Shown in pieces: positions 1 to 55,915 of a stretch of 55,915 bases of DNA. The DNA comes from Nitrospiria bacterium. GTDB lineage: Bacteria; Nitrospirota; Nitrospiria; SBBL01; JAADHI01. The stretch spans positions 1-55,915 of the forward strand of contig CALZIJ010000017.1 of NCBI GenBank assembly GCA_945787655.1. The letters are read 5' to 3'. The notes below the pieces were generated by a model, which saw nothing but the letters and a program-made list of their open reading frames with translations, was not told the origin of the DNA and ran no database searches. How positions within the stretch are numbered: the stretch's first letter is position 1; each line of letters opens with the position of its first letter. Position numbers and translations under genes: made by a program.

Positions 1-271
1 CGCCATAATCAGTGGGGTCGATTTGTCTCCAGAAAACGTCGAGCAATTCTTCATAGGTAATTTTTTTGGGATCGAAAGTGATTTGCACAGCTTCCAGGTG
101 TTCTGTTTGCCCGGACGCGACTTCTTCATAGACCGGGTCGACTTCAGGACCGCCTGTGTAGCCTGAAATGACATCGATTACGCCGTCCAGCGCGTGGAAA
201 GGCCCTTCCATACACCAAAAACACCCACCGGCAAAGGTGGCCTTTTGTTCTTTTTCATTTTCCTGATTCAC
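1..271 (-). CDS. msrA: Peptide methionine-S-sulfoxide reductase MsrA, cut by window edge
   Basis: This is the N-terminal 90 residues of an MsrA, which reduces methionine-S-sulfoxide in oxidised proteins. The reverse strand reads GTG AAT CAG GAA and then reaches the MsrA active-site motif GGCFWCMEGPF, whose first Cys is the catalytic residue. It continues through GYTGG, the glutamate/histidine stretch SGQTEHLEAVQ and RQIDPTDYG. The GTG start at 271 follows an AAAGGA ribosome site. The gene runs off the left edge, so its C-terminus and any fused MsrB domain are not visible. It is divergent from flgF and probably unrelated to the flagellar cluster. The family call is secure from the motif. Confidence 0.95.
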   Translation of the reverse strand, partial: MNQENEKEQKATFAGGCFWCMEGPFHALDGVIDVISGYTGGPEVDPVYEEVASGQTEHLEAVQITFDPKKITYEELLDVFWRQIDPTDYG

Positions 272-543
272 GATCTTTTTCCTTTCCCAGAAAAGCACTC
301 AAAACAGACGATAAGGTTTAATATTTTATTGAACGTCAACTTGTATCCTGCTGTCAAGGGGATAACGGTTTCTGGGAAAATTTTGCCGGTCTGCCCAAAA
401 AATACTGGGCAAAAAAGGACAATACAGACCGTACTTGCCTCGAAAACCCGGAAAGGAGGGCTGTTTTTTAACTGGTATGACTATTGCTACTGTTTCAGGC
501 AGAATCTTTTAAGCAGAATTTTTTAAAATGTTGAGGTGTTCAT
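272..543. other. Divergent intergenic region msrA/flgF
   Basis: These 272 bases lie between two divergent start codons and hold no convincing gene; an open frame from 194 to 526 reads across msrA on the wrong strand and has no protein-like character. The visible contents are a small inverted repeat (TGCCCA at 392-397, TGGGCA at 406-411, flanked by A-runs) and the sigma-54 promoter listed separately. The small repeat could be an operator or mere chance. Confidence 0.6.
473..488 (+). promoter_or_regulatory. Sigma-54 promoter upstream of flgF
   Basis: TGGTATGACTATTGCT matches the sigma-54 consensus TGGCACG-N4-TTGCW. The invariant GG (-24) and GC (-12) are present with exactly 10 bases between them. 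Transcription would begin near 500, giving a leader of about 44 bases before flgF. A nearly identical element sits before flgI. Confidence 0.85.
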
Positions 544-1314
544 ATGGATTCCATTTATCCTGTTCTTTCAGGCGCATTGGCACAAGAGAAAAAACTTGAG
601 GTCATTACGAATAACCTGGCCAATGTGGGTACCACGGGATTTAAAAAAGATATCGCGGTTTTTGAAGGATTAACGCCCCATGTGATGAATGCTCCGGGAA
701 CGGAAATTCAACCCCTTGGGACATTGTTCGGCGCAGATGCGACTTTTGGCCACCTTCAACAGATTTCAACCGACTTTTCATCCGGGCCGATTCAAGTGAC
801 GGGCGAGCCCTTGGACCTGGCCATTCATGGAGAGGGGTTCTTTGCCGTGCAGGCCCCGGACGGGGTGCGATATACGCGAAACGGCCATTTTACCCTGGAC
901 GCCGGGGGACAGTTGGTCACGATGGGAGGACACCCTGTTTTAGGCAGCGCGGGCCCGATTAATTTACCGCCGGGAGTCGTGACCATTGATGCGGTTGGAA
1001 ACATTTCCGTCAAGGGGGGTGAAGCCGGAGCAACGGTGGTTGAGATAGATGTACTCCCGGTATTTACCGTTTCGAACCCACAAGATCTTAGAAAAACAGG
1101 ACAGGGCCTGTTTGAAGTGGTGGGAGGTTCGGCCGTCCCATTCCTTGAGGGCCGCGTGCAGCAAGGGGCAATCGAAGGTTCAAATGTCAATCCGGTTGAG
1201 GAAATGGTGGCGATGATCGAAGTGATGCGGCTTTACGAAGCCGCGCAAAAGGCAATGCAAACCGCTGATGAGATTACCGCAAAGGCTTCAAACGAAATCG
1301 GCGTTATCGGATAA
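544..1314 (+). CDS. flgF: Flagellar basal-body rod protein FlgF
   Basis: This is a proximal-rod component of the flagellar basal body, 256 residues. The N-terminus has the rod/hook family signature (NNLANVGTTGFKKD, residues about 22-35) and the C-terminus has the matching flg_bbr_C signature (EGSNVNPVEEMVAMIEVMR). The middle contains the FlgE/F/G-like stretch (LDLAIHGEGFFAVQAPDG). It is distinguished from FlgG by its divergent start (MDSIYPVLSGALAQEK) and by its place just before a canonical flgG. The ATG follows a GAGG site. It is the first gene of the sigma-54-driven flgFGAH unit. Confidence 0.95.
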   Translation: MDSIYPVLSGALAQEKKLEVITNNLANVGTTGFKKDIAVFEGLTPHVMNAPGTEIQPLGTLFGADATFGHLQQISTDFSSGPIQVTGEPLDLAIHGEGFFAVQAPDGVRYTRNGHFTLDAGGQLVTMGGHPVLGSAGPINLPPGVVTIDAVGNISVKGGEAGATVVEIDVLPVFTVSNPQDLRKTGQGLFEVVGGSAVPFLEGRVQQGAIEGSNVNPVEEMVAMIEVMRLYEAAQKAMQTADEITAKASNEIGVIG

Positions 1315-1330
1315 ATAAGGAGAAGAGCAA

Positions 1331-2116
1331 ATGATGCGGGCACTTTCAATCGCCAGTACGGGGATGGCGGCACAACAGTTATCAGTAGCGGTTGTGGCCA
1401 ATAATCTGGCCAATGTTTCCACTGTCGGATTTAAAAAGGGACGATGGGATTTTCAGGACCTGATTTACCAAACCTTAAAATCTCCCGGCACAACGACGGG
1501 GGCGGGACAGGTGCCGGTTGGAATACAAATCGGGACCGGGGTTGACCCGGTTTCCGTATACCGGGGGTTCGCGCAGGGGGATTTCCAGCAAACGGACGCC
1601 CCGCTGGATATGGCGATCGAGGGGGAAGGGTTTTTCCAGGTCACTTTACCCGACGGGACGGTGGCTTATACGAGAACGGGCTCATTTAAAATGAGCAGCG
1701 ATGGCAGCATCGTTTCTTCGGAAGGATACCCTGTACAACCGAACATCTCTATTCCACCAGACGCGCTGAGCATTACCATTTCTCCACAGGGCGAAATCAA
1801 TGTTTTAACACCGGGGAGTGCCGCCCCCACGCTGCTTGGCACCATTGAGCTGGCCCGATTTACAAATCCCGCCGGGTTGAACAGTTTGGGAAAAAACCTG
1901 TACCAAGCGACGGCGGCTTCAGGTGACCCGACCACCGGAACGGCCGGCCTGGATGGTTTCGGAACGGTTTTGCAGGGTGCGCTTGAGGGGTCGAACGTGA
2001 ATATCGCTGAGGAAATGGTGAATATGATCGTTGCTCAAAGGGCCTATGAGTTAAATTCAAAGGCCATTCAAACCTCGGATGAAATGTTGTCCATAGCGAA
2101 TAATATCAAACGGTAA
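1331..2116 (+). CDS. flgG: Flagellar distal rod protein FlgG
   Basis: This forms the distal rod that crosses the periplasm, 261 residues, the usual FlgG length. The start MMRALSIASTGM and NNLANVSTVGFKKGR are typical of FlgG, as are the central LDMAIEGEGFFQVTLPDG and the C-terminal EGSNVNIAEEMVNMIVAQRAYE. It lies 16 bases after flgF with an AAGGAG site before the tandem ATG codons, and flgA follows after 4 bases. Co-transcription with flgF is inferred. Confidence 0.97.
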   Translation: MMRALSIASTGMAAQQLSVAVVANNLANVSTVGFKKGRWDFQDLIYQTLKSPGTTTGAGQVPVGIQIGTGVDPVSVYRGFAQGDFQQTDAPLDMAIEGEGFFQVTLPDGTVAYTRTGSFKMSSDGSIVSSEGYPVQPNISIPPDALSITISPQGEINVLTPGSAAPTLLGTIELARFTNPAGLNSLGKNLYQATAASGDPTTGTAGLDGFGTVLQGALEGSNVNIAEEMVNMIVAQRAYELNSKAIQTSDEMLSIANNIKR

Positions 2117-2120
2117 TCGT

Positions 2121-2852
2121 ATGAAACTGAAAACAGTCACTTTGTATTTAATCATCCTGACGGTGTTATCGTTCAATACCTCTGTTGCCGCGTCTTTTCC
2201 CAAGGCAAAGGGAATGGAGGATATCTCCGGGCGTTTGGGGCAATGGGTGGCAGAGCGTCTTTCCCTCAAGGCTTCCGAAATTGAAGTTGGTCGCGTGCGC
2301 CTGATGAACGGGCAGAAATCCTTTTCGGATGAGCAGATCATTGAGGTCCGGGCTGCGCGTCCGGGGAGGCTTTTGGGCAGGGTTCTTTTTGTGGTCACAC
2401 TGTCTAAAAACAACGAGACGCCTTTCGAGCAATGGGTCAGTGCGGATATTCAACAGGTTCGGGAGATTTTGGTGGCCCGCCGTACCTTACGCCGATTGGA
2501 TGTGCTTCAAAAGGAAGACCTCGATTTTCAGTCCATTCGTGTCAGGAGTCAGCGTGTCCTGTATGAAACTGACCCGGAACAAGTGGTTGGAAAACGGTTA
2601 ATGCAGTCGCTTCGAAAAGGGATGCCGATACGGACAACACAGCTTGAAGCTGTCCCTGTGGTCCAACGGGGTGATCGCGTGACCATTCGTTTTCGATCCG
2701 AAGGACTTGAGATTGTGACCGTGGGTGTAGCGAAGGAGGATGGCCAATTGGGCGCGACGATCAAAGTTCTGAACATGGATTCTCGAAAATTGATTTTTGC
2801 AGAGGTTTTTGGGGCGGGCGAAGTCCGCATTGTACCGCACGGTAAGGAGTAG
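2121..2852 (+). CDS. flgA: P-ring assembly chaperone FlgA
   Basis: This is a periplasmic chaperone for assembly of the FlgI P-ring, 243 residues. A signal peptide is visible (MKLKTVTLYLIILTVL, cleavage near residue 24). The body carries the SAF-type segment typical of FlgA: LVARRTLRRLDVLQKEDL, then GKRLMQSLRKGMPI and VQRGDRVTIRFRSEGLEI towards the C-terminus. The start lies 4 bases after the flgG stop, suggesting translational coupling. The assignment rests on the C-terminal motif order and on the position between flgG and flgH. Confidence 0.93.
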   Translation: MKLKTVTLYLIILTVLSFNTSVAASFPKAKGMEDISGRLGQWVAERLSLKASEIEVGRVRLMNGQKSFSDEQIIEVRAARPGRLLGRVLFVVTLSKNNETPFEQWVSADIQQVREILVARRTLRRLDVLQKEDLDFQSIRVRSQRVLYETDPEQVVGKRLMQSLRKGMPIRTTQLEAVPVVQRGDRVTIRFRSEGLEIVTVGVAKEDGQLGATIKVLNMDSRKLIFAEVFGAGEVRIVPHGKE

Positions 2853-2855
2853 CGT

Positions 2856-3629
2856 ATGTGCATTGAACATCAAAGCCGGCGAACCCGGGATTTCGCGATC
2901 CTTCTCCTCGCCTTCGTTTTCATGTGTGTGGTTTCTGGCTGTATCTCCGGTGAAAAGCGGAGTATGATTCGGGTCACAAATAAAGAATCCCGTTTGAAAG
3001 ACCGGATTGAAGATTCACAAAAATCCTCTAAAAAATCCCTGATGATCATGAAGCTTCACCTGGAGCACGAAAAAAAACAGAAAAAGAATATCGGTTCACT
3101 CTGGAACGAAGGGCAGTCACGTCATTTCTTTTTTCAGGATGCCAAGGCGAGTCATGTCGGAGACATTGTGACGGTTCGCGTGGTTGAAAATGCCAGCGGT
3201 TCAAAAGCTGCCGGGACATCGACAGACCGGACTTCCACCATCGGCACCTCGACTGCATCTTTTTTCGGGACGCCATCCAATACGCTGGGCAATCTGGGAG
3301 CGAGTGCGGACTTCTCCAATTCTTTTGAAGGAGACGGATCCACCAGCCGGAGCGGTAATTTAACCGCCGATGTTACAGCCATTGTCACAGCAGTTTACCC
3401 CAACGGCAACATGCTCATTGAGGGGGAGCGCGAAGTTTTAATCAACAATGAAAAAGAATACCTTGCCGTCAGCGGCATCATCCGTCCGGAAGATGTCCAG
3501 CAAGGGAACACGGTGATTTCTACGGTGATTGCCGACGCTAAAATAGAATATTCCGGCTCAGGGGTAGTGAGCGACAAGCAGCGGCCGGGCTGGTTTGTCC
3601 GCATTCTGGATTTTATCTGGCCGTTTTAA
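2856..3629 (+). CDS. flgH: Flagellar L-ring lipoprotein FlgH
   Basis: This builds the L-ring in the outer membrane around the rod, 257 residues. The N-terminus is a lipoprotein signal (LLLAFVFMCVVSGC, lipid-bearing Cys about residue 29). The body carries FlgH signatures: SHVGDIVTVRVVENASGSKAA, here in the DIVTVRV context, then LTADVTAIVTAVYPNGNML, the INNEKEYLAVSGIIRPEDV block, and a C-terminus ending in FIWPF. It lies 3 bases after flgA with an AAGGAG site. In most relatives flgI follows directly; here about 3 kb of mostly decayed genes intervenes. Confidence 0.96.
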   Translation: MCIEHQSRRTRDFAILLLAFVFMCVVSGCISGEKRSMIRVTNKESRLKDRIEDSQKSSKKSLMIMKLHLEHEKKQKKNIGSLWNEGQSRHFFFQDAKASHVGDIVTVRVVENASGSKAAGTSTDRTSTIGTSTASFFGTPSNTLGNLGASADFSNSFEGDGSTSRSGNLTADVTAIVTAVYPNGNMLIEGEREVLINNEKEYLAVSGIIRPEDVQQGNTVISTVIADAKIEYSGSGVVSDKQRPGWFVRILDFIWPF

Positions 3630-3824
3630 TATTCGATCTGTAGGGAATGCCCAAAGGCCTTTGATACAAATATTTTTTCTAAACGTTCTCTCCCTTCCCG
3701 TTCTCTTCCCTTAAAACGACTATTTTCAGCACCAAAGATCTAAACTTAAAAATCAATAGAGATTTAGGGGAGTTGAAAATTTTTTTTACACGCAAGATAA
3801 TGCGTTTAACAACCCAGTTAAGCG

Positions 3825-4379
3825 ATGGGAGAGAGTATTTTATACGAAATTCGAAAGTGTTCGGTAGATAATTCCGATTTTTCTGCTTCTTTCTCGGGAA
3901 GGCTTTCCTCTTGTCATTGCTGCAGAAGATCCGATTATTGTGGGCATTGTCCCGCGCAGAGGAATACAGCGTTGATCTTTAAGCTTTTTAAGCCGATGAC
4001 CCTTTATCAAAGAGTCGGGGCCGGTAAGTCAAACTGGCCAGACCAAAAGACTTTAAACCCTTTTGGAAAGATGTCGAGGCAAAAAAGTTTGATCCGGTGC
4101 ACTACATCCAATATCACTACATCGCATCTCAGAATGAAATTGACTTATGAGGTGATCCTGAAAAATTCCGAATGGGGCTGTAGCAGATAACATTTTCTTA
4201 GCTATCTGGGACAGCCCCAAAAAAAGAAAATACAAACCACTTTTATGCGCTTGAAAGATTGTTTGGAAGAAAAGGGTGTTCTTAAGCCCGCCAAACGGAC
4301 CGGCTTGGAAATCGCAAAAGATTCGGAATATGACCCGCACCGGAAAATGATTAAAGCCGTGACGGGGGAAAGTTATTAA
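3825..4379 (+). pseudogene. Shattered PhnD-type phosphate/phosphonate-binding protein gene
   Basis: Pieces of one periplasmic-binding protein of the phosphate/phosphite/phosphonate ABC-transporter class are spread over three reading frames. They are: a signal-like stretch leading to LVIAAEDPIIVGIVPRR (about 3909-3960); NTALIFKLFKPMTLYQRVG (from 3963, next frame); RPKDFKPFWKDVEAKKFD with HYIQYHYIASQNEIDL and a stop (from 4041); YEVILKNSEWG (from 4146); and the family's C-terminus GLEIAKDSEYDPHRKMIKAV ending at 4379. At least three frameshifts are present. The middle of the protein, which I estimate at over 100 residues from memory of the family, is missing. The order of fragments is correct, so this is a decayed gene and not a chance match. 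An intact porin gene follows 23 bases later. Confidence 0.85.
4174..4218. repeat. Imperfect terminal-type inverted repeat at the pseudogene deletion point
   Basis: GGGGCTGTAGCAGATAAC (4174-4191) and the complement of 4201-4218 (GGGGCTGTCCCAGATAGC) agree at 15 of 18 positions and enclose only 9 bases. It begins inside the codons after NSEWG of the phnD-like pseudogene, just where the middle of that protein is missing. It looks like the two ends of an insertion sequence or miniature element that lost its interior. It could also be a chance hairpin. No target duplication was recognised. Confidence 0.5.
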
Positions 4380-4402
4380 CCATTGAACCGAAAAGAAGGA
4401 CC

Positions 4403-5710
4403 ATGAAACATAAAACCGTTAGTATGATTTTCGGGATGTTGATTTTTGGTCTTTTTTTGCTGACCCAGTCAGGATGGGCCAGCAATTGGTTGTATATGCA
4501 AGGCATGGAAAAAAGCGATGCAAAAAAAATGAGGATATGGGGTTTTATCCAACCCATGTATTCAATGACGGATGGAACGCGATTGAAAGCGGGTGGCTGG
4601 AGCGGCCAGGAGGCGGCTTTTAACACGATTAAACCGGACCTTGATTCCAAAAGTCAGTTTCAAATGCGCCGGGCGCGCATCGGAGCACGCGGCCGGGTGA
4701 ATGACAAAATCAATTATTTCATGCTTTCCGAGTTTGGAGACAACGGCATTACGCGGCACAGCGGCGGCAGCGTGATGTTAACCGATGCCAGTATGACCTT
4801 AAGTTACGTGAAAGGAATGCATATTCGTGTGGGTCAGTTTAAATACCCGGGTTCAGAAGAGGGACTCCAGGCCATTCATGTCCACAATTACAACAATTTC
4901 GCTACCTCTGTGGATCAACTGCTTCTCGAACGTTTTTTTGACGGGGATGGTTCTGACGCGCAGTCCGCCAACGGCGCAAACGGTCCTGTCGGGGCTTTCC
5001 GGGATGTGGGGGTTCAATTGTTTGAAACCTTTAAAATGCAGGGCTGGGAGCACAGTTATGCTTTTATGGTCGGAAACGGCAATGGCATTACCCGTGGCGA
5101 TAATAATGGTCATTCTGAATTTTACGCCTATTTAGCATCAGAAAAAGTATTTGGCGGAAAAGGCCCGCGCCGAAATGGTTGGAAAATGTTTGCCTGGCTT
5201 CAGGAGGGAAAACGAACGCTGAACCAAGCCGGCGCGGGAACGTATGACCGGAGACGATACGGACTGGGGACAACCTTTCGGAAAAAACAAGTTCGTTTTT
5301 TTGCAGAATATATTATAGCGGACGGCATGATCTTTAACGGAACTGACGGCGGCGCAGTTCCCGGTGCCAGAAACAATGCGGACACTGCCACTGCTTCGTT
5401 TAATATCGCTCCGGTAGATAAAGCCAATGGGTGGTATGTTGATTTTGGATACAGTATTCGCCCGGTCTGGAGCGTGGAGCTGCGCTATGACGTACTCAAC
5501 CGTAGAACGGACAGTGCTTCCGGCAATGAACGTAAATTTGAAACGCTGACTTTAGGGAGTCAAATCCATTTAGATAAAAAAACACGGGTGACTCTGAACT
5601 ATGATATTCGAAAAGCTGAAGCCCGAAATCAAGCCGGGAGTGCCGCAGCCAACCAGGTGCTTGACAGCATGGATGACACGGCCTCCATCCAGCTCATCAC
5701 TATTTTTTAG
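4403..5710 (+). CDS. Phosphate-selective porin O/P-like outer-membrane protein
   Basis: This is an intact 435-residue beta-barrel protein. It has a signal peptide (MKHKTVSMIFGMLIFGLFLL, cleavage after WAS near residue 27). Long alternating polar/aromatic strands follow, and it ends in a hydrophobic strand with terminal Phe (SIQLITIF), as outer-membrane porins do. The blocks QMRRARIGARGRVNDKINYF, VGQFKYPGSEEGLQ and the late Y-x-F/R-Y-D strands resemble the phosphate-selective porin O/P (OprP) family, so uptake of phosphate or another anion is likely. The ATG follows AAGGA. Both neighbours in the island, a PhnD-type gene and a chemoreceptor gene, are decayed, while this frame is clean. The family call is moderately secure; the substrate is inferred. 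Confidence 0.75.
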   Translation: MKHKTVSMIFGMLIFGLFLLTQSGWASNWLYMQGMEKSDAKKMRIWGFIQPMYSMTDGTRLKAGGWSGQEAAFNTIKPDLDSKSQFQMRRARIGARGRVNDKINYFMLSEFGDNGITRHSGGSVMLTDASMTLSYVKGMHIRVGQFKYPGSEEGLQAIHVHNYNNFATSVDQLLLERFFDGDGSDAQSANGANGPVGAFRDVGVQLFETFKMQGWEHSYAFMVGNGNGITRGDNNGHSEFYAYLASEKVFGGKGPRRNGWKMFAWLQEGKRTLNQAGAGTYDRRRYGLGTTFRKKQVRFFAEYIIADGMIFNGTDGGAVPGARNNADTATASFNIAPVDKANGWYVDFGYSIRPVWSVELRYDVLNRRTDSASGNERKFETLTLGSQIHLDKKTRVTLNYDIRKAEARNQAGSAAANQVLDSMDDTASIQLITIF

Positions 5711-5729
5711 TCCCAGGGGAAACAGGGTG

Positions 5730-6495
5730 ATGTCTAATAGCAGCAACATGGCGTATTTAAGCAAGATAAAGCAAAGCATGAGTGCGAAGTTTATCGCGGT
5801 CATCGTGAGTGCTTTATTGGGCTTGTTTACCGTGGCATTTCTGATTTTCTGACGAGTCAGATTAAAGACCTTTACGGGATATTTTTTAATGTTGCCGACG
5901 GTCGGATTTCTGGTTACATTCTTGTATCGGAAATATATTGGCCGTTCGTTAAGCCAGACGATTGGGGCCATGAAGCAATTGACTGGCAGTGACGAGGACG
6001 AGGAAGTGGAACGCCTTGATCTCAATGCGCTTTTAGAGCGCAGCGATGAAATCAGTCAGGTTGGAAGGGCTTTGGAGATTTTTCTCAAGAATTATCTGGA
6101 CAAAAAAAGCCTGGAAAAAGAGCGCAAAGAAGCCTCGATGCAGGCGAAAGCCCAGCGTAAAACGGAAATGAAACAGCTGGCCAATGCCTTTAAGCAGCGT
6201 GTTCAAAGCGTCATTGAATATGTCGCAGAAGCCTCTGTCTCCCTAAAGAACACCTCTGAAGGAATGACCAACATCGCAAAACATTCGGCGACACTGACGG
6301 GGAACACGTCCGAGACCGTATCGGTCGTCAATAATAAAGGGGGTTTCCAGAAATCTGGAGGAAGTGACCGAAGCATCTCTTGAAGCGAGTACCTGTTCCG
6401 AGCGGGTTCTCGAAGCCGCACAGACACTTTCCTCGAAAGCCGAAATACTGGAAGCGCAAGTTTCAGAATTTGTGTCTGAAATTAATGCAGGATAG
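5730..6495 (+). pseudogene. Shattered methyl-accepting chemotaxis protein gene
   Basis: This is a chemoreceptor broken into three pieces. Piece 1 (5730-5852) encodes a cytoplasmic start and first membrane segment (KFIAVIVSALLGLFTVAFLIF is close to a TM helix) and stops at once. Piece 2 (about 5889-6345) opens with a second membrane segment (LPTVGFLVTFLY) and a HAMP-like helix (LSQTIGAMKQLTG), then a coiled-coil ending NTSETVSVVNN. Piece 3 (6361-6495), in another frame, reads the receptor's C-terminus (VLEAAQTLSSKAEILEAQVS, stop at 6493). The periplasmic sensor domain and the conserved signalling hairpin are missing, so it cannot signal. With the phnD-like remnant it suggests a former ligand-sensing chemotaxis unit. 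Confidence 0.82.
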
Positions 6496-6829
6496 CATCC
6501 AATCGATAGAGACGGAGAACAAGACCTTTGCCCGTTTTAACCCGTTCCCTTTTATCCGAGACAGTCTGTTGTATTCAAAATGCTCACTCTTGTCAAAAAG
6601 ATAACGCTCGATAGGAAAAATTTGCCGCTTTTATCCCTGTTTGCCGGAAGGAATTTCTAATCCCTTTAAAAAAAAGGCGGAAGCGCAAATTAACCGTGCG
6701 TTCGGGCGGTGCTTGATTTGGTATGAATATTGCTAGTACACCTAGTGATGTGAATGTTGCTGTTCTTTGACTCAAAAGGCGGCGATTCTCAACAGGCCCG
6801 ATGGGATAATAACCAACAGGATGCGCAGT
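6496..6829 (+). other. Intergenic region before flgI with sigma-54 promoter
   Basis: From the chemoreceptor remnant's stop to the chosen flgI start there is no supportable gene. The region carries the sigma-54 element listed at 6719-6735. An in-frame TTG at 6767 and an ATG at 6821 extend the flgI frame upstream, but neither has a well-spaced ribosome site. Confidence 0.6.
6719..6735 (+). promoter_or_regulatory. Sigma-54 promoter upstream of flgI
   Basis: TGGTATGAATATTGCTA has GG and GC 10 bases apart and differs from the flgF element at one base (A for C in the spacer) over 16 positions. The transcript would start near 6746. It explains how flgI and flgJ remain expressed although the island separates them from flgFGAH. 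Confidence 0.87.
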
Positions 6830-7999
6830 ATGATTGAAAATGCTTTAAGACATAAAAGATCGAACCGGATGATCCATTTTATCTTATTACTATATGCGCT
6901 CGCGATATTGATTGCGATCCTGTTATTCGCCATGCCGTCAAAGGCCGCACGGGTGAAGGATATTGCGACGATTGAAGGCGTCAGAAATAACGCCCTTATC
7001 GGGTATGGATTGGTCATCGGATTAAATGGTACGGGGGATAAAAACGGCACCCTCTTTACCGTACAAAGCCTTTCAAGTATGTTAACCCGTATGGGTGTGA
7101 CCGTTGACCCCGCAGCGGTGAAAGTCAAAAATGTGGCGGCTGTGATGGTGACTGCCCTGCTGCCCCCCTTTACGCGTCCAGGAAGTCATCTGGATATTGT
7201 CGTGTCTTCCATGGGCGATGCGACCAGTTTACAGGGCGGAACGCTGTTGTTGACGCCCTTAAAAGGGCCGGACCAGGAAATCTATGCTGTTGCCCAGGGT
7301 TCTGTTTCTATCGGGGGCTTTGTGGGCGGACAGGAAGGGGACAAAACACAAAAAAATCATCCCACTGCGGGACGCATCGCCAATGGGGCTATTGTGGAAC
7401 GGGAGGTGCCGTTCGCATTCTCGGATATGGATCGCTTTAAAATCCTTCTTCGGGATCATGATTTTACGACGGCATTGCGCTTGGCGGATACGATCAATAA
7501 AGCATTGAAACAAGAATCAACCGGCTCCCCAATCGCCCGCCCGATAGATTCCGCGACCGTGGAGCTAAGGGTCAGCGATCAATACAAGGGCCGGGAGGTG
7601 GCATTGCTGTCCAAGATTGAAGGGCTGGATGTCAAAATTGATTTTTCTGCTAAAGTTGTAGTGAATGAACGAACCGGAACAATTGTGATGGGAGACCAGG
7701 TGCGTATATCCGATGTGGCCATCGCTCACGGAAATTTAACCATTCGGGTTCAAACCGAATTTCAGGTTTCCCAGCCGCCCGCCTTTGCACCTGAAAATGC
7801 CGAAACGGTCGTTGTTCCCCAACAGGAAGCGGACGTTTTGGAAGAAGAGGCCAAGATTGTGCTTGTGAAAGGCGGAACAACCATCGGCACGCTCATCCAA
7901 GGACTTAATTCTATCGGCGTCACGCCACGAGATTTAATTTCAATCCTTCAGTCGATCAAGGCGGCGGGCGCCTTGCATGCGGATTTGGAAATTCTTTAA
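6830..7999 (+). CDS. flgI: Flagellar P-ring protein FlgI
   Basis: This forms the P-ring in the peptidoglycan layer. Strong family blocks are present: ARVKDIATIEGVRNNALIGY, GLVIGLNGTGDKN, LTRMGVTVDPAAVKVKNVAA, AVMVTALLPPF, SIGGFVGGQEGD, and the C-terminal GTTIGTLIQGLNSIGVTPRD. A signal peptide precedes Ala-Arg-Val-Lys (hydrophobic stretch MIHFILLLYALAILIAILLF). The frame is open from a TTG at 6767, but the ATG at 6830 is preferred because AGGA ends 8 bases before it; 6821 and 6869 are alternatives. The chosen product is 389 residues. The neighbour flgJ follows after 31 bases. Confidence 0.96.
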   Translation: MIENALRHKRSNRMIHFILLLYALAILIAILLFAMPSKAARVKDIATIEGVRNNALIGYGLVIGLNGTGDKNGTLFTVQSLSSMLTRMGVTVDPAAVKVKNVAAVMVTALLPPFTRPGSHLDIVVSSMGDATSLQGGTLLLTPLKGPDQEIYAVAQGSVSIGGFVGGQEGDKTQKNHPTAGRIANGAIVEREVPFAFSDMDRFKILLRDHDFTTALRLADTINKALKQESTGSPIARPIDSATVELRVSDQYKGREVALLSKIEGLDVKIDFSAKVVVNERTGTIVMGDQVRISDVAIAHGNLTIRVQTEFQVSQPPAFAPENAETVVVPQQEADVLEEEAKIVLVKGGTTIGTLIQGLNSIGVTPRDLISILQSIKAAGALHADLEIL

Positions 8000-8030
8000 C
8001 ATTTTAAAATATAAAGTGAGAGAGGAAACG

Positions 8031-8411
8031 ATGATGAACGGAGTAAATTATTTTTCCATGCATCGCCAAATTCTGGACCAGCAGCGTTTAACCGAGGCCG
8101 CGGTTGAATCCAGCCGGTCTTCCGGGGGAAAAAATGTTGAAGCTATTGAAAAGCTTGCTGAAATTAAAAAAGGTGCCAAGGCCTTCGAATCTTACTTTAT
8201 TCAAACATTATTAAAAGAAATGAGAAAAGGGATTCCAAAAACGGACGAAAGTCGCGTAGGATTAGGGAGTGACATGTATCAATCCATGTTTGATGAAGCC
8301 ATTGCTGAAAAGATTGCGGAAAGCGGCGGGGTCGGTTTGGCGAATTTGCTTTCAGAAAAATTATCCGATCCGGTTGATCGGGCTAAAGATTTAAAGGCAA
8401 TGAACCGATAA
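8031..8411 (+). CDS. flgJ: Rod-binding protein, FlgJ N-terminal domain only
   Basis: This is a 126-residue rod-capping scaffold homologous to the N-terminal half of FlgJ. The family core is visible: AKAFESYFIQTLLKEMRKGI, then GLGSDMYQSMFDEAIAEKIA and GGVGLANLL. The C-terminal peptidoglycan hydrolase domain of enterobacterial FlgJ is absent, as in many other lineages, so another enzyme must open the wall for the rod. The start is set at the first of two ATGs (8031) after AGAGGAAA. The frame is open further upstream to 7977, but that part overlaps flgI and has no ribosome site. The sigma-28 promoter for flgM lies within its last codons. Confidence 0.9.
   Translation: MMNGVNYFSMHRQILDQQRLTEAAVESSRSSGGKNVEAIEKLAEIKKGAKAFESYFIQTLLKEMRKGIPKTDESRVGLGSDMYQSMFDEAIAEKIAESGGVGLANLLSEKLSDPVDRAKDLKAMNR
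8384..8411 (+). promoter_or_regulatory. Sigma-28 promoter for flgMNKL
   Basis: TAAAGATT, 12 bases, then ACCGATAA match the flagellar sigma-28 consensus TAAAGTTT-N11-GCCGATAA with one extra spacer base. The flagellin promoter at 29692 has exactly the same spacing. Transcription would start about 22 bases before the flgM ATG. Confidence 0.8.
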
Positions 8412-8439
8412 GGTAATTGGGTAGGAAAAGGAGTAGAAA

Positions 8440-8760
8440 ATGAAGATACCTGATAAAGACCCCAATCATCTTTTAGAAAGTGCTTTGCTTGGCAGTCAAA
8501 GGGGCGTCAACGAAGTTAAACAACAGGATGCCTCAAAGCCGCATTCGGCTCAACAGTCCTCAGCCCCGGATTCTGTCGATATTTCGGAGCAAGCCCGGAC
8601 ACTGCAACAGTTGACCCAGCTGGTCTCAACCGAAACGAATGTGCGCATGGACCGGGTTGAGGAAATCCAAAAAGCGATTGCTGCGGGCACTTACGAGCCG
8701 GATGTCAAGGAAACGGCTGAAAAGCTGTTGCGATCCACACTGCTCGACAACATTCTTTAA
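8440..8760 (+). CDS. flgM: Anti-sigma-28 factor FlgM
   Basis: A 106-residue small protein that binds and inhibits FliA (sigma-28) until it is exported through the finished hook. It has the FlgM layout: a disordered, Ser/Gln-rich N-terminal half, the DSVDISEQA box, and a C-terminal helical part with VRMDRVEEIQKAIAAGTYEP followed by AEKLL. It sits directly before flgN and flgK, as is usual, and has its own sigma-28 promoter, which would form a feedback loop. An AAAGGAG ribosome site precedes the ATG. Confidence 0.93.
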   Translation: MKIPDKDPNHLLESALLGSQRGVNEVKQQDASKPHSAQQSSAPDSVDISEQARTLQQLTQLVSTETNVRMDRVEEIQKAIAAGTYEPDVKETAEKLLRSTLLDNIL

Positions 8761-8790
8761 CCTTGTTTTATAAAGTAAAGAGGAATTTCA

Positions 8791-9306
8791 TTGTCGTTAA
8801 TGACCACACCTGCGCTGGCTTTAAATGATGCAGACACCTATGAACTGATTGCTATTCTGGAAAAGACATTGGGTGCCCAGCAACAGCTGTTATCCATCCT
8901 TCAAAAAGAAAAAAGTTTGATTATTGATGGGAAGACAGACCCACTCGTAAACTGTGCGGGAGAAAAAGAGGAGGTGTTAAAACGTCTTGCGGAATTGGAA
9001 ACCGAGCGTCTGCAATTGATCCAGGCCATATCAAGCAAAGATTCACCCCTCACCCTAAAATCACTCATTCCGAGGGTGTCCCCTCATTTTCGCGAAAAGC
9101 TGGAAACCCTGCGTTCACATCTCGGTGTTATAACAAGCAGTATTGCTGAGTTAAATGCCATGAACGGCATTTTGGTTGAAAGAGTATTGGGGCAAATATC
9201 GGAATTGTTTGCCGTACTTCAACATATTACGTCCAATGGCGAAACCTATCAGTCCACGGGGGAAATGCAGGTCTTGTCCCCAGGGAGAACCATCAGCAGG
9301 GGATAA
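8791..9306 (+). CDS. flgN: FlgN-type flagellar export chaperone
   Basis: A 171-residue, mostly helical cytoplasmic protein placed between flgM and flgK, where FlgN, the chaperone for FlgK and FlgL, is normally found. The sequence shows the FlgN-like pattern of long amphipathic helices: YELIAILEKTLGAQQQLLSI, LIIDGKTDPLVNCAGEKEEV, and a C-terminal helix after AELNAMNGILVERV. The TTG start at 8791 is 6 bases after AGAGGA; an ATG at 8800 is the alternative. Sequence similarity in this family is weak, so the call leans on context. Confidence 0.85.
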   Translation: MSLMTTPALALNDADTYELIAILEKTLGAQQQLLSILQKEKSLIIDGKTDPLVNCAGEKEEVLKRLAELETERLQLIQAISSKDSPLTLKSLIPRVSPHFREKLETLRSHLGVITSSIAELNAMNGILVERVLGQISELFAVLQHITSNGETYQSTGEMQVLSPGRTISRG

Positions 9307-9311
9307 GTTCA

Positions 9312-10955
9312 ATGGCTGGCATTTCAGGGATGTTTAATACCGGACGACTCGCGCTTTTTGCAAACCAGAAGGGCCTTGATGTCACTTCACAAAATATCGC
9401 CAATGTCACCACGCCCGGATATACCCGTCAGGAAGCCGTACTAGGGACGACATCACCGATTAACAGTTCCCCGGGGCAGACCGGCACGGGGGTGGAAGTC
9501 GCTGAAATTCGTCGCGTGGTCAATACATTTTTTGAACGTCAAATCACCTTGGGTGAATCGGATTTTGGCCGGTTTCAAGCCGAGGAAGGACTGTTAAGCC
9601 GGATAGAATTGTCTTTTACGGATGCGGAAGGGACAGGGCTTAGTCTTGCCTTATCCGACTTTTTTTCCGCCATTCAGGATCTTTCGACGCACCCTGAGGA
9701 CCGTCCAACCCGGACTCAGCTTCTGGAGCGTGCCGCCCAGCTTTCTCAGCAGTTTGTGACGATGGACACGCGTTTTCGACAAGTCCAAACGGATGCGGAT
9801 AAAGAAATCGTGGGTGTGGTGGGGGAAGTGAATCAATTTGCGTCCCAAATCGCGGACCTGAACGCACAAATTCAGCAAGCCACTATTTTAGGGCAAAACC
9901 CGAACGATCTTTATGATCAACGTCAAAACCTGGTGAATGAAATTTCAGAACGAATCGGGGTCCAAACCATTGAAGATGCTGAAGGCCGCGTGACGGTATT
10001 TATCGGCAACGGAAAAACCCTTGTTGAAGGAAACCGGGCCGGGTCTTTGGTCGCGGTGGCCAATGCCGATAAAAGCGGGCGGGTGGATATTTCTTTCGAT
10101 CCGGGTACGGGCTCACGTACAGATATCACTGCGGACATCTCGAATGGGCGGTTGAAGGGACTATTAAATATCAGAGACACGGACATTCCGGCTTACCTCA
10201 ATACCCTGGATCAATTATCCTCAGCCGTTATTAATGAAATCAATATGCAGCACCGTTCAGGATACGGGCTGGATGCTTCCACCGGGAACAACCTTTTTGG
10301 CACATTGGTCCCTTCCGCAACCGGCATAAATGCCAATACGGGAAGCGGTGTTTTAAGTGTCGCAATTGCTGATGCAACAGTGCTGACTCTGGATCAGTAC
10401 GAAGTCACCGTCTCAGGAGGAAACTATACCATCACCAATCTGGATACGGGTGCGGCCTCTACGCCGGGTGCGCTGCCGCAAACATTTGAAGGGTTGACGG
10501 TTTCTATTGCGAGCGGCACACCCGCAAACGGGGACCGTTTTCAGGTCAGCGCCCATAAAGGCATGGCAGGCAGCATGTCGGTCAGTTTAACGAATCCGGA
10601 TCAGGTTGCGGCTGCCGCCACTGCGGCGGGCGCTCCCGGAGACAACAGTAATGCGAATTTGATGGCGGCCATTCAGGATCAATCGCTGGCCGTTTTGGGA
10701 AGTAATACCTTTCAGCTTTTTTACGGCGGATTTGTCGGGGAAATTGGAACAAAAACACAGTCAGCGCAACGCGGACTGACCGTAGAAACCGGTCTTCGTA
10801 CCCAATTACAGAATATGCGTCAGGAAACCTCCGGTGTTTCGCTGGATGAAGAGATGACCAATATAATCAAGTTTCAGCGGTCGTATGAAGCCGCTGCCCG
10901 TTTAATTACGACCGCCGATGAACTGATTCAAACGATTTTGGCAATGAAAAACTAG
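9312..10955 (+). CDS. flgK: Flagellar hook-filament junction protein FlgK (HAP1)
   Basis: This is the first hook-associated protein, joining hook to filament; 547 residues. The N-terminus has the rod/hook family signature (LDVTSQNIANVTTPGYTRQ) and the HAP1 region TGTGVEVAEIRRVVNTFFER. The C-terminus has GVSLDEEMTNIIKFQRSYEA and ends in the D0 helix. The middle (residues about 350-420) is a beta-rich insert with LDQYEVTVSGGNYTITN. It lies 5 bases after flgN and is followed by flgL. Export would need the adjacent FlgN. Confidence 0.97.
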   Translation: MAGISGMFNTGRLALFANQKGLDVTSQNIANVTTPGYTRQEAVLGTTSPINSSPGQTGTGVEVAEIRRVVNTFFERQITLGESDFGRFQAEEGLLSRIELSFTDAEGTGLSLALSDFFSAIQDLSTHPEDRPTRTQLLERAAQLSQQFVTMDTRFRQVQTDADKEIVGVVGEVNQFASQIADLNAQIQQATILGQNPNDLYDQRQNLVNEISERIGVQTIEDAEGRVTVFIGNGKTLVEGNRAGSLVAVANADKSGRVDISFDPGTGSRTDITADISNGRLKGLLNIRDTDIPAYLNTLDQLSSAVINEINMQHRSGYGLDASTGNNLFGTLVPSATGINANTGSGVLSVAIADATVLTLDQYEVTVSGGNYTITNLDTGAASTPGALPQTFEGLTVSIASGTPANGDRFQVSAHKGMAGSMSVSLTNPDQVAAAATAAGAPGDNSNANLMAAIQDQSLAVLGSNTFQLFYGGFVGEIGTKTQSAQRGLTVETGLRTQLQNMRQETSGVSLDEEMTNIIKFQRSYEAAARLITTADELIQTILAMKN

Positions 10956-10980
10956 ACGGAAGCCGACAAGAGACTTTAGC

Positions 10981-12198
10981 ATGCGTGTATCTGAAAAAAT
11001 GATGTTTGACAACATGAGCAGCCAGCTTCAAAAACAGTCGGCTTCACTGTTGAAGCTTCAGGAGCAGGTCACCAGCGGGAAGAAAATCAGAAGGCCTTCA
11101 GATGATCCCATTGGACAGGCCGACGTGATGAATCTTGAAAAATCTCTGGAAAGCTCTGATCAGTATTTGAAAAATATCGATCGTCTGACTTCGTTTGTGT
11201 CGGCCAGTGAAACCGTACTAAAAACCGTGCAGGACCAATTGACCCGTGCACGGGAATTGGCAGTGCAGGGGGCGAATGCCACCAATACGGCGGCAGATCG
11301 CGCCATTATGGCCCAGGAAGTGCGGCAAATTTATGATCAATTGATTGCAGCCGGCAATACCAACCATGCCGGGGTGTATCTGTTTGCGGGAAATCAGGTG
11401 AAAACCAGTCCCTTCATACAACAAGGGACTTTTATTGGCACCACCATTTCCCCTCCGGTGACGATTACCGCATCAAGCAATGATGTCCTGAATATTACGA
11501 TTGACGGGGTTACGGAAAATGTGACCTTGACGCCAATCGCCGGGGCAAGCGGGGCGCAATTGGCGGCTTCGGTGGAGACCGCGATTAATGCAAACACCAC
11601 ATTTCAAACCGCTGGACTTAGTGTTTCTGTGAGCTATGACACGGACCACCTTGTTTTTACCTCAAATGCCGTGGGCGGTACATCAGCGGCAACCCCAAAT
11701 TCCGGGACGGCTTTTGCGACTCTTGTCGGCGCGGGGCCGGGAACAAACCGTCCGGCGGGGACTTATATGGGGGATTCTGCTGAAAATGCGATCTTAATCG
11801 GTGAAAACACCAGTCTCTACAAAAACTTGCCCGGAGACCGCCTGCTTAAAGGGACCGGGGGCGGTGTGGATGTGCTCTCTGTTGTGGGGGCTTTGCAGCT
11901 TGCTATGGAAAGCAATGATGTGAGCGGTATTCAGACTGCCTTAACCAACTTGACCGGTGCGCAGGATCAGATTAATAACGAACGGTCGTTAATCGGAGCA
12001 AGACTCAATCGCGCCGAAACTGCGGAAACCATGCTGGAAGACTTTAAATTGACCGTTTCCCGTCTTAAATCCGAAACAGAAGATATTGATCTTCCCTCTG
12101 CGATTTCAAACCTTCTTTTGCAGGAAACCATGCTTGAAGCGACGCGCGCTGCCGCCGCAAGAATTGTTCAACGGTCCCTGCTTGATTTTCTCCGTTAA
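10981..12198 (+). CDS. flgL: Flagellar hook-associated protein FlgL (HAP3)
   Basis: This is the second junction protein between hook and filament; 405 residues, longer than the roughly 300 of many FlgLs. The N-terminal flagellin-like domain is clear (LQEQVTSGKKIRRPSDDPIG). The C-terminal coiled-coil ends in TRAAAARIVQRSLLDFLR. The extra length comes from a central insert at residues about 160-265 that begins ITASSNDVLNITIDG. A similar segment (ITASSNDVINLTVDD) occurs in the middle of FliD in this window, so the same surface domain appears in two hook-associated proteins. It is the last gene of the flgM unit. Confidence 0.95.
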   Translation: MRVSEKMMFDNMSSQLQKQSASLLKLQEQVTSGKKIRRPSDDPIGQADVMNLEKSLESSDQYLKNIDRLTSFVSASETVLKTVQDQLTRARELAVQGANATNTAADRAIMAQEVRQIYDQLIAAGNTNHAGVYLFAGNQVKTSPFIQQGTFIGTTISPPVTITASSNDVLNITIDGVTENVTLTPIAGASGAQLAASVETAINANTTFQTAGLSVSVSYDTDHLVFTSNAVGGTSAATPNSGTAFATLVGAGPGTNRPAGTYMGDSAENAILIGENTSLYKNLPGDRLLKGTGGGVDVLSVVGALQLAMESNDVSGIQTALTNLTGAQDQINNERSLIGARLNRAETAETMLEDFKLTVSRLKSETEDIDLPSAISNLLLQETMLEATRAAAARIVQRSLLDFLR

Positions 12199-12224
12199 TT
12201 TACCCCGTTTTCTCTGTCAAAGTG

Positions 12225-12260
12225 GATTTTATCTCGTCAAAATCATGACGAGGTGAAATC
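12225..12260. repeat. Long hairpin 3' of flgL
   Basis: Bases 12225-12239 (GATTTTATCTCGTCA) can pair over all 15 positions with 12246-12260, allowing two G-U pairs, across a 6-base loop (AAATCA). No T-run follows, so a classic intrinsic terminator is not shown. It marks the boundary between flgL and the glycan island and may end or protect the flgMNKL transcript. Confidence 0.6.
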
Positions 12261-12384
12261 AATACCCCCCAAAAAGCGAGGGCCTTGTCAGCGTTAAAGG
12301 GTTCTCTTTGGACGGTTTTCATTCCTGATATTTATTAATTACCATTCATCAGGAATTTTCCTGAGAAAAATCATTTAAAAATGA

Positions 12385-12400
12385 TGGCAAGAAAATTGCA
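12385..12400 (+). promoter_or_regulatory. Sigma-54 promoter opening the glycan island
   Basis: TGGCAAGAAAATTGCA fits TGGCACG-N4-TTGCW, with GG and GC 10 bases apart. The start point would fall near 12412, about 67 bases before the first gene. It links the sugar genes to the same sigma factor as the rod and ring genes. Confidence 0.83.
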
Positions 12401-12478
12401 TTTATATTCCCTGAATTTTTCACTTTCATTTAAAGGATATTCCGTTGTTGGCTGAATAACCTTGGGGGAGGTGCCTAC

Positions 12479-13249
12479 ATGAAAGCCGTTATTCTTGCCG
12501 GGGGTCTGGGGTCGCGCATCAGTGAGGAAACACATGCCAGGCCCAAACCCATGATTCACATTGGCGGGAAGCCTATGCTTTGGCACATCATGAAAATTTA
12601 CTCTGCATACGGCATTAACGATTTTATTATTTGTTTGGGATACAAGGGTGTGATGATCAAGGAATACTTTAGTAACTATTTTCTTCATATGTCTGATGTC
12701 ACGATTGATGTGGAACATCAAAAAATGGAAGTCCATGAAAACCATGCCGAGCCTTGGCGGGTGACACTGATTAACACAGGCGAACTGACCATGACGGGCG
12801 GCCGTTTAAAACGGGTGCGGGAATATCTGGGAGACGATGATTTTTGCTTCACCTATGGTGACGGGGTTGCGAATGTGGATATTAAAAAGCTGGTGGCCTT
12901 CCATCAGTCCCACAATAAGCTGGCGACAGTCACGGCAGTCCAGCCCCCCGGAAGATATGGCGCACTGGAAGTGATTGGTTCGACTGTAGAAGGTTTTCTG
13001 GAAAAGCCCTTGGGGGATGGGGCCTGGATTAACGGCGGTTTTTTTGTTTTATCCCCCAGAGTCATTGATTATATCGATGAAGACCAGACCGCCTGGGAAA
13101 AGGAGCCAATGGAAAAACTTGCCGATGAAGGGAATCTTTCTGCCTATTTTCATAAAGGGTTTTGGCAGCCGATGGATACACTCCGTGATCAGCGGCAGAT
13201 TGAAGCCTTGTGGAAAAGCGGAAAAGCCCCATGGAAAGTATGGACATGA
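12479..13249 (+). CDS. rfbF: Glucose-1-phosphate cytidylyltransferase
   Basis: This makes CDP-glucose from CTP and glucose-1-phosphate, the entry step of CDP-6-deoxysugar synthesis; 256 residues. The N-terminal nucleotidyltransferase signature (AVILAGGLGSRISEE, then KPMIHIGGKPMLWHIMK) and the RfbF-specific blocks NDFIICLGYKGVMIKEYF, FCFTYGDGVANVDI and GFWQPMDTLRDQ are all present. It overlaps the next gene, a CDP-glucose dehydratase, by 4 bases (ATGA), and the pair is the usual rfbF-rfbG couple. The ATG follows GGGGGAGG. It is the first gene behind the sigma-54 site. Confidence 0.95.
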   Translation: MKAVILAGGLGSRISEETHARPKPMIHIGGKPMLWHIMKIYSAYGINDFIICLGYKGVMIKEYFSNYFLHMSDVTIDVEHQKMEVHENHAEPWRVTLINTGELTMTGGRLKRVREYLGDDDFCFTYGDGVANVDIKKLVAFHQSHNKLATVTAVQPPGRYGALEVIGSTVEGFLEKPLGDGAWINGGFFVLSPRVIDYIDEDQTAWEKEPMEKLADEGNLSAYFHKGFWQPMDTLRDQRQIEALWKSGKAPWKVWT

Positions 13250-14307
13250 ATATCGATTTTTGGAAAGGCAAACGGGTATTGATTACCGGACACACCGGAT
13301 TTAAAGGAAGCTGGCTTTCACTCTGGCTGCAAACATTGTCTGCGGAGTTGACCGGGTTTGCCCTTGAAGCCCCGACAAACCCGTCGTTGTTTGAGGCCGC
13401 GCGTGTCGCAGACGGCATGTTTTCTGTCGTTGGGGATGTCAACGATCTGGATGACTTGAAAATGACTTTGTCAGAGCGCAGACCTGAAATTGTTTTCCAC
13501 ATGGCGGCGCAGTCCCTCGTTCGCCGCTCTTACGAAGACCCGATCGAAACCTATCATACGAATGTCCTGGGCACGGCCAATGTTTTGGAAGCGGTTCGAC
13601 GGTCGGGAACGGTGCGGGTGGTCATTGTGGTGACGAGCGACAAGTGTTACTTGAACAAAAGCGATGGTTCGTTTTACACGGAGGATGATCCCCTGGGCGG
13701 GCTGGACCCGTATTCCAGCAGCAAGGGCTGTACGGAGTTGGTGACGGCAGCCTATCGGGATTCCTTTTTAAAAGAGTACGACATTGCCGTTGCGACCGTT
13801 CGCGCGGGAAACGTCATCGGCGGGGGAGATTGGGCGAAGGACCGTTTGATCCCGGATATTATGGACGGTCTTGTGAACGGCAATCCTATTCTGATTCGGA
13901 ATCCAAACGCGGTGCGTCCGTGGCAGCATGTGCAAAATCCACTTGAAGGCTATTTGTTGTTGGCTCAGCGCCTTTGGGAAGACGCAGGCACATTTTCAGG
14001 GGCGTGGAATTTTGGACCGCCTGAAGCCGATAACCGCCGGGTGGCATGGATTACCGATCAACTCATCAAAGGCTGGGGAAGTCCTGTCCGATGGAAAACG
14101 GAAAACGATAGCAAATCTCGCGAATCTGAAGTGCTAAAGCTTGATTCTTCAAAATCCCGAAAAGTGTTGGGGTGGGCTCCTAAAGTCTCACTGGAGCAGG
14201 GTTTAAGCTCAGTCATTGAATGGACCAAAAGTTTTCATGCGGGAGAAGATATGCAGCAACTGACATTACAGCAGATCCTTAAAAACCAGGAGCGGATTGC
14301 TGCATGA
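13246..14307 (+). CDS. rfbG: CDP-glucose 4,6-dehydratase
   Basis: This converts CDP-glucose to CDP-4-keto-6-deoxyglucose. It is a 353-residue short-chain dehydrogenase with N-terminal NAD-binding motif GHTGFKGSWL after FWKGKRVLIT, the HMAAQSLVRRSY block typical of RfbG, and the catalytic pair YSSSKG (YxxxK). ARGNVIGGGDWA-like residues appear as RAGNVIGGGDWAKDRLIPD, with RPWQHVQNPLEGYLLL near the C-terminus. The frame is open upstream to 13210, but the ATG at 13246 overlaps the rfbF stop as ATGA and begins like other RfbG proteins (MNIDFWKGKRV). It feeds the methyltransferase and epimerase that follow. Confidence 0.95.
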   Translation: MNIDFWKGKRVLITGHTGFKGSWLSLWLQTLSAELTGFALEAPTNPSLFEAARVADGMFSVVGDVNDLDDLKMTLSERRPEIVFHMAAQSLVRRSYEDPIETYHTNVLGTANVLEAVRRSGTVRVVIVVTSDKCYLNKSDGSFYTEDDPLGGLDPYSSSKGCTELVTAAYRDSFLKEYDIAVATVRAGNVIGGGDWAKDRLIPDIMDGLVNGNPILIRNPNAVRPWQHVQNPLEGYLLLAQRLWEDAGTFSGAWNFGPPEADNRRVAWITDQLIKGWGSPVRWKTENDSKSRESEVLKLDSSKSRKVLGWAPKVSLEQGLSSVIEWTKSFHAGEDMQQLTLQQILKNQERIAA

Positions 14308-15539
14308 GCGATCAGAAATGCAGATATTGTGGAACCCTGATCAAGCATTCCTTTTGTGACCTGGGGACTGCGCCGCTTTCCAATGCCTTTCTGTCAGAAA
14401 AACAGCTCACCGAACGGGAAATATATTATCCCTTGCATCCGAAAGTCTGCTCCTCGTGTTTTCTTGTACAGCTTCCTCAATTCCAGACCCCGGGGGAAAT
14501 TTTTCAGGAATATGCCTATTTTTCTTCATATTCGAGCAGCTGGGTAGAGCATGTGAAGACATATACTGACCATGCCATCAAGCGTTTTGATTTGAATCAG
14601 AAAAGTCAGGTGATCGAGATTGCAAGCAATGACGGGTATTTACTCTCCCATTTTAAAGAAAGAAACATCCCCATTTTAGGGATAGAACCTGCTGAAAATG
14701 TGGCCGCATCCGCTATTGAAAAAGGAATACCGACGCGGGTTCAATTTTTCGGGGTTGAATCAGCCAGAAAAATGCAGGCGGAAGACATTTTAGCTGACTT
14801 ATTGATTGGGAATAATGTCCTGGCGCATGTCCCGGATTTACATGACTTTGTCGGGGGAATGAAATTGATACTGAAAGAAAGGGGACGAATTACGCTGGAG
14901 TTTCCACACCTGTTGACCCTGATTGAGCAAAACCAGTTCGACACGATTTATCATGAGCACTTTTCCTATTTTTCTTTATTCACGGTGAAGCAGATTTTTT
15001 TAAAACACAAACTGAAGATTTTTGATGTAGACACTCTTGAAACACACGGCGGGTCGATACGCATATATCTTTGCCACGAAGAGGATGAGACGGAAAAACC
15101 CGCTCAAGCCGTTACGGATCTTTTAGAAAAGGAAAGCGCGGCCGGGTTAAACCGGATAGAAACGTACACCGCTTTTTCCGGAAAAGTCGAGGAAACCCGT
15201 TTAGGGTGTTTGTCGTTTTTAATTTCCTTAAAGTACGACGAAAAAAAAGTAGCGGGGTATGGCGCGCCGGCAAAAGGAAACACGCTTTTAAATTATTGTG
15301 GTATTCGCAGTGATTTGCTGCCTTACACTGTGGATCAAAACCCGTATAAGCAGGGAAAATTTCTTCCGGGAAGCCGAATCCCTGTCTGTCATCCGGACAA
15401 AATCCGGGAGACAAAGCCGGATTATCTCATCATTCTACCCTGGAATCTGAAAGATGAAATTATGTCACAGATGTCTTTTATACGGGAGTGGGGCGGTAAA
15501 TTTGTCGTGCCCATTCCCAGAACACAAGTGTTTTCATGA
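14304..15539 (+). CDS. Sugar C-methyltransferase (TylC3/NovU type)
   Basis: This is a 411-residue SAM-dependent methyltransferase of the class that adds a methyl to a ring carbon of nucleotide keto-sugars. The N-terminus is a zinc-binding module with Cys6, Cys9, Cys49 and Cys52. The middle has the SAM motif VIEIASNDGYLLSHF (residues about 109-123) and the conserved FDTIYHEHFSYFSL. The C-terminal domain carries VAGYGAPAKGNTLLNYCGI and IPRTQVFS. It overlaps rfbG by 4 bases. The RfbG product is a 4-keto sugar, as this class needs, so a branched 6-deoxysugar is likely. The position methylated cannot be told. Confidence 0.88.
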   Translation: MSDQKCRYCGTLIKHSFCDLGTAPLSNAFLSEKQLTEREIYYPLHPKVCSSCFLVQLPQFQTPGEIFQEYAYFSSYSSSWVEHVKTYTDHAIKRFDLNQKSQVIEIASNDGYLLSHFKERNIPILGIEPAENVAASAIEKGIPTRVQFFGVESARKMQAEDILADLLIGNNVLAHVPDLHDFVGGMKLILKERGRITLEFPHLLTLIEQNQFDTIYHEHFSYFSLFTVKQIFLKHKLKIFDVDTLETHGGSIRIYLCHEEDETEKPAQAVTDLLEKESAAGLNRIETYTAFSGKVEETRLGCLSFLISLKYDEKKVAGYGAPAKGNTLLNYCGIRSDLLPYTVDQNPYKQGKFLPGSRIPVCHPDKIRETKPDYLIILPWNLKDEIMSQMSFIREWGGKFVVPIPRTQVFS

Positions 15540-15609
15540 TGATGGGTGTCCAAAAAAATCTGGCATTGCTTGATCTTCAAAAGATCGTTTTTAAACAGCT
15601 AGGAAATCA

Positions 15610-16368
15610 ATGATGAGATATTTTCAGCCTGGCGGCGCACTGCCGGGATTGAGCGCCCGTGAAGAGACCATCAACAGTATCCGCCAGCTTTCCGCGGCCT
15701 TCAATGTGAATCAACCTGGCTCCGGCGCTTTTTTTTCGGATAATTTATTTACGTTTGGCCGGAACTTGGGCTTTTTGTCCGATGAGCGGTTTATCGATGC
15801 AATCGAAGGCATCTTTGAAGATGAAATTGAGAAATCCATTATCTGGAGAACACATGTTCTGACATGGGCCGCTTTGACTTGTCTCCGCCTGCCGGGAGAT
15901 TTTGTTGAGTGCGGCTGCTATTGCGGTAAAACAGCGCAAGTCATTTCAAGATATACCCGCTTAGAGCAAACGGAAAAGCGGTTTTATCTTTATGATGTAT
16001 TTGATCAGCCGCCGGATGCGCCTCACGGTATGGCCCGCCACTCGGATGTTTTGTACGAAGACGTCAAAGCACGTCTTAAACCTTATCAAAATATCATTGT
16101 CACAAAAGGGCGTGTTCCGGAGGTTTTGGCCGAGGTTTCTCCTAAGACCATTGCGTTTATGCATATCGATATGAATTCGGTTTCGGCTGAAATCGGCGCC
16201 TTGGATGTGCTGTTCGACCGGATTATCCAAGGCGGGATTGTTATTTTTGATGACTACGGCTGGGCGCCGTATCAGGCCCAGAAATTAGCGGAAGACCGTT
16301 TTATGGAAGAGCACGGATACAAAATTCTTGAGCTTCCGACCGGACAAGGCATGATGATTAAATCCTGA
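15610..16368 (+). CDS. TylF-like (macrocin O-methyltransferase family) methyltransferase
   Basis: A 252-residue class I methyltransferase in the TylF family, whose members methylate sugar hydroxyls. The family SAM motif is clear (GDFVECGCYCGKTAQVIS, residues about 96-113), followed by FYLYDVFDQPPD and the acidic metal-binding region AFMHIDMNSVSAEI...VIFDDYGW. An AGGAAA site precedes the ATG pair at 15610/15613. The neighbours are deoxysugar genes, so it probably O-methylates a sugar of the flagellar glycan. Target and position are unknown. Confidence 0.82.
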   Translation: MMRYFQPGGALPGLSAREETINSIRQLSAAFNVNQPGSGAFFSDNLFTFGRNLGFLSDERFIDAIEGIFEDEIEKSIIWRTHVLTWAALTCLRLPGDFVECGCYCGKTAQVISRYTRLEQTEKRFYLYDVFDQPPDAPHGMARHSDVLYEDVKARLKPYQNIIVTKGRVPEVLAEVSPKTIAFMHIDMNSVSAEIGALDVLFDRIIQGGIVIFDDYGWAPYQAQKLAEDRFMEEHGYKILELPTGQGMMIKS

Positions 16369-16396
16369 CCCGGCGGGATATTTAAGATAAGGGAAA

Positions 16397-16927
16397 ATGA
16401 CCTTTAAAGAAAGCCTTTTAAAAGGGGCCTATATCATTAATATCGAAGCGCACGAAGATTCCCGTGGATTTTTTGCCCGCTCGTTTTGCAAGCAGACATT
16501 CAAAGCGCAGGGTATTGATTTTGATGTGGCCCAATCCAATCTTTCTTTTAATAAAACCCGCGGCATTCTTCGCGGCCTGCATTATCAAAGTCCGCCGGAC
16601 GAGGAAGCAAAGCTGGTGCACTGTATGCGTGGCGCAATTTACGATGTTATTGTTGATATTCGTCCTGAGTCGCCGACATTTAAAAAATGGGCGGCCTTTG
16701 AATTGAGTCAAAAAAACAGACAAATGCTGTTTATCCCTGAAGGGTTTGCACACGGCTTTCAGACACTTGAGGATGAAACGGATGTGTTCTACCTCATGTC
16801 GAAACCTTATCGCCCAGACAGTGCCCGTGGTCTCCCGTGGAATGATGCCGCCTTTGGAATTCATTGGCCGATTCATCCGGAGCGACTGAGTGAAAAAGAC
16901 CGCTCCTATGCATCATTTAAATTATGA
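16397..16927 (+). CDS. rfbC: dTDP-4-dehydrorhamnose 3,5-epimerase family protein
   Basis: A 176-residue cupin epimerase that inverts C3 and/or C5 of a nucleotide 4-keto-6-deoxysugar. Family residues are visible: HEDSRGFFARSFC, QSNLSFNKTRGILRGLHYQ (with the catalytic His in GLHYQ), VRGAIYDVIVDIR-like MRGAIYDVIVDIR, and FIPEGFAHGFQTLEDETDV. There are no dTDP-sugar genes (rmlA, rmlB, rmlD) here, but CDP-glucose genes are next door. The true substrate is therefore probably a CDP-4-keto-6-deoxyhexose, perhaps the C-methylated one. The family is secure; the substrate is inferred. Confidence 0.88.
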   Translation: MTFKESLLKGAYIINIEAHEDSRGFFARSFCKQTFKAQGIDFDVAQSNLSFNKTRGILRGLHYQSPPDEEAKLVHCMRGAIYDVIVDIRPESPTFKKWAAFELSQKNRQMLFIPEGFAHGFQTLEDETDVFYLMSKPYRPDSARGLPWNDAAFGIHWPIHPERLSEKDRSYASFKL

Positions 16928-16935
16928 GGAAGTCG

Positions 16936-17058
16936 ATGAATAAAGTGATTCACCCCAAAAATCAAGCGGAGATTTTGGAACAAACCGGACAATGTGTTCC
17001 ATCTTCTATAAAGCATGCAAACGAAGGGGGCACTTCGATTGTGTCCCTGAAGAACTAA
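16936..17058 (+). CDS. Small hypothetical ORF (40 residues) or gene remnant
   Basis: The ATG sits 5 bases behind a GAGGAAG ribosome site and 8 bases after rfbC, opening a 40-codon frame (MNKVIHPKNQAEILEQTGQ at the start, IVSLKN at the end). I do not recognise it. It is hydrophilic with no membrane segment. It could be a genuine small protein, or the surviving start of a lost sugar gene, since about 135 bases of apparently empty sequence follow before the next gene. Confidence 0.3.
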   Translation: MNKVIHPKNQAEILEQTGQCVPSSIKHANEGGTSIVSLKN

Positions 17059-17194
17059 AGTGCTGCGCATTGGTGCAAACGCAAAAGTTTCCTCCAATGT
17101 CGGCAGCCCGGCCAAGACAGTGGGGGTGGGAAAGTGAGGCCTGGGGGTTTTCAGGCTGATTTAAAAATGTGTTGTTTCATGGCGGAGTGGTGAT

Positions 17195-18142
17195 ATGCAG
17201 ACGACCAAAGCCGCAGGTTGTCTTGAAGGGAAGGGAATTTCGAGACACAAGAACCTGCTTGCGTTTTACCGGCAAATGATCCAAATCCGTTCGGTCGAGG
17301 AAGCCTTGCTTGATTTGTTCGCGAAAGGCCTGGTTCGCGGGACAGTGCATACCTCTTTGGGACAGGAGGCTGTCGCCGTGGGTGTCGTGAATGCATTGGA
17401 TCTTGACCGGGATGTTGTTTGTTCCAATCATCGCGGACACGGTCATTTTCTGGCGTATTGTGGCGATGTCACAGGGCTAGTGCTGGAAATTATGGGTCGT
17501 CCGGAGGGGATTTGCGGCGGTAAGGGCGGCAGCCAGCATCTTCATAAAAAAAACTTTTATTCCAATGGCATTTTGGGGGGTATGGCCCCGGTATCGACAG
17601 GAATGGCCTTTGCCGAAAAACAAAAGCAAAACGGGGCAATCGTTACCTTGTTTATCGGAGACGGCGCGATGGCGGAAGGGGCCGTTTACGAAGCGATGAA
17701 TATGGCTTCTTTGTGGCAGCTGCCTGTTTTATATGTCCTGGAGATGAACTGTTACGCCCAATCCACTTACTGGGAAGTGGAACACGCGGGTGTACTTGAA
17801 ACGCGGGCGGCGACATTCGGGATTCCTGTGACTGAAGAAGACGGAAACGATGTCGAAGCCGTTTTCAATCAAGCGGTCCGTATCCGGTCGGAAATAGGAA
17901 ACGGCGGCGGTCCGCAAATGCTGTTTTTAAGAACGTACCGTATGGGTCCGCACAGCAAGGGAGATGATCTGCGTGACCCGGCTGAAATTGATCGTCATCG
18001 TGAACATGAGCCTGTACAGCGTCTGCGCCTCAAGCTGGGTGGGGACGTTTGCAAGCAAATCGATGAAGAAGAAAAGCAGAAAATAGCGCATCTGGTGACT
18101 CAGGTTCAAAAAGGGAGGGCGGGTGAGCACCTATCTGCATAG
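17195..18142 (+). CDS. 2-oxoacid dehydrogenase E1 component, alpha subunit
   Basis: This is a 315-residue thiamine-diphosphate subunit of the acetoin/pyruvate dehydrogenase E1-alpha class. It decarboxylates a 2-oxoacid (or cleaves acetoin) and, with E1-beta, passes the acyl group to a lipoyl arm. Visible signatures are the substrate-side NHRGHGHFLA (residues 78-87), GGKGGSQHL (108-116) and the cofactor motif from GDG (155-157) to EMNCYAQST (183-191). There the first Asn of the usual NN pair is Met, but the metal-binding second Asn (185) is kept. It overlaps the beta-subunit gene by 20 bases. Its setting inside a sugar cluster, with a NeuD-type fusion instead of a normal E2, argues against central metabolism. 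No E3 gene is in the window. Confidence 0.92.
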   Translation: MQTTKAAGCLEGKGISRHKNLLAFYRQMIQIRSVEEALLDLFAKGLVRGTVHTSLGQEAVAVGVVNALDLDRDVVCSNHRGHGHFLAYCGDVTGLVLEIMGRPEGICGGKGGSQHLHKKNFYSNGILGGMAPVSTGMAFAEKQKQNGAIVTLFIGDGAMAEGAVYEAMNMASLWQLPVLYVLEMNCYAQSTYWEVEHAGVLETRAATFGIPVTEEDGNDVEAVFNQAVRIRSEIGNGGGPQMLFLRTYRMGPHSKGDDLRDPAEIDRHREHEPVQRLRLKLGGDVCKQIDEEEKQKIAHLVTQVQKGRAGEHLSA

Positions 18143-19124
18143 TTTAAACACCGCCCTTCATGAGTCGTTTAAGGGCGATGCCGATGTGTTTTTATTGGGA
18201 GAGGACATTGTCGATCCTTACGGCGGCGCCTTCAAGGTGTCCAAAGGGCTTTCAAGCGCATATCCAGACCGGGTTTTTAGCACGCCGATTAGTGAAGGCG
18301 GTTTGACGGGTTTGGCGGCCGGAATGGCGATTCGTGGACTTAAACCCGTCGTCGAAATCATGTTTGGTGACTTTCTGACTTTATGTGTGGATCAGATCGT
18401 GAATCATATTGCCAAGTTTCGGGGCATGTACAACGGACAGGTTCGAGTCCCGGTCGTGATCCGAACGCCGATGGGCGGAGGGCGGGGATATGGCGCAACA
18501 CACAGCCAAAGCCTCGAAAAACTGTTTTTGGGGGTGCCGGAAATTCGAGTGATCGCCCCAAGTCATTTCCATGACCCGGGGGCCTTGTTGAAACAGGTCA
18601 TTTTAAAGGAGATGGACCCGGTGTTGTTTATCGAAAACAAACTGCTCTACCCCATGAAATTAATGACTGAGGACGAAGGCCTGGTCTTCTCGGTTTTAGA
18701 AGAAATAGATGGATACCCGACGGTAGCAGTCAAGAATGACAGGACAGAAAATCCGGATGTGACCGTCATCGCATATGGGGGGATGAGCCGGGAAATTGCA
18801 CCCGTGATGCAGTCTCTTGCGGATGAAGAAATTCGAATCTTGTCTGTTTTTCCTTCCTCTCTAAAGCCTTTGCCGGTTGAAACACTGGTTTCCGCCGCAA
18901 AGCAGAGCGGGCGGGTCATTATCGTTGAAGAGGGGACACAGGGGTTTAATTGGGGTAGCGAGGTGGCAGCGGTTTTATATGAACGGCTTTTCAATCAACT
19001 TTCAAAACCCATTCTCCGGCTGGCCTCCGTTTCAGATATTATTCCTGCGGCGCGAGATCTTGAAGACGCCGCGCTGGTGAATGGTGCTCGTATAGAGGAT
19101 GCTGTGATGGAGGTTTTGTCATGA
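18123..19124 (+). CDS. 2-oxoacid dehydrogenase E1 component, beta subunit
   Basis: The 333-residue partner of the preceding gene, with a GTG start inside that gene's end. It has the transketolase pyrimidine-binding fold: FLLGEDIVDPYGGAFKVSKG (residues about 20-39), FSTPISEGGLTGLAAGMAIR with its catalytic Glu, VRTPMGGGRGYGATHSQSLE-like PMGGGRGYGATHSQSLEKL, then the C-terminal transketolase domain with VIIVEEGTQGFNWGSEVAA. The key residues look intact, so the E1 should be active. It overlaps the next gene as ATGA, so all three proteins are probably made in equal amounts from one transcript. The substrate cannot be told from sequence. Confidence 0.93.
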   Translation: MSTYLHSLNTALHESFKGDADVFLLGEDIVDPYGGAFKVSKGLSSAYPDRVFSTPISEGGLTGLAAGMAIRGLKPVVEIMFGDFLTLCVDQIVNHIAKFRGMYNGQVRVPVVIRTPMGGGRGYGATHSQSLEKLFLGVPEIRVIAPSHFHDPGALLKQVILKEMDPVLFIENKLLYPMKLMTEDEGLVFSVLEEIDGYPTVAVKNDRTENPDVTVIAYGGMSREIAPVMQSLADEEIRILSVFPSSLKPLPVETLVSAAKQSGRVIIVEEGTQGFNWGSEVAAVLYERLFNQLSKPILRLASVSDIIPAARDLEDAALVNGARIEDAVMEVLS

Positions 19125-20236
19125 ATGCCCTTGTTCAGGTGCCTGCCCTGAACAGTAACGACGCGTCGGCAACGCTGGTGGAATGGATGAAATCCTCAGG
19201 GGACTTTGTCAAAAAAGGAGAAACGATTTGCACGATCGAAACCACTAAATCCGTGGCTGATATTGTGGCTGAATCAGAGGGGTATTTATCACCCCTTGTG
19301 GGTGAAGGTGAAGTGGTTGAAATCGGAAACCCGATTGCCGCCTTGATGGATTCTTCGGAGGGTGATGCGAAGGCCTGGCTTCAATCCGTCCGGCAAACTG
19401 AAGCACAAAAGCGAAAGTGGACTAAAAAGGCCGAATTAACCGCAAGAAAAACGGGTGTTGACCTTGAAAAACTGAGTGAAGCCCATCCTGAAAAGGTATT
19501 GGGAGAAGCCGATGTCCTTGCGGCAAAGACGGCCACGGACGCTGTTCGAGATTTATTGGATGACCGTTATCCTTCTGTTCGAAAAGAACGGGTGCTTCTA
19601 ATTGGCGGGGGACGTGGCGGCGGGGTCGTGACCCTGGACGCCCTGGCGCTCAGTCCGAACCAACGTGCGGTGGGGATTTTGGATAACGATCCCTCATTGA
19701 AGGGAAAAACCATGATGGGTGTGCCGGTTTTAGGCGGCAGTGATTTGGCGGCCACTCTCTGGTCGGAGCAAGCTTTTGATGCGGCGATCATCGTGGTGAC
19801 TGCCAATATTCAAGAACGTGCAGCACTTTTTGAGGCGCTGAAAAAAGAGGGCATTCGTTTTACGAATGTCATTGATCCGACCGTGACGATTAAAATGAAT
19901 GTATCTTTGGGCGTGGGGAACCTGATTCTTGGCGGGGCTTATCTTTCTTCCTGTGTCGAGATCGGTGACAATAATTTTTTAGCGAGCCAGACCTGCATTG
20001 AGCACCACAGCAAGGTGGGCGATCATTGTACTTTTGGTCCGCGGTGCACGACATCCGGAGCGGTCACGATTGGAAACCGGGTGAAAATGGGCATGGGCGT
20101 GCTGATTGAACCGAATTTGAGCATCGGTGATCAATCGCTCATTCCTTCCGGTGCGGTTGTGACGCAAAATATTCCTGAAGAGTCTGTTTTAAAAATGCAG
20201 AAAACGCATTCGGTTCATCCATTGAAAGGGCGTTAA
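19121..20236 (+). CDS. Lipoyl domain - subunit-binding domain - NeuD/PglD acyltransferase fusion
   Basis: A 371-residue protein with an unusual order of domains. Residues 1-78 form a lipoyl domain; Lys43 in IETTKSVADIV is the expected lipoylation site. Residues about 98-136 (KKAELTARKTGVDLEKLS, GEADVLAA) resemble the peripheral subunit-binding domain that docks E1 or E3 onto an E2. Residues 156-245 form a PglD/NeuD-type Rossmann domain (VLLIGGGRGGGVV, VGILDNDPSLKGK). Residues 255-360 form a left-handed beta-helix with hexapeptide repeats and the catalytic-type His (CIEHHSKVGDH, His295). The normal E2 catalytic domain (HHxxxDG motif) is absent. It is encoded with E1-alpha and E1-beta, so the lipoyl arm may hand its acyl group straight to a sugar. 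Domain calls are firm; the direct transfer is inference. Confidence 0.85.
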   Translation: MNALVQVPALNSNDASATLVEWMKSSGDFVKKGETICTIETTKSVADIVAESEGYLSPLVGEGEVVEIGNPIAALMDSSEGDAKAWLQSVRQTEAQKRKWTKKAELTARKTGVDLEKLSEAHPEKVLGEADVLAAKTATDAVRDLLDDRYPSVRKERVLLIGGGRGGGVVTLDALALSPNQRAVGILDNDPSLKGKTMMGVPVLGGSDLAATLWSEQAFDAAIIVVTANIQERAALFEALKKEGIRFTNVIDPTVTIKMNVSLGVGNLILGGAYLSSCVEIGDNNFLASQTCIEHHSKVGDHCTFGPRCTTSGAVTIGNRVKMGMGVLIEPNLSIGDQSLIPSGAVVTQNIPEESVLKMQKTHSVHPLKGR

Positions 20237-21079
20237 TTGGAAGACAATATCAAGACATCACAATTTACAGTGTTTGGGGCGACAGGCTTTATCGGGTCTC
20301 ACCTTTCGAGATCCCTGATTGATCGGGGCGTGGTTTGCGTAACCCCTTTTCGGGATGATCCTTTGATTTTTGGTCAGCACCTCGGGCATGTGATTTATGC
20401 GATCGGATTGACAGCGGATTTCAGGGAGCGCCCATTCGACACGGTTCGGGCCCATGTGCTGAATCTGATGAACATTCTGGAAAATTGCACCTTTGATTCA
20501 TTTTTGTATCTTTCTTCCACCCGCTTGTACCTGAAAGGAAATCGGGCGGAAGAAACGGATGAGGTGCGTGTCAACTCCAGTGATCCGGACGATCTTTATA
20601 ATCTTTCCAAGCTGATGGGGGAGTCGGTTTGTTTTTCCACGGCGCATCCGAATGTCCGTATCGCGCGTTTATCCAATGTTTTCGGCCGAAATGAAAATTC
20701 AGAGGATTTTCTCTCTTCCGTTATTCGTGATGCGATGGATCGGGGAAAGGTTGTTTTGAAATCAAGCATGGCTTCTGAAAAAGATTATGTCAGCATAGAG
20801 GATGTCGTGGAGGTACTGCCAAAAATTGCGGTCTTTGGACAACAACAGATTTACAACATTGCCAGTGGAGAAAACATTAGCAACCGGGTTTTGATGGCGG
20901 AAATTCAAAAGTGTACCTCCTGTTCTGTGACGATGGCGGAGCAGACGCGGGTTGTGCGTTTTCCGGAGATATCGACTGCGAGAATCCGGGCTGAATTTGG
21001 ATTTTCCCCTCGTAAATTGATTCCTGCAATTGCGGAACTGATTCCCCAATATGTCACGAAAGATGCCGAAGATGATTAA
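20237..21079 (+). CDS. NAD-dependent sugar epimerase/dehydratase family protein
   Basis: A 280-residue extended short-chain dehydrogenase. Signs are the dinucleotide motif TVFGATGFIGSHLSRSL near the N-terminus, catalytic YNLSKLMGE (YxxxK, residues about 118-126), SSTRLY and the C-terminal substrate region with YNIASGENIS. It starts with TTG immediately after the preceding stop, with AAGGG about 8 bases upstream; no better start is seen. It probably reduces, epimerises or dehydrates a nucleotide sugar in the same glycan pathway. The exact reaction cannot be read from the sequence. Confidence 0.8.
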   Translation: MEDNIKTSQFTVFGATGFIGSHLSRSLIDRGVVCVTPFRDDPLIFGQHLGHVIYAIGLTADFRERPFDTVRAHVLNLMNILENCTFDSFLYLSSTRLYLKGNRAEETDEVRVNSSDPDDLYNLSKLMGESVCFSTAHPNVRIARLSNVFGRNENSEDFLSSVIRDAMDRGKVVLKSSMASEKDYVSIEDVVEVLPKIAVFGQQQIYNIASGENISNRVLMAEIQKCTSCSVTMAEQTRVVRFPEISTARIRAEFGFSPRKLIPAIAELIPQYVTKDAEDD

Positions 21080-21842
21080 AATTGACACTGAAAAAGACCT
21101 GATTATTATTGAAAACGGCTCAGAAACCGAAACCTTTCCCATCGGGACGCCTGAGGCCTTTTCTATTCTTTCCAAATGGTGGCTGCGCTCTGGCTGGGAC
21201 AATAAACACGTCTACAGTTTTTCGTGGATGGGCCGCCCGGTGATTCAATTGCCGGAAGATCTGTTTCGGGTACAGGAAGTCATTTTTCAGGTAAAACCGG
21301 ATGTTATTATTGAAACGGGCGTGGCGCACGGCGGCTCATTGATTTTTTATGCAGGTCTTTTTAAGGCAATGGGAGCCGGGCGTGTGATTGGTGTGGATAT
21401 CGAAATCCGCCCCCACAACCGCGAAGCCATTGAGGCACATCCTCTTTCGGAAGACATTACGCTGATCGAAGGCAGTTCCATCGAACCACGGATTGTGAAA
21501 GAAGTGGCTTCATTGATCAAGCCGAAAGAGAAAGTGCTTGTTATGCTGGATTCAAACCACAGCAAGGCTCATGTCCTGGCCGAACTGGAATCCTATTCTC
21601 CATTGGTGTCTACGAATTCCTATATTGTCGCTGCAGACGGGATTATGGCGGAGCTTTCCGGGGCGCCGAGAAGCGCGCCGGACTGGTCCTGGAATAACCC
21701 AAAAGCCGCCGCAGAAGATTTTGTGAAATCCAACCCGGATTTTGTAATGGAAGAGCCACCCATACCATTTAATGAGGGACAAATTACCGAAAGAGTAACC
21801 TATTGGCCGAGTGCATGGCTGCGGAGGACGAAGACAGGGTGA
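21051..21842 (+). CDS. CmcI/RhlE-like sugar O-methyltransferase (cephalosporin hydroxylase family)
   Basis: A 263-residue SAM-dependent methyltransferase of the CmcI family, whose members methylate rhamnose and other sugar hydroxyls. The SAM motif PDVIIETGVAHGGSLIFYAG (residues about 84-103) and metal-binding VLVMLDSNHSKAHVLAEL are both typical, as is YIVAADGIM before the C-terminus. The start overlaps the preceding gene by 29 bases; ATG codons at 21063 and 21072 are alternatives. It is the third small sugar methyltransferase of the island, so the glycan is probably heavily methylated. Confidence 0.85.
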   Translation: MSRKMPKMIKIDTEKDLIIIENGSETETFPIGTPEAFSILSKWWLRSGWDNKHVYSFSWMGRPVIQLPEDLFRVQEVIFQVKPDVIIETGVAHGGSLIFYAGLFKAMGAGRVIGVDIEIRPHNREAIEAHPLSEDITLIEGSSIEPRIVKEVASLIKPKEKVLVMLDSNHSKAHVLAELESYSPLVSTNSYIVAADGIMAELSGAPRSAPDWSWNNPKAAAEDFVKSNPDFVMEEPPIPFNEGQITERVTYWPSAWLRRTKTG

Positions 21843-23797
21843 ATAACGAAGTATTGATGCAAATCAACCAATTGCTTTCCGAGGGAGAGTACGGCTCCGT
21901 AAAAATTATATGTATGGACATTTTGTCCCATACGCCGGATGACCCGGATGTTTTATACATGCTGGGTTCCATTTATCTGGTGCAGAAGCATTTTGAGGAA
22001 AGCAGAAAGCTGCTTGAACGCTTGGTCGCGAGAAGACCGGAGCATATCAACGGCTTGAACAACCTTGGAAATTGCTACTTGTCATTGGGGATTCCAGATC
22101 AGGCCGCGCAGTGTTTTCACCGTGTTTTAGCCGTTGATGCTGAAGAGGCGATTGCATTGAATAATTTAGGGGCGATCGCGTCCGGAAACAATGATCATCA
22201 GCAAGCAGTGCAGTATTATCAACGGGCGATTGCCGTCCTGCCTGATGATGAGGAGGTGATGGCCAACCTTATTGTTTCTTATATCGAACTCGGAAAACCT
22301 GAAAAAGGGCTGAAGCTTGCCTTGGATGCCCTTAAAATGCATGAACCCGGTGTATCGTTATTCCCGGCCTTCAATGTTGCAAAGCAACATTGTTATTGGG
22401 AAGAAACAAACAATGCCCTGCCAAAATTACTGAAAGAAATTGAAGAAGGCCGGGCAAGGTTTAGCGAACTGGAACATGTGAATTTATCCCTCCTGACTTT
22501 TCCAAATATGAAACATCAGACATTGTTCAAGGTGTTAAAGAAAAGCGGCGAGTCCATCGAAAACATGCGGGTCCGAAATGCTTTTCATCATGATGAATAT
22601 CTCCTTCCCTCATCCAAAAAATGGCGCGTCGGTTATCTTTCACCCGATTTTAGAAACCATGTGGTGAGTTCTTTTTTAAGGGGGTTGATTAACAATCATG
22701 ACCGGGAGGAATTTGAAGTCTATTGTTACTCCAATACGCGGAATGAAGACGAAATAACGGCGCAGTACCGACAGGCCGCGGATGTTTTTGTTGATGTGAC
22801 CGTGATGACGGATCAGCAGTTGGCGGAACGTATTTATGAGGACGGGATTCACTTTTTGGTGGATTTGGCCGGTTTTACCCAACATGGACGTTTGCCGGTT
22901 TTAAGTTATTCCCCAGCCCCCGTTCAAATCATGTATCTGGGCTACCCTTATACTTCGGGGCTTGCGTCTGTCGATTATTATATTTCTGATCCTTATCTGG
23001 ACGGACCTAAAAATGCGGCCTACTTTACAGAAAAACAGCTCCGACTGCCGGAATCTTTTGTTTCGTTTGGACATTTGGGGCCTCAGGAAATTGCAGCGGA
23101 CATTCCCTGGACTCGAAACCGCTACATCACGTTTGGCAGTTTGATTAATCCTTACAAGCTGAACCTATCGGTCATCTCCCTTTGGAGTAAAATCCTAAGC
23201 AGACTCGAAGATTCCAGACTTGTATTAAATCATCCTGTCTATCGTGTGGAAGCGGTCCGAAATAATCTGAGCCGCGCATTTAAAAAAGAAGGGATCAACG
23301 CAGATCGAGTGAATTTTATTTCGGAAAAGCATGTGGACGGAAACTTTCTTAAATATTACAACGATATCGATATTGTGCTGGACCCCTTTCCTGCGACCGG
23401 GGGAACAACGACGCATGACGCACTTTGGATGGGAAAGCCGGTGGTCACGCTTGTGGGAGAAATTTTTCCGGAACGGCTGTCATACTCTATTTTAAAAAAT
23501 ACGGGACTGGACCTTGAAGACCTGATTGCTTTTGATCAAAAAAACTATGTTGCCAAGGCGGTATCGCTGGCAAAAAATCCTGAAAGAATCAAGGCCTTGC
23601 TGCGGGACATTCCACAATCATTAAAAAGCGCCATTTTGTGTGACCCGGTCCGGTTTGCCTGTCAAATTGAAGCGGCCTATCTCTCGGCCTGGCGGGATAA
23701 GTATGACTCTATCCCGGTGCCTCAGGAAAACCTGAAAAAGGATGCGCTGATTTCCAGTTATGCCGGTCCCGATAAGGTGGAGCTGCAAGATGGCTAA
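21839..23797 (+). CDS. TPR - SPINDLY/OGT-type glycosyltransferase (GT41), single module
   Basis: A 652-residue protein resembling O-GlcNAc transferase. About four tetratricopeptide repeats (residues 1-165) are followed by the GT41 catalytic region from WRVGYLSPDFRNHV (residue about 260). Key features are that His, the glycine-rich LAGFTQHGRLPVL block, PVQIMYLGYPYTSG, the UDP-contacting Lys in INPYKLNL, and ATGGTTTHDALWMGKPVVT. All look intact, so the enzyme is probably active on protein Ser/Thr. The GTG start at 21839 overlaps the preceding stop as GTGA; the frame is open to 21803. It is highly similar to the two modules encoded next, pointing to duplication. The likely target is flagellin. 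Confidence 0.88.
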   Translation: MNNEVLMQINQLLSEGEYGSVKIICMDILSHTPDDPDVLYMLGSIYLVQKHFEESRKLLERLVARRPEHINGLNNLGNCYLSLGIPDQAAQCFHRVLAVDAEEAIALNNLGAIASGNNDHQQAVQYYQRAIAVLPDDEEVMANLIVSYIELGKPEKGLKLALDALKMHEPGVSLFPAFNVAKQHCYWEETNNALPKLLKEIEEGRARFSELEHVNLSLLTFPNMKHQTLFKVLKKSGESIENMRVRNAFHHDEYLLPSSKKWRVGYLSPDFRNHVVSSFLRGLINNHDREEFEVYCYSNTRNEDEITAQYRQAADVFVDVTVMTDQQLAERIYEDGIHFLVDLAGFTQHGRLPVLSYSPAPVQIMYLGYPYTSGLASVDYYISDPYLDGPKNAAYFTEKQLRLPESFVSFGHLGPQEIAADIPWTRNRYITFGSLINPYKLNLSVISLWSKILSRLEDSRLVLNHPVYRVEAVRNNLSRAFKKEGINADRVNFISEKHVDGNFLKYYNDIDIVLDPFPATGGTTTHDALWMGKPVVTLVGEIFPERLSYSILKNTGLDLEDLIAFDQKNYVAKAVSLAKNPERIKALLRDIPQSLKSAILCDPVRFACQIEAAYLSAWRDKYDSIPVPQENLKKDALISSYAGPDKVELQDG

Positions 23798-24185
23798 ACA
23801 GAACTTACTCGCAAAAGCCGAAGCGCACGCGAATGCTGGCCGGGTCAAAGAAGCCAAGCGTATTTGCCATGCGATCCTGAATAAAACGCCTGAACATATT
23901 GAGGCGACTTTTCTTTTAAGCGGGATCATGATGCTGGAAAAAAAGTTCCAGGAAAGTGAGCCGCTCTTACGCAAAGTGCTCGCTGCGCAGCCAAATCATG
24001 TATCGGCCATGAATAACCTGGGTGTCGTTTACAGAGAATATTATAAAGACCTGAAAACGGCAGAGTCTTTCTTTAAAAAGGTGAATCCTATTTTGAACAA
24101 GCCCTCCGGTTCAGCCCGGATAATACCGATGTGCTCCGTAATTTTTTACTGGCCCGCTTTGGTAAAGGGAACAAGTCCGAGATGA
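23790..24185 (+). pseudogene. N-terminal TPR part of a frameshifted two-module glycosyltransferase
   Basis: The ATG overlaps the previous stop and opens a frame with two tetratricopeptide repeats (LLAKAEAHANAGRVKEAKRI, LLRKVLAAQPNHVSAMNNLG). After KTAESFFKK the frame loses TPR character and stops at 24185. In the -1 frame the repeat resumes at once as GESYFEQALRFSPDN and runs into the large frame that follows. One extra A in the run AAAAA at 24075-24079 would join the two. This is therefore the true start of the next entry, split by a one-base indel, a sequencing error, or a frameshift signal. Confidence 0.8.
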
Positions 24186-27100
24186 TGTCCATGATTGTGG
24201 AGCTGCTCAATCTTCCTGATGCGGGACGGGCATATTTCCCGATGTTCTCCCTCGCAAAACGGCATTGCTTTTGGCAGATTGCCGAGCCAATGGTACCGAA
24301 AGTACTCGATCAGATTTCAAAGGGCCAGGCCGATTACAGTGCCCTGGAAATGTCGAACCTGGACCTTTTGGCCGTACCCGGCATCCCGTACCAAACCCTG
24401 CTGGATATTCATCGCGCGACAGGGGAGATCCTGGAAGGCAAACGGATGCGTTCGCCATTTACGCGTCACGACCGGGCCAAACAAGAGACCTCCCGAATGC
24501 GGATCGCTTACCTCTCCGGAGATTTTCGTGAACACGTGATCAATACCTTCATTCGCGGGCTTTTTAATTTTCATGATCGGGAGCATTTCGAAATTTACTG
24601 CTATTCCAATACCGAGGGGGAAGACGCCACGACGGCACAATATCAACAATCGGCGGATGCTTTCATCGACATCAAACACATGACCGATGTGGAGGTTGCG
24701 GAACGCATTCACGCAGACGGCATTCATCTGCTCATTAACCTTGCCGGATATACCAATCGAAGCCGAATGGAGATTTTAAGCTACAAGGCCGCTCCGGTCC
24801 AGATGATGTATCTGGGTTATCCCTATACCTCTGGCATGAGCTCGGTTGATTATTTTATCTCGGATCCCTATTTGGACGGCCCGAAAAACGCGCCATATTT
24901 TATGGAGCAGCAACTCCGGCTGCCTGAGTCCTTTGTCACGTTTGACCGCTTGCTGGAGCAGGAAATTGCGCCAGACCCCCCCTTTAAACAGAAGGGTCAC
25001 CTAAGCTTTGGCTGTCTTGTCAATCCCTATAAACTCACTTCGGAGGTCGTTAAGGTCTGGAGCCGGATTCTTTTGGCGGTGCCCGGCTCCAGAATCATTT
25101 TAAATAATCCTCATTATGATTTTGATCAAATGCGCGAGCAGGTTTTGTCTGCTTTTGAGGGTGAAGGCATCGACCGCGCACGCGTAGACATTGTTTGGGG
25201 AAAACATGAAAGCGGGGTCCATCTGCGTTATTACAATGACCTCGATATTGCCCTGGACACTTTTCCGCTGACCGGGGGAACAACGACCCATGAAGCACTC
25301 TGGATGGGTGTGCCGCTGGTCACTTGCGTGGGCGATATTTATCCGCATCGCCTTTCTTACACCATTTTGAGCAATGCGGGGATGGATTTAGCAGAGCTCA
25401 TTGCATTTTCCACAGAGGAATATATTGAAAAAGCCGTTGCTCTGGCGAAAAATCCGGACCGGATAGAAGCGTTGCATCAGGACATTCCGAAATACTTAAA
25501 AACATCGATTCAGTGCGACCCCTTAAAGCATACCCAGCATATGGAAGCGGCCTACCTTGAGGCCTGGAATCGTAAATTTCCTGACGCGCCGATTCAGTTC
25601 GAAACGGAAGCGCAGACAGATGTTCCGGTGGTTGAACGTCTTTATAACAAGGCACTTACGGCCGTGGAAAACGGTCGATACAACGAAAGCAAGTCGCTCT
25701 GCCGTAAAATTTTTAAGGTGGACCCGGAAAATATTGAAACCCTGGCCCTTTTAGGGTCAGTACACCTGATTGAAAAAAACTATCGTGCCGCACAGGAATG
25801 TTTCGAACTGGTTTTGTCTGTTTATCCGACACACATGAATGCTCTGAATAACCTGGGTTTGGTTTATTTTGAAGAAAGCCGGGATTTTGAAGCGGCAAAA
25901 AAATGTTTTAAGCAGGTCCTGAAAACGCAGCCCGGCCATGTGAACAGCTTGATGAACCTGGGTAATGTTCATCGTGCGCTTCATGAAATAGTTGAAGCGG
26001 AAGCATGTTACCGGGAGGCGCTCAGGGTCGAGCCTGAAAACGGGAATCTTCTCAATAACCTGGGCAGTCTCCATGCCCGCAAGGGGATGTTTTCAGAGGC
26101 AAGGGGTTTTTACCAAAAGGCTTTGCGGGTTTTTCCGGATCGGCCGGAGATTCTTTCGAACTTGATGACCATGAATCGTGCTTTGGGAGATCATCAAGCC
26201 GCCTTGACTTTGGTGCCGCGTGTTCTGGCCATGCCTGAGCCCGGCCATGCCCTCTTCCCGGCCTATAATTGTGCAAAAATGTATTGTTTCTGGGATGAAT
26301 CCACGCAGCTTTTGCCCCAAATAAAAGAAGCCATACAGAAGGAATCGGTCAACATGGAGGCCTTTATTGAGCTTAATCTGGCACTTCTTGCGACGCCGGG
26401 TATTTCTTCCGCGAGCCACCTTGATATTCATCAAAAAGCGGCGCGGATGATCGATAAACATCGCATTTCAAATGCCTATTCTAACTTTCCAGTGCCAATG
26501 AAAAGAACGGGCCGCTTGAAGATCGGGTATCTTTCCCCCGATTTTCATGAGCATGTCTCTAATGTTTGTTTCCGGGGATTGATCAATTTTCATGACCGGG
26601 ATCTGTTTGAAATCATCTGCTATTCCAATACCGATATCGAAGATGAAATTGCTGCACAGTACCGTGCGGCCTCAGATCACTTTGTGAATGTGTCCAGGAT
26701 GTCCGACAAAGCCTTGGCGGACCGGATTTATCAGGACGGCATTCATTTTTTAGTGGATCTTGCGGGATATACGACCAATGGCCGCTTGGGCGTGCTCAGT
26801 TATCGGCCTGCGCCGATCCAAATGATGTATCTGGGCTATCCCTATACTTCAGGCGCCTCTTTTGTGGATTATTTTATTTCCGACCCTTATTTGAATGGCC
26901 CCGAAAATGCGGAATATTTTGCGGAAAAACAACTTTGCCTGCCCAATTCCTTCATGAGCTTCAGTAGTTTAAAGGAACAACCGATAGATCCGGTGAGGCC
27001 ATATGAAAAAAACGGTTTTGTCACTTTTGGTTCTATGAATAATCTTTATAAACTCAGCCCGGAGTTGATTACGGTTTGGAGCCGCATTTTAAACCAGGTG

Positions 27101-28957
27101 CCGGATTCGAAAATGATCATCAATCATCCCAATTGCAGTGAGGCGGAAACCCGGAGCCGTCTTTATTCTGTTTTTGAAAAACAGGGAATCGGCCGGGAAC
27201 GGATAGAGATCATTTGGACACAACACCCAAAGGGCAGTCATTTTTATTATTACAATGAGATGGACGTGATTTTGGACAGTTTCCCGATGACGGGCGGCAC
27301 AACAACCATCGATGCGGTTTGGATGGGTGTGCCTGTTCTGACTCAGGTCGGGGAGATTTATCCACACCGGTTGTCCTATTCCATCCTGAAAAATATCGGG
27401 ATTGATGTTGACGCACTCACCGCCTTCTCGGAAGCCGAATATATTGAAAAAGCCGTGGCGCTGGCAAAGCAGCCCCATCGGATCGTTTCACTCCATCGGG
27501 CCATCGTGAAGGCCTTGCCGCAATCGATTCTGGCAGACCCGGTTCGGGTGACCAGGCAAATGGAGTCGGCCTACATACAGGCTTGGAACAGGAAATACAG
27601 GGAACAGCCGATCAGTCGAAAAATCAAGGAAAACAAAGTCTGTTACCTCCCGCTTTCCGGGGGCGTCGAGATTGCGGTACGAGATTGCGTGGATGAATTG
27701 GAAACCTATGTCATTAAAGAGCAAAAAGGATGGTTCGACCCGGAATATCATTTTATCCAAAACCTGGTTCAACCGGGGATGCAGGTGTTGGATATCGAGA
27801 GCGGCGTTGGTGTGTATGCGGTCCCTCTGGCCTGCAAAGTAGGACAAACCGGACAGGTTTGGGCCTTGACCTCAGCGGCAAGCGATGCCCAGTATCTTCA
27901 GTTTAGCAAGGGGAAAAATGCTGGTATCTCACTCGAAATCATACATGAATCTGCCCAACACTTCGAGCTGGATGGAGAAAAGGCCACGGAGGTATTTTCA
28001 AAGGTAGATTTCATTCGGATTGCTGAGGCAGAACCTGTTTTGGACCTGATTTCCCGTGGGCGGTCTTTTTTAAAAAACCGCTCCCCATTGATTATGTTCC
28101 GCATCCAAGGCCAAAAAAACGATATTCAAGGCGAGGCCGAAGGGGTGTTTAAATCCCTGGGGTATGATGTGTACCGTTTTGTGCCGGGACTCGACATTCT
28201 TGCGCCTTTTTCCAGCTCGGAAAATCTGGACCCTTTTGTGCTGAATCTTTTTGCCATTAAACCGGATGCGGCCGACCGGCTTGCGAGGCAGGATTTCCTT
28301 GTCCCGAACATCCCCTGTCTATCAGCGCTGCCTGGACTGGAAGACACCCTCTGGCAGTATTATTTGGCGATGTTTCCTTTTGCGAAGGACTTAAGTGATT
28401 ACTGGATCGATGCGGAAATAAAAAGTGACTCATGGGAAGAATATTGGGTGGCGCTCAATCTTTATGCCCAATCAAGAGATAAAACGCGTCCTGCGGACGA
28501 ACGGCTTGCCGCGCTGGAGGCCGCTTACAATCTGCTGGTCATTCTGACTGAAAAAGCGGTGACTTTGCCGAGGATATTAAGCTTGATCCGGGTGATGATT
28601 GATCTGGGAAAGCGGGAGACGGCCGTCCATTTTTTAAATCAGGTGGTATCGCTTTTTGAATCAGGAGACCCGGTGGAACTTAATGAACCGTTTTTGATGT
28701 TGTGTGACGAAGATGCCGCCGTCAACCCGGGAGAACATTTTGCGGAGTGGCTTTTTGCCTCCGTTTTAAAACAAAGGGAAAAAATAAGAGCCTTCTCGAC
28801 CTATTTTACAGGAGAGCCATCGATTAATATTTATGAAGCGATTCGGGAAACGCCTTTTTATTCCGAAGAAATAGATGCCTTACTGGATTTGATTCGACTT
28901 CGCAGGGCCGGGGCTGAAACAGTGCTGAGCGATAAAAAAAGGGCCAGCTCATGTTGA
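24131..28957 (+). CDS. Giant glycosyltransferase: two SPINDLY/OGT modules plus degenerate FkbM-like domain
   Basis: The downstream frame encodes 1608 residues; joined to the upstream TPR piece the protein would be about 1720. The order is: end of TPRs; OGT module A (residues about 100-490, starting MRIAYLSGDFREHV); about five TPRs (498-690); OGT module B (about 795-1155, LKIGYLSPDFHEHV); a methyltransferase-like domain (about 1160-1390); and a helical tail. Both OGT modules keep the His of the first motif, PYTSG, the NPYKL/NLYKL Lys and TGGTTT. The methyltransferase motif reads VLDIESGVGVYAVPL, and the usual acidic DAEG block is IAEAEPVLD, so activity is doubtful. The GTG at 24131 is only nominal. 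The gene overlaps csrA by 7 bases. The probable role is serial glycosylation of flagellin. Confidence 0.87.
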   Translation: MLRNFLLARFGKGNKSEMMSMIVELLNLPDAGRAYFPMFSLAKRHCFWQIAEPMVPKVLDQISKGQADYSALEMSNLDLLAVPGIPYQTLLDIHRATGEILEGKRMRSPFTRHDRAKQETSRMRIAYLSGDFREHVINTFIRGLFNFHDREHFEIYCYSNTEGEDATTAQYQQSADAFIDIKHMTDVEVAERIHADGIHLLINLAGYTNRSRMEILSYKAAPVQMMYLGYPYTSGMSSVDYFISDPYLDGPKNAPYFMEQQLRLPESFVTFDRLLEQEIAPDPPFKQKGHLSFGCLVNPYKLTSEVVKVWSRILLAVPGSRIILNNPHYDFDQMREQVLSAFEGEGIDRARVDIVWGKHESGVHLRYYNDLDIALDTFPLTGGTTTHEALWMGVPLVTCVGDIYPHRLSYTILSNAGMDLAELIAFSTEEYIEKAVALAKNPDRIEALHQDIPKYLKTSIQCDPLKHTQHMEAAYLEAWNRKFPDAPIQFETEAQTDVPVVERLYNKALTAVENGRYNESKSLCRKIFKVDPENIETLALLGSVHLIEKNYRAAQECFELVLSVYPTHMNALNNLGLVYFEESRDFEAAKKCFKQVLKTQPGHVNSLMNLGNVHRALHEIVEAEACYREALRVEPENGNLLNNLGSLHARKGMFSEARGFYQKALRVFPDRPEILSNLMTMNRALGDHQAALTLVPRVLAMPEPGHALFPAYNCAKMYCFWDESTQLLPQIKEAIQKESVNMEAFIELNLALLATPGISSASHLDIHQKAARMIDKHRISNAYSNFPVPMKRTGRLKIGYLSPDFHEHVSNVCFRGLINFHDRDLFEIICYSNTDIEDEIAAQYRAASDHFVNVSRMSDKALADRIYQDGIHFLVDLAGYTTNGRLGVLSYRPAPIQMMYLGYPYTSGASFVDYFISDPYLNGPENAEYFAEKQLCLPNSFMSFSSLKEQPIDPVRPYEKNGFVTFGSMNNLYKLSPELITVWSRILNQVPDSKMIINHPNCSEAETRSRLYSVFEKQGIGRERIEIIWTQHPKGSHFYYYNEMDVILDSFPMTGGTTTIDAVWMGVPVLTQVGEIYPHRLSYSILKNIGIDVDALTAFSEAEYIEKAVALAKQPHRIVSLHRAIVKALPQSILADPVRVTRQMESAYIQAWNRKYREQPISRKIKENKVCYLPLSGGVEIAVRDCVDELETYVIKEQKGWFDPEYHFIQNLVQPGMQVLDIESGVGVYAVPLACKVGQTGQVWALTSAASDAQYLQFSKGKNAGISLEIIHESAQHFELDGEKATEVFSKVDFIRIAEAEPVLDLISRGRSFLKNRSPLIMFRIQGQKNDIQGEAEGVFKSLGYDVYRFVPGLDILAPFSSSENLDPFVLNLFAIKPDAADRLARQDFLVPNIPCLSALPGLEDTLWQYYLAMFPFAKDLSDYWIDAEIKSDSWEEYWVALNLYAQSRDKTRPADERLAALEAAYNLLVILTEKAVTLPRILSLIRVMIDLGKRETAVHFLNQVVSLFESGDPVELNEPFLMLCDEDAAVNPGEHFAEWLFASVLKQREKIRAFSTYFTGEPSINIYEAIRETPFYSEEIDALLDLIRLRRAGAETVLSDKKRASSC

Positions 28958-29244
28958 TATTGAGGCGAAAGGCCGGAGAGGCCATATCAATCGGCGAAGA
29001 TGTCCGGGTGGTTATTGTAGATATTCAAGGCAATCAAGTCAAAGTCGGTGTAGACGCCCCATCCGGTGTTGCGATTTACCGGGATGAAGTCCTGGCAAAA
29101 ATCAAGGCGGAAAACATTAAATCGGCAAACATGGCCCCCGAATTTTTTCAAACCGACTTTATTCAGGATATTTTAAAAAATGTCCCAAAAAGAAACGATG
29201 AAAACGACAAGAGAGGTTTGAAGGAGGAAGACGGTGAAGATTGA
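28951..29244 (+). CDS. csrA: Carbon storage regulator CsrA with C-terminal extension
   Basis: This is an RNA-binding translational regulator that recognises GGA in hairpin loops. Residues 1-50 are canonical (MLILRRKAGEAISIGEDVRV, VKVGVDAPSGVAIYRDEV, including the RNA-contacting Leu4 and Arg-rich patch). At 97 residues it is about 30 longer than most CsrA; the charged tail (KNVPKRNDENDKRGLKEEDG) is hydrophilic and of unknown role. It overlaps the glycosyltransferase gene by 7 bases and fliW by 11. The next two genes are fliW and fliC, the same setting in which CsrA represses flagellin in Bacillus. Confidence 0.95.
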   Translation: MLILRRKAGEAISIGEDVRVVIVDIQGNQVKVGVDAPSGVAIYRDEVLAKIKAENIKSANMAPEFFQTDFIQDILKNVPKRNDENDKRGLKEEDGED

Positions 29245-29674
29245 GATTGAAAGCGTTAAACTGGGACCGTTGGTGGTGGAATCTGACTTGCTGCTCACCT
29301 TTCCGGAAGGCATCCCCGGTTTTCCCGAGATCAAACGGTATGCGCTGATTCCCCATGCCGAAAACAGTCCATTTTCATGGCTCCAGGCGTTTACGGACCC
29401 TGAGCTGGCTTTTTTGATTACCGATCCGCTTATTTTTATCCCGGAATATCAGCCTAAGCTGCCAAAGGAAGAAATCAAGGCCCTTAAGCCGGAGAACCTC
29501 GATGCCCTCATCGTTCTTGCGATGGTGTCCATCCCGCCTCAAAACCCCAATCAGGCCACAGCGAATTTAATGGCCCCGGTTTGTATCAATCAGAAGAATC
29601 GGCTTGGAAAGCAGGTGATATTACAGCGTTCAAAATTTTCACATCAAACCCACTTATTTTCCGATAGATCTTAA
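29234..29674 (+). CDS. fliW: Flagellar assembly factor FliW
   Basis: A 146-residue partner protein that binds CsrA and flagellin and thereby frees flagellin mRNA when flagellin has been exported (established in Bacillus). The family start (VESDLLLTFPEGIPGFPEIK) and the blocks WLQAFTDPELAFLITDP, IVLAMVSIP and NLMAPVCINQKNRLGKQVIL are all typical. The start is GTG at 29234, overlapping csrA by 11 bases, with AGGAGG about 6 bases upstream. The pair csrA-fliW directly before fliC strongly suggests homeostatic control of flagellin. Confidence 0.96.
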   Translation: MKIEIESVKLGPLVVESDLLLTFPEGIPGFPEIKRYALIPHAENSPFSWLQAFTDPELAFLITDPLIFIPEYQPKLPKEEIKALKPENLDALIVLAMVSIPPQNPNQATANLMAPVCINQKNRLGKQVILQRSKFSHQTHLFSDRS

Positions 29675-29691
29675 AAATTTTCTGATTTCCC

Positions 29692-29719
29692 TAAAGTTTT
29701 CTCAATAAACCTCCGATAA
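29692..29719 (+). promoter_or_regulatory. Sigma-28 promoter of flagellin gene
   Basis: TAAAGTTT, 12 bases, then TCCGATAA match the sigma-28 consensus with one extra spacer base. The spacing is identical to that of the flgM promoter. The start point would lie near 29726, giving a leader of about 77 bases that includes the CsrA-type hairpin. Confidence 0.88.
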
Positions 29720-29762
29720 GACGAAGTGAAGTCGAGAAGTGTACGCTGCTTTTCGATCATGT

Positions 29763-29795
29763 AGGCAGGGATGCCTGTTATAACAATCAAGGAGG
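29763..29795 (+). promoter_or_regulatory. CsrA-type binding sites in the fliC leader
   Basis: AGGCA (29763-29767) pairs perfectly with TGCCT (29772-29776), presenting GGGA (ANGGA: AGGGA at 29767-29771) in the loop, as CsrA prefers. A second ANGGA (AAGGA, 29789-29793) is part of the ribosome site AGGAGG (29790-29795). Two sites about 20 bases apart, one covering the Shine-Dalgarno sequence, is the layout seen in the Bacillus hag leader. Function is inferred from this layout and from csrA-fliW next door. Confidence 0.75.
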
Positions 29796-29802
29796 ATAAA
29801 AA

Positions 29803-31269
29803 ATGGGTCTTTCAGTTAATGTTAATATTCCTTCGTTAAACGCGCAAAGGAATTTAAATAAATCTCAAGGGGGTCTGGCCACAGCGCTTCAGCGCCTTTC
29901 TTCAGGTCTTCGGCTTAATAGTGCAAAAGATGACGCGGCGGGAATCGCAATTGCGTCCCGTTTTACCACCCAGATTCGTGGGTTAAATGTCGCAGCCCGG
30001 AATGCAAACGATGGTATTTCGCTCTCACAAACAGCGGAAGGGGCCTTGAATGAGGTCATCAACAACCTTCAACGTATTCGTGAGCTGGCGGTCCAATCTG
30101 CAAACTCGACCAACAGTGCAACAGACCGGACGGCCTTGAATGCAGAGGCTACAGCCTTGGTTAATGAAATTGACCGTGTAGCGCAAAACACAAACTTTAA
30201 CGGTGTGACGTTGCTGGACGGCACCTTTACATCTCAGGATTTTCAGGTTGGTGCAAATGGAGGTGGTTCGAACGTCATTTCGATTACTGATATTGCCAGT
30301 GCACGGACTTCTGCTCTGGGTGTGGGTTCAGGTTCAAGCTATTCTACAAGTGATACCAATAACCAGGCCACCACGACGACGCTCGCGGCAGGAGATGTGA
30401 CCATTAACGGCTATCAGGTCGGTGCCACATCGTCTGACGGGGTTTCCTATTCGAACGCTCTTGGAAGCGCGATCGCAAAAGTCTCGGCGATTAATGCGAT
30501 TTCAGGAGATACCAATGTCACCGCAACAGTCGATGCCACTGCGGTTAATGGCGCCGCCATTGCGAGTACGCAGGCGATATCTGCCGGTGATGTGTTGTTA
30601 AATGGGGTTGATTTGGGCGCTTTTGACGCTGCAACGGCCGCGACACGAAGCAATGATCTGGCCGCTAAAATCAACTCGGTCAGTGCCCAGACCGGTGTGA
30701 CCGCGACCTTTGGTACCAGTACCAATGGTGGTGTGACCTTAAGTGCGGCCGATGGTCGTAATGTTACGCTTGAAGTGACCGATACGACAGCCGCTTCAAG
30801 AACCGGGTTCACCACTGGAACGAATACCACAGTGGCGACCTTTGATTTGAGTTCGACCGATTCGGGCGGGATCACAATCGGGGGGACCGCAGCCGGACTC
30901 GCTGCGGCGGGTTTTGGTTCAGGTGGCTATCAATCCGCAACGGCGACCGTTGGGGCGGGTGTTTCCTCACTCGACTTAACCACCAGCAGCGGCGCGACCA
31001 ATGCCTTGACCATTATTGACTCGGCCTTGGCGACGGTGAACTCTTCACGGGGTGACCTGGGTGCGATTCAAAACCGGTTTTCTTCGACGATTGTGAGTAT
31101 TCAGACAACGGCGGAAAACCTTTCGGCATCCAGAAGCCGTATTCAAGATGCGGATTTTGCCCAAGAGACAGCGGCTTTGGCCCGAGGTCAAATTTTGCAG
31201 CAATCGGGTATTGCCATTCTTGCGCAAGCGAATACCTTGCCGCAGAGTGTGCTGGCCCTGCTGCAGTAA
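29803..31269 (+). CDS. fliC: Flagellin FliC
   Basis: This is the filament protein, 488 residues. N-terminal D0/D1 signatures are clear (LQRLSSGLRLNSAKDDAAGI, LSQTAEGALNEVINNLQRI), and so is the C-terminus (GDLGAIQNRFSSTIVSI, then ARGQILQQSGIAILAQAN, ending LLQ). The central part (about residues 165-400) is rich in Ser, Thr, Ala and Gly with flagellin-IN-type repeats (AGDVTINGYQVGA, AGDVLLNGVDLGAF), and would offer many O-glycosylation sites for the GT41 enzymes encoded upstream. It has its own sigma-28 promoter, a CsrA-type leader and a strong AGGAGG site. No second flagellin is in the window. Confidence 0.98.
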   Translation: MGLSVNVNIPSLNAQRNLNKSQGGLATALQRLSSGLRLNSAKDDAAGIAIASRFTTQIRGLNVAARNANDGISLSQTAEGALNEVINNLQRIRELAVQSANSTNSATDRTALNAEATALVNEIDRVAQNTNFNGVTLLDGTFTSQDFQVGANGGGSNVISITDIASARTSALGVGSGSSYSTSDTNNQATTTTLAAGDVTINGYQVGATSSDGVSYSNALGSAIAKVSAINAISGDTNVTATVDATAVNGAAIASTQAISAGDVLLNGVDLGAFDAATAATRSNDLAAKINSVSAQTGVTATFGTSTNGGVTLSAADGRNVTLEVTDTTAASRTGFTTGTNTTVATFDLSSTDSGGITIGGTAAGLAAAGFGSGGYQSATATVGAGVSSLDLTTSSGATNALTIIDSALATVNSSRGDLGAIQNRFSSTIVSIQTTAENLSASRSRIQDADFAQETAALARGQILQQSGIAILAQANTLPQSVLALLQ

Positions 31270-31300
31270 TGGCAAGTCAGTCAACATGAATAATATGTTG

Positions 31301-31328
31301 CGCCGGGAGAGCCTGCGCTCTCCCGGCG
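31301..31328 (+). terminator. GC-rich hairpin after fliC, without T-tract
   Basis: CGCCGGGAGAG (31301-31311) pairs over 11 perfect base pairs with 31318-31328 across a 6-base loop. No T-run follows, so it may pause transcription or protect the 3' end of fliC mRNA, allowing high flagellin expression with lower expression of flaG and fliD. Confidence 0.6.
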
Positions 31329-31356
31329 TCAATGCCGATTAAGTCGGAGGATAAAC

Positions 31357-31752
31357 ATGAGTACAATAAATTCTATCCCTCAGGCTGTACCGCCGTTGGC
31401 CGGCTCGTCGCCCTCTTCGCAAAGTACGCGTAGAGAAAAATTGCCCAATAACGGGCAAAATATTCCTCCTGTTTTTCAGAATCAAGTGACAGGAAGAGCG
31501 GAACCAAGAGAAGGAGCGGCTGAGGCGACGCGTGAGGCACTCCAAAAAGCGGTTAACAACCTGAACGATTATGCTTTAAATCTAAAACGGAATTTGCAAT
31601 TTACCATTGATGAGGAACTGGATCGCCCGATCATAAGGGTTATAGATACCGAGACCGATCAGGTCATTCGTCAAATTCCATCTGAAGAGGTGCTTTCAAT
31701 TGCCCGCCGGACTGAAACAGCGGCCAGTGCGATTCTTGATGTGCTTGCCTGA
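31357..31752 (+). CDS. flaG: FlaG family protein
   Basis: A 131-residue small protein of the FlaG family, linked in other bacteria to filament length. The first half is low-complexity and polar. The second half carries the family core: AVNNLNDYALNLKRNLQFTI, then the DEELDRPIIRVIDTETDQVI-like stretch and IRQIPSEEVLSIAR at the C-terminus. The ATG follows GGAGGATAAAC. It is positioned between fliC and fliD, as usual. Confidence 0.93.
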   Translation: MSTINSIPQAVPPLAGSSPSSQSTRREKLPNNGQNIPPVFQNQVTGRAEPREGAAEATREALQKAVNNLNDYALNLKRNLQFTIDEELDRPIIRVIDTETDQVIRQIPSEEVLSIARRTETAASAILDVLA

Positions 31753-31942
31753 AGGTTAGGCATCAAAGATGCATTATCAAAGTGAAAGTGCCGATCAAGC
31801 CCTGAGCGCATTTTTGAAAAGAATGGGTATCGGGTGAAACGCTATTTTTGCGTCTAAAAAACCTGTATCCGTTTAGAAGGTGGCGTATTTGGAAATAAAG
31901 AATCAGAGGAATTGAATTGACCTTATCTAAGGGACATTAAAC

Positions 31943-33964
31943 ATGGCTATTGCTTCTCCAGGAATCGGTTCAAATCTTGACATTAATGGCATTATTACAA
32001 GCCTGATGGAAATTGAGAGCCGTCCCTTACTCTTCATTGATCAAAAGGAAGCAGGGTTTCAGGCGGAACTGAGTGCATACGGCAGTTTAAAGTCATCCAT
32101 TTCTGCATTTCAAACGGCCGTAAAAGGTTTGAGCGAGATCTCAAAGTATCAAAACCTTACAGCAACACCGGCGGACAGTACCTTATTTACGGCATCTGCG
32201 AACAACACGGCCAACCCAGGCAGCTATTCAGTCGAAACCACTCAATTGGCCGCACAACAAAAACTGGTGGCTGTGGGGCAAGCCAACACATCAGATGCCA
32301 TTGGAACCGGCACACTCACATTCGATTTCGGGACCATTAGCGGGGGGAGTTTTGATTCCGGAACAGGGAAGTACACCGGTTCGACTTTTACCAGTAACGG
32401 CGCGGGGGCCAGTACCGTTACGATCGATACAACCAATCATTCCCTTTCAGGGATTCGGGATGCGATTAATGCCGCGGATATGGGAGTCACGGCGACTATC
32501 GTCAATGATGGCAGTGCGTCAACGCCTTATCGCTTATCCCTGACCTCTGATGATATTGGATTAAAGAACAGTATTAAAATATCGGTGTCCGGGGATGTCG
32601 CGTTGTCCAATCTTTTGGCGCATGATCCGGCGGCGACCCAAAATTTATCCGAAACCGTCACGGCGGCGGATTCTTCTTTTAAAGTGGACGGCGTTTCCAT
32701 TACAAAATCCTCCAATACCATCACTGATGTGATTGAAGGCGTGACTTTAAACTTGTTGAAAACAAACAGCGGCAGTCCTTCAAACCTGAACATTACCCAG
32801 GATAAAACAACCGTCACCGGGTCAGTCGGCTCCTTTGTGGCCTCTTATAATAGTGTTCGAGAGGCCATTGATGCGTTAACGTCGTATAATTCTACAACGG
32901 AGGAAGCGGCAATTTTGCAAGGAGACACGACCACATTATCTATTGGGACAAAAATTAACCGCATTTTAAATGCATCGGTGACGGCCTTAACCGGGCCATT
33001 GACCACATTGAGTGATGTCGGTATTTCTTTTCAGGATGACGGGACACTGGCTCTGAATTCGACGAAACTTCAGTCTGCGATTGACGATAACTATAATGAT
33101 ATCGCAGGGTTATTCGTTGCACAGGGGAAACCTTCCGATAGTCTGATCAAGTATACCAGCGCAACAAGCGATACGGAGGCCGGGAATTATGCGGTGAACA
33201 TCACAACATTGGCGACCCAGGGAAACACTGTTGGCAGCGCCGCGGCCGGGCTGACCATTACGGCCAGTTCTAACGATGTGATTAATTTAACTGTGGATGA
33301 CACAACGGGTTCGATTACTTTGGCCGCAGGAACTTATGCCAGCGCGAGTGCGCTGGCCACTGAAGTGCAGGCCAAAATAAATGGATTGAAAGCATTTTCT
33401 GATGCAGGGGTTTCCGTTACGGTATCCGAATCGGCCGGAGTGTTGACGATTACCTCGAACGGATACGGCTCGAATTCTAAAGTCAGTGTGACCGGTGGCA
33501 ACGGCGAGACGAATCTGGTGGGGGCAACGCAAACAGACACAACGGGTGTGAATGTTGCGGGAACCATCAATGGCGCAGCCTCAACAGGATTTGGACAGTT
33601 TTTGACCGTTTCGACGGGCAATGCCGCGGCGGGCTTGAAAATCCAGGTGACCGGCGGGGCGACGGGTGCGCGGGGAACGGTGGCTTATTCAGAGGGCTAT
33701 GCGTTTCAGCTCGATGAATTGACCACCGATATATTGAGCTCTAGCGGGACAATTCAAGCCCGAACGGACGGGATTAACGAGAGTATTGACGATCTTGAAG
33801 ACCAGAGAGCTGAAATTAACACCCGATTAATTGATATTGAAGCCAGGTATCGAAAACAGTTTACGGCGCTTGATCTTCTTTTGAGTAACTTCCAGGCAAG
33901 CAGTGAGTTTTTAACGCAGCAATTGGCTTCATTGGCAACATTGCCCAAGACGGGTAAAAAATAA
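31943..33964 (+). CDS. fliD: Flagellar filament cap protein FliD (HAP2)
   Basis: This caps the filament tip and helps flagellin polymerise; 673 residues, at the long end for FliD. The N-terminus has the family start (SPGIGSNLDINGIITSLMEI), the flagellin hook IN motif (DSSFKVDGVSITKSSNTITD), and the C-terminal region ends in a coiled coil (DLEDQRAEINTRLIDIEARY). An extra segment (residues about 400-560) includes ITASSNDVINLTVDD, which resembles the insert in FlgL here, and long Ser/Thr-rich stretches. An AAGGGA site precedes the ATG. fliS follows closely. Confidence 0.95.
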   Translation: MAIASPGIGSNLDINGIITSLMEIESRPLLFIDQKEAGFQAELSAYGSLKSSISAFQTAVKGLSEISKYQNLTATPADSTLFTASANNTANPGSYSVETTQLAAQQKLVAVGQANTSDAIGTGTLTFDFGTISGGSFDSGTGKYTGSTFTSNGAGASTVTIDTTNHSLSGIRDAINAADMGVTATIVNDGSASTPYRLSLTSDDIGLKNSIKISVSGDVALSNLLAHDPAATQNLSETVTAADSSFKVDGVSITKSSNTITDVIEGVTLNLLKTNSGSPSNLNITQDKTTVTGSVGSFVASYNSVREAIDALTSYNSTTEEAAILQGDTTTLSIGTKINRILNASVTALTGPLTTLSDVGISFQDDGTLALNSTKLQSAIDDNYNDIAGLFVAQGKPSDSLIKYTSATSDTEAGNYAVNITTLATQGNTVGSAAAGLTITASSNDVINLTVDDTTGSITLAAGTYASASALATEVQAKINGLKAFSDAGVSVTVSESAGVLTITSNGYGSNSKVSVTGGNGETNLVGATQTDTTGVNVAGTINGAASTGFGQFLTVSTGNAAAGLKIQVTGGATGARGTVAYSEGYAFQLDELTTDILSSSGTIQARTDGINESIDDLEDQRAEINTRLIDIEARYRKQFTALDLLLSNFQASSEFLTQQLASLATLPKTGKK

Positions 33965-34001
33965 GGACATGAACATTCTAGCGAAAGAGGAGAAACGGCC
34001 A

Positions 34002-34448
34002 GTGAATAATAGTTATGTTCAGCAGTATTCCAAAGTGGGCATGGAAACCGGAGTGGCTTCAGCAGATCCGCATCGACTTGTTTTGATGCTTTTCGAAGGA
34101 GCGATTACGGCGATTACGTTTGCAAAAGTGGAAATGCAGCGTCAGAATTATTCCGCCAAAGGGGAGGGCATTTCAAAGGCCATCAGCATTATTGGCGAAC
34201 TGGACGGCAGTCTTAATTTTGAGGCAGGGGGAACACTTGCGGAGAATTTAAGAAATTTGTACGAGTTCATGTCCATTCAATTAGTTGAAGCCAATTTGCA
34301 GAATAATGAAAAAAGGCTGGATCAGGTGATTCAACTGCTTACCGAATTAAAACTGGGCTGGGTCGGGATTACTGAGGATGCAAAAAAAATGTTCCAGGAG
34401 AAAGGCAGAAAAGTATCTGAGGAGGCAGTCAGTTATGGAACAATCTAA
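34002..34448 (+). CDS. fliS: Flagellin export chaperone FliS
   Basis: This binds the flagellin C-terminus in the cytoplasm and prevents early polymerisation; about 148 residues. The family core is clear (SADPHRLVLMLFEGAITAI, then FEAGGTLAENLRNLYEFM and ELKLGWVGI). The GTG at 34002 is preferred because it follows GAGGAG at good distance and gives the usual start (NNSYVQQYSKV); the frame is open from an ATG at 33969 that has AAGGA almost touching it. It overlaps the fliT-like gene by 14 bases. Confidence 0.94.
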   Translation: MNNSYVQQYSKVGMETGVASADPHRLVLMLFEGAITAITFAKVEMQRQNYSAKGEGISKAISIIGELDGSLNFEAGGTLAENLRNLYEFMSIQLVEANLQNNEKRLDQVIQLLTELKLGWVGITEDAKKMFQEKGRKVSEEAVSYGTI

Positions 34449-34776
34449 TCCGATTGGAACGAAGGAATTGGAGATTTATGAATCCATTTGTGACTTGTCA
34501 GAAAAAATGCTGTCTGTGGCAAAACGAGGGGATTGGGATGCCATTACTTCTATCGAAAAAAAAAGGACGCGTCTGATTAGCACGGTTCAAACGATGACAA
34601 CGCAGAGCCTGTCAGAAAATGAAGAGACGACACGTAAAGTGGATTTGATTCAAAGAATCCTTTCTGCCGATGCAATGACGAAGGTTTTTGTTCAAGAGCG
34701 TATGAAATTATTAAAAAAGGGATTCCATACCGAGAGAAAGCTCCTGAATACCTATAAGCAAAAAGTATTGTCCTAG
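34435..34776 (+). CDS. fliT: FliT-like flagellar export chaperone
   Basis: A 113-residue, highly charged, all-helical protein immediately after fliS. Size, helical character (KELEIYESICDLSEKMLSVA, WDAITSIEKKRTRLI) and position match FliT, the chaperone for FliD. Sequence similarity in this family is low, so the name rests largely on context. The ATG at 34435 lies behind AGGAGG and overlaps the fliS end; the frame is open upstream to 34378 without a start signal. It is the last gene of the flagellar region and is followed by a terminator. Confidence 0.78.
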   Translation: MEQSNPIGTKELEIYESICDLSEKMLSVAKRGDWDAITSIEKKRTRLISTVQTMTTQSLSENEETTRKVDLIQRILSADAMTKVFVQERMKLLKKGFHTERKLLNTYKQKVLS

Positions 34777-34802
34777 GGTTTTCATACAAATGCATTAAGG
34801 TT

Positions 34803-34833
34803 AAAAATCGCCCTTTACCGGGCGATTTTTTTT
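34803..34833 (+). terminator. Rho-independent terminator after fliT
   Basis: AAAAATCGCCC (34803-34813) pairs perfectly over 11 positions with GGGCGATTTTT (34820-34830) across TTTACC, and the T-run continues to 34833. It ends the csrA-fliW-fliC-flaG-fliDST region. Confidence 0.93.
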
Positions 34834-34905
34834 GTTCTTGGCAAATGGCGGATGAAAATGTAATCTGTCTAAAATGCGTTGTGTGAAGTATTGGAAAAGT
34901 GAACT

Positions 34906-34991
34906 TGGTGCCGAAGGGGGGATTTGAACCCCCACAGGTTGCCCCACACGCCCCTCAAACGTGCGTGTCTACCAAATTCCACCACTTCGGC
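34906..34991 (-). tRNA. tRNA-Leu(GAG)
   Basis: On the minus strand the sequence folds into a full class II cloverleaf. The acceptor stem is GCCGAAG/CTTCGGC, and the D-arm contains GGTAGAC. The anticodon loop is TTGAGGG, giving anticodon GAG for CUC/CUU Leu codons. There is a short variable arm, a T-arm GGTTCAAATCC, and an encoded CCA end (34906-34908). It lies antisense in the gap between the fliT terminator and engB. Confidence 0.95.
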
Positions 34992-35049
34992 AAGTTGGGG
35001 GATAGTATATTTTTGTGAGAATCCTGTCAAGTCATCTAAGCCGTTGTCA

Positions 35050-35646
35050 ATGAAGTTAAAATCCATCGAATATATCAAAGCGGCACCCAAATGGGACCAA
35101 GGCCCGAAAGATGGGCTGCCTGAAGTGGCCTTGGTTGGCCGCTCCAACGTGGGCAAGTCTTCTCTCATCAACCTGTTACTGGGTAGGAAATTGGCCTATG
35201 TGGCGAAAACCCCGGGTAAAACCCAGCTCTTGCAATACTTTTTAATCAACAAAACATTTTACCTTGTTGATTTGCCGGGTTATGGATATGCCAAGGTTGG
35301 TAAAGCCACCCGCCATGCCTGGCAGCCGATGATGCAGGATTATTTCACCCGGAGAAAAACACTCCGGGCAGTGGGTTTATTGATTGATATTCGGCATCCG
35401 GACAGCCCTTTGGATGCACAGATGAAAGATTGGCTGTATTTTCACCAGATTCCATTGTTTTTAATCGTGACAAAAGCCGATAAAATCACAAAAGGCAAAA
35501 GAAAAGCACAGTTGGATGCAGTCAAATCGATTTACAAAGTGGAGGATATCGTATTGTCTTCGTCTTTAAAAAAAGAAGGGAAAAACGACGTTTGGAAAAG
35601 AATTGATGCGTCCATTCTCTTGACGGCTCCTGAAAAGCCGGTTTAA
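35050..35646 (+). CDS. engB: Ribosome biogenesis GTPase EngB (YihA/YsxC)
   Basis: This is a 198-residue GTPase needed for 50S subunit assembly. The GTP motifs are in order: G1 [12 protein letters not shown]2 Thr in TPGKTQ, G3 [11 protein letters not shown]4 TKADK, and SSSLK near G5. The frame stays open upstream to 34924, but that part is antisense to the tRNA and not protein-like, so the ATG at 35050 is used. No clear ribosome site precedes it. The gene is convergent with the surA-like gene, whose stop is 8 bases away. Confidence 0.95.
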
Positions 35647-35654
35647 GCCTGCTC

Positions 35655-36611
35655 TCATTTAATTTCAATAAAAGATTTTTTCCAGAGATCATCGATCCAT
35701 TCGGTCCGTAAATCGGCTGTTTTTTGCGACATGATGTGTTCCTTGATTTGTTGCTCTACGGTTTCAAGGGGCTTTTTTTTCCCGACTTCACGAACATCGA
35801 CTTTAAAAATATGAATGCCCAGGGGGGTTTCAATGGGTGGGGAGATTTCATGCTCATTAAGATGGAAAATGACCTCATCAATCTTGGGTGTCAGGTCTCC
35901 TTTTTTAAAAAAACCGAGGCTTCCGCCATCCTTTTTCTCGCGGCCGTCACTGTATTTTTGGACCATTTGAATAAAATTCGTACCGCTTCGAATCTCTTCA
36001 TATATTTGATCGGCTCTGTTTTTTATGCGTTTGATATCGTTGGGGGTTGGATTATCCGGAAACGCCAGCAGGATTTGGCTGACTTTTACCCGGTCCGGCA
36101 GACGGAACAGTTCAGGGTGGCGATGATAATAGGCTTTGATTGCTTCATCACTTAAAGTCACTGAAGGGGTGACTTCACGGCTTAATAATTTTAGTGCGGT
36201 TAACTGGTTCCTGAGGTTATCGACATATTGTTCCCAGGAAAGGTGATCCATTGAAACAGCTTTTTTAAAGCTTTCCCGATCGGGAAAGCGGTTTCGGTTT
36301 TCGATATCTCTCAATGCAAATTCGAGTTCATCATCCGTGATGGAAATCCCGCGTTTTCGCGCTTCCTGTACAATCAGTTGTTCTTCAATGAGCTGCCGTA
36401 ATATCTGCCATCGCTGAGTTTTGGATTCAAGGGGTTCACCGGCTTCTTTTCTAGCTTGAATAATCCGGTCCAACTGGCTTTGTGTAATGATTTCATCACC
36501 GGCAATGGCCACCACGCGGTCAATCGGTGTGGCTGCCATCAGGTGGGGAAGAAAAAAGAAAGAAACCCCAAAAAGAATGAGACTAAGAAACAGATTTAAG
36601 GAGTTCTTCAT
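35655..36611 (-). CDS. surA: SurA-like periplasmic peptidyl-prolyl isomerase
   Basis: A 318-residue periplasmic chaperone for outer-membrane proteins. It has a signal peptide (MKNSLNLFLSLILFGVSFFF), the SurA N-terminal domain (IDRVVAIAGDEIITQSQLDR, residues about 30-50) and one parvulin domain (VSQILLAFPD, then GREKKDGGSLGFFKKGDL, PIETPLGIHIFKVD). Classical SurA has two parvulin domains; this has one. The start at 36611 has GAGG upstream and overlaps the preceding gene by 29 bases; the frame is open to 36737. It is the last gene of the hldE-mfd-PPIase-surA run. Confidence 0.9.
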   Translation of the reverse strand: MKNSLNLFLSLILFGVSFFFLPHLMAATPIDRVVAIAGDEIITQSQLDRIIQARKEAGEPLESKTQRWQILRQLIEEQLIVQEARKRGISITDDELEFALRDIENRNRFPDRESFKKAVSMDHLSWEQYVDNLRNQLTALKLLSREVTPSVTLSDEAIKAYYHRHPELFRLPDRVKVSQILLAFPDNPTPNDIKRIKNRADQIYEEIRSGTNFIQMVQKYSDGREKKDGGSLGFFKKGDLTPKIDEVIFHLNEHEISPPIETPLGIHIFKVDVREVGKKKPLETVEQQIKEHIMSQKTADLRTEWIDDLWKKSFIEIK

Positions 36612-37536
36612 TGATGCGAACCTCGGTGCGTAATCGGAGTTTTTCAATCCATTTTGAAAAGACGTGTTCCCTTTTCCGGTCAAGTAATTGCTGATAGAGT
36701 TTTTCACGGATTTCTTCATAGGGCAAAATTTGTTCACCGCGTTTATCTTCGATTAATACAAGATGGTATCCGAACGGTGTCTTGATTACCTCGCTAACGG
36801 ATCCGATGTCAAGTTTAAAAAGAGGTTCAAACTCAACCGGCACTTCCGCAAGCGTGACATAACCCAGCCCCTCACCATCTTCTGTATGGGTTTGCATGGA
36901 GTGTATTTTTGCCGTATCGGAAAAATCAGCGCCATTGACGATTTGAGTCCGCAGGGATCTGGCTTTTTCCTCGCTGTCCACGACGATTTGGCGTAATTTG
37001 AGTTGTTCATCGACGTGCCATTCTTTTGGGTTTTTTTCATAATAAGCCCGCACGGTTTCCTCGGAAAGGCTTAAGGCATCCCCATCCTCTTCGCGAGTGA
37101 ACTGATCGAGTAATTTTTCGGTAATTAAATTTTCGCGGGTGGCTTTTTCCCAGGCTGTCCTGGAGATATTTTGTTCGGCCAGCAGTTCAAAAAAAGTGGT
37201 TTCATCCATCCCGTTTTGGAGTAAGTCTTTCTGGTTTTTGAATTCAGATTCCGTGAGGGCAATATTTAAACGCCTTGCTTCCTGCAATAGCATCTTTTGG
37301 TTAATTAATTGATCAAGCAGCCCGTGTTTCAGGGCTTCGATTTCCGAGGCGGCCGTTTTTTGATTGCTTGAGCCGTCCTCAATTTCTTCATCGGGCATCA
37401 TATCCAGTAATTCTCCCACCGTGATGACTTCTCCCCCGACCTCCGCCAGGACGGCTTGCCGGGAATCCACTTCTTTTTTAGAGCAAGCCGCCAGGAGGAT
37501 GAGATAGATTATAAAACATACTGTCCTGTATTTCAT
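36583..37536 (-). CDS. PPIC-type peptidyl-prolyl isomerase lipoprotein
   Basis: A 317-residue lipoprotein chaperone. The signal ends in a lipobox (FIIYLILLAAC, lipid Cys about residue 18). A SurA-N-like segment follows (VLAEVGGEVITVGELLDMMP), then helical linker, then a parvulin domain (KLRQIVVDSEEKA, THTEDGEGLGYVTLAEVP, KTPFGYHLVLIEDKRG). It is a paralogue-like partner of the next gene, in the arrangement seen for PrsA/SurA-type pairs. The start overlaps the mfd stop as ATGA, so translation is probably coupled. It probably assists folding of exported or outer-membrane proteins. Confidence 0.9.
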   Translation of the reverse strand: MKYRTVCFIIYLILLAACSKKEVDSRQAVLAEVGGEVITVGELLDMMPDEEIEDGSSNQKTAASEIEALKHGLLDQLINQKMLLQEARRLNIALTESEFKNQKDLLQNGMDETTFFELLAEQNISRTAWEKATRENLITEKLLDQFTREEDGDALSLSEETVRAYYEKNPKEWHVDEQLKLRQIVVDSEEKARSLRTQIVNGADFSDTAKIHSMQTHTEDGEGLGYVTLAEVPVEFEPLFKLDIGSVSEVIKTPFGYHLVLIEDKRGEQILPYEEIREKLYQQLLDRKREHVFSKWIEKLRLRTEVRINEELLKSVS

Positions 37537-40500
37537 AGATTGGTCCCGTCCTGCATGGTTTTTAAACACAAGGCAGATTCCAGATAAATATTTTGCCATG
37601 TGTTTTGTGAAACCGTCAGCTCGAAGGCATAGGCCCCAATAAAAGTGATTTTTTCAGGAAACCGCTCAAGCAAGTGTTGGGGATCAATTTGTGGCGGACT
37701 GCCGGTTTCGTCAAAGGTAAAACGGATGCATGTACCGCGTTCTTCGACTTTGCTTAAACCCAGTGATCTGGCCATGCTCTTGAGCTGGATAATTTTTAAC
37801 AGATCTTCGACAGGATCCGGAAGCGGACCATAACGGTCTTCCAGCTCAATGCGGATGGATTGTATTTCTTCAAGATCCTGACAACTTGAAAGGCGCTTAT
37901 AAAGCGAGAGCCGTTGAAAGGCATCGGCGATATATTCTTCTGGCAGGTAAGCTGAAACCCGGAAATGCAGCGTGGTCTCCACCTTTTTTTCGATCGGAGC
38001 GCCTTTTAGCCGGGTCACCAGTTCATTAATCATGTCCATGTACAGTTCAAATCCCACCGCTGCGATTTGCCCCGATTGTTCCTGGCCGAGCAGGTTTCCC
38101 GCCCCGCGGATTTCAAGGTCCCGCGCTGCGATCTTAAAACCTGCGCCAAGCTCTGTAAATTCCTGAATGGCCTGAAGGCGTTTTTTAGCTTCTTCAGTCA
38201 ATATGCGGTCTTCGCGCACAAGGAGGTAAGCATAGGCCTGGTCTCCGGAACGCCCCACACGACCGCGGAGCTGATAGAGCTCAGACAAACCAAAACGGTC
38301 GGCGTCATTAATGATTATGGTGTTTGCCGTGGGAATATCGATACCGGATTCAATGATGGTTGTGGTCAAGAGGACATTATATTCATGATGAATGAATTTA
38401 TTCATGACGGTTTCGAGTGCGCCTTCCCGCATTTGCCCGTGGGCAATGCCGATCTTGGCTTCCGGAATCAGCTCGCTTAAAAAGAGACCGATTTTTTCAA
38501 TATTATGCACCCGGTTGTGCAGGAAAAAAACCTGCCCGCCGCGGACGAGTTCCCTGAAAATAACTTCCCGGATAATCGTGGGGTCGAAAGGGGCCATGAT
38601 GGTGCGTATGGCCAGCCGGTCGGCCGGAGGCGTTTCGATGATAGAAAGATCTCGAACTTGCGCGAGCGCCATTTGCAAGGTTCTGGGGATGGGTGTCGCG
38701 GTAAGCGTCAGTACATCGACTTCTTTCCTCATTTTTTTGAGCCATTCTTTGTGCCGCACACCAAAACGGTGTTCTTCATCCACAACAATCAAGCCCAGAT
38801 CCCGAAACACCACATCTTTTTGCAGCAGCCGATGTGTGCCGATCAGGATGTCCACTGTCCCTTTTTTGAGTGCGTTTGTAATTTCCCGCTGTTCGGCCCG
38901 CGGGACAAAACGGCTTAACACGGCGACATTTACCGGGAAAGGCTCAAAGCGTTTTAGAAAACTTTGATAGTGTTGCTGCGCTAAAAGCGTTGTCGGGACA
39001 ATAATAGCGGTTTGCTTGTTGTCCATCACGGCCTGAAAGGCTGCCCGCATGGCGACTTCTGTTTTACCGTACCCGACATCGCCACAGACCAGCCGATCCA
39101 TCGGTTTGTTTTTCTCCATGTCGGAGATGACTTCCTGAATTGTCCGGAGCTGGTCAGGTGTTTCTTCATATTCAAATGCCGCCGCAAAAGCTTCCGAATC
39201 CGATGTTGGTGCTGAATAGGCATGGCCTTCAAGCACTTCTCTTTCTGCATACAGATTGAGAAGTTCCTGGGTCATGTCCTTGATTTGTTTTTTGACGCGT
39301 GCCTTGGTTTTGGCCCAGCGCCCGCCGCCGAGTTTGTCCAGTTTGGGCGCATGGCTGTCTGATCCCACATAACGCTGCACCAGATTTAATGCATCGAGCG
39401 GCACATAGACTTTGTCTTTTCCGAGGTATTCAATGACCAGAAAATCAGAGGCGTAACCCTCATCCCTTTGACCCTGTCGAATAGTGAGCCTTTTGAGTCC
39501 GATATATTCTCCGATGCCATGGTCGAGGTGAACCACGTAATCTCCGGGTTTTAATTCTTCAAAAGAAGACAGAAACCCGGATTTTTTTGTTTTTTTCGAC
39601 GAAGAGGAGGAATGAGATGAATGGTGTCGTCGGCCTCCGGCGAGGGCTTCTTCGGTGATAAAAACCATATTCAAACCGTTTAAGGCAAACCCTTCAGTGA
39701 TGTTCCCCATTTTTATGAACACCGGCGCAGGAGGGGTCAGGAAGGGAGAGTCTGTTTCGTCCCAGTTGGTCCAGGGAAGATCATGATCCTGAAGCAGCCG
39801 CTTGAATCGCTCCGCTTGATGCGGGGTTTTGACTGCAAGCAGGATAAGGTCTGTTTTACGAAGTTGATCGAGGCGCTGGCTTGCTTGTGAAAAGGTTTGT
39901 CCGGAACGGGAAAATCCGAGTGATGCGACAGAATGGTGTTCAAAAGTAAATCTCAATGCATCTTTTTCGGATTTGATGTACAACATTTCCATATCGAGGG
40001 TTGTTCGACCTTCCCCGGCTTCAGACAAGTGTGAAAGTGGAAGATAGAGGGCATTCACCCCGGGGTAACGGGGATCGCGCTTTTCTGCAAAAACAGCCGC
40101 ATCTTCTGTTTCTTCCCGAAGCCGCTTGCCGTGTTGTATCAGTTCTGAAGGCTCATTAAGAATCAATACTGTTTCGTTGGGGAGGTATGCTGTTAAAGCG
40201 GCCGCATGATGGTTCGGATCAAATAGATTTTCACGCCCTGGAATAATGTCAATGGCATCCAGTGTCCCCTGAGACCTTTGTGTCTCAGGGTCGAATTTGC
40301 GTATCGATTCGATTTCTTCATCAAAGAACTCAATTCGAACCGGTGTGTCGGATACAGGAGAAAACAGATCGATAATACCGCCCCGAATTGATATTTCTCC
40401 CGCTTGTGTCACCGTTCCCGTGTCCTCATAACCGGCCCGGCCCAATTGTTTGATCAAGTGGTCCCGTTGGATTATTTCTCCAACGCGCAGGGTCAAGCTT

Positions 40501-40934
40501 TGTTCGGATAAACACTCCTCGGAGATGACCCGTTGTAAAAAGGCTTCCACGGTCGTGACCAGGCACAACTCTTCTTTGGAGGCCAATCGCCGGAGTAAGG
40601 ACAGCCTCTGCGCAATCCAGTCAGGACGGGGTGAAGACGGCTCATACGGCATGATATCCCAGGGCGGGAAAAAGAACGGATTTAAAATGGATGTGTTCTT
40701 TTCCCCAAAAGGGTTGATGTCCCAAAAAAAACACAGTTCTTCATAAAGGGTTTGGGCACTCTCGGTAGTAGGGGTAACAACGCAAAAGGGGATGCCATTG
40801 TGGGCCAGAGACGCCAGAAAAAGCGCCTGGCTGGTCCCCGGCAGGCCGTTTATTTTGATTTTTCTGTGTCTGGTTTTTATCGCTTCGATGATGGGAGAAA
40901 AGAGGGCCGCCCCGGTTTTTTCTTTGGAAATCAT
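37533..40934 (-). CDS. mfd: Transcription-repair coupling factor Mfd
   Basis: A 1133-residue ATP-driven translocase that removes RNA polymerase stalled at DNA damage and recruits UvrA. The order is: UvrB-like N-terminal region (DIMPYEPSSPRPDWIAQRLS, RGGIIDLFSP); a polar His/Ser/Lys linker (HHSSHSSSSSKKTKK); the CarD-like polymerase-interacting domain (GDYVVHLDHGIGEYIG); the helicase core with VCGDVGYGKTEVAMRAAF (Walker A), VVDEEHRFGVRHKEWL (DEEH box) and TIIESGIDIPTANT; and the TRCF C-terminal domain (VSAYLPEEYIADAFQRL). Length and motifs are normal. It overlaps hldE by 4 bases and the PPIase gene by 4. Confidence 0.98.
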   Translation of the reverse strand: MISKEKTGAALFSPIIEAIKTRHRKIKINGLPGTSQALFLASLAHNGIPFCVVTPTTESAQTLYEELCFFWDINPFGEKNTSILNPFFFPPWDIMPYEPSSPRPDWIAQRLSLLRRLASKEELCLVTTVEAFLQRVISEECLSEQSLTLRVGEIIQRDHLIKQLGRAGYEDTGTVTQAGEISIRGGIIDLFSPVSDTPVRIEFFDEEIESIRKFDPETQRSQGTLDAIDIIPGRENLFDPNHHAAALTAYLPNETVLILNEPSELIQHGKRLREETEDAAVFAEKRDPRYPGVNALYLPLSHLSEAGEGRTTLDMEMLYIKSEKDALRFTFEHHSVASLGFSRSGQTFSQASQRLDQLRKTDLILLAVKTPHQAERFKRLLQDHDLPWTNWDETDSPFLTPPAPVFIKMGNITEGFALNGLNMVFITEEALAGGRRHHSSHSSSSSKKTKKSGFLSSFEELKPGDYVVHLDHGIGEYIGLKRLTIRQGQRDEGYASDFLVIEYLGKDKVYVPLDALNLVQRYVGSDSHAPKLDKLGGGRWAKTKARVKKQIKDMTQELLNLYAEREVLEGHAYSAPTSDSEAFAAAFEYEETPDQLRTIQEVISDMEKNKPMDRLVCGDVGYGKTEVAMRAAFQAVMDNKQTAIIVPTTLLAQQHYQSFLKRFEPFPVNVAVLSRFVPRAEQREITNALKKGTVDILIGTHRLLQKDVVFRDLGLIVVDEEHRFGVRHKEWLKKMRKEVDVLTLTATPIPRTLQMALAQVRDLSIIETPPADRLAIRTIMAPFDPTIIREVIFRELVRGGQVFFLHNRVHNIEKIGLFLSELIPEAKIGIAHGQMREGALETVMNKFIHHEYNVLLTTTIIESGIDIPTANTIIINDADRFGLSELYQLRGRVGRSGDQAYAYLLVREDRILTEEAKKRLQAIQEFTELGAGFKIAARDLEIRGAGNLLGQEQSGQIAAVGFELYMDMINELVTRLKGAPIEKKVETTLHFRVSAYLPEEYIADAFQRLSLYKRLSSCQDLEEIQSIRIELEDRYGPLPDPVEDLLKIIQLKSMARSLGLSKVEERGTCIRFTFDETGSPPQIDPQHLLERFPEKITFIGAYAFELTVSQNTWQNIYLESALCLKTMQDGTNL

Positions 40935-41425
40935 GCCTGTTTATCCTGAAATCGTTCCAAAACCCGATCAATAATAGAGGTGGTGGACGCCCCTTGAATG
41001 ACTTTAATGCGCACGACCTGACCGCCGTTTGCTTCCACATGATCCCGGCCGACAATTTGTTCCAAGGCCCAGTCTCCCCCTTTTACGAGTATATCCGGTG
41101 TGAGCGCTTTAATCAGGTGCAAGGGCGTTTTGCCGGAAAAGAGCGTAAGATAATGGATACATTCCAGCGCCGATAACACTTCCAGCCGCTGGGATTGGGG
41201 GATGATCGGCCTTCTTGGGTCCTTGATTTTTTTTATTGAGGCATCCGAGTTGACGCCGACGATTAAAACATCTCCCAAGGACCGGGCTTCTTTCAAATAC
41301 CGGATGTGACCGACGTGGATGAGGTCAAAACACCCGTTGGTAAATACGATTCTTTTACCCGTTTTTTTTAGTTCGAGCACTTCTTTTTGAAGTGATGAGA
41401 GGGTGATAATTTTTTTAGACTGCAC
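40931..41425 (-). CDS. rfaE2: D-glycero-beta-D-manno-heptose 1-phosphate adenylyltransferase
   Basis: A 164-residue nucleotidyltransferase that makes ADP-heptose for the LPS inner core. It has the cytidylyltransferase HIGH-type motif (FTNGCFDLIHVGHIRYL) and the HldE C-domain blocks LIVGVNSDASIKKIK, RPIIPQSQR and DILVKGGDW. It corresponds to the second half of enterobacterial HldE; the kinase half is not fused here and not in this window. It overlaps mfd by 4 bases (ATGA). It supports an LPS-bearing cell envelope. Confidence 0.95.
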   Translation of the reverse strand: MQSKKIITLSSLQKEVLELKKTGKRIVFTNGCFDLIHVGHIRYLKEARSLGDVLIVGVNSDASIKKIKDPRRPIIPQSQRLEVLSALECIHYLTLFSGKTPLHLIKALTPDILVKGGDWALEQIVGRDHVEANGGQVVRIKVIQGASTTSIIDRVLERFQDKQA

Positions 41426-41452
41426 TCTGTTTCCTTTCAGGTTCAGGATTTT

Positions 41453-41935
41453 TTAAAGCTTTTTCTCCGGACTCTTTCTCAAAAACGCCCGAATATGATC
41501 CCTTATTTTAACAGCCAGTTTTGGGTCTTTCCCGTATGCGGAAACAGCGACGGCCACTTCTTCCTCAAACAAACAGGCCGGTACCCAGAAATCTCCTTTG
41601 GAGGATTGATCCGCAACATTGAGCAATATGCTTTCTTTTTTGGCTTCTTTGGCAACAGCCTGATTGATTTCCGACTGATTGGTTGCAGCAAAAGCTAATT
41701 TTGCCCCACGAAGATCCCCAGCGCGGTAGGCCCGCGGGACCAGGTTTATTTTTTTCTCATTTTCCCAAAGTTGAAGTTTGGAAGTAAAGTGAATGCTGAT
41801 GACCTTGATCTCGGCTCCCGTGGGGATTAAACGGGATACTTTTCGTTCGGCGACGGGGCCGCCGCCAATAACGACAACACATTCATCGGTTAAATTTAGA
41901 AAAACAGGGTAAAGGCGGGCGCGAGTGTTATCCAC
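41453..41935 (-). CDS. Siroheme synthase N-terminal domain (precorrin-2 dehydrogenase)
   Basis: A 160-residue NAD-dependent dehydrogenase/ferrochelatase-like protein (Met8/CysG-N/SirC family) that oxidises precorrin-2 to sirohydrochlorin. Features are YPVFLNLTDECVVVIGGGPV near the start, AERKVSRLIPTGAEI, and the conserved FAATNQSEINQAVAKEAK and LLNVADQSSKGDFWVPACL. It lacks the methyltransferase half of CysG, as in many non-enteric bacteria. In some lineages this domain precedes heme genes. Here it lies 6 bases after the BamD-like gene. Confidence 0.92.
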   Translation of the reverse strand: MDNTRARLYPVFLNLTDECVVVIGGGPVAERKVSRLIPTGAEIKVISIHFTSKLQLWENEKKINLVPRAYRAGDLRGAKLAFAATNQSEINQAVAKEAKKESILLNVADQSSKGDFWVPACLFEEEVAVAVSAYGKDPKLAVKIRDHIRAFLRKSPEKKL

Positions 41936-41941
41936 GAATCC

Positions 41942-42634
41942 TTATGAAGCGTCTTGTAATTGAAGTTTGTCGATTTTGGTTCCGAAGGCCGATTGAGGAT
42001 ATTGATGTAACAGTTGTTGGAATATCTGGGCTGCTTTGCTGTGGTTTCCGGTCTCATATTGTGAAAGACCCAAATAATAGAGCGTTTTTTCTTTCAGTGC
42101 CTGGTCCGAAGTTTGGTCCAGTATTTTCTCAAATCGGGCAATCGCCGCAGGATAGGCCTCTGTTTTAAAGTAAAAATGCCCGATTAAAAACTCGTGATTG
42201 AATTCCCGTATTTTAAGTCGTTCAATGTTTTCAGCGGCTTCTTCAACATAAAGGGACTGGGGGTACTGTACGACGACTTTTTGAAATGCGCCCATCGCTT
42301 TTTTCATCGGGCCGGGGTCACGGTCTATGGTGTTCAATTGATGATAGTAACTCATGGCCAGCTTAAACTGGGCGAAGGCGGCCATTCTGTGAAAGGGGTG
42401 CAGCATCAAAAACCGGTCAAATTCAGCCACAGCTTCGATATAATCACCTTTGACGTAGAATGCTTCACCACGCTTGAGCAGCGTAATGGCGTCATAAGTG
42501 TTTTCAGGGTCTTCGTTGGAATTCACGATATTTTCATCGACCCCTAAAAGAGACAAGAGTTCGGATTTTTCTTCCGTCCCTGTGCATGCTGCCAAAAACA
42601 GAAATAGACCCAGTATTATAATGCCACGAACCAT
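41942..42634 (-). CDS. bamD: BamD-like outer-membrane assembly lipoprotein
   Basis: About 230 residues. The lipoprotein signal (MVRGIIILGLFLFLAAC) places the lipid Cys near residue 17. Tetratricopeptide repeats follow (LLKRGEAFYVKGDYIEAVAE, FQKVVVQYPQSLYVEEA, HFYFKTEAYPAAIARF, LGLSQYETGNHSKAAQIF), as in BamD/YfiO, which works with BamA in beta-barrel insertion. The start at 42634 lies behind GAGAAG; the frame is open to 42673. A general TPR lipoprotein is the alternative. Confidence 0.8.
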   Translation of the reverse strand: MVRGIIILGLFLFLAACTGTEEKSELLSLLGVDENIVNSNEDPENTYDAITLLKRGEAFYVKGDYIEAVAEFDRFLMLHPFHRMAAFAQFKLAMSYYHQLNTIDRDPGPMKKAMGAFQKVVVQYPQSLYVEEAAENIERLKIREFNHEFLIGHFYFKTEAYPAAIARFEKILDQTSDQALKEKTLYYLGLSQYETGNHSKAAQIFQQLLHQYPQSAFGTKIDKLQLQDAS

Positions 42635-42787
42635 ATGATTCTTCTCACAGATCATCTCGTTTAAAGCCTTCATAAATATCAGAATTTCTGGAAATTCGCA
42701 AGAATGTGCAAGGGCTTCATCTGTTTTGGACGCGGTCTTGTTTCATTTTTCCAAAGAAGAATCTGTTCTTGAAGGAATGTAAACTGT

Positions 42788-42793
42788 TATAAT
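42788..42793 (+). promoter_or_regulatory. -10 box (TATAAT) just before fabH
   Basis: A perfect TATAAT lies only 9 bases before the fabH ATG, with no Shine-Dalgarno sequence between. The matching -35 is weak (TTCTTG or GTTCTT). If used, the mRNA would have almost no leader. Confidence 0.5.
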
Positions 42794-42802
42794 TTTGTCA
42801 CG

Positions 42803-43789
42803 ATGCCGACATCAATTATTGGAACAGGCCGGGCACTTCCTCAACGTGAAGTCAGCAATACGGCCCTTGCAAAGCAACTGAATATTCCCGCCTCCGATAT
42901 TATTCGGAAAACGGGTGTTAAAACCCGTTATTGGAGTGAACCGAAGGACACTGCGTCAACATTGGCCATTGACGCCTCCCTGAAGGCTCTTCAGAAGGCG
43001 GGGGTTTCGCTGAGGGAAATTGGCCTGATTCTTGTGACGACCACGACGCCGGATATGTTTTTCCCTTCGACCGCCTGTATGGTTCAAAAAGGACTCGCGG
43101 AGCGCCTGGAGGGGATGGGAAATGTTCCCGCTTTTGATATCAATGCCTCCTGCTCCGGATTTATTTATGCCTTATCCATTGCGGATCAGTTTCTGAAAAG
43201 CGGTGCGGCGGAGGCTGCTTTGGTCATCGCTACGGATGTTAAATCACGTTTTATTGACCCGAAAGATGTATCCACTGCAGTCTTGTTTGGCGACGGGGCG
43301 GGGGCCGCGGTTTTAAAAAACGATGCCCGCGGTATTCGGAAAATCAGGTTGGGGGCCGATGGTCGATATTATCCCCTCATTCAGCTGCCTGTCGGGGGGA
43401 CGGCCTTGCCTTTTTCTCAGGATACCCTGAAAACAGGGCGGTATTTTATGGAGATGAAGGGCAAACGCCTTTTTCGTGTTGCGGTTAGAAAAATGACGGA
43501 AGCCCTGACAGATTTTTCGAACGAAACGGGACTTGACCTGAAAGAGGTGGATTTTTTTATCTTTCATCAGGCCAATTTGAGGATACTTGAAGCCGTGTTT
43601 AAACGGACTTGCATTCCCCTTCAAAAAACTGAACTCAGTTTGAAAATGTTTGGGAACACCTCTTCCTCGACGATCCCGATCGCTTTGGACCTTGCGCTTG
43701 AAGCAGAAAAGATTAAACCCGGGGATCAGGTGATCTGTTCTGCTTTTGGTGGTGGTGTTACTTGGGGAAACGTTTTAATTGAATGGTAA
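42803..43789 (+). CDS. fabH: Beta-ketoacyl-ACP synthase III FabH
   Basis: A 328-residue enzyme that starts fatty-acid chains by condensing acyl-CoA with malonyl-ACP. The catalytic triad is visible: Cys117 in DINASCSGFIYAL, His in IFHQANLRI, Asn in GNTSSSTIPIAL. The start MPTSIIGTGRALPQREVSN is normal for the family. There is no ribosome site before the ATG (see the -10 box). The usual partners plsX, fabD and fabG are not beside it. It is followed by a tRNA-Leu gene. Confidence 0.96.
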   Translation: MPTSIIGTGRALPQREVSNTALAKQLNIPASDIIRKTGVKTRYWSEPKDTASTLAIDASLKALQKAGVSLREIGLILVTTTTPDMFFPSTACMVQKGLAERLEGMGNVPAFDINASCSGFIYALSIADQFLKSGAAEAALVIATDVKSRFIDPKDVSTAVLFGDGAGAAVLKNDARGIRKIRLGADGRYYPLIQLPVGGTALPFSQDTLKTGRYFMEMKGKRLFRVAVRKMTEALTDFSNETGLDLKEVDFFIFHQANLRILEAVFKRTCIPLQKTELSLKMFGNTSSSTIPIALDLALEAEKIKPGDQVICSAFGGGVTWGNVLIEW

Positions 43790-43830
43790 AAGGCCCTTTA
43801 TTTGCCCCTCTTTCTCTTGAAAATCTCTCA

Positions 43831-43839
43831 TGCTATAAT
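43831..43839 (+). promoter_or_regulatory. Extended -10 promoter for tRNA-Leu
   Basis: TGCTATAAT is an extended -10 box, 29 bases before the mature tRNA start. No good -35 box is seen, which fits the extended -10 class. Confidence 0.55.
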
Positions 43840-43867
43840 CAGGCGTCAGTTTAATCGAAATATCAGG

Positions 43868-43948
43868 GCGAGAGTGGCGGAATGGTAGACGCGCCAGATT
43901 TAGGATCTGGTGGGGTATCCTGTGGGGGTTCAAGTCCCCCCTCTCGTA
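43868..43948 (+). tRNA. tRNA-Leu(UAG)
   Basis: The acceptor GCGAGAG pairs with CTCTCGT (one G-U). The anticodon stem-loop CCAGA-TTTAGGA-TCTGG gives anticodon TAG for CUA/CUG Leu. There is a short class II variable arm and a T-arm GGTTCAAGTCC. CCA is not encoded (ACG follows), unlike the other tRNA-Leu in the window. Confidence 0.95.
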
Positions 43949-43992
43949 CGGTTTACAGGATTGATTTCTGGGTGAACAGGAATGCCCCGAAG

Positions 43993-44021
43993 TTGACAAC
44001 ATCTATCCTCACGGATAGAAT
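43993..44021 (+). promoter_or_regulatory. Sigma-70 promoter for tig-clpP-clpX
   Basis: TTGACA (43993-43998), a 17-base spacer and TAGAAT (44016-44021) match the housekeeping consensus at 11 of 12 positions. Transcription would start about 22 bases before the tig ATG. No heat-shock-type element was recognised. Confidence 0.85.
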
Positions 44022-44049
44022 AACCGCACTTTAGCATAAGAAGAGGTCT

Positions 44050-45348
44050 ATGAAAGTTCAAGTTGATGAAGTTACCCCGGTTAAAAAATCGCTTACCGTA
44101 GAAATTCCGGAAGAAGTCGTTTCCAAAGCTTTTTTACAGGCCTATTCTGATTTGAATCGCCAAGTCAGAGTGCCCGGTTTTCGTCAGGGAAAGGTTCCGG
44201 TCTCCCTGCTTGAAAAAAAATACGGTCCCTCTGTGGCAGAAGATATTATCCGCAAACTGGTGCCGGATTATTATGAAAAAGCCGTGGAGGAAACCGGAAT
44301 ATTCCCTGTCGAATTTCCGGCATTTGACAAAATAGAAGCTAAAAAGGGGTCCCCTCTTTCTTTTACAGCCACTGTGGAAGTTAAACCCGCCATTACGCTG
44401 GGCGACTATGAAGGGATTGTCTTGCCTCAACAAGCTGTCCAGGTTTCAGATGAGGAATTAAATAAGTCGCTTGCCGCTCAACAAGAACAACACGGCCAGC
44501 TTCAGGCGTGTTCGGAGGGGCATGAGATTGTTCCCCATGATTTTGTGATTGTAAATTTTGAAGGGTTTCTGGAAGGAAAGCCGGTACAAGACGGGAAGCA
44601 GGAGGGTTATACGATAGAGGTGGGTTCCAACACCTTTCCCCCGCCCTTTGAATCTGAATTGGAGGGAAAGAAGAAAGGAGATGTTTTGGATATCTCCGTG
44701 CCTTACCCTGAGGATTTTCAAAACAAGGCGATTGCTGGAAATACGGTTACGTTTCATATCGAAATTCAGGAAGTAAAAGAGAAAGTGCTCCCGGAGCTTG
44801 ATGACGAATTTGCCAAAGACTTGGGCCATGAAACACTGAATGAACTCACGGAAAAAACAAGGGAATCCTTGTTAAAGCAAGCGGCGTCCAAGCAGGAACA
44901 AGAGCAAAGAAAGGTTTTAATCGACAAGCACATAGAAAAAAATCCATTTGAAATTCCCGCGTCTCTTGCTGCGCGGGAATTGGAAACGATTATGAAATCC
45001 TTTCCAGATCAGAAAATGTTGAGTGAATCCTCTGAAAAAAGAGAGGCTTTTATGAAAGAACTGGAGCCTCTTGCCCGCCATCGCGTGGCTGAAACGTTGA
45101 TTTTAGGCGAAATAGTGGAAAAAGAGGGAATTGAAGTAACGGATGACGAAGTGGAAAGAGAGCTTGGGCGTATCGCTGAGCAGCGGGGGACGGCTTTAAA
45201 AGAGATCAAACAAGCTTTTTATCAAAAGGAAGGCGCGCTGGAAGGATTAAAATCCCAGATCAAGGAGCATAAGGCGCTTGATCTGATCTATTCCAAAGCG
45301 AAATTTGAGGCTGTGGCGGAGAAAGAGACGAAAGGAGAGAAATCCTGA
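44050..45348 (+). CDS. tig: Trigger factor
   Basis: A 432-residue ribosome-associated chaperone. The N-terminal ribosome-binding loop is present ([20 protein letters not shown], the GFRxGK signature). A FKBP-like domain follows ([36 protein letters not shown]), then the helical C-terminal arms. An AGAGG site precedes the ATG. It overlaps the clpP start by one base, and the order tig-clpP-clpX is the common bacterial operon. The promoter at 43993 probably drives all three. Confidence 0.97.
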
Positions 45349-45941
45349 TGTTAGTACCGATGGTGATTGAACAATCGAGCCGGGGTGAGAGCGCATATGA
45401 TATTTATTCCAGGCTCCTGAAAGACCGGATTGTATTTATTGGAACTGGAATTGATGACAATGTTTCAAACCTGATTATTGCCCAGCTCTTATTTCTTGAA
45501 GCGGAAGATCCTGAGAAAGATATTCACCTGTATATCAACTCTCCGGGCGGTGTTGTCACTTCAGGGATGGCCATTTATGACACGATGCAGTATATCAAGC
45601 CGGATGTTTCAACCATTTGCATCGGGCAGGCCGCGAGTATGGGTGCGCTTTTACTAACAGCGGGTGCGGCAGGAAAGCGGTATTCTCTTCCCAATGCGCG
45701 AATTATGATTCATCAACCTCTGGGCGGGTTTCAGGGGCAGGCAACGGATATCGAAATTCATGCGAAGGAAATTTTGAGAATTAAAGATCGCTTGAATGAA
45801 ATCCTTGCAAAACATACGAATCAATCCCTCGAAAAAATCAAGGAAGACACAGAACGGGACTATTTTATGTCGGGTGAAGAAGCCAAAAACTATCACCTTG
45901 TTGATGAAGTGATTGAGCATGCGGAAAATATCAAGAAGTAA
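45348..45941 (+). CDS. clpP: ATP-dependent Clp protease proteolytic subunit ClpP
   Basis: A 197-residue serine protease subunit that forms the ClpXP barrel. The catalytic residues are clear: Ser in [13 protein letters not shown], His in [18 protein letters not shown], and the Asp in the [17 protein letters not shown] region. The start has the substrate-gating region ([20 protein letters not shown]). Length is normal. It lies between tig and clpX. Confidence 0.98.
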
Positions 45942-45986
45942 TAAACCCTAATAAGCAACATTTTATCGTATATTCTGGAGAAATTC

Positions 45987-47240
45987 ATGGCGAAACAAGA
46001 TAAGGCAGATGCCCTCTTACGGTGTTCTTTTTGTGGTAAAAACCGGGATGAAGTCAAAAAACTGATTGCCGGTCCAACTGTTTATATTTGCGATGAATGT
46101 GTTGATCTTTGTAACGACATCATCGCGGAGGAATGGGAAGAGGAAAAAGAGGAGCACTCTTCTGCGCTTCCTAAACCGGCTGAAATCAAAAAAACCCTGG
46201 ATCAATACGTCATCGGTCAGGACCGGGCGAAAAAGATCCTTTCGGTCGCGGTGCACAATCACTACAAGAGAGTGACTTCGAATGCGCAGGGAGATGATGT
46301 TGAGCTTCAAAAGGGAAATATTTTGATGATTGGTCCGACGGGTACCGGAAAAACGCTGCTTGCGCAAACTCTGGCCCGGATTATTGACGTGCCATTTACC
46401 ATTGCGGACGCGACGACATTAACCGAGGCGGGTTATGTCGGGGAAGACGTTGAAAATATTGTATTAAAGTTATTGCAGGCTTCAGATTATGACGTTGAAA
46501 AAGCCGAAAGAGGGATTGTTTATATTGACGAGGTGGACAAGGTATGCCGAAAAAGCGATTCCCCTTCTATCACACGGGATGTTTCTGGAGAAGGGGTTCA
46601 ACAGGCGCTGCTAAAACTGATTGAAGGGACCGTTGCCAATATCCCGCCTCAGGGAGGACGGAAGCATCCGCACCAGGAATTTATTCAGGTGGATACCACA
46701 AACATCCTTTTTATCTGCGGCGGTGCGTTTATTGGTCTTGAAAAACATATCGAAGACCGGATCTATAAAAAAGCCATGGGGTTCGGGGCCGAGATCAAGG
46801 GAAGGGGAGACCGCAAAATCGGAGATGTTTTGGCCAAGGTGCAGGCGAAGGATTTAATTCATCATGGCCTTATTCCGGAATTTGTCGGACGTCTCCCTGT
46901 TGTGGCCACGCTTGAGGATTTGGACGAAAAAGCGCTTGTTCGTATTTTAAGCGAACCCAAAAATGCCTTGGTTAAACAGTATGAAAAATTATTTTCTCTT
47001 GAAAAAGTCAAGCTCAAGTTTACAAACAGCGCGCTGTTAGCCGTTGCGAAGAAATCTTTTGAGCAAAAAACCGGCGCAAGGGGATTACGATCTATTCTTG
47101 AAGAAGTGATGCTGGATGTGATGTATGAGATTCCATCGCTTGAAGATGTCAAAGAATGTATTATTACCGAGGAAGTGATCAGCGGCGCGAGTGAACCCCT
47201 TCTCTTATACGAGCGTGAAAAAGGGATTAAATCGGCATAA
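45987..47240 (+). CDS. clpX: ATP-dependent Clp protease ATP-binding subunit ClpX
   Basis: A 417-residue AAA+ unfoldase that feeds substrates to ClpP. The N-terminal zinc domain has four cysteines ([11 protein letters not shown] and [12 protein letters not shown]). The AAA+ core has Walker [16 protein letters not shown], Walker [11 protein letters not shown], pore loop [10 protein letters not shown] and sensor motifs with [15 protein letters not shown]. The IGF loop, which docks on ClpP, is recognisable as the AMGFGAEIK region. A GGAG site precedes the ATG. Its stop is 5 bases from the convergent methyltransferase gene. Confidence 0.98.
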
Positions 47241-47245
47241 CCGCT

Positions 47246-47959
47246 TTATCCAGGTTCACTGTGGGGGGGCTTCACTGCAGTTACGAGCGCGGCGCCCTGT
47301 AAAGTCAGAGACTCTACCTGTATATTAACAAGCCCTTCATTCCGCAATGCCTGTGTCAATTCTTCGACCCAGTTGGATTTTCGGATAACTTCAGGTAATT
47401 CCAATAAAACATGTTTCCATTCCGGATAGGCCCAGGCGCCGACTGGCTGCGCACATTTAAAATAGAGTTCAAAGGTTTTCTGAAGCATCTTCGAGCTGGG
47501 GTAGGTGAAATCATGAAGGATGATAATGCCACCCGGTTCGAGCATTTGATTTAAGTGGCGGATGAGTTTGGGAATATCGGCATATTTGGGAAGATAGGAA
47601 GACGTCACGACATCGTAACGTTCATCAGAGAGATACTCTTCCGCAGCCGAATGGATAAAGGTTACATTTTGGATTCCTTTTTCCCGGGTTTTGGATCGTG
47701 CAACCTGAAGATAGCCTTCAGTAATGTCCACACCGGTGACATGGCATTGTGGAAATTTTTCCAAAATCCCGAAAGTTAATATCCCGGTGCCACAGGCCAG
47801 ATCCAATACATTCCGGGGGGCCTGCATTTTTGAGAGAATTTTCTTTTTCCAAAGCCGGTCAATACCAAATGTAAAGCGGTGAACCACGTCATCGTAGCTT
47901 GTTCCCGTTTCTTTAAAAAACCGTTCAATCCACCCGCGTTTTTCTTCTAATTCAATCAT
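47246..47959 (-). CDS. Class I SAM-dependent methyltransferase (UbiE-like)
   Basis: A 237-residue small-molecule-type methyltransferase. SAM motif I reads VLDLACGTGILTFGILEKF (residues about 51-69), with VTGVDITEGYLQVAR for motif II and a late LEPGGIIILHDFTYPS. The pattern resembles UbiE/COQ5 enzymes of quinone synthesis, but the substrate is not shown and no quinone gene is adjacent. The gene is convergent with clpX and divergent from anmK. Confidence 0.82.
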   Translation of the reverse strand: MIELEEKRGWIERFFKETGTSYDDVVHRFTFGIDRLWKKKILSKMQAPRNVLDLACGTGILTFGILEKFPQCHVTGVDITEGYLQVARSKTREKGIQNVTFIHSAAEEYLSDERYDVVTSSYLPKYADIPKLIRHLNQMLEPGGIIILHDFTYPSSKMLQKTFELYFKCAQPVGAWAYPEWKHVLLELPEVIRKSNWVEELTQALRNEGLVNIQVESLTLQGAALVTAVKPPHSEPG

Positions 47960-48080
47960 TTTGTGGTTCGACCGATAAACAATAAATTTCGCAATTCAAC
48001 ACACGCCAAATAAAGATTTTTAAAGATGCCATTATGCCGGTTCTTTAAAAATTGTCAAGATGTTTAGATCGTACTTGACC

Positions 48081-48109
48081 TGTGAGGGTCTTTTCTGTAG
48101 CCTCATTTT
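48081..48109 (+). promoter_or_regulatory. Sigma-70-like promoter before anmK
   Basis: TTGACC, a 17-base spacer (TGTGAGGGTCTTTTCTG) and TAGCCT lie just before the GTG start of anmK, with about 7 bases between and no Shine-Dalgarno sequence. It supports the GTG start and suggests a leaderless message. Coordinates are approximate by one or two bases. Confidence 0.45.
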
Positions 48110-48110
48110 C

Positions 48111-49271
48111 GTGAAAGTCATTGGCTTGATGTCGGGAACCTCTGCGGATGGGGTGGATGTTGCCTTACTGGATATTCGAGGAGGGAGTCGCCGTCTCCGG
48201 TTTAGCCTGGAGGCTTTCCAGATTTATCCCTATCCCCGTACGCTCCAAAAAGAATTGATTCAAATTGCCTCGGGTCAGCCTGTTTCCATTGACCGGATCT
48301 GCTTTTTGAATGTCCTGTTGGGAGAAGTTTTTTCAGAGTCGATTGACCACCTGCTCCAGGATACAAAGATAGGTTTGGGCACTGTGGATTTAATCGGATC
48401 GCATGGGCAAACGCTTCAGCACATGCCTCATCCTGTCCGCCGGGGACAAACGGAGATTCGTTCCACATTGCAACTTGGAGAACCCTCTGTGATTGCGGAA
48501 CGAACAGGGATTCCTGTGGTGGCCGATTTCAGGCCGCGCGATATGGCCGCAGGCGGGGAAGGCGCACCGCTTGCGCCGTATTTTCATTATCACTTGCTCA
48601 GTCACAGGCGAAAATCACGTGCCGTGATCAATTTAGGCGGGATCAGCAATGTGACCTATTTGAAATCACAAGGTCGACTTGAAGACACCCTTGCTTTTGA
48701 CATGGGGCCGGCAAATATGGTGATCGATGCCTTGATCAGCCGTTTAAGCCGATCGAGGAAACGCTATGATAAAGATGGCGCGATGGCCCAGCGTGGCAAG
48801 GTCCATGCGGCTTTATATTCCAAGCTGATGAAACATCCATTTTTAAAAAAGGCCCCGCCGAAAAGCACAGGGCGGGAAATGTTTGGCGAAAAAATGCTTG
48901 AAGTGCTCCTGAAGGAGCAAAACCGGATCGGTTTATCGAATGTGGATTTAGTGGCGACGGTTACCGCATTGACTGCCGGAGCCATTCATTTGAACCTTAA
49001 GCGGTTCATCCTTAAAACGGGGGCCTTAGACGAAATTATTGTTGGGGGTGGTGGGGTGAAAAATCCAGTGATTATGGAGACCTTGAACGATTTAATGGCG
49101 CCTGTCCCGGTATTGACTTATGAAACACTTGGACATGATTCAAGGGCAATAGAGGCCATGACTTTTGCTGTGCTGGCCTATCAAACCTGGTTTAGACGAC
49201 CGGCCAATATCCCGTCAGTAACCGGAGCGCGGCACCCGGTGATCTTAGGAAAAATTATCCCTGGAAAGTGA
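48111..49271 (+). CDS. anmK: Anhydro-N-acetylmuramic acid kinase AnmK
   Basis: A 386-residue kinase that opens and phosphorylates 1,6-anhydroMurNAc recovered from peptidoglycan. Family motifs are: KVIGLMSGTSADGVDVALL at the start, DLIGSHGQTLQHMPH, VADFRPRDMAAGGEGAPL, NLGGISNVTYL and FDMGPANMVID, then VGGGGVKNP near the C-terminus. The frame is open from an ATG at 48060, but other AnmKs begin close to this GTG, and promoter-like boxes cover the intervening bases. The gene is convergent with the GGDEF/EAL gene, 7 bases away. Confidence 0.94.
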   Translation: MKVIGLMSGTSADGVDVALLDIRGGSRRLRFSLEAFQIYPYPRTLQKELIQIASGQPVSIDRICFLNVLLGEVFSESIDHLLQDTKIGLGTVDLIGSHGQTLQHMPHPVRRGQTEIRSTLQLGEPSVIAERTGIPVVADFRPRDMAAGGEGAPLAPYFHYHLLSHRRKSRAVINLGGISNVTYLKSQGRLEDTLAFDMGPANMVIDALISRLSRSRKRYDKDGAMAQRGKVHAALYSKLMKHPFLKKAPPKSTGREMFGEKMLEVLLKEQNRIGLSNVDLVATVTALTAGAIHLNLKRFILKTGALDEIIVGGGGVKNPVIMETLNDLMAPVPVLTYETLGHDSRAIEAMTFAVLAYQTWFRRPANIPSVTGARHPVILGKIIPGK

Positions 49272-49278
49272 AAAAACC

Positions 49279-51783
49279 TTATGAGTGTTTTTGAGGGTTT
49301 GTTGTTTTTTCCTGTTCAAGGCGTTGTGTAAATTGTTCTGCCGGCACGGGTTTGCTGTAATAATATCCTTGCATGATGTCACAACCGTGTTCTCCAAGGT
49401 AAGCCAGTTGTTGCGCGGTTTCAACCCCTTCTGCAATGACTTGGAGGTTTAAACTTTTTGCCATTGCGATGATGGCTTTGACGATTGCCGCATCATCCGG
49501 GTCGGAGACGATGTCCCGGACAAATGACCGGTCTATTTTTAAGGTATCGATCGGAAATCTTTTTAAATAGCTTAAAGAAGAATACCCTGTTCCGAAGTCA
49601 TCAACGGAAAGTTTTAGCCCCATTTCCTTGATTTTGTTAAGCAGACGGATGGTCTCCTCTGCATTTTGCATAATGACACTTTCTGTCAGTTCCAGCTCGA
49701 GTTGATCGGGGTTCGCTCTTGTTGTATTCAATATCTCTTGAATGGTTTGGGCAAAGGTCCGTTGCCGGAGTTGGTGAAAAGAGAGATTGACCGCGATTTG
49801 TATCGAATCAAAACCACTGGCATGCCATTTTTTTTGCTGTAGACAGGCTGTGGTAAAAACCCATTCTCCAATCGGAATAATCAGGCCTGTCTCTTCGGCA
49901 AGCGGGATAAATTCATTCGGGGGCACCATGCCGAGCTTGCTGTGATTCCAGCGTAGCAGACCTTCGGCGCCAATGATTTTCCCGGTTTGAATATCCACTT
50001 GAGGTTGATAATAGAGACAGAGCTGATCTCTTTCCAGTGCCTTTCTCAAGTCCGCTTCAAGGTTCAGCTTCTCCAGGGATTTGATGTTCATGGAATTGGC
50101 ATAAAACTGAAAATTATTCCGGCCTTTCCCTTTGGCATGGTACATGGCGGTATCCGAATTTTTAATGAGCGTCTCCGGGTCTTCTCCATCTTCCGGAAAA
50201 ATAGAGATGCCAATGCTGGGGGTGATACGAAATTCATGATCCTGGGTTTCAAATGGGACGTTGAAGGAGGCGATAATCCGTCGTGAAACAATGGATGCAT
50301 CTTCTGCTTTTTTCAGGTCGGTGACCAAAATGAGAAATTCATCGCCGCCAAAACGGGATAAAACGCCCGAAGATGATTTACCATCCAGACAGGTCAGGTT
50401 GTCACTGGCGCGAATACATGTTTTTAACCGTCCAGCGACTTGTTTTAAGAGCAGGTCACCGATGCTGTGGCCAAGGGTGTCGTTAATGTGTTTGAAGCGG
50501 TCCAGGTCAATGAAGAGGGTCGCGACGATGGCGTTATAACGCTTTGCGTGTTGGATGGCCTGGTTCAGATATTCCTGGAACAGGCCTCTATTGGGTAAAT
50601 TGGTCAGAGGGTCATAATAGGCAAGGGTTCTAATTTGCTCGTCTGCTTTTTTCCGTTCGGAAATATCCTGTACGACGGCAAAAAATACAGGCGGTGTTTC
50701 GGTTTGTCCCAATTGTAAACGAAGCTCAGCAGGATACGATGAGGTATCTTTCCGCCGGTTGGATGTTTCAAAAAAAACCTGTTCTCTTTTTCTTTCGAGC
50801 AAGGGCTGTATCAGGGAACTAAAAAATTCAGCGGTCAGTTCCGGCATCAGGTTCAAGATGGTCAATTCCCGCAACTCTTCCATCGTATATCCCAGGTTCT
50901 GAAGCGCCCCCTCGTTGGCTTCAACAATGCGGAAGGTATCGGCCCTAAAAACGAGGAATTCATTACTTGAGGCGTTTAAAATACGGCCTAGTCTCGCTTC
51001 CCGTTGTTCAGACTGTTTTCTTTCTGTGATGTCTTGAATCATGCCAAACATTTGTTTGGCCTCTCCGTTAATATCCAATATGAGTTCAGCCTGGTTATGA
51101 ACGTTTCGAACCTGGTTATTTCTTAATTGGATACGGTGTTCAATGCTCAAGGGTTTTTTTTCTTTTATCGCCGTGTCCATGGATTTTTTGACGGCCTTGC
51201 GGTCATCGGGGTGAACTCTGCTTATAAAAGCCTTGTAGGTATCTTCCATCTGTTCCGCAGTTTCATGAAAGATCGCGCAAAGTTCTTCTGACCAGTGAAA
51301 ATGATCATCATGAAGCCGCCAATCCCAGCTTCCCATATGGGCAATACTCTGGGCGGTAGCGAGCCGCTTTTTATTCTCGTTGAGATCATTAAAAAGCTTT
51401 GCCGTACGGAGGATGTATCGAATCCGGTGCGCCAAGAGCGAGAGATTAAAAGGTTTTGTAATAAAATCTGTTGCACCGACTTCATATGCGTGGTTGACGG
51501 CTTTGTCGGCATCCAGTCCGGTCGCCATTACGATGGGAATATGCTGCCCATGTTTCTCCTTTCGGATGGCTTCACAGGTCTCAAACCCGTCCATTTCCGG
51601 CATTTCTACGTCCAAAATAACAATATCGGGGTTGATTTCCTTGAAAAATTGAAGCCCTTCTTTTCCATGATTCGCTGGAAAGACATTAAACCCGGAGGCG
51701 ATGAGTGATTTTTTGATAATCTCCCGCATGATGGGATCATCATCAACCAGAAGAACGATCTGTTGTCGATCCGTTTCTCTCAT
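49279..51783 (-). CDS. Response regulator with PAS, GGDEF and EAL domains
   Basis: An 834-residue cyclic-di-GMP enzyme controlled by phosphorylation. REC domain: LLVDDDPIMREII and phospho-acceptor Asp58 in DIVILDVEMPEMDG, then TKPF. Two PAS/PAC sensor domains follow (around residues 150-265 and 275-385). GGDEF domain: SRFGGDEFLILVTDL, with the motif intact. EAL domain: the EAL triplet reads EGL (IIGAEGLLRWNH), with the catalytic Glu kept, and later ELTESVIMQNAE, DDFGTGYSSLSYL and KIDRSFV are present. It may make and/or break c-di-GMP and could affect motility. No partner kinase is adjacent. Confidence 0.93.
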   Translation of the reverse strand: MRETDRQQIVLLVDDDPIMREIIKKSLIASGFNVFPANHGKEGLQFFKEINPDIVILDVEMPEMDGFETCEAIRKEKHGQHIPIVMATGLDADKAVNHAYEVGATDFITKPFNLSLLAHRIRYILRTAKLFNDLNENKKRLATAQSIAHMGSWDWRLHDDHFHWSEELCAIFHETAEQMEDTYKAFISRVHPDDRKAVKKSMDTAIKEKKPLSIEHRIQLRNNQVRNVHNQAELILDINGEAKQMFGMIQDITERKQSEQREARLGRILNASSNEFLVFRADTFRIVEANEGALQNLGYTMEELRELTILNLMPELTAEFFSSLIQPLLERKREQVFFETSNRRKDTSSYPAELRLQLGQTETPPVFFAVVQDISERKKADEQIRTLAYYDPLTNLPNRGLFQEYLNQAIQHAKRYNAIVATLFIDLDRFKHINDTLGHSIGDLLLKQVAGRLKTCIRASDNLTCLDGKSSSGVLSRFGGDEFLILVTDLKKAEDASIVSRRIIASFNVPFETQDHEFRITPSIGISIFPEDGEDPETLIKNSDTAMYHAKGKGRNNFQFYANSMNIKSLEKLNLEADLRKALERDQLCLYYQPQVDIQTGKIIGAEGLLRWNHSKLGMVPPNEFIPLAEETGLIIPIGEWVFTTACLQQKKWHASGFDSIQIAVNLSFHQLRQRTFAQTIQEILNTTRANPDQLELELTESVIMQNAEETIRLLNKIKEMGLKLSVDDFGTGYSSLSYLKRFPIDTLKIDRSFVRDIVSDPDDAAIVKAIIAMAKSLNLQVIAEGVETAQQLAYLGEHGCDIMQGYYYSKPVPAEQFTQRLEQEKTTNPQKHS

Positions 51784-51931
51784 GTGGTCTCGGCCAAGTC
51801 CAATGTAAAACCGTTTTTCCCTTTTCGGGAAAATTTCTGATAAGACGGGTGTCTTCTATTTATCGGTTATTAGAGGATAAACCTTAAGGATTTCTGACTT
51901 TTTAAGGCAAACAGGCTAGAAAATATTCAAA

Positions 51932-52795
51932 CTATTCTGAGGATTGGGTTTGGATGAATTTTGCCAAAGCATTGAAGTAGGCTTCTCCCGCGACAATGTA
52001 GGTGTTGTTGTGGTCTGCGCCTTTGAGCGCTTGAAATGTTTTTGGTTCGTTTGCGGCTTCAAATAATCGTTGGCCTTGTATAACAGGAATGATTCTATCC
52101 TCATCGCCATGCATGATTAAGAGTGGCCTTTTAAGCTGTTTTATTCTTTCGAGGGAATTGTATTTTGTCGTAATTCGTCCTTTAAAAGGCAGCCAGGGGA
52201 AGGTGAGCTGGACCATATCACGAATTGATGTAAAAGGGGCTTCCAAAATAAGCCCTGAAGTAGGGCTTTCCGTCGCAAGCCGAAGTGCAATTGCCGCGCC
52301 TAGAGATCTTCCAAAGATGAAAATTTGGTGTGGATTAACCTCTTCTTTCAGCAGCAGTGTATCGTAGGCGGCTCGGGCATCATTTGTGGTACCGGCTTCG
52401 GAAGGTTCCCCGTCGCTTTGGCCATATCCCCGGTAATCAATAATCATGATGTTTAATTTAAGGGCATGGTGCAATCGTTGCAGCAGATCAACGCGGTGTC
52501 CAATATTGCCTGCATTGCCGTGAAACCAAAGTAATGCCTGTTCACTCCCTGGATAGGGAACAAACCATCCATGTATCTTGACGCCGTCGTCCGTTAGGAT
52601 AGAAAGGTCTTCGTAAGGCAGTTGAGCCTCGGCGGGCGTCGCAATCAAGCGTTTTTCAGGATAGTAAATAAATTTCTTTTCCACACTGCATCCACTGCTT
52701 AATAAAAAAAGAATAAAGAAAAACCCTGTTTTATAGTGGGCATAACAATGAAAAAAATCTGGCAGCCTGTGATTTCGAGGGAATAACTCGGACAT
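51932..52795 (-). CDS. Alpha/beta hydrolase lipoprotein (ABHD13/17-like)
   Basis: A 287-residue serine hydrolase. A hydrophobic stretch ending in LLSSGC (residues about 25-35) looks like a lipobox signal, though the N-terminus before it is long. The hydrolase core has LLWFHGNAGN, IIDYRGYGQSDG, nucleophile Ser in FGRSLGAAIAL, Asp in MHGDEDRIIPV and His in KGADHNN. It lies 32 bases after the moeB-like gene on the same strand. The substrate is unknown; relatives include acyl-protein and lipid esterases. Confidence 0.85.
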   Translation of the reverse strand: MSELFPRNHRLPDFFHCYAHYKTGFFFILFLLSSGCSVEKKFIYYPEKRLIATPAEAQLPYEDLSILTDDGVKIHGWFVPYPGSEQALLWFHGNAGNIGHRVDLLQRLHHALKLNIMIIDYRGYGQSDGEPSEAGTTNDARAAYDTLLLKEEVNPHQIFIFGRSLGAAIALRLATESPTSGLILEAPFTSIRDMVQLTFPWLPFKGRITTKYNSLERIKQLKRPLLIMHGDEDRIIPVIQGQRLFEAANEPKTFQALKGADHNNTYIVAGEAYFNALAKFIQTQSSE

Positions 52796-52827
52796 TAGCG
52801 GAACATGCGGAATTTATAACACATGAA

Positions 52828-53652
52828 TCACCCTGGTGACGGCAGGGTGCAGGAAATTTCGTAATCGAGTAATTCTTTTATTGTCGGATTCGGTCCACAA
52901 AGAAGGCAGTTGGGGTTTTTAGGAACTTTGACACGTCGAAAAGACATATCCAGCGCATCATAAATTAATAAACGCCCTGCGAGGGACTCCCCAATGCCCA
53001 AAATTTCTTTTAAGGCTTCGGCGGCTTGAAGAATTCCGATCGTACCTGCGAGTACCCCTAAAACCCCGGCCTCCTGACAACTGGGAACCAGGCCCGGAGG
53101 AGGCGGTTCCGGATAGAGACACCGGTAACAAGGCACAGGCCCTTCATCCGTTTTGTGGGGTTTTAAAGTGGTGAGCTGCCCTTCAAAGCGGAAAATGCTG
53201 CCGGAAATCAAGGTTTTCTTGAGAAAGAACGCGGCGTCATTTACGAGGAATCGTGTTGGAAAATTGTCAGACCCATCCAGGATGAGGTCATAATCTTTAA
53301 TGATATCGAGGATATTCCCCGAATCCAGCCGCCCGACATGTTTGATGACTTTAACATCAGGATTCATTTTAGCAATGGTTTCTTCCGCTGAATCCACTTT
53401 AGGGTGGTTGACCGTTCGGGTGCTGTGCAGAATTTGCCGTTGCAGGTTGGAAAGATCCACCACGTCGTCATCGATAATGCCCAAGGTTCCTACCCCTGCA
53501 GAGGCAAGATATAGCGCGGAAGGCGAACCCAGGCCTCCGGCTCCGATCAGGAAAACCCTGGCCTCGGCGATTTTTTTCTGCCCTTTTCCGCCGACTTCCT
53601 TTAAAAGGATCTGACGGCTGTAGCGTTGTAATTGTTCATCAGAAAACGCCAT
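52828..53652 (-). CDS. MoeB/ThiF-type E1-like adenylyltransferase
   Basis: A 274-residue enzyme that adenylates the C-terminal Gly-Gly of a small sulfur-carrier protein. Features are the nucleotide motif LIGAGGLGSPSALYLASAG, DDDVVDLSNLQRQILH with the Arg, LILDGSDNFPTRFLVND, and two zinc CxxC pairs (CYRCLYPE and NCLLCGP). No rhodanese domain is fused. It ends the cluster thrC-moaD-NIL-moeB. A second similar gene starts the cluster at the window end, so two E1 enzymes may serve one carrier. Confidence 0.93.
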   Translation of the reverse strand: MAFSDEQLQRYSRQILLKEVGGKGQKKIAEARVFLIGAGGLGSPSALYLASAGVGTLGIIDDDVVDLSNLQRQILHSTRTVNHPKVDSAEETIAKMNPDVKVIKHVGRLDSGNILDIIKDYDLILDGSDNFPTRFLVNDAAFFLKKTLISGSIFRFEGQLTTLKPHKTDEGPVPCYRCLYPEPPPPGLVPSCQEAGVLGVLAGTIGILQAAEALKEILGIGESLAGRLLIYDALDMSFRRVKVPKNPNCLLCGPNPTIKELLDYEISCTLPSPG

Positions 53653-53679
53653 GTGAAAAAATTCCCTCTCTCTTAAGGG

Positions 53680-53919
53680 TTATTCAATAATGTTGCGCTC
53701 AATCGGGTCCACTTTAACGCCGGCGGCTTTCATGCCTTCGACAGCGCGTTCTATTTCGTCGGTATCACCCACTAATTCAAGATCTACCCATCCAGTTTTC
53801 TCAGTCACATCCGCGCGTCGGATATTGGTAACCACCTTGTAATTTTTGCCGGTGTTATAAATAATCGGCTCCCGGATTTTATCTTCCGGGAAGGTGATCC
53901 GCACTTTCAAATTTGCCAT
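53680..53919 (-). CDS. Small NIL-domain protein
   Basis: A 79-residue single NIL domain, the small ligand-binding fold also found at the end of MetN methionine transporters. It shows VRITFPEDKIREPIIYNTG, the conserved NIRRADVTEKTGW loop, and EIERAVEGMKAAGVKV. A GGAG site precedes the ATG at 53919; the frame is open to 53985. It lies between the moaD-like and moeB-like genes. The domain's links to methionine and sulfur amino acids suggest a role in homocysteine or methionine synthesis, by inference. Confidence 0.88.
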   Translation of the reverse strand: MANLKVRITFPEDKIREPIIYNTGKNYKVVTNIRRADVTEKTGWVDLELVGDTDEIERAVEGMKAAGVKVDPIERNIIE

Positions 53920-53947
53920 TTTAAGTCTCCTTTTTCCTGATATGCTG

Positions 53948-54220
53948 TTATCCGCCTGCGATGGCTGGAATGATGGATACCTCATCTCCCTGTTTTACCG
54001 GAGTATCCAGCCCTTGGTGAAATCGGATGTCTTCTTCGTTGATATAGATATTGACGAATCGACGGATGGCGCCTTCTTCATCACAGAGACGTTCTTTAAT
54101 CCCTGGGTACTGGGTCTCCAGGGTGTTAATCAGTGCGGAGACGCTGTCTCCTTCAATATCGACTTCCCCTTGACCGCCGGTCAACCTTCTGAGTGGGGTG
54201 GGTATACGAACCTTTATCAT
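53948..54220 (-). CDS. MoaD/ThiS-family sulfur-carrier protein
   Basis: A 90-residue ubiquitin-fold carrier ending in Gly-Gly (SIIPAIAGG), the residue that would be adenylated and converted to a thiocarboxylate. The fold pattern (VRIPTPLRRLTGGQGEVDIE, FVNIYINEEDIRF, VKQGDEVSIIPAI) is closest to MoaD/CysO-like proteins. It overlaps thrC by 4 bases. Being wedged between thrC and a NIL protein suggests sulfur donation to an amino-acid enzyme rather than molybdopterin synthesis; there is no moaE here. Confidence 0.92.
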   Translation of the reverse strand: MIKVRIPTPLRRLTGGQGEVDIEGDSVSALINTLETQYPGIKERLCDEEGAIRRFVNIYINEEDIRFHQGLDTPVKQGDEVSIIPAIAGG

Positions 54221-55452
54221 TTTCCTTCCTTTTGTAATGTGTTTTGAAAACTTTTGAGGTTGGGCTGAATATGCCAGGGCGCGCCAACAGCCGGCGCAAT
54301 GGCTTCCTGTGTTTTGAGCCCGTTTCCGGTAATGTAGGCCACGACCGATTTATTTTTTTGAAATACACCTTGATTGGCAAGTTTTTTCAAGACAGCGATG
54401 GTGACCCCGCCCGCCGTTTCAGTAAAAATACCTTCATTTTCCGCCAAGAGCTTGATGCCTTCAATGATTTCTGTATCGGATACCGATTCTATTAATCCCC
54501 CAGTCTCTTGCGCAATTTTAATCGCATAAAACCCATCCGCCGGATTGCCGATTGCGAGGGATTTTGCGATCGTATCCGGCTTTACCGGTTGAATAAAGTC
54601 TTTCTTTTTCTTGAACGCGGTCGCCACAGGGGAGCAGCCTTCCGCCTGTGCGCCATGAATTTGGGTGGTGACGGAGGGGATTAAGTTCAAGCGTTCGAAT
54701 TCATGAAAACCCTTGTAGATTTTAGTCAGAAGCGAACCCGATGCAATTGGGACGACAACGTGATCAGGGGCTTGCCATCCCAGTGCTTCCGCCGTTTCAA
54801 AAGCGAGGGTTTTTGAACCTTCGGAATAATAGGGGCGGACGTTAATATTCACAAATGCCCAAGGGTATTCTCCGGCGATTTCACTGCAAAGCCGGTTGAC
54901 ATCGTCATAAGTTCCTTCAACTGCAACGACATTGGGTTTATAAACGAGGTTGCCGAGAATTTTACCCGCCTCCAGGTCCGCAGGGATAAATACGAAACAT
55001 TTAAAATTGGCTTCCGCTGCATTTGCGGAAACAGAATTGGCCAGATTTCCGGTAGAGGCGCAGGCGACGGTATCAAAACCCAGTTCCCGTGCACGGGTGA
55101 GTGCGACGGCGACCACACGATCTTTAAAGGAAAGTGTCGGGGCATTGACCGAGTCATTTTTAAGATAAAGGTAATCCAGTCCGAGTTGTTTGCCCAGGTT
55201 TTTGGCATGGACAAAAGGTGTAAAGCCGGTATTTAGCCCCACTGTCGGTTGGCTTTCCACGGGAAGCAGATCCGCATAACGCCAAAGACTCAAGGGGCCC
55301 TGCATAATCTTTTCCTTTGAGATGTTTTTCTGGATTACTTCGTAATTGTAGGCGACTTCAAGTGGTCCAAAACAGAATTCACAAACATGAATGGCTTCTG
55401 CGGGATATGGTTTTTTGCACTCTTTACAAAATAGTCCTTTAATCTTGTCCAT
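54217..55452 (-). CDS. thrC: Threonine synthase family PLP enzyme
   Basis: A 411-residue PLP enzyme that normally turns O-phosphohomoserine into threonine. A zinc-ribbon-like N-terminus has four cysteines (CKECKKPYPAE and CEFCFGP). The core has NDSVNAPTLSFKDRVVAVAL (PLP Lys in SFKDR), ACASTGNLANSVSANAA, and VVPIASGSLLTKIY. The ATG at 55452 has AAGGA about 10 bases upstream; the frame is open to 55608 with no protein-like content. It is tightly coupled to a sulfur-carrier gene, so a side role in sulfur transfer to the same substrate is possible. Threonine synthesis is the safer call. Confidence 0.92.
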   Translation of the reverse strand: MDKIKGLFCKECKKPYPAEAIHVCEFCFGPLEVAYNYEVIQKNISKEKIMQGPLSLWRYADLLPVESQPTVGLNTGFTPFVHAKNLGKQLGLDYLYLKNDSVNAPTLSFKDRVVAVALTRARELGFDTVACASTGNLANSVSANAAEANFKCFVFIPADLEAGKILGNLVYKPNVVAVEGTYDDVNRLCSEIAGEYPWAFVNINVRPYYSEGSKTLAFETAEALGWQAPDHVVVPIASGSLLTKIYKGFHEFERLNLIPSVTTQIHGAQAEGCSPVATAFKKKKDFIQPVKPDTIAKSLAIGNPADGFYAIKIAQETGGLIESVSDTEIIEGIKLLAENEGIFTETAGGVTIAVLKKLANQGVFQKNKSVVAYITGNGLKTQEAIAPAVGAPWHIQPNLKSFQNTLQKEGK

Positions 55453-55456
55453 TAAA

Positions 55457-55915
55457 TTAAGCGTCCTTTTGGGCGGTTTCAAGGGGATCGAAATCACAGA
55501 CTTCCTGCACGGCCATCTCCAAAGTTGTAATACTGGGACGCGTTCCGCAAAGTGGGCAGTCCGGGTTCTTTTTGATTTTGATTTCCCGAAACTGGGTTTG
55601 CAGGGCATGATATGTGAGGATACGGTCTGTCAGGGGTGTTCCCGCTCCCAAAATCAGTTTAAGGACTTCAGTGGCTTGCAAAGTTCCAATGAGCCCCGCC
55701 AGAGCGCCCAATACACCGGCTTCCTGGCAGCTGGGAACCACCCCTTGCGCGGGCAGCTTCGGGAAAATACACCGGTAACAGGCACTTTTACCGGGGATGA
55801 TTGTAAAAAGCTGACCGTCGAAGCGAAGGATACCCCCGTGAATCAGGGGTTTGTTCGTGAAAAACGCCGCATCGTTGATTAAAAATTTAGCGGGGAAATT
55901 ATCTGTACCATCAAT
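55457..55915 (-). CDS. Second MoeB/ThiF-type enzyme, cut by window edge
   Basis: The C-terminal 152 residues of an E1-like adenylyltransferase. The reverse strand reads IDGTDNFPAKFLINDAAFF from the edge, then GGILRFDGQLFTIIPG, zinc pair CYRCIFP, the SCQEAGVLGALAG block and a final zinc pair DCPLCGT. It is closely similar to the moeB-like gene at 52828-53652, so the thrC-moaD-NIL set is flanked by two related enzymes. Its start lies outside the window. Confidence 0.92.
   Translation of the reverse strand: MDGTDNFPAKFLINDAAFFTNKPLIHGGILRFDGQLFTIIPGKSACYRCIFPKLPAQGVVPSCQEAGVLGALAGLIGTLQATEVLKLILGAGTPLTDRILTYHALQTQFREIKIKKNPDCPLCGTRPSITTLEMAVQEVCDFDPLETAQKDA

Follow-up and report, generated by a model that had tools for sequence, protein, structure and literature searches.

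Three consecutive genes in the genome of a Nitrospiria bacterium, encoding the two E1 subunits of a 2-oxoacid dehydrogenase-like enzyme and a lipoyl domain fused to a PglD/NeuD-type sugar acyltransferase, are best interpreted as one dedicated complex. This complex would channel an acyl group, most likely glycolyl, along a lipoyl arm and probably without CoA to the C-4 nitrogen or oxygen of a nucleotide sugar for the flagellar glycan, a reading to which we give a probability of about 0.5. The genes lie in a window of 55,915 nucleotides (the whole stretch of DNA analysed, contig CALZIJ010000017.1), and they are listed with their neighbours in Table 1. The reading frames of E1-alpha and E1-beta overlap by 20 nt and those of E1-beta and the fusion by 4 nt, and a sigma-70 promoter scan gave 8 candidates, compared with 10.9 expected. 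An earlier note, made from the sequence of this DNA, had described the same gene series, and this description was borne out by gene calls, Pfam, NCBIfam, AlphaFold and Foldseek.

Table 1. Coordinates of the three-gene locus and of neighbouring sugar and flagellar genes in the window
Feature	Position	Strand	Evidence and remarks
RfbF, glucose-1-phosphate cytidylyltransferase	12479..13249	+	TIGR02623 465 bits, cut-off 300
RfbG, CDP-glucose 4,6-dehydratase	13210..14307	+	TIGR02622 463 bits, cut-off 278
Deoxysugar C-methyltransferase	14304..15539	+	PF08484 4.3e-67, PF08421
TylF-type O-methyltransferase	15610..16368	+	PF05711 6.4e-11
RfbC/RmlC-type 3,5-epimerase	16397..16927	+	TIGR01221 186 bits, cut-off 156
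E1-alpha, 315 aa	17195..18142	+	ThDP-binding half of transketolase-like E1; PF00676 E1_dh 8.7e-51
E1-beta, 333 aa	18123..19124	+	Pyrimidine half; PF02779 Transket_pyr 4.5e-31 and PF02780 Transketolase_C
Lipoyl-PglD fusion, 371 aa	19121..20236	+	PF00364 Biotin_lipoyl 3.8e-12 and Hexapep; NCBIfam NeuD_NnaD
SDR-family (Epimerase) gene, candidate 4-ketoreductase	20237..21079	+	PF01370 1.7e-21; begins directly after the fusion stop
CmcI/rhamnosyl O-methyltransferase-like methyltransferase	21051..21842	+	PF04989 2.2e-73
TPR and GT41 glycosyltransferase, candidate flagellin glycosyltransferase	21803..23797	+	PF13844 1.4e-50
Flagellin, likely glycan target	29803..31269	+	PF00669 1.8e-43, PF00700

The three-gene set is distributed widely among bacteria. 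A search of 84,980 public genomes with an E1-beta profile returned 80 loci, a sample biased by seeding with motifs common to the glycolyl set, and 71 of the 80, from at least nine phyla, carry E1-alpha, E1-beta and the lipoyl-PglD protein, far more than coincidence would give. This count is made up of 68 loci with an intact fusion beside the E1 genes, one on a truncated contig (L069), and two with a split or cut reading frame (L084, L116). The others comprise four loci with a longer lipoyl-hexapeptide fusion (L054, L104, L105, L106), one with a true E2 core (L062), one with a beta-helix protein that has no lipoyl domain (L119), two whose sequence stops at E1-beta (L060, L113), and one where it stops soon after the lipoyl domain (L056). 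Chloroflexota are the most frequent hosts; the others are Alpha-, Beta- and Gammaproteobacteria, Actinomycetota, Bacillota, Chlorobiota, Verrucomicrobiota, Acidobacteriota, Myxococcota and Thermodesulfobacteriota. The E1 subunits adjoin the fusion in nearly all loci, and E1-alpha and E1-beta are sometimes fused to each other. Such a search for the lipoyl, subunit-binding and PglD order next to E1 genes had been suggested in the earlier note, whose view of the three proteins as a single E1-lipoyl-acyltransferase unit is strengthened by the conservation of the set. The first impression that the fusion was unique to the window was overturned by this E1-based scan, and an assembly error is ruled out because the fused gene occurs intact 68 times in independent genomes. 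At the thresholds used, no full-length fusion was found in 18 genomes from the order of the host, 270 from its class and 396 from its phylum, nor was one found in the plasmids or viral contigs searched.

The E1 pair has the fold and the complete active site of its family. E1-alpha retains the GDG motif, His52, Arg80, His82 and His253, E1-beta has the catalytic residues Glu58 and His127, and the ThDP motif of pyruvate dehydrogenase E1 is present; all of the E1 catalytic residues checked are kept, and those of E1-alpha are 100% conserved among 76 relatives. Since the fold and these residues are those of 2-oxoacid E1s, and the closest solved structures are the E1s of PDH and BCKDH, the same complex might transfer its acyl group from lipoyl to sugar but begin from pyruvate or another 2-oxoacid, yielding acetyl or another short acyl group. 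We regard this as rather unlikely, because the scores against PDH E1 models (TIGR03182 / NF006667: 233/394 bits, 214/321 bits) fall far under the curated cut-offs, because the pair groups with glycolyl transketolases and not with the canonical E1s sampled, and because acetyl-CoA is plentiful, so that a private acetyl route would have no obvious use. In trees of the alpha subunits, the beta subunits and both joined, built with a comparison set of 8–16 canonical E1s (pyruvate, acetoin and branched-chain types), the window-type and glycolyl-type E1s form one clade on a long stem, with an SH-aLRT of 100 in all three. Nesting of the glycolyl E1s inside the sugar-cluster set was not upheld against a sister position by the AU test (p-AU 0.56; both compatible), and the shared clade is the extent of our claim. 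The glycolyl relatives stand on long branches and are perhaps sister to the sugar set, so the donor may differ between them.

Residues specific to this clade, and mostly missing in canonical E1s, are R121 and Y123 in the E1-beta loop before the catalytic His127, K133 just after it, and N78, Q114 and K255 in E1-alpha; the positive charges that they add would fit a ketose carrying a phosphate. Among plasmid sequences, the best matches to both subunits are not pyruvate dehydrogenases; they are RenH, from the renieramycin pathway, and the E1 pairs of NBC_01136 and similar clusters. Clusters of the NBC_01136 type have the order ACP-E1a-E1b-E2 next to a peptide synthetase, the same order as SclQ1-Q4. 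The glycolyl function of NapB/NapD and QncN/QncL reportedly goes back to an original study by Peng et al. in 2012. Qnc proteins, which are homologous to the Scl set, have been reported to convert a ketose phosphate to a glycolyl unit (PMC6335953), and the same conversion has been described for dnacin homologues of NapB/NapD (PMC7570522). The function of the glycolyl-type relatives was itself assigned by homology to NapB/NapD and QncN/QncL. Because the window E1s share a clade and loop residues with the glycolyl transketolases, a glycolyl group is favored over acetyl by about two to one. The earlier note had inferred that the acyl group comes from a 2-oxoacid or acetoin, an origin that this kinship with ketose-using enzymes speaks against; the relationship had not been seen in that first reading.

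The rest of the genome, which is 98% complete, supplies what such an arm would need. The only PF00198 E2 found sits with its own E1-alpha and E1-beta genes on another contig (C118), so the house E2 does not need the window E1 pair, and the idea that this pair serves a normal E2 encoded elsewhere, a possible objection raised at the outset, was rejected. No E3 gene is present at the window locus, as first described, and no E3 match was obtained in any of the 80 loci, but the genome does contain a lipoamide dehydrogenase adjoining the lipoyl synthase LipA on a separate contig. With both enzymes available, the lipoyl arm can be lipoylated and re-oxidised.

The fusion protein consists of a lipoyl domain (residues 5–75, with Lys43), a subunit-binding-like segment (about 100–140), and a PglD/NeuD acyltransferase (158–357, with His295). 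The PF00198 catalytic core of E2 enzymes is absent from it and from 47 of 47 members scanned, in agreement with the original description. The AlphaFold model, based on a 47-row alignment, has a mean pLDDT of 92 and consists of a lipoyl barrel, a three-helix segment (102–139), a Rossmann-like domain and a left-handed beta-helix. In Foldseek comparisons, the N-terminal part matched the PDH L2 lipoyl domain (TM 0.80), and the C-terminal part matched PerB with CoA and GDP-perosamine (TM 0.88, 1.3–1.4 A). The NeuD_NnaD model (TIGR03570) aligns with residues 159–357 at 151 bits, which, like the 132 bits of L041, is below the cut-off of 160.8 bits, while the relative L063 scores above it at 168. The subunit-binding-like segment gave no match in a Pfam search of the fusion; by profile-profile comparison with E2 subunit-binding domains (hhalign) it reached 97% probability, against 4% for the best of 30 column shuffles, a result that is supportive rather than blind because the segments were picked by motif. 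This supports the identification of the three-helix segment as a diverged subunit-binding domain.

Since the PglD domain retains the fold and catalytic His of the acetyl-CoA-using enzymes, it could use acetyl-CoA as usual, with the lipoyl part acting as a docking or regulatory tether and the E1 pair serving other carriers. This would be an improbable arrangement for a protein whose lipoyl Lys, like its catalytic His (Lys43 and His295 in the window), is invariant in 68 of 68 fusions, whose subunit-binding domain is conserved, and whose genes stay beside those of the E1 subunits. A change within the C-terminal hexapeptide coil also argues against it: 14 of the 18 stand-alone PglD/NeuD rows have Ala at a position where the fused proteins carry Ser or Asn. 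The window protein has the fold of the PglD family and probably does not share its donor.

The locus is embedded in both sugar and flagellar genes, with FlgK and FlgL upstream and GT41 TPR glycosyltransferases followed by flagellin (FliC), FliD and FliS downstream. This position supports the acylation of a flagellar-glycan nucleotide sugar, as had been proposed from the first reading, and genes related to the GT41 glycosyltransferase of the window also occur near L041, L043 and L045. The upstream sugar genes appear to form a pathway of the CDP-C-methyl-6-deoxy-4-ketohexose type, the exact sugar being presumptive. Among the small open reading frames checked, those at 16,900–17,300, no ACP-like gene beside the E1 pair was noticed. 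Elsewhere in the sample, a C-4-type aminotransferase is encoded in 31 loci (where scanned, its best NCBIfam models were LegC/PseC), 25 loci have a PglC-type sugar transferase, and these two genes together with the fusion correspond to the pgl logic, with the fusion standing where PglD would be. RfbF and RfbG of the window are common to six loci; among those with complete flanks, two have the aminotransferase (L067, L071) and three, including the window, an SDR gene instead (L041, L045), and never both. This exclusivity suggests N-acylation where the aminotransferase is present and O-acylation where the SDR is. The 4-keto CDP sugar genes and the SDR in one cluster might also mean that a C-4 keto sugar receives a two-carbon branch from the E1 pair, with the SDR reducing the product and the fusion acting separately. 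Branch addition has been proposed for AviB1/AviB2 and Pau11/Pau12, such pairs having been put forward for paulomycin and everninomicin sugars, and it has been shown for YerE. For the window this reading has very little likelihood, since the paulomycin paper mentions no lipoyl protein, while in the sampled loci the E1 genes are nearly always followed by a lipoyl-beta-helix fusion, and since C-4 of many relatives is expected to be aminated by the neighboring aminotransferase.

According to the reading that we prefer, lipoyl-channelled transfer of a glycolyl group, the complex would operate as a 2-oxoacid dehydrogenase arm that terminates differently. E1-alpha and E1-beta with ThDP would take up a two-carbon unit, which to judge from the nearest relatives is most likely the dihydroxyethyl of a ketose phosphate, and reductive acylation would place it as a glycolyl (hydroxyacetyl) thioester on the predicted lipoyl-Lys43. 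The subunit-binding domain, which is part of the observed anatomy, would anchor the arm at E1; the arm would then swing to the fused PglD/NeuD beta-helix and stand in for acetyl-CoA. There, His295 could act as the base for transfer of the acyl group to the C-4 hydroxyl (the C-4 amine in relatives) of a 6-deoxy sugar, activated with CDP or another nucleotide, that is destined for the flagellin glycan. Finally, the house lipoamide dehydrogenase would re-oxidise the arm in trans. On a broader scale we suggest, tentatively, that the window system represents a widespread class of complexes that transfer glycolyl from ketose phosphates by a lipoyl arm, without CoA, onto nucleotide sugars of surface and flagellar glycans, to which the glycolyl modules of antibiotic pathways would be relatives and possibly offshoots.

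The N- and O-acyl groups of bacterial glycans are generally taken to come from acyl-CoA donors. A lipoyl-arm donor, if true, would mean a new principle of sugar acylation, could account for glycolyl groups for which a source of glycolyl-CoA is not known, and would link central ketose metabolism to surface glycans. The gene signature E1a-E1b-lipoyl-PglD would then predict sugars of this kind across many phyla, above all in Chloroflexota, and the complex might find use as a modular enzyme in the synthesis of acylated nucleotide sugars.

Each part of the system is already known, and what appears to be new is the combination and its spread, as neither a description of an E1a-E1b-lipoyl-PglD system nor an experiment on any member was found in the open-licence literature. 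The glycolyl transketolases of the tetrahydroisoquinoline and scleric acid pathways (NapB/NapD, QncN/QncL, SclQ2-Q4, RenH/RenI) likewise combine E1-alpha and E1-beta with a lipoyl arm, have E1s in the same clade with common loop residues, have no local E3, and show a similar lipoyl N-terminal motif; however, their arm terminates in an E2-type core and the recipient of the acyl group is the ACP of a peptide synthetase, whereas the window has a PglD domain and sugar genes. The 2-oxoacid and acetoin dehydrogenase complexes share the E1 architecture, the lipoyl domain and the subunit-binding domain, from which the window differs in having neither a PF00198 core nor an E3 in the cluster, and in E1s outside the sampled canonical clade. 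The N- and O-acetyltransferases PglD, NeuD, PerB and VioB have the same Rossmann and left-handed beta-helix domains, a catalytic His, and the C-4 amino-sugar context seen in relatives of the window, but they use acetyl-CoA and are either stand-alone proteins or joined to a transferase, unlike the lipoyl and subunit-binding fusion tied to an E1 pair. AviB1/AviB2, Pau11/Pau12 and EvdU5/EvdS3, compared by description only, are likewise PDH-like E1 pairs in deoxysugar pathways, with no lipoyl-acyltransferase partner in their descriptions. LpxA and LpxD, in which a beta-helix enzyme is fed its acyl group by the swinging arm of a carrier protein, offer a precedent for such enzymes accepting acyl groups in this way, but they belong to another beta-helix subfamily, and their carrier is a separate phosphopantetheine ACP instead of a fused lipoyl domain.

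Behind the E1 pairs of several relative loci found by the E1-beta genome scan lie longer lipoyl and hexapeptide fusions (L054, L104, L105 and L106) of about 500-550 aa each, which form a second beta-helix subtype carrying additional unassigned sequence. At L119, in a Bacillota MAG, the gene directly after an E1 pair of the clade that holds the window and glycolyl types encodes a GlmU-like beta-helix protein that lacks a lipoyl domain. On a Thermus thermophilus plasmid (L121), the E1 and biotin/lipoyl genes adjoin TRAP transporter genes, and no E2 or E3 is annotated within the plasmid stretch examined. The TPR histidine kinase of L084 has a homologue of similar size that adjoins E1-alpha at L083. 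Downstream in the window, a short TPR ORF overlaps and precedes, in another frame, the gene of a 1608-aa GT41/TPR protein, and the two may be a single longer gene split by a frameshift.

Coordinates of features in the relative loci and the window
Locus	Position	Feature	Setting
L054	2176-3672	longer lipoyl + hexapeptide fusion	behind E1 pair
L104	8980-10593	same	behind E1 pair
L105	6505-8166	same	behind E1 pair
L106	8815-10569	same	behind E1 pair
L119	8866-10086	GlmU-like protein	
L121	1521-3708	E1-alpha, E1-beta, stand-alone 82-aa biotin/lipoyl protein	
L084	6163-8004	TPR histidine kinase	between E1-alpha and E1-beta
Window	23760-24185	short TPR ORF	
Window	24131-28957	several GT41 stretches and TPRs	
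L062	8999-10177	true E2 core (PF00198)	with E1 pair

The E1 pair of L062, in an Acidobacteriota MAG, belongs to the same clade as that of L119, and this set may be an antibiotic-type glycolyl module.
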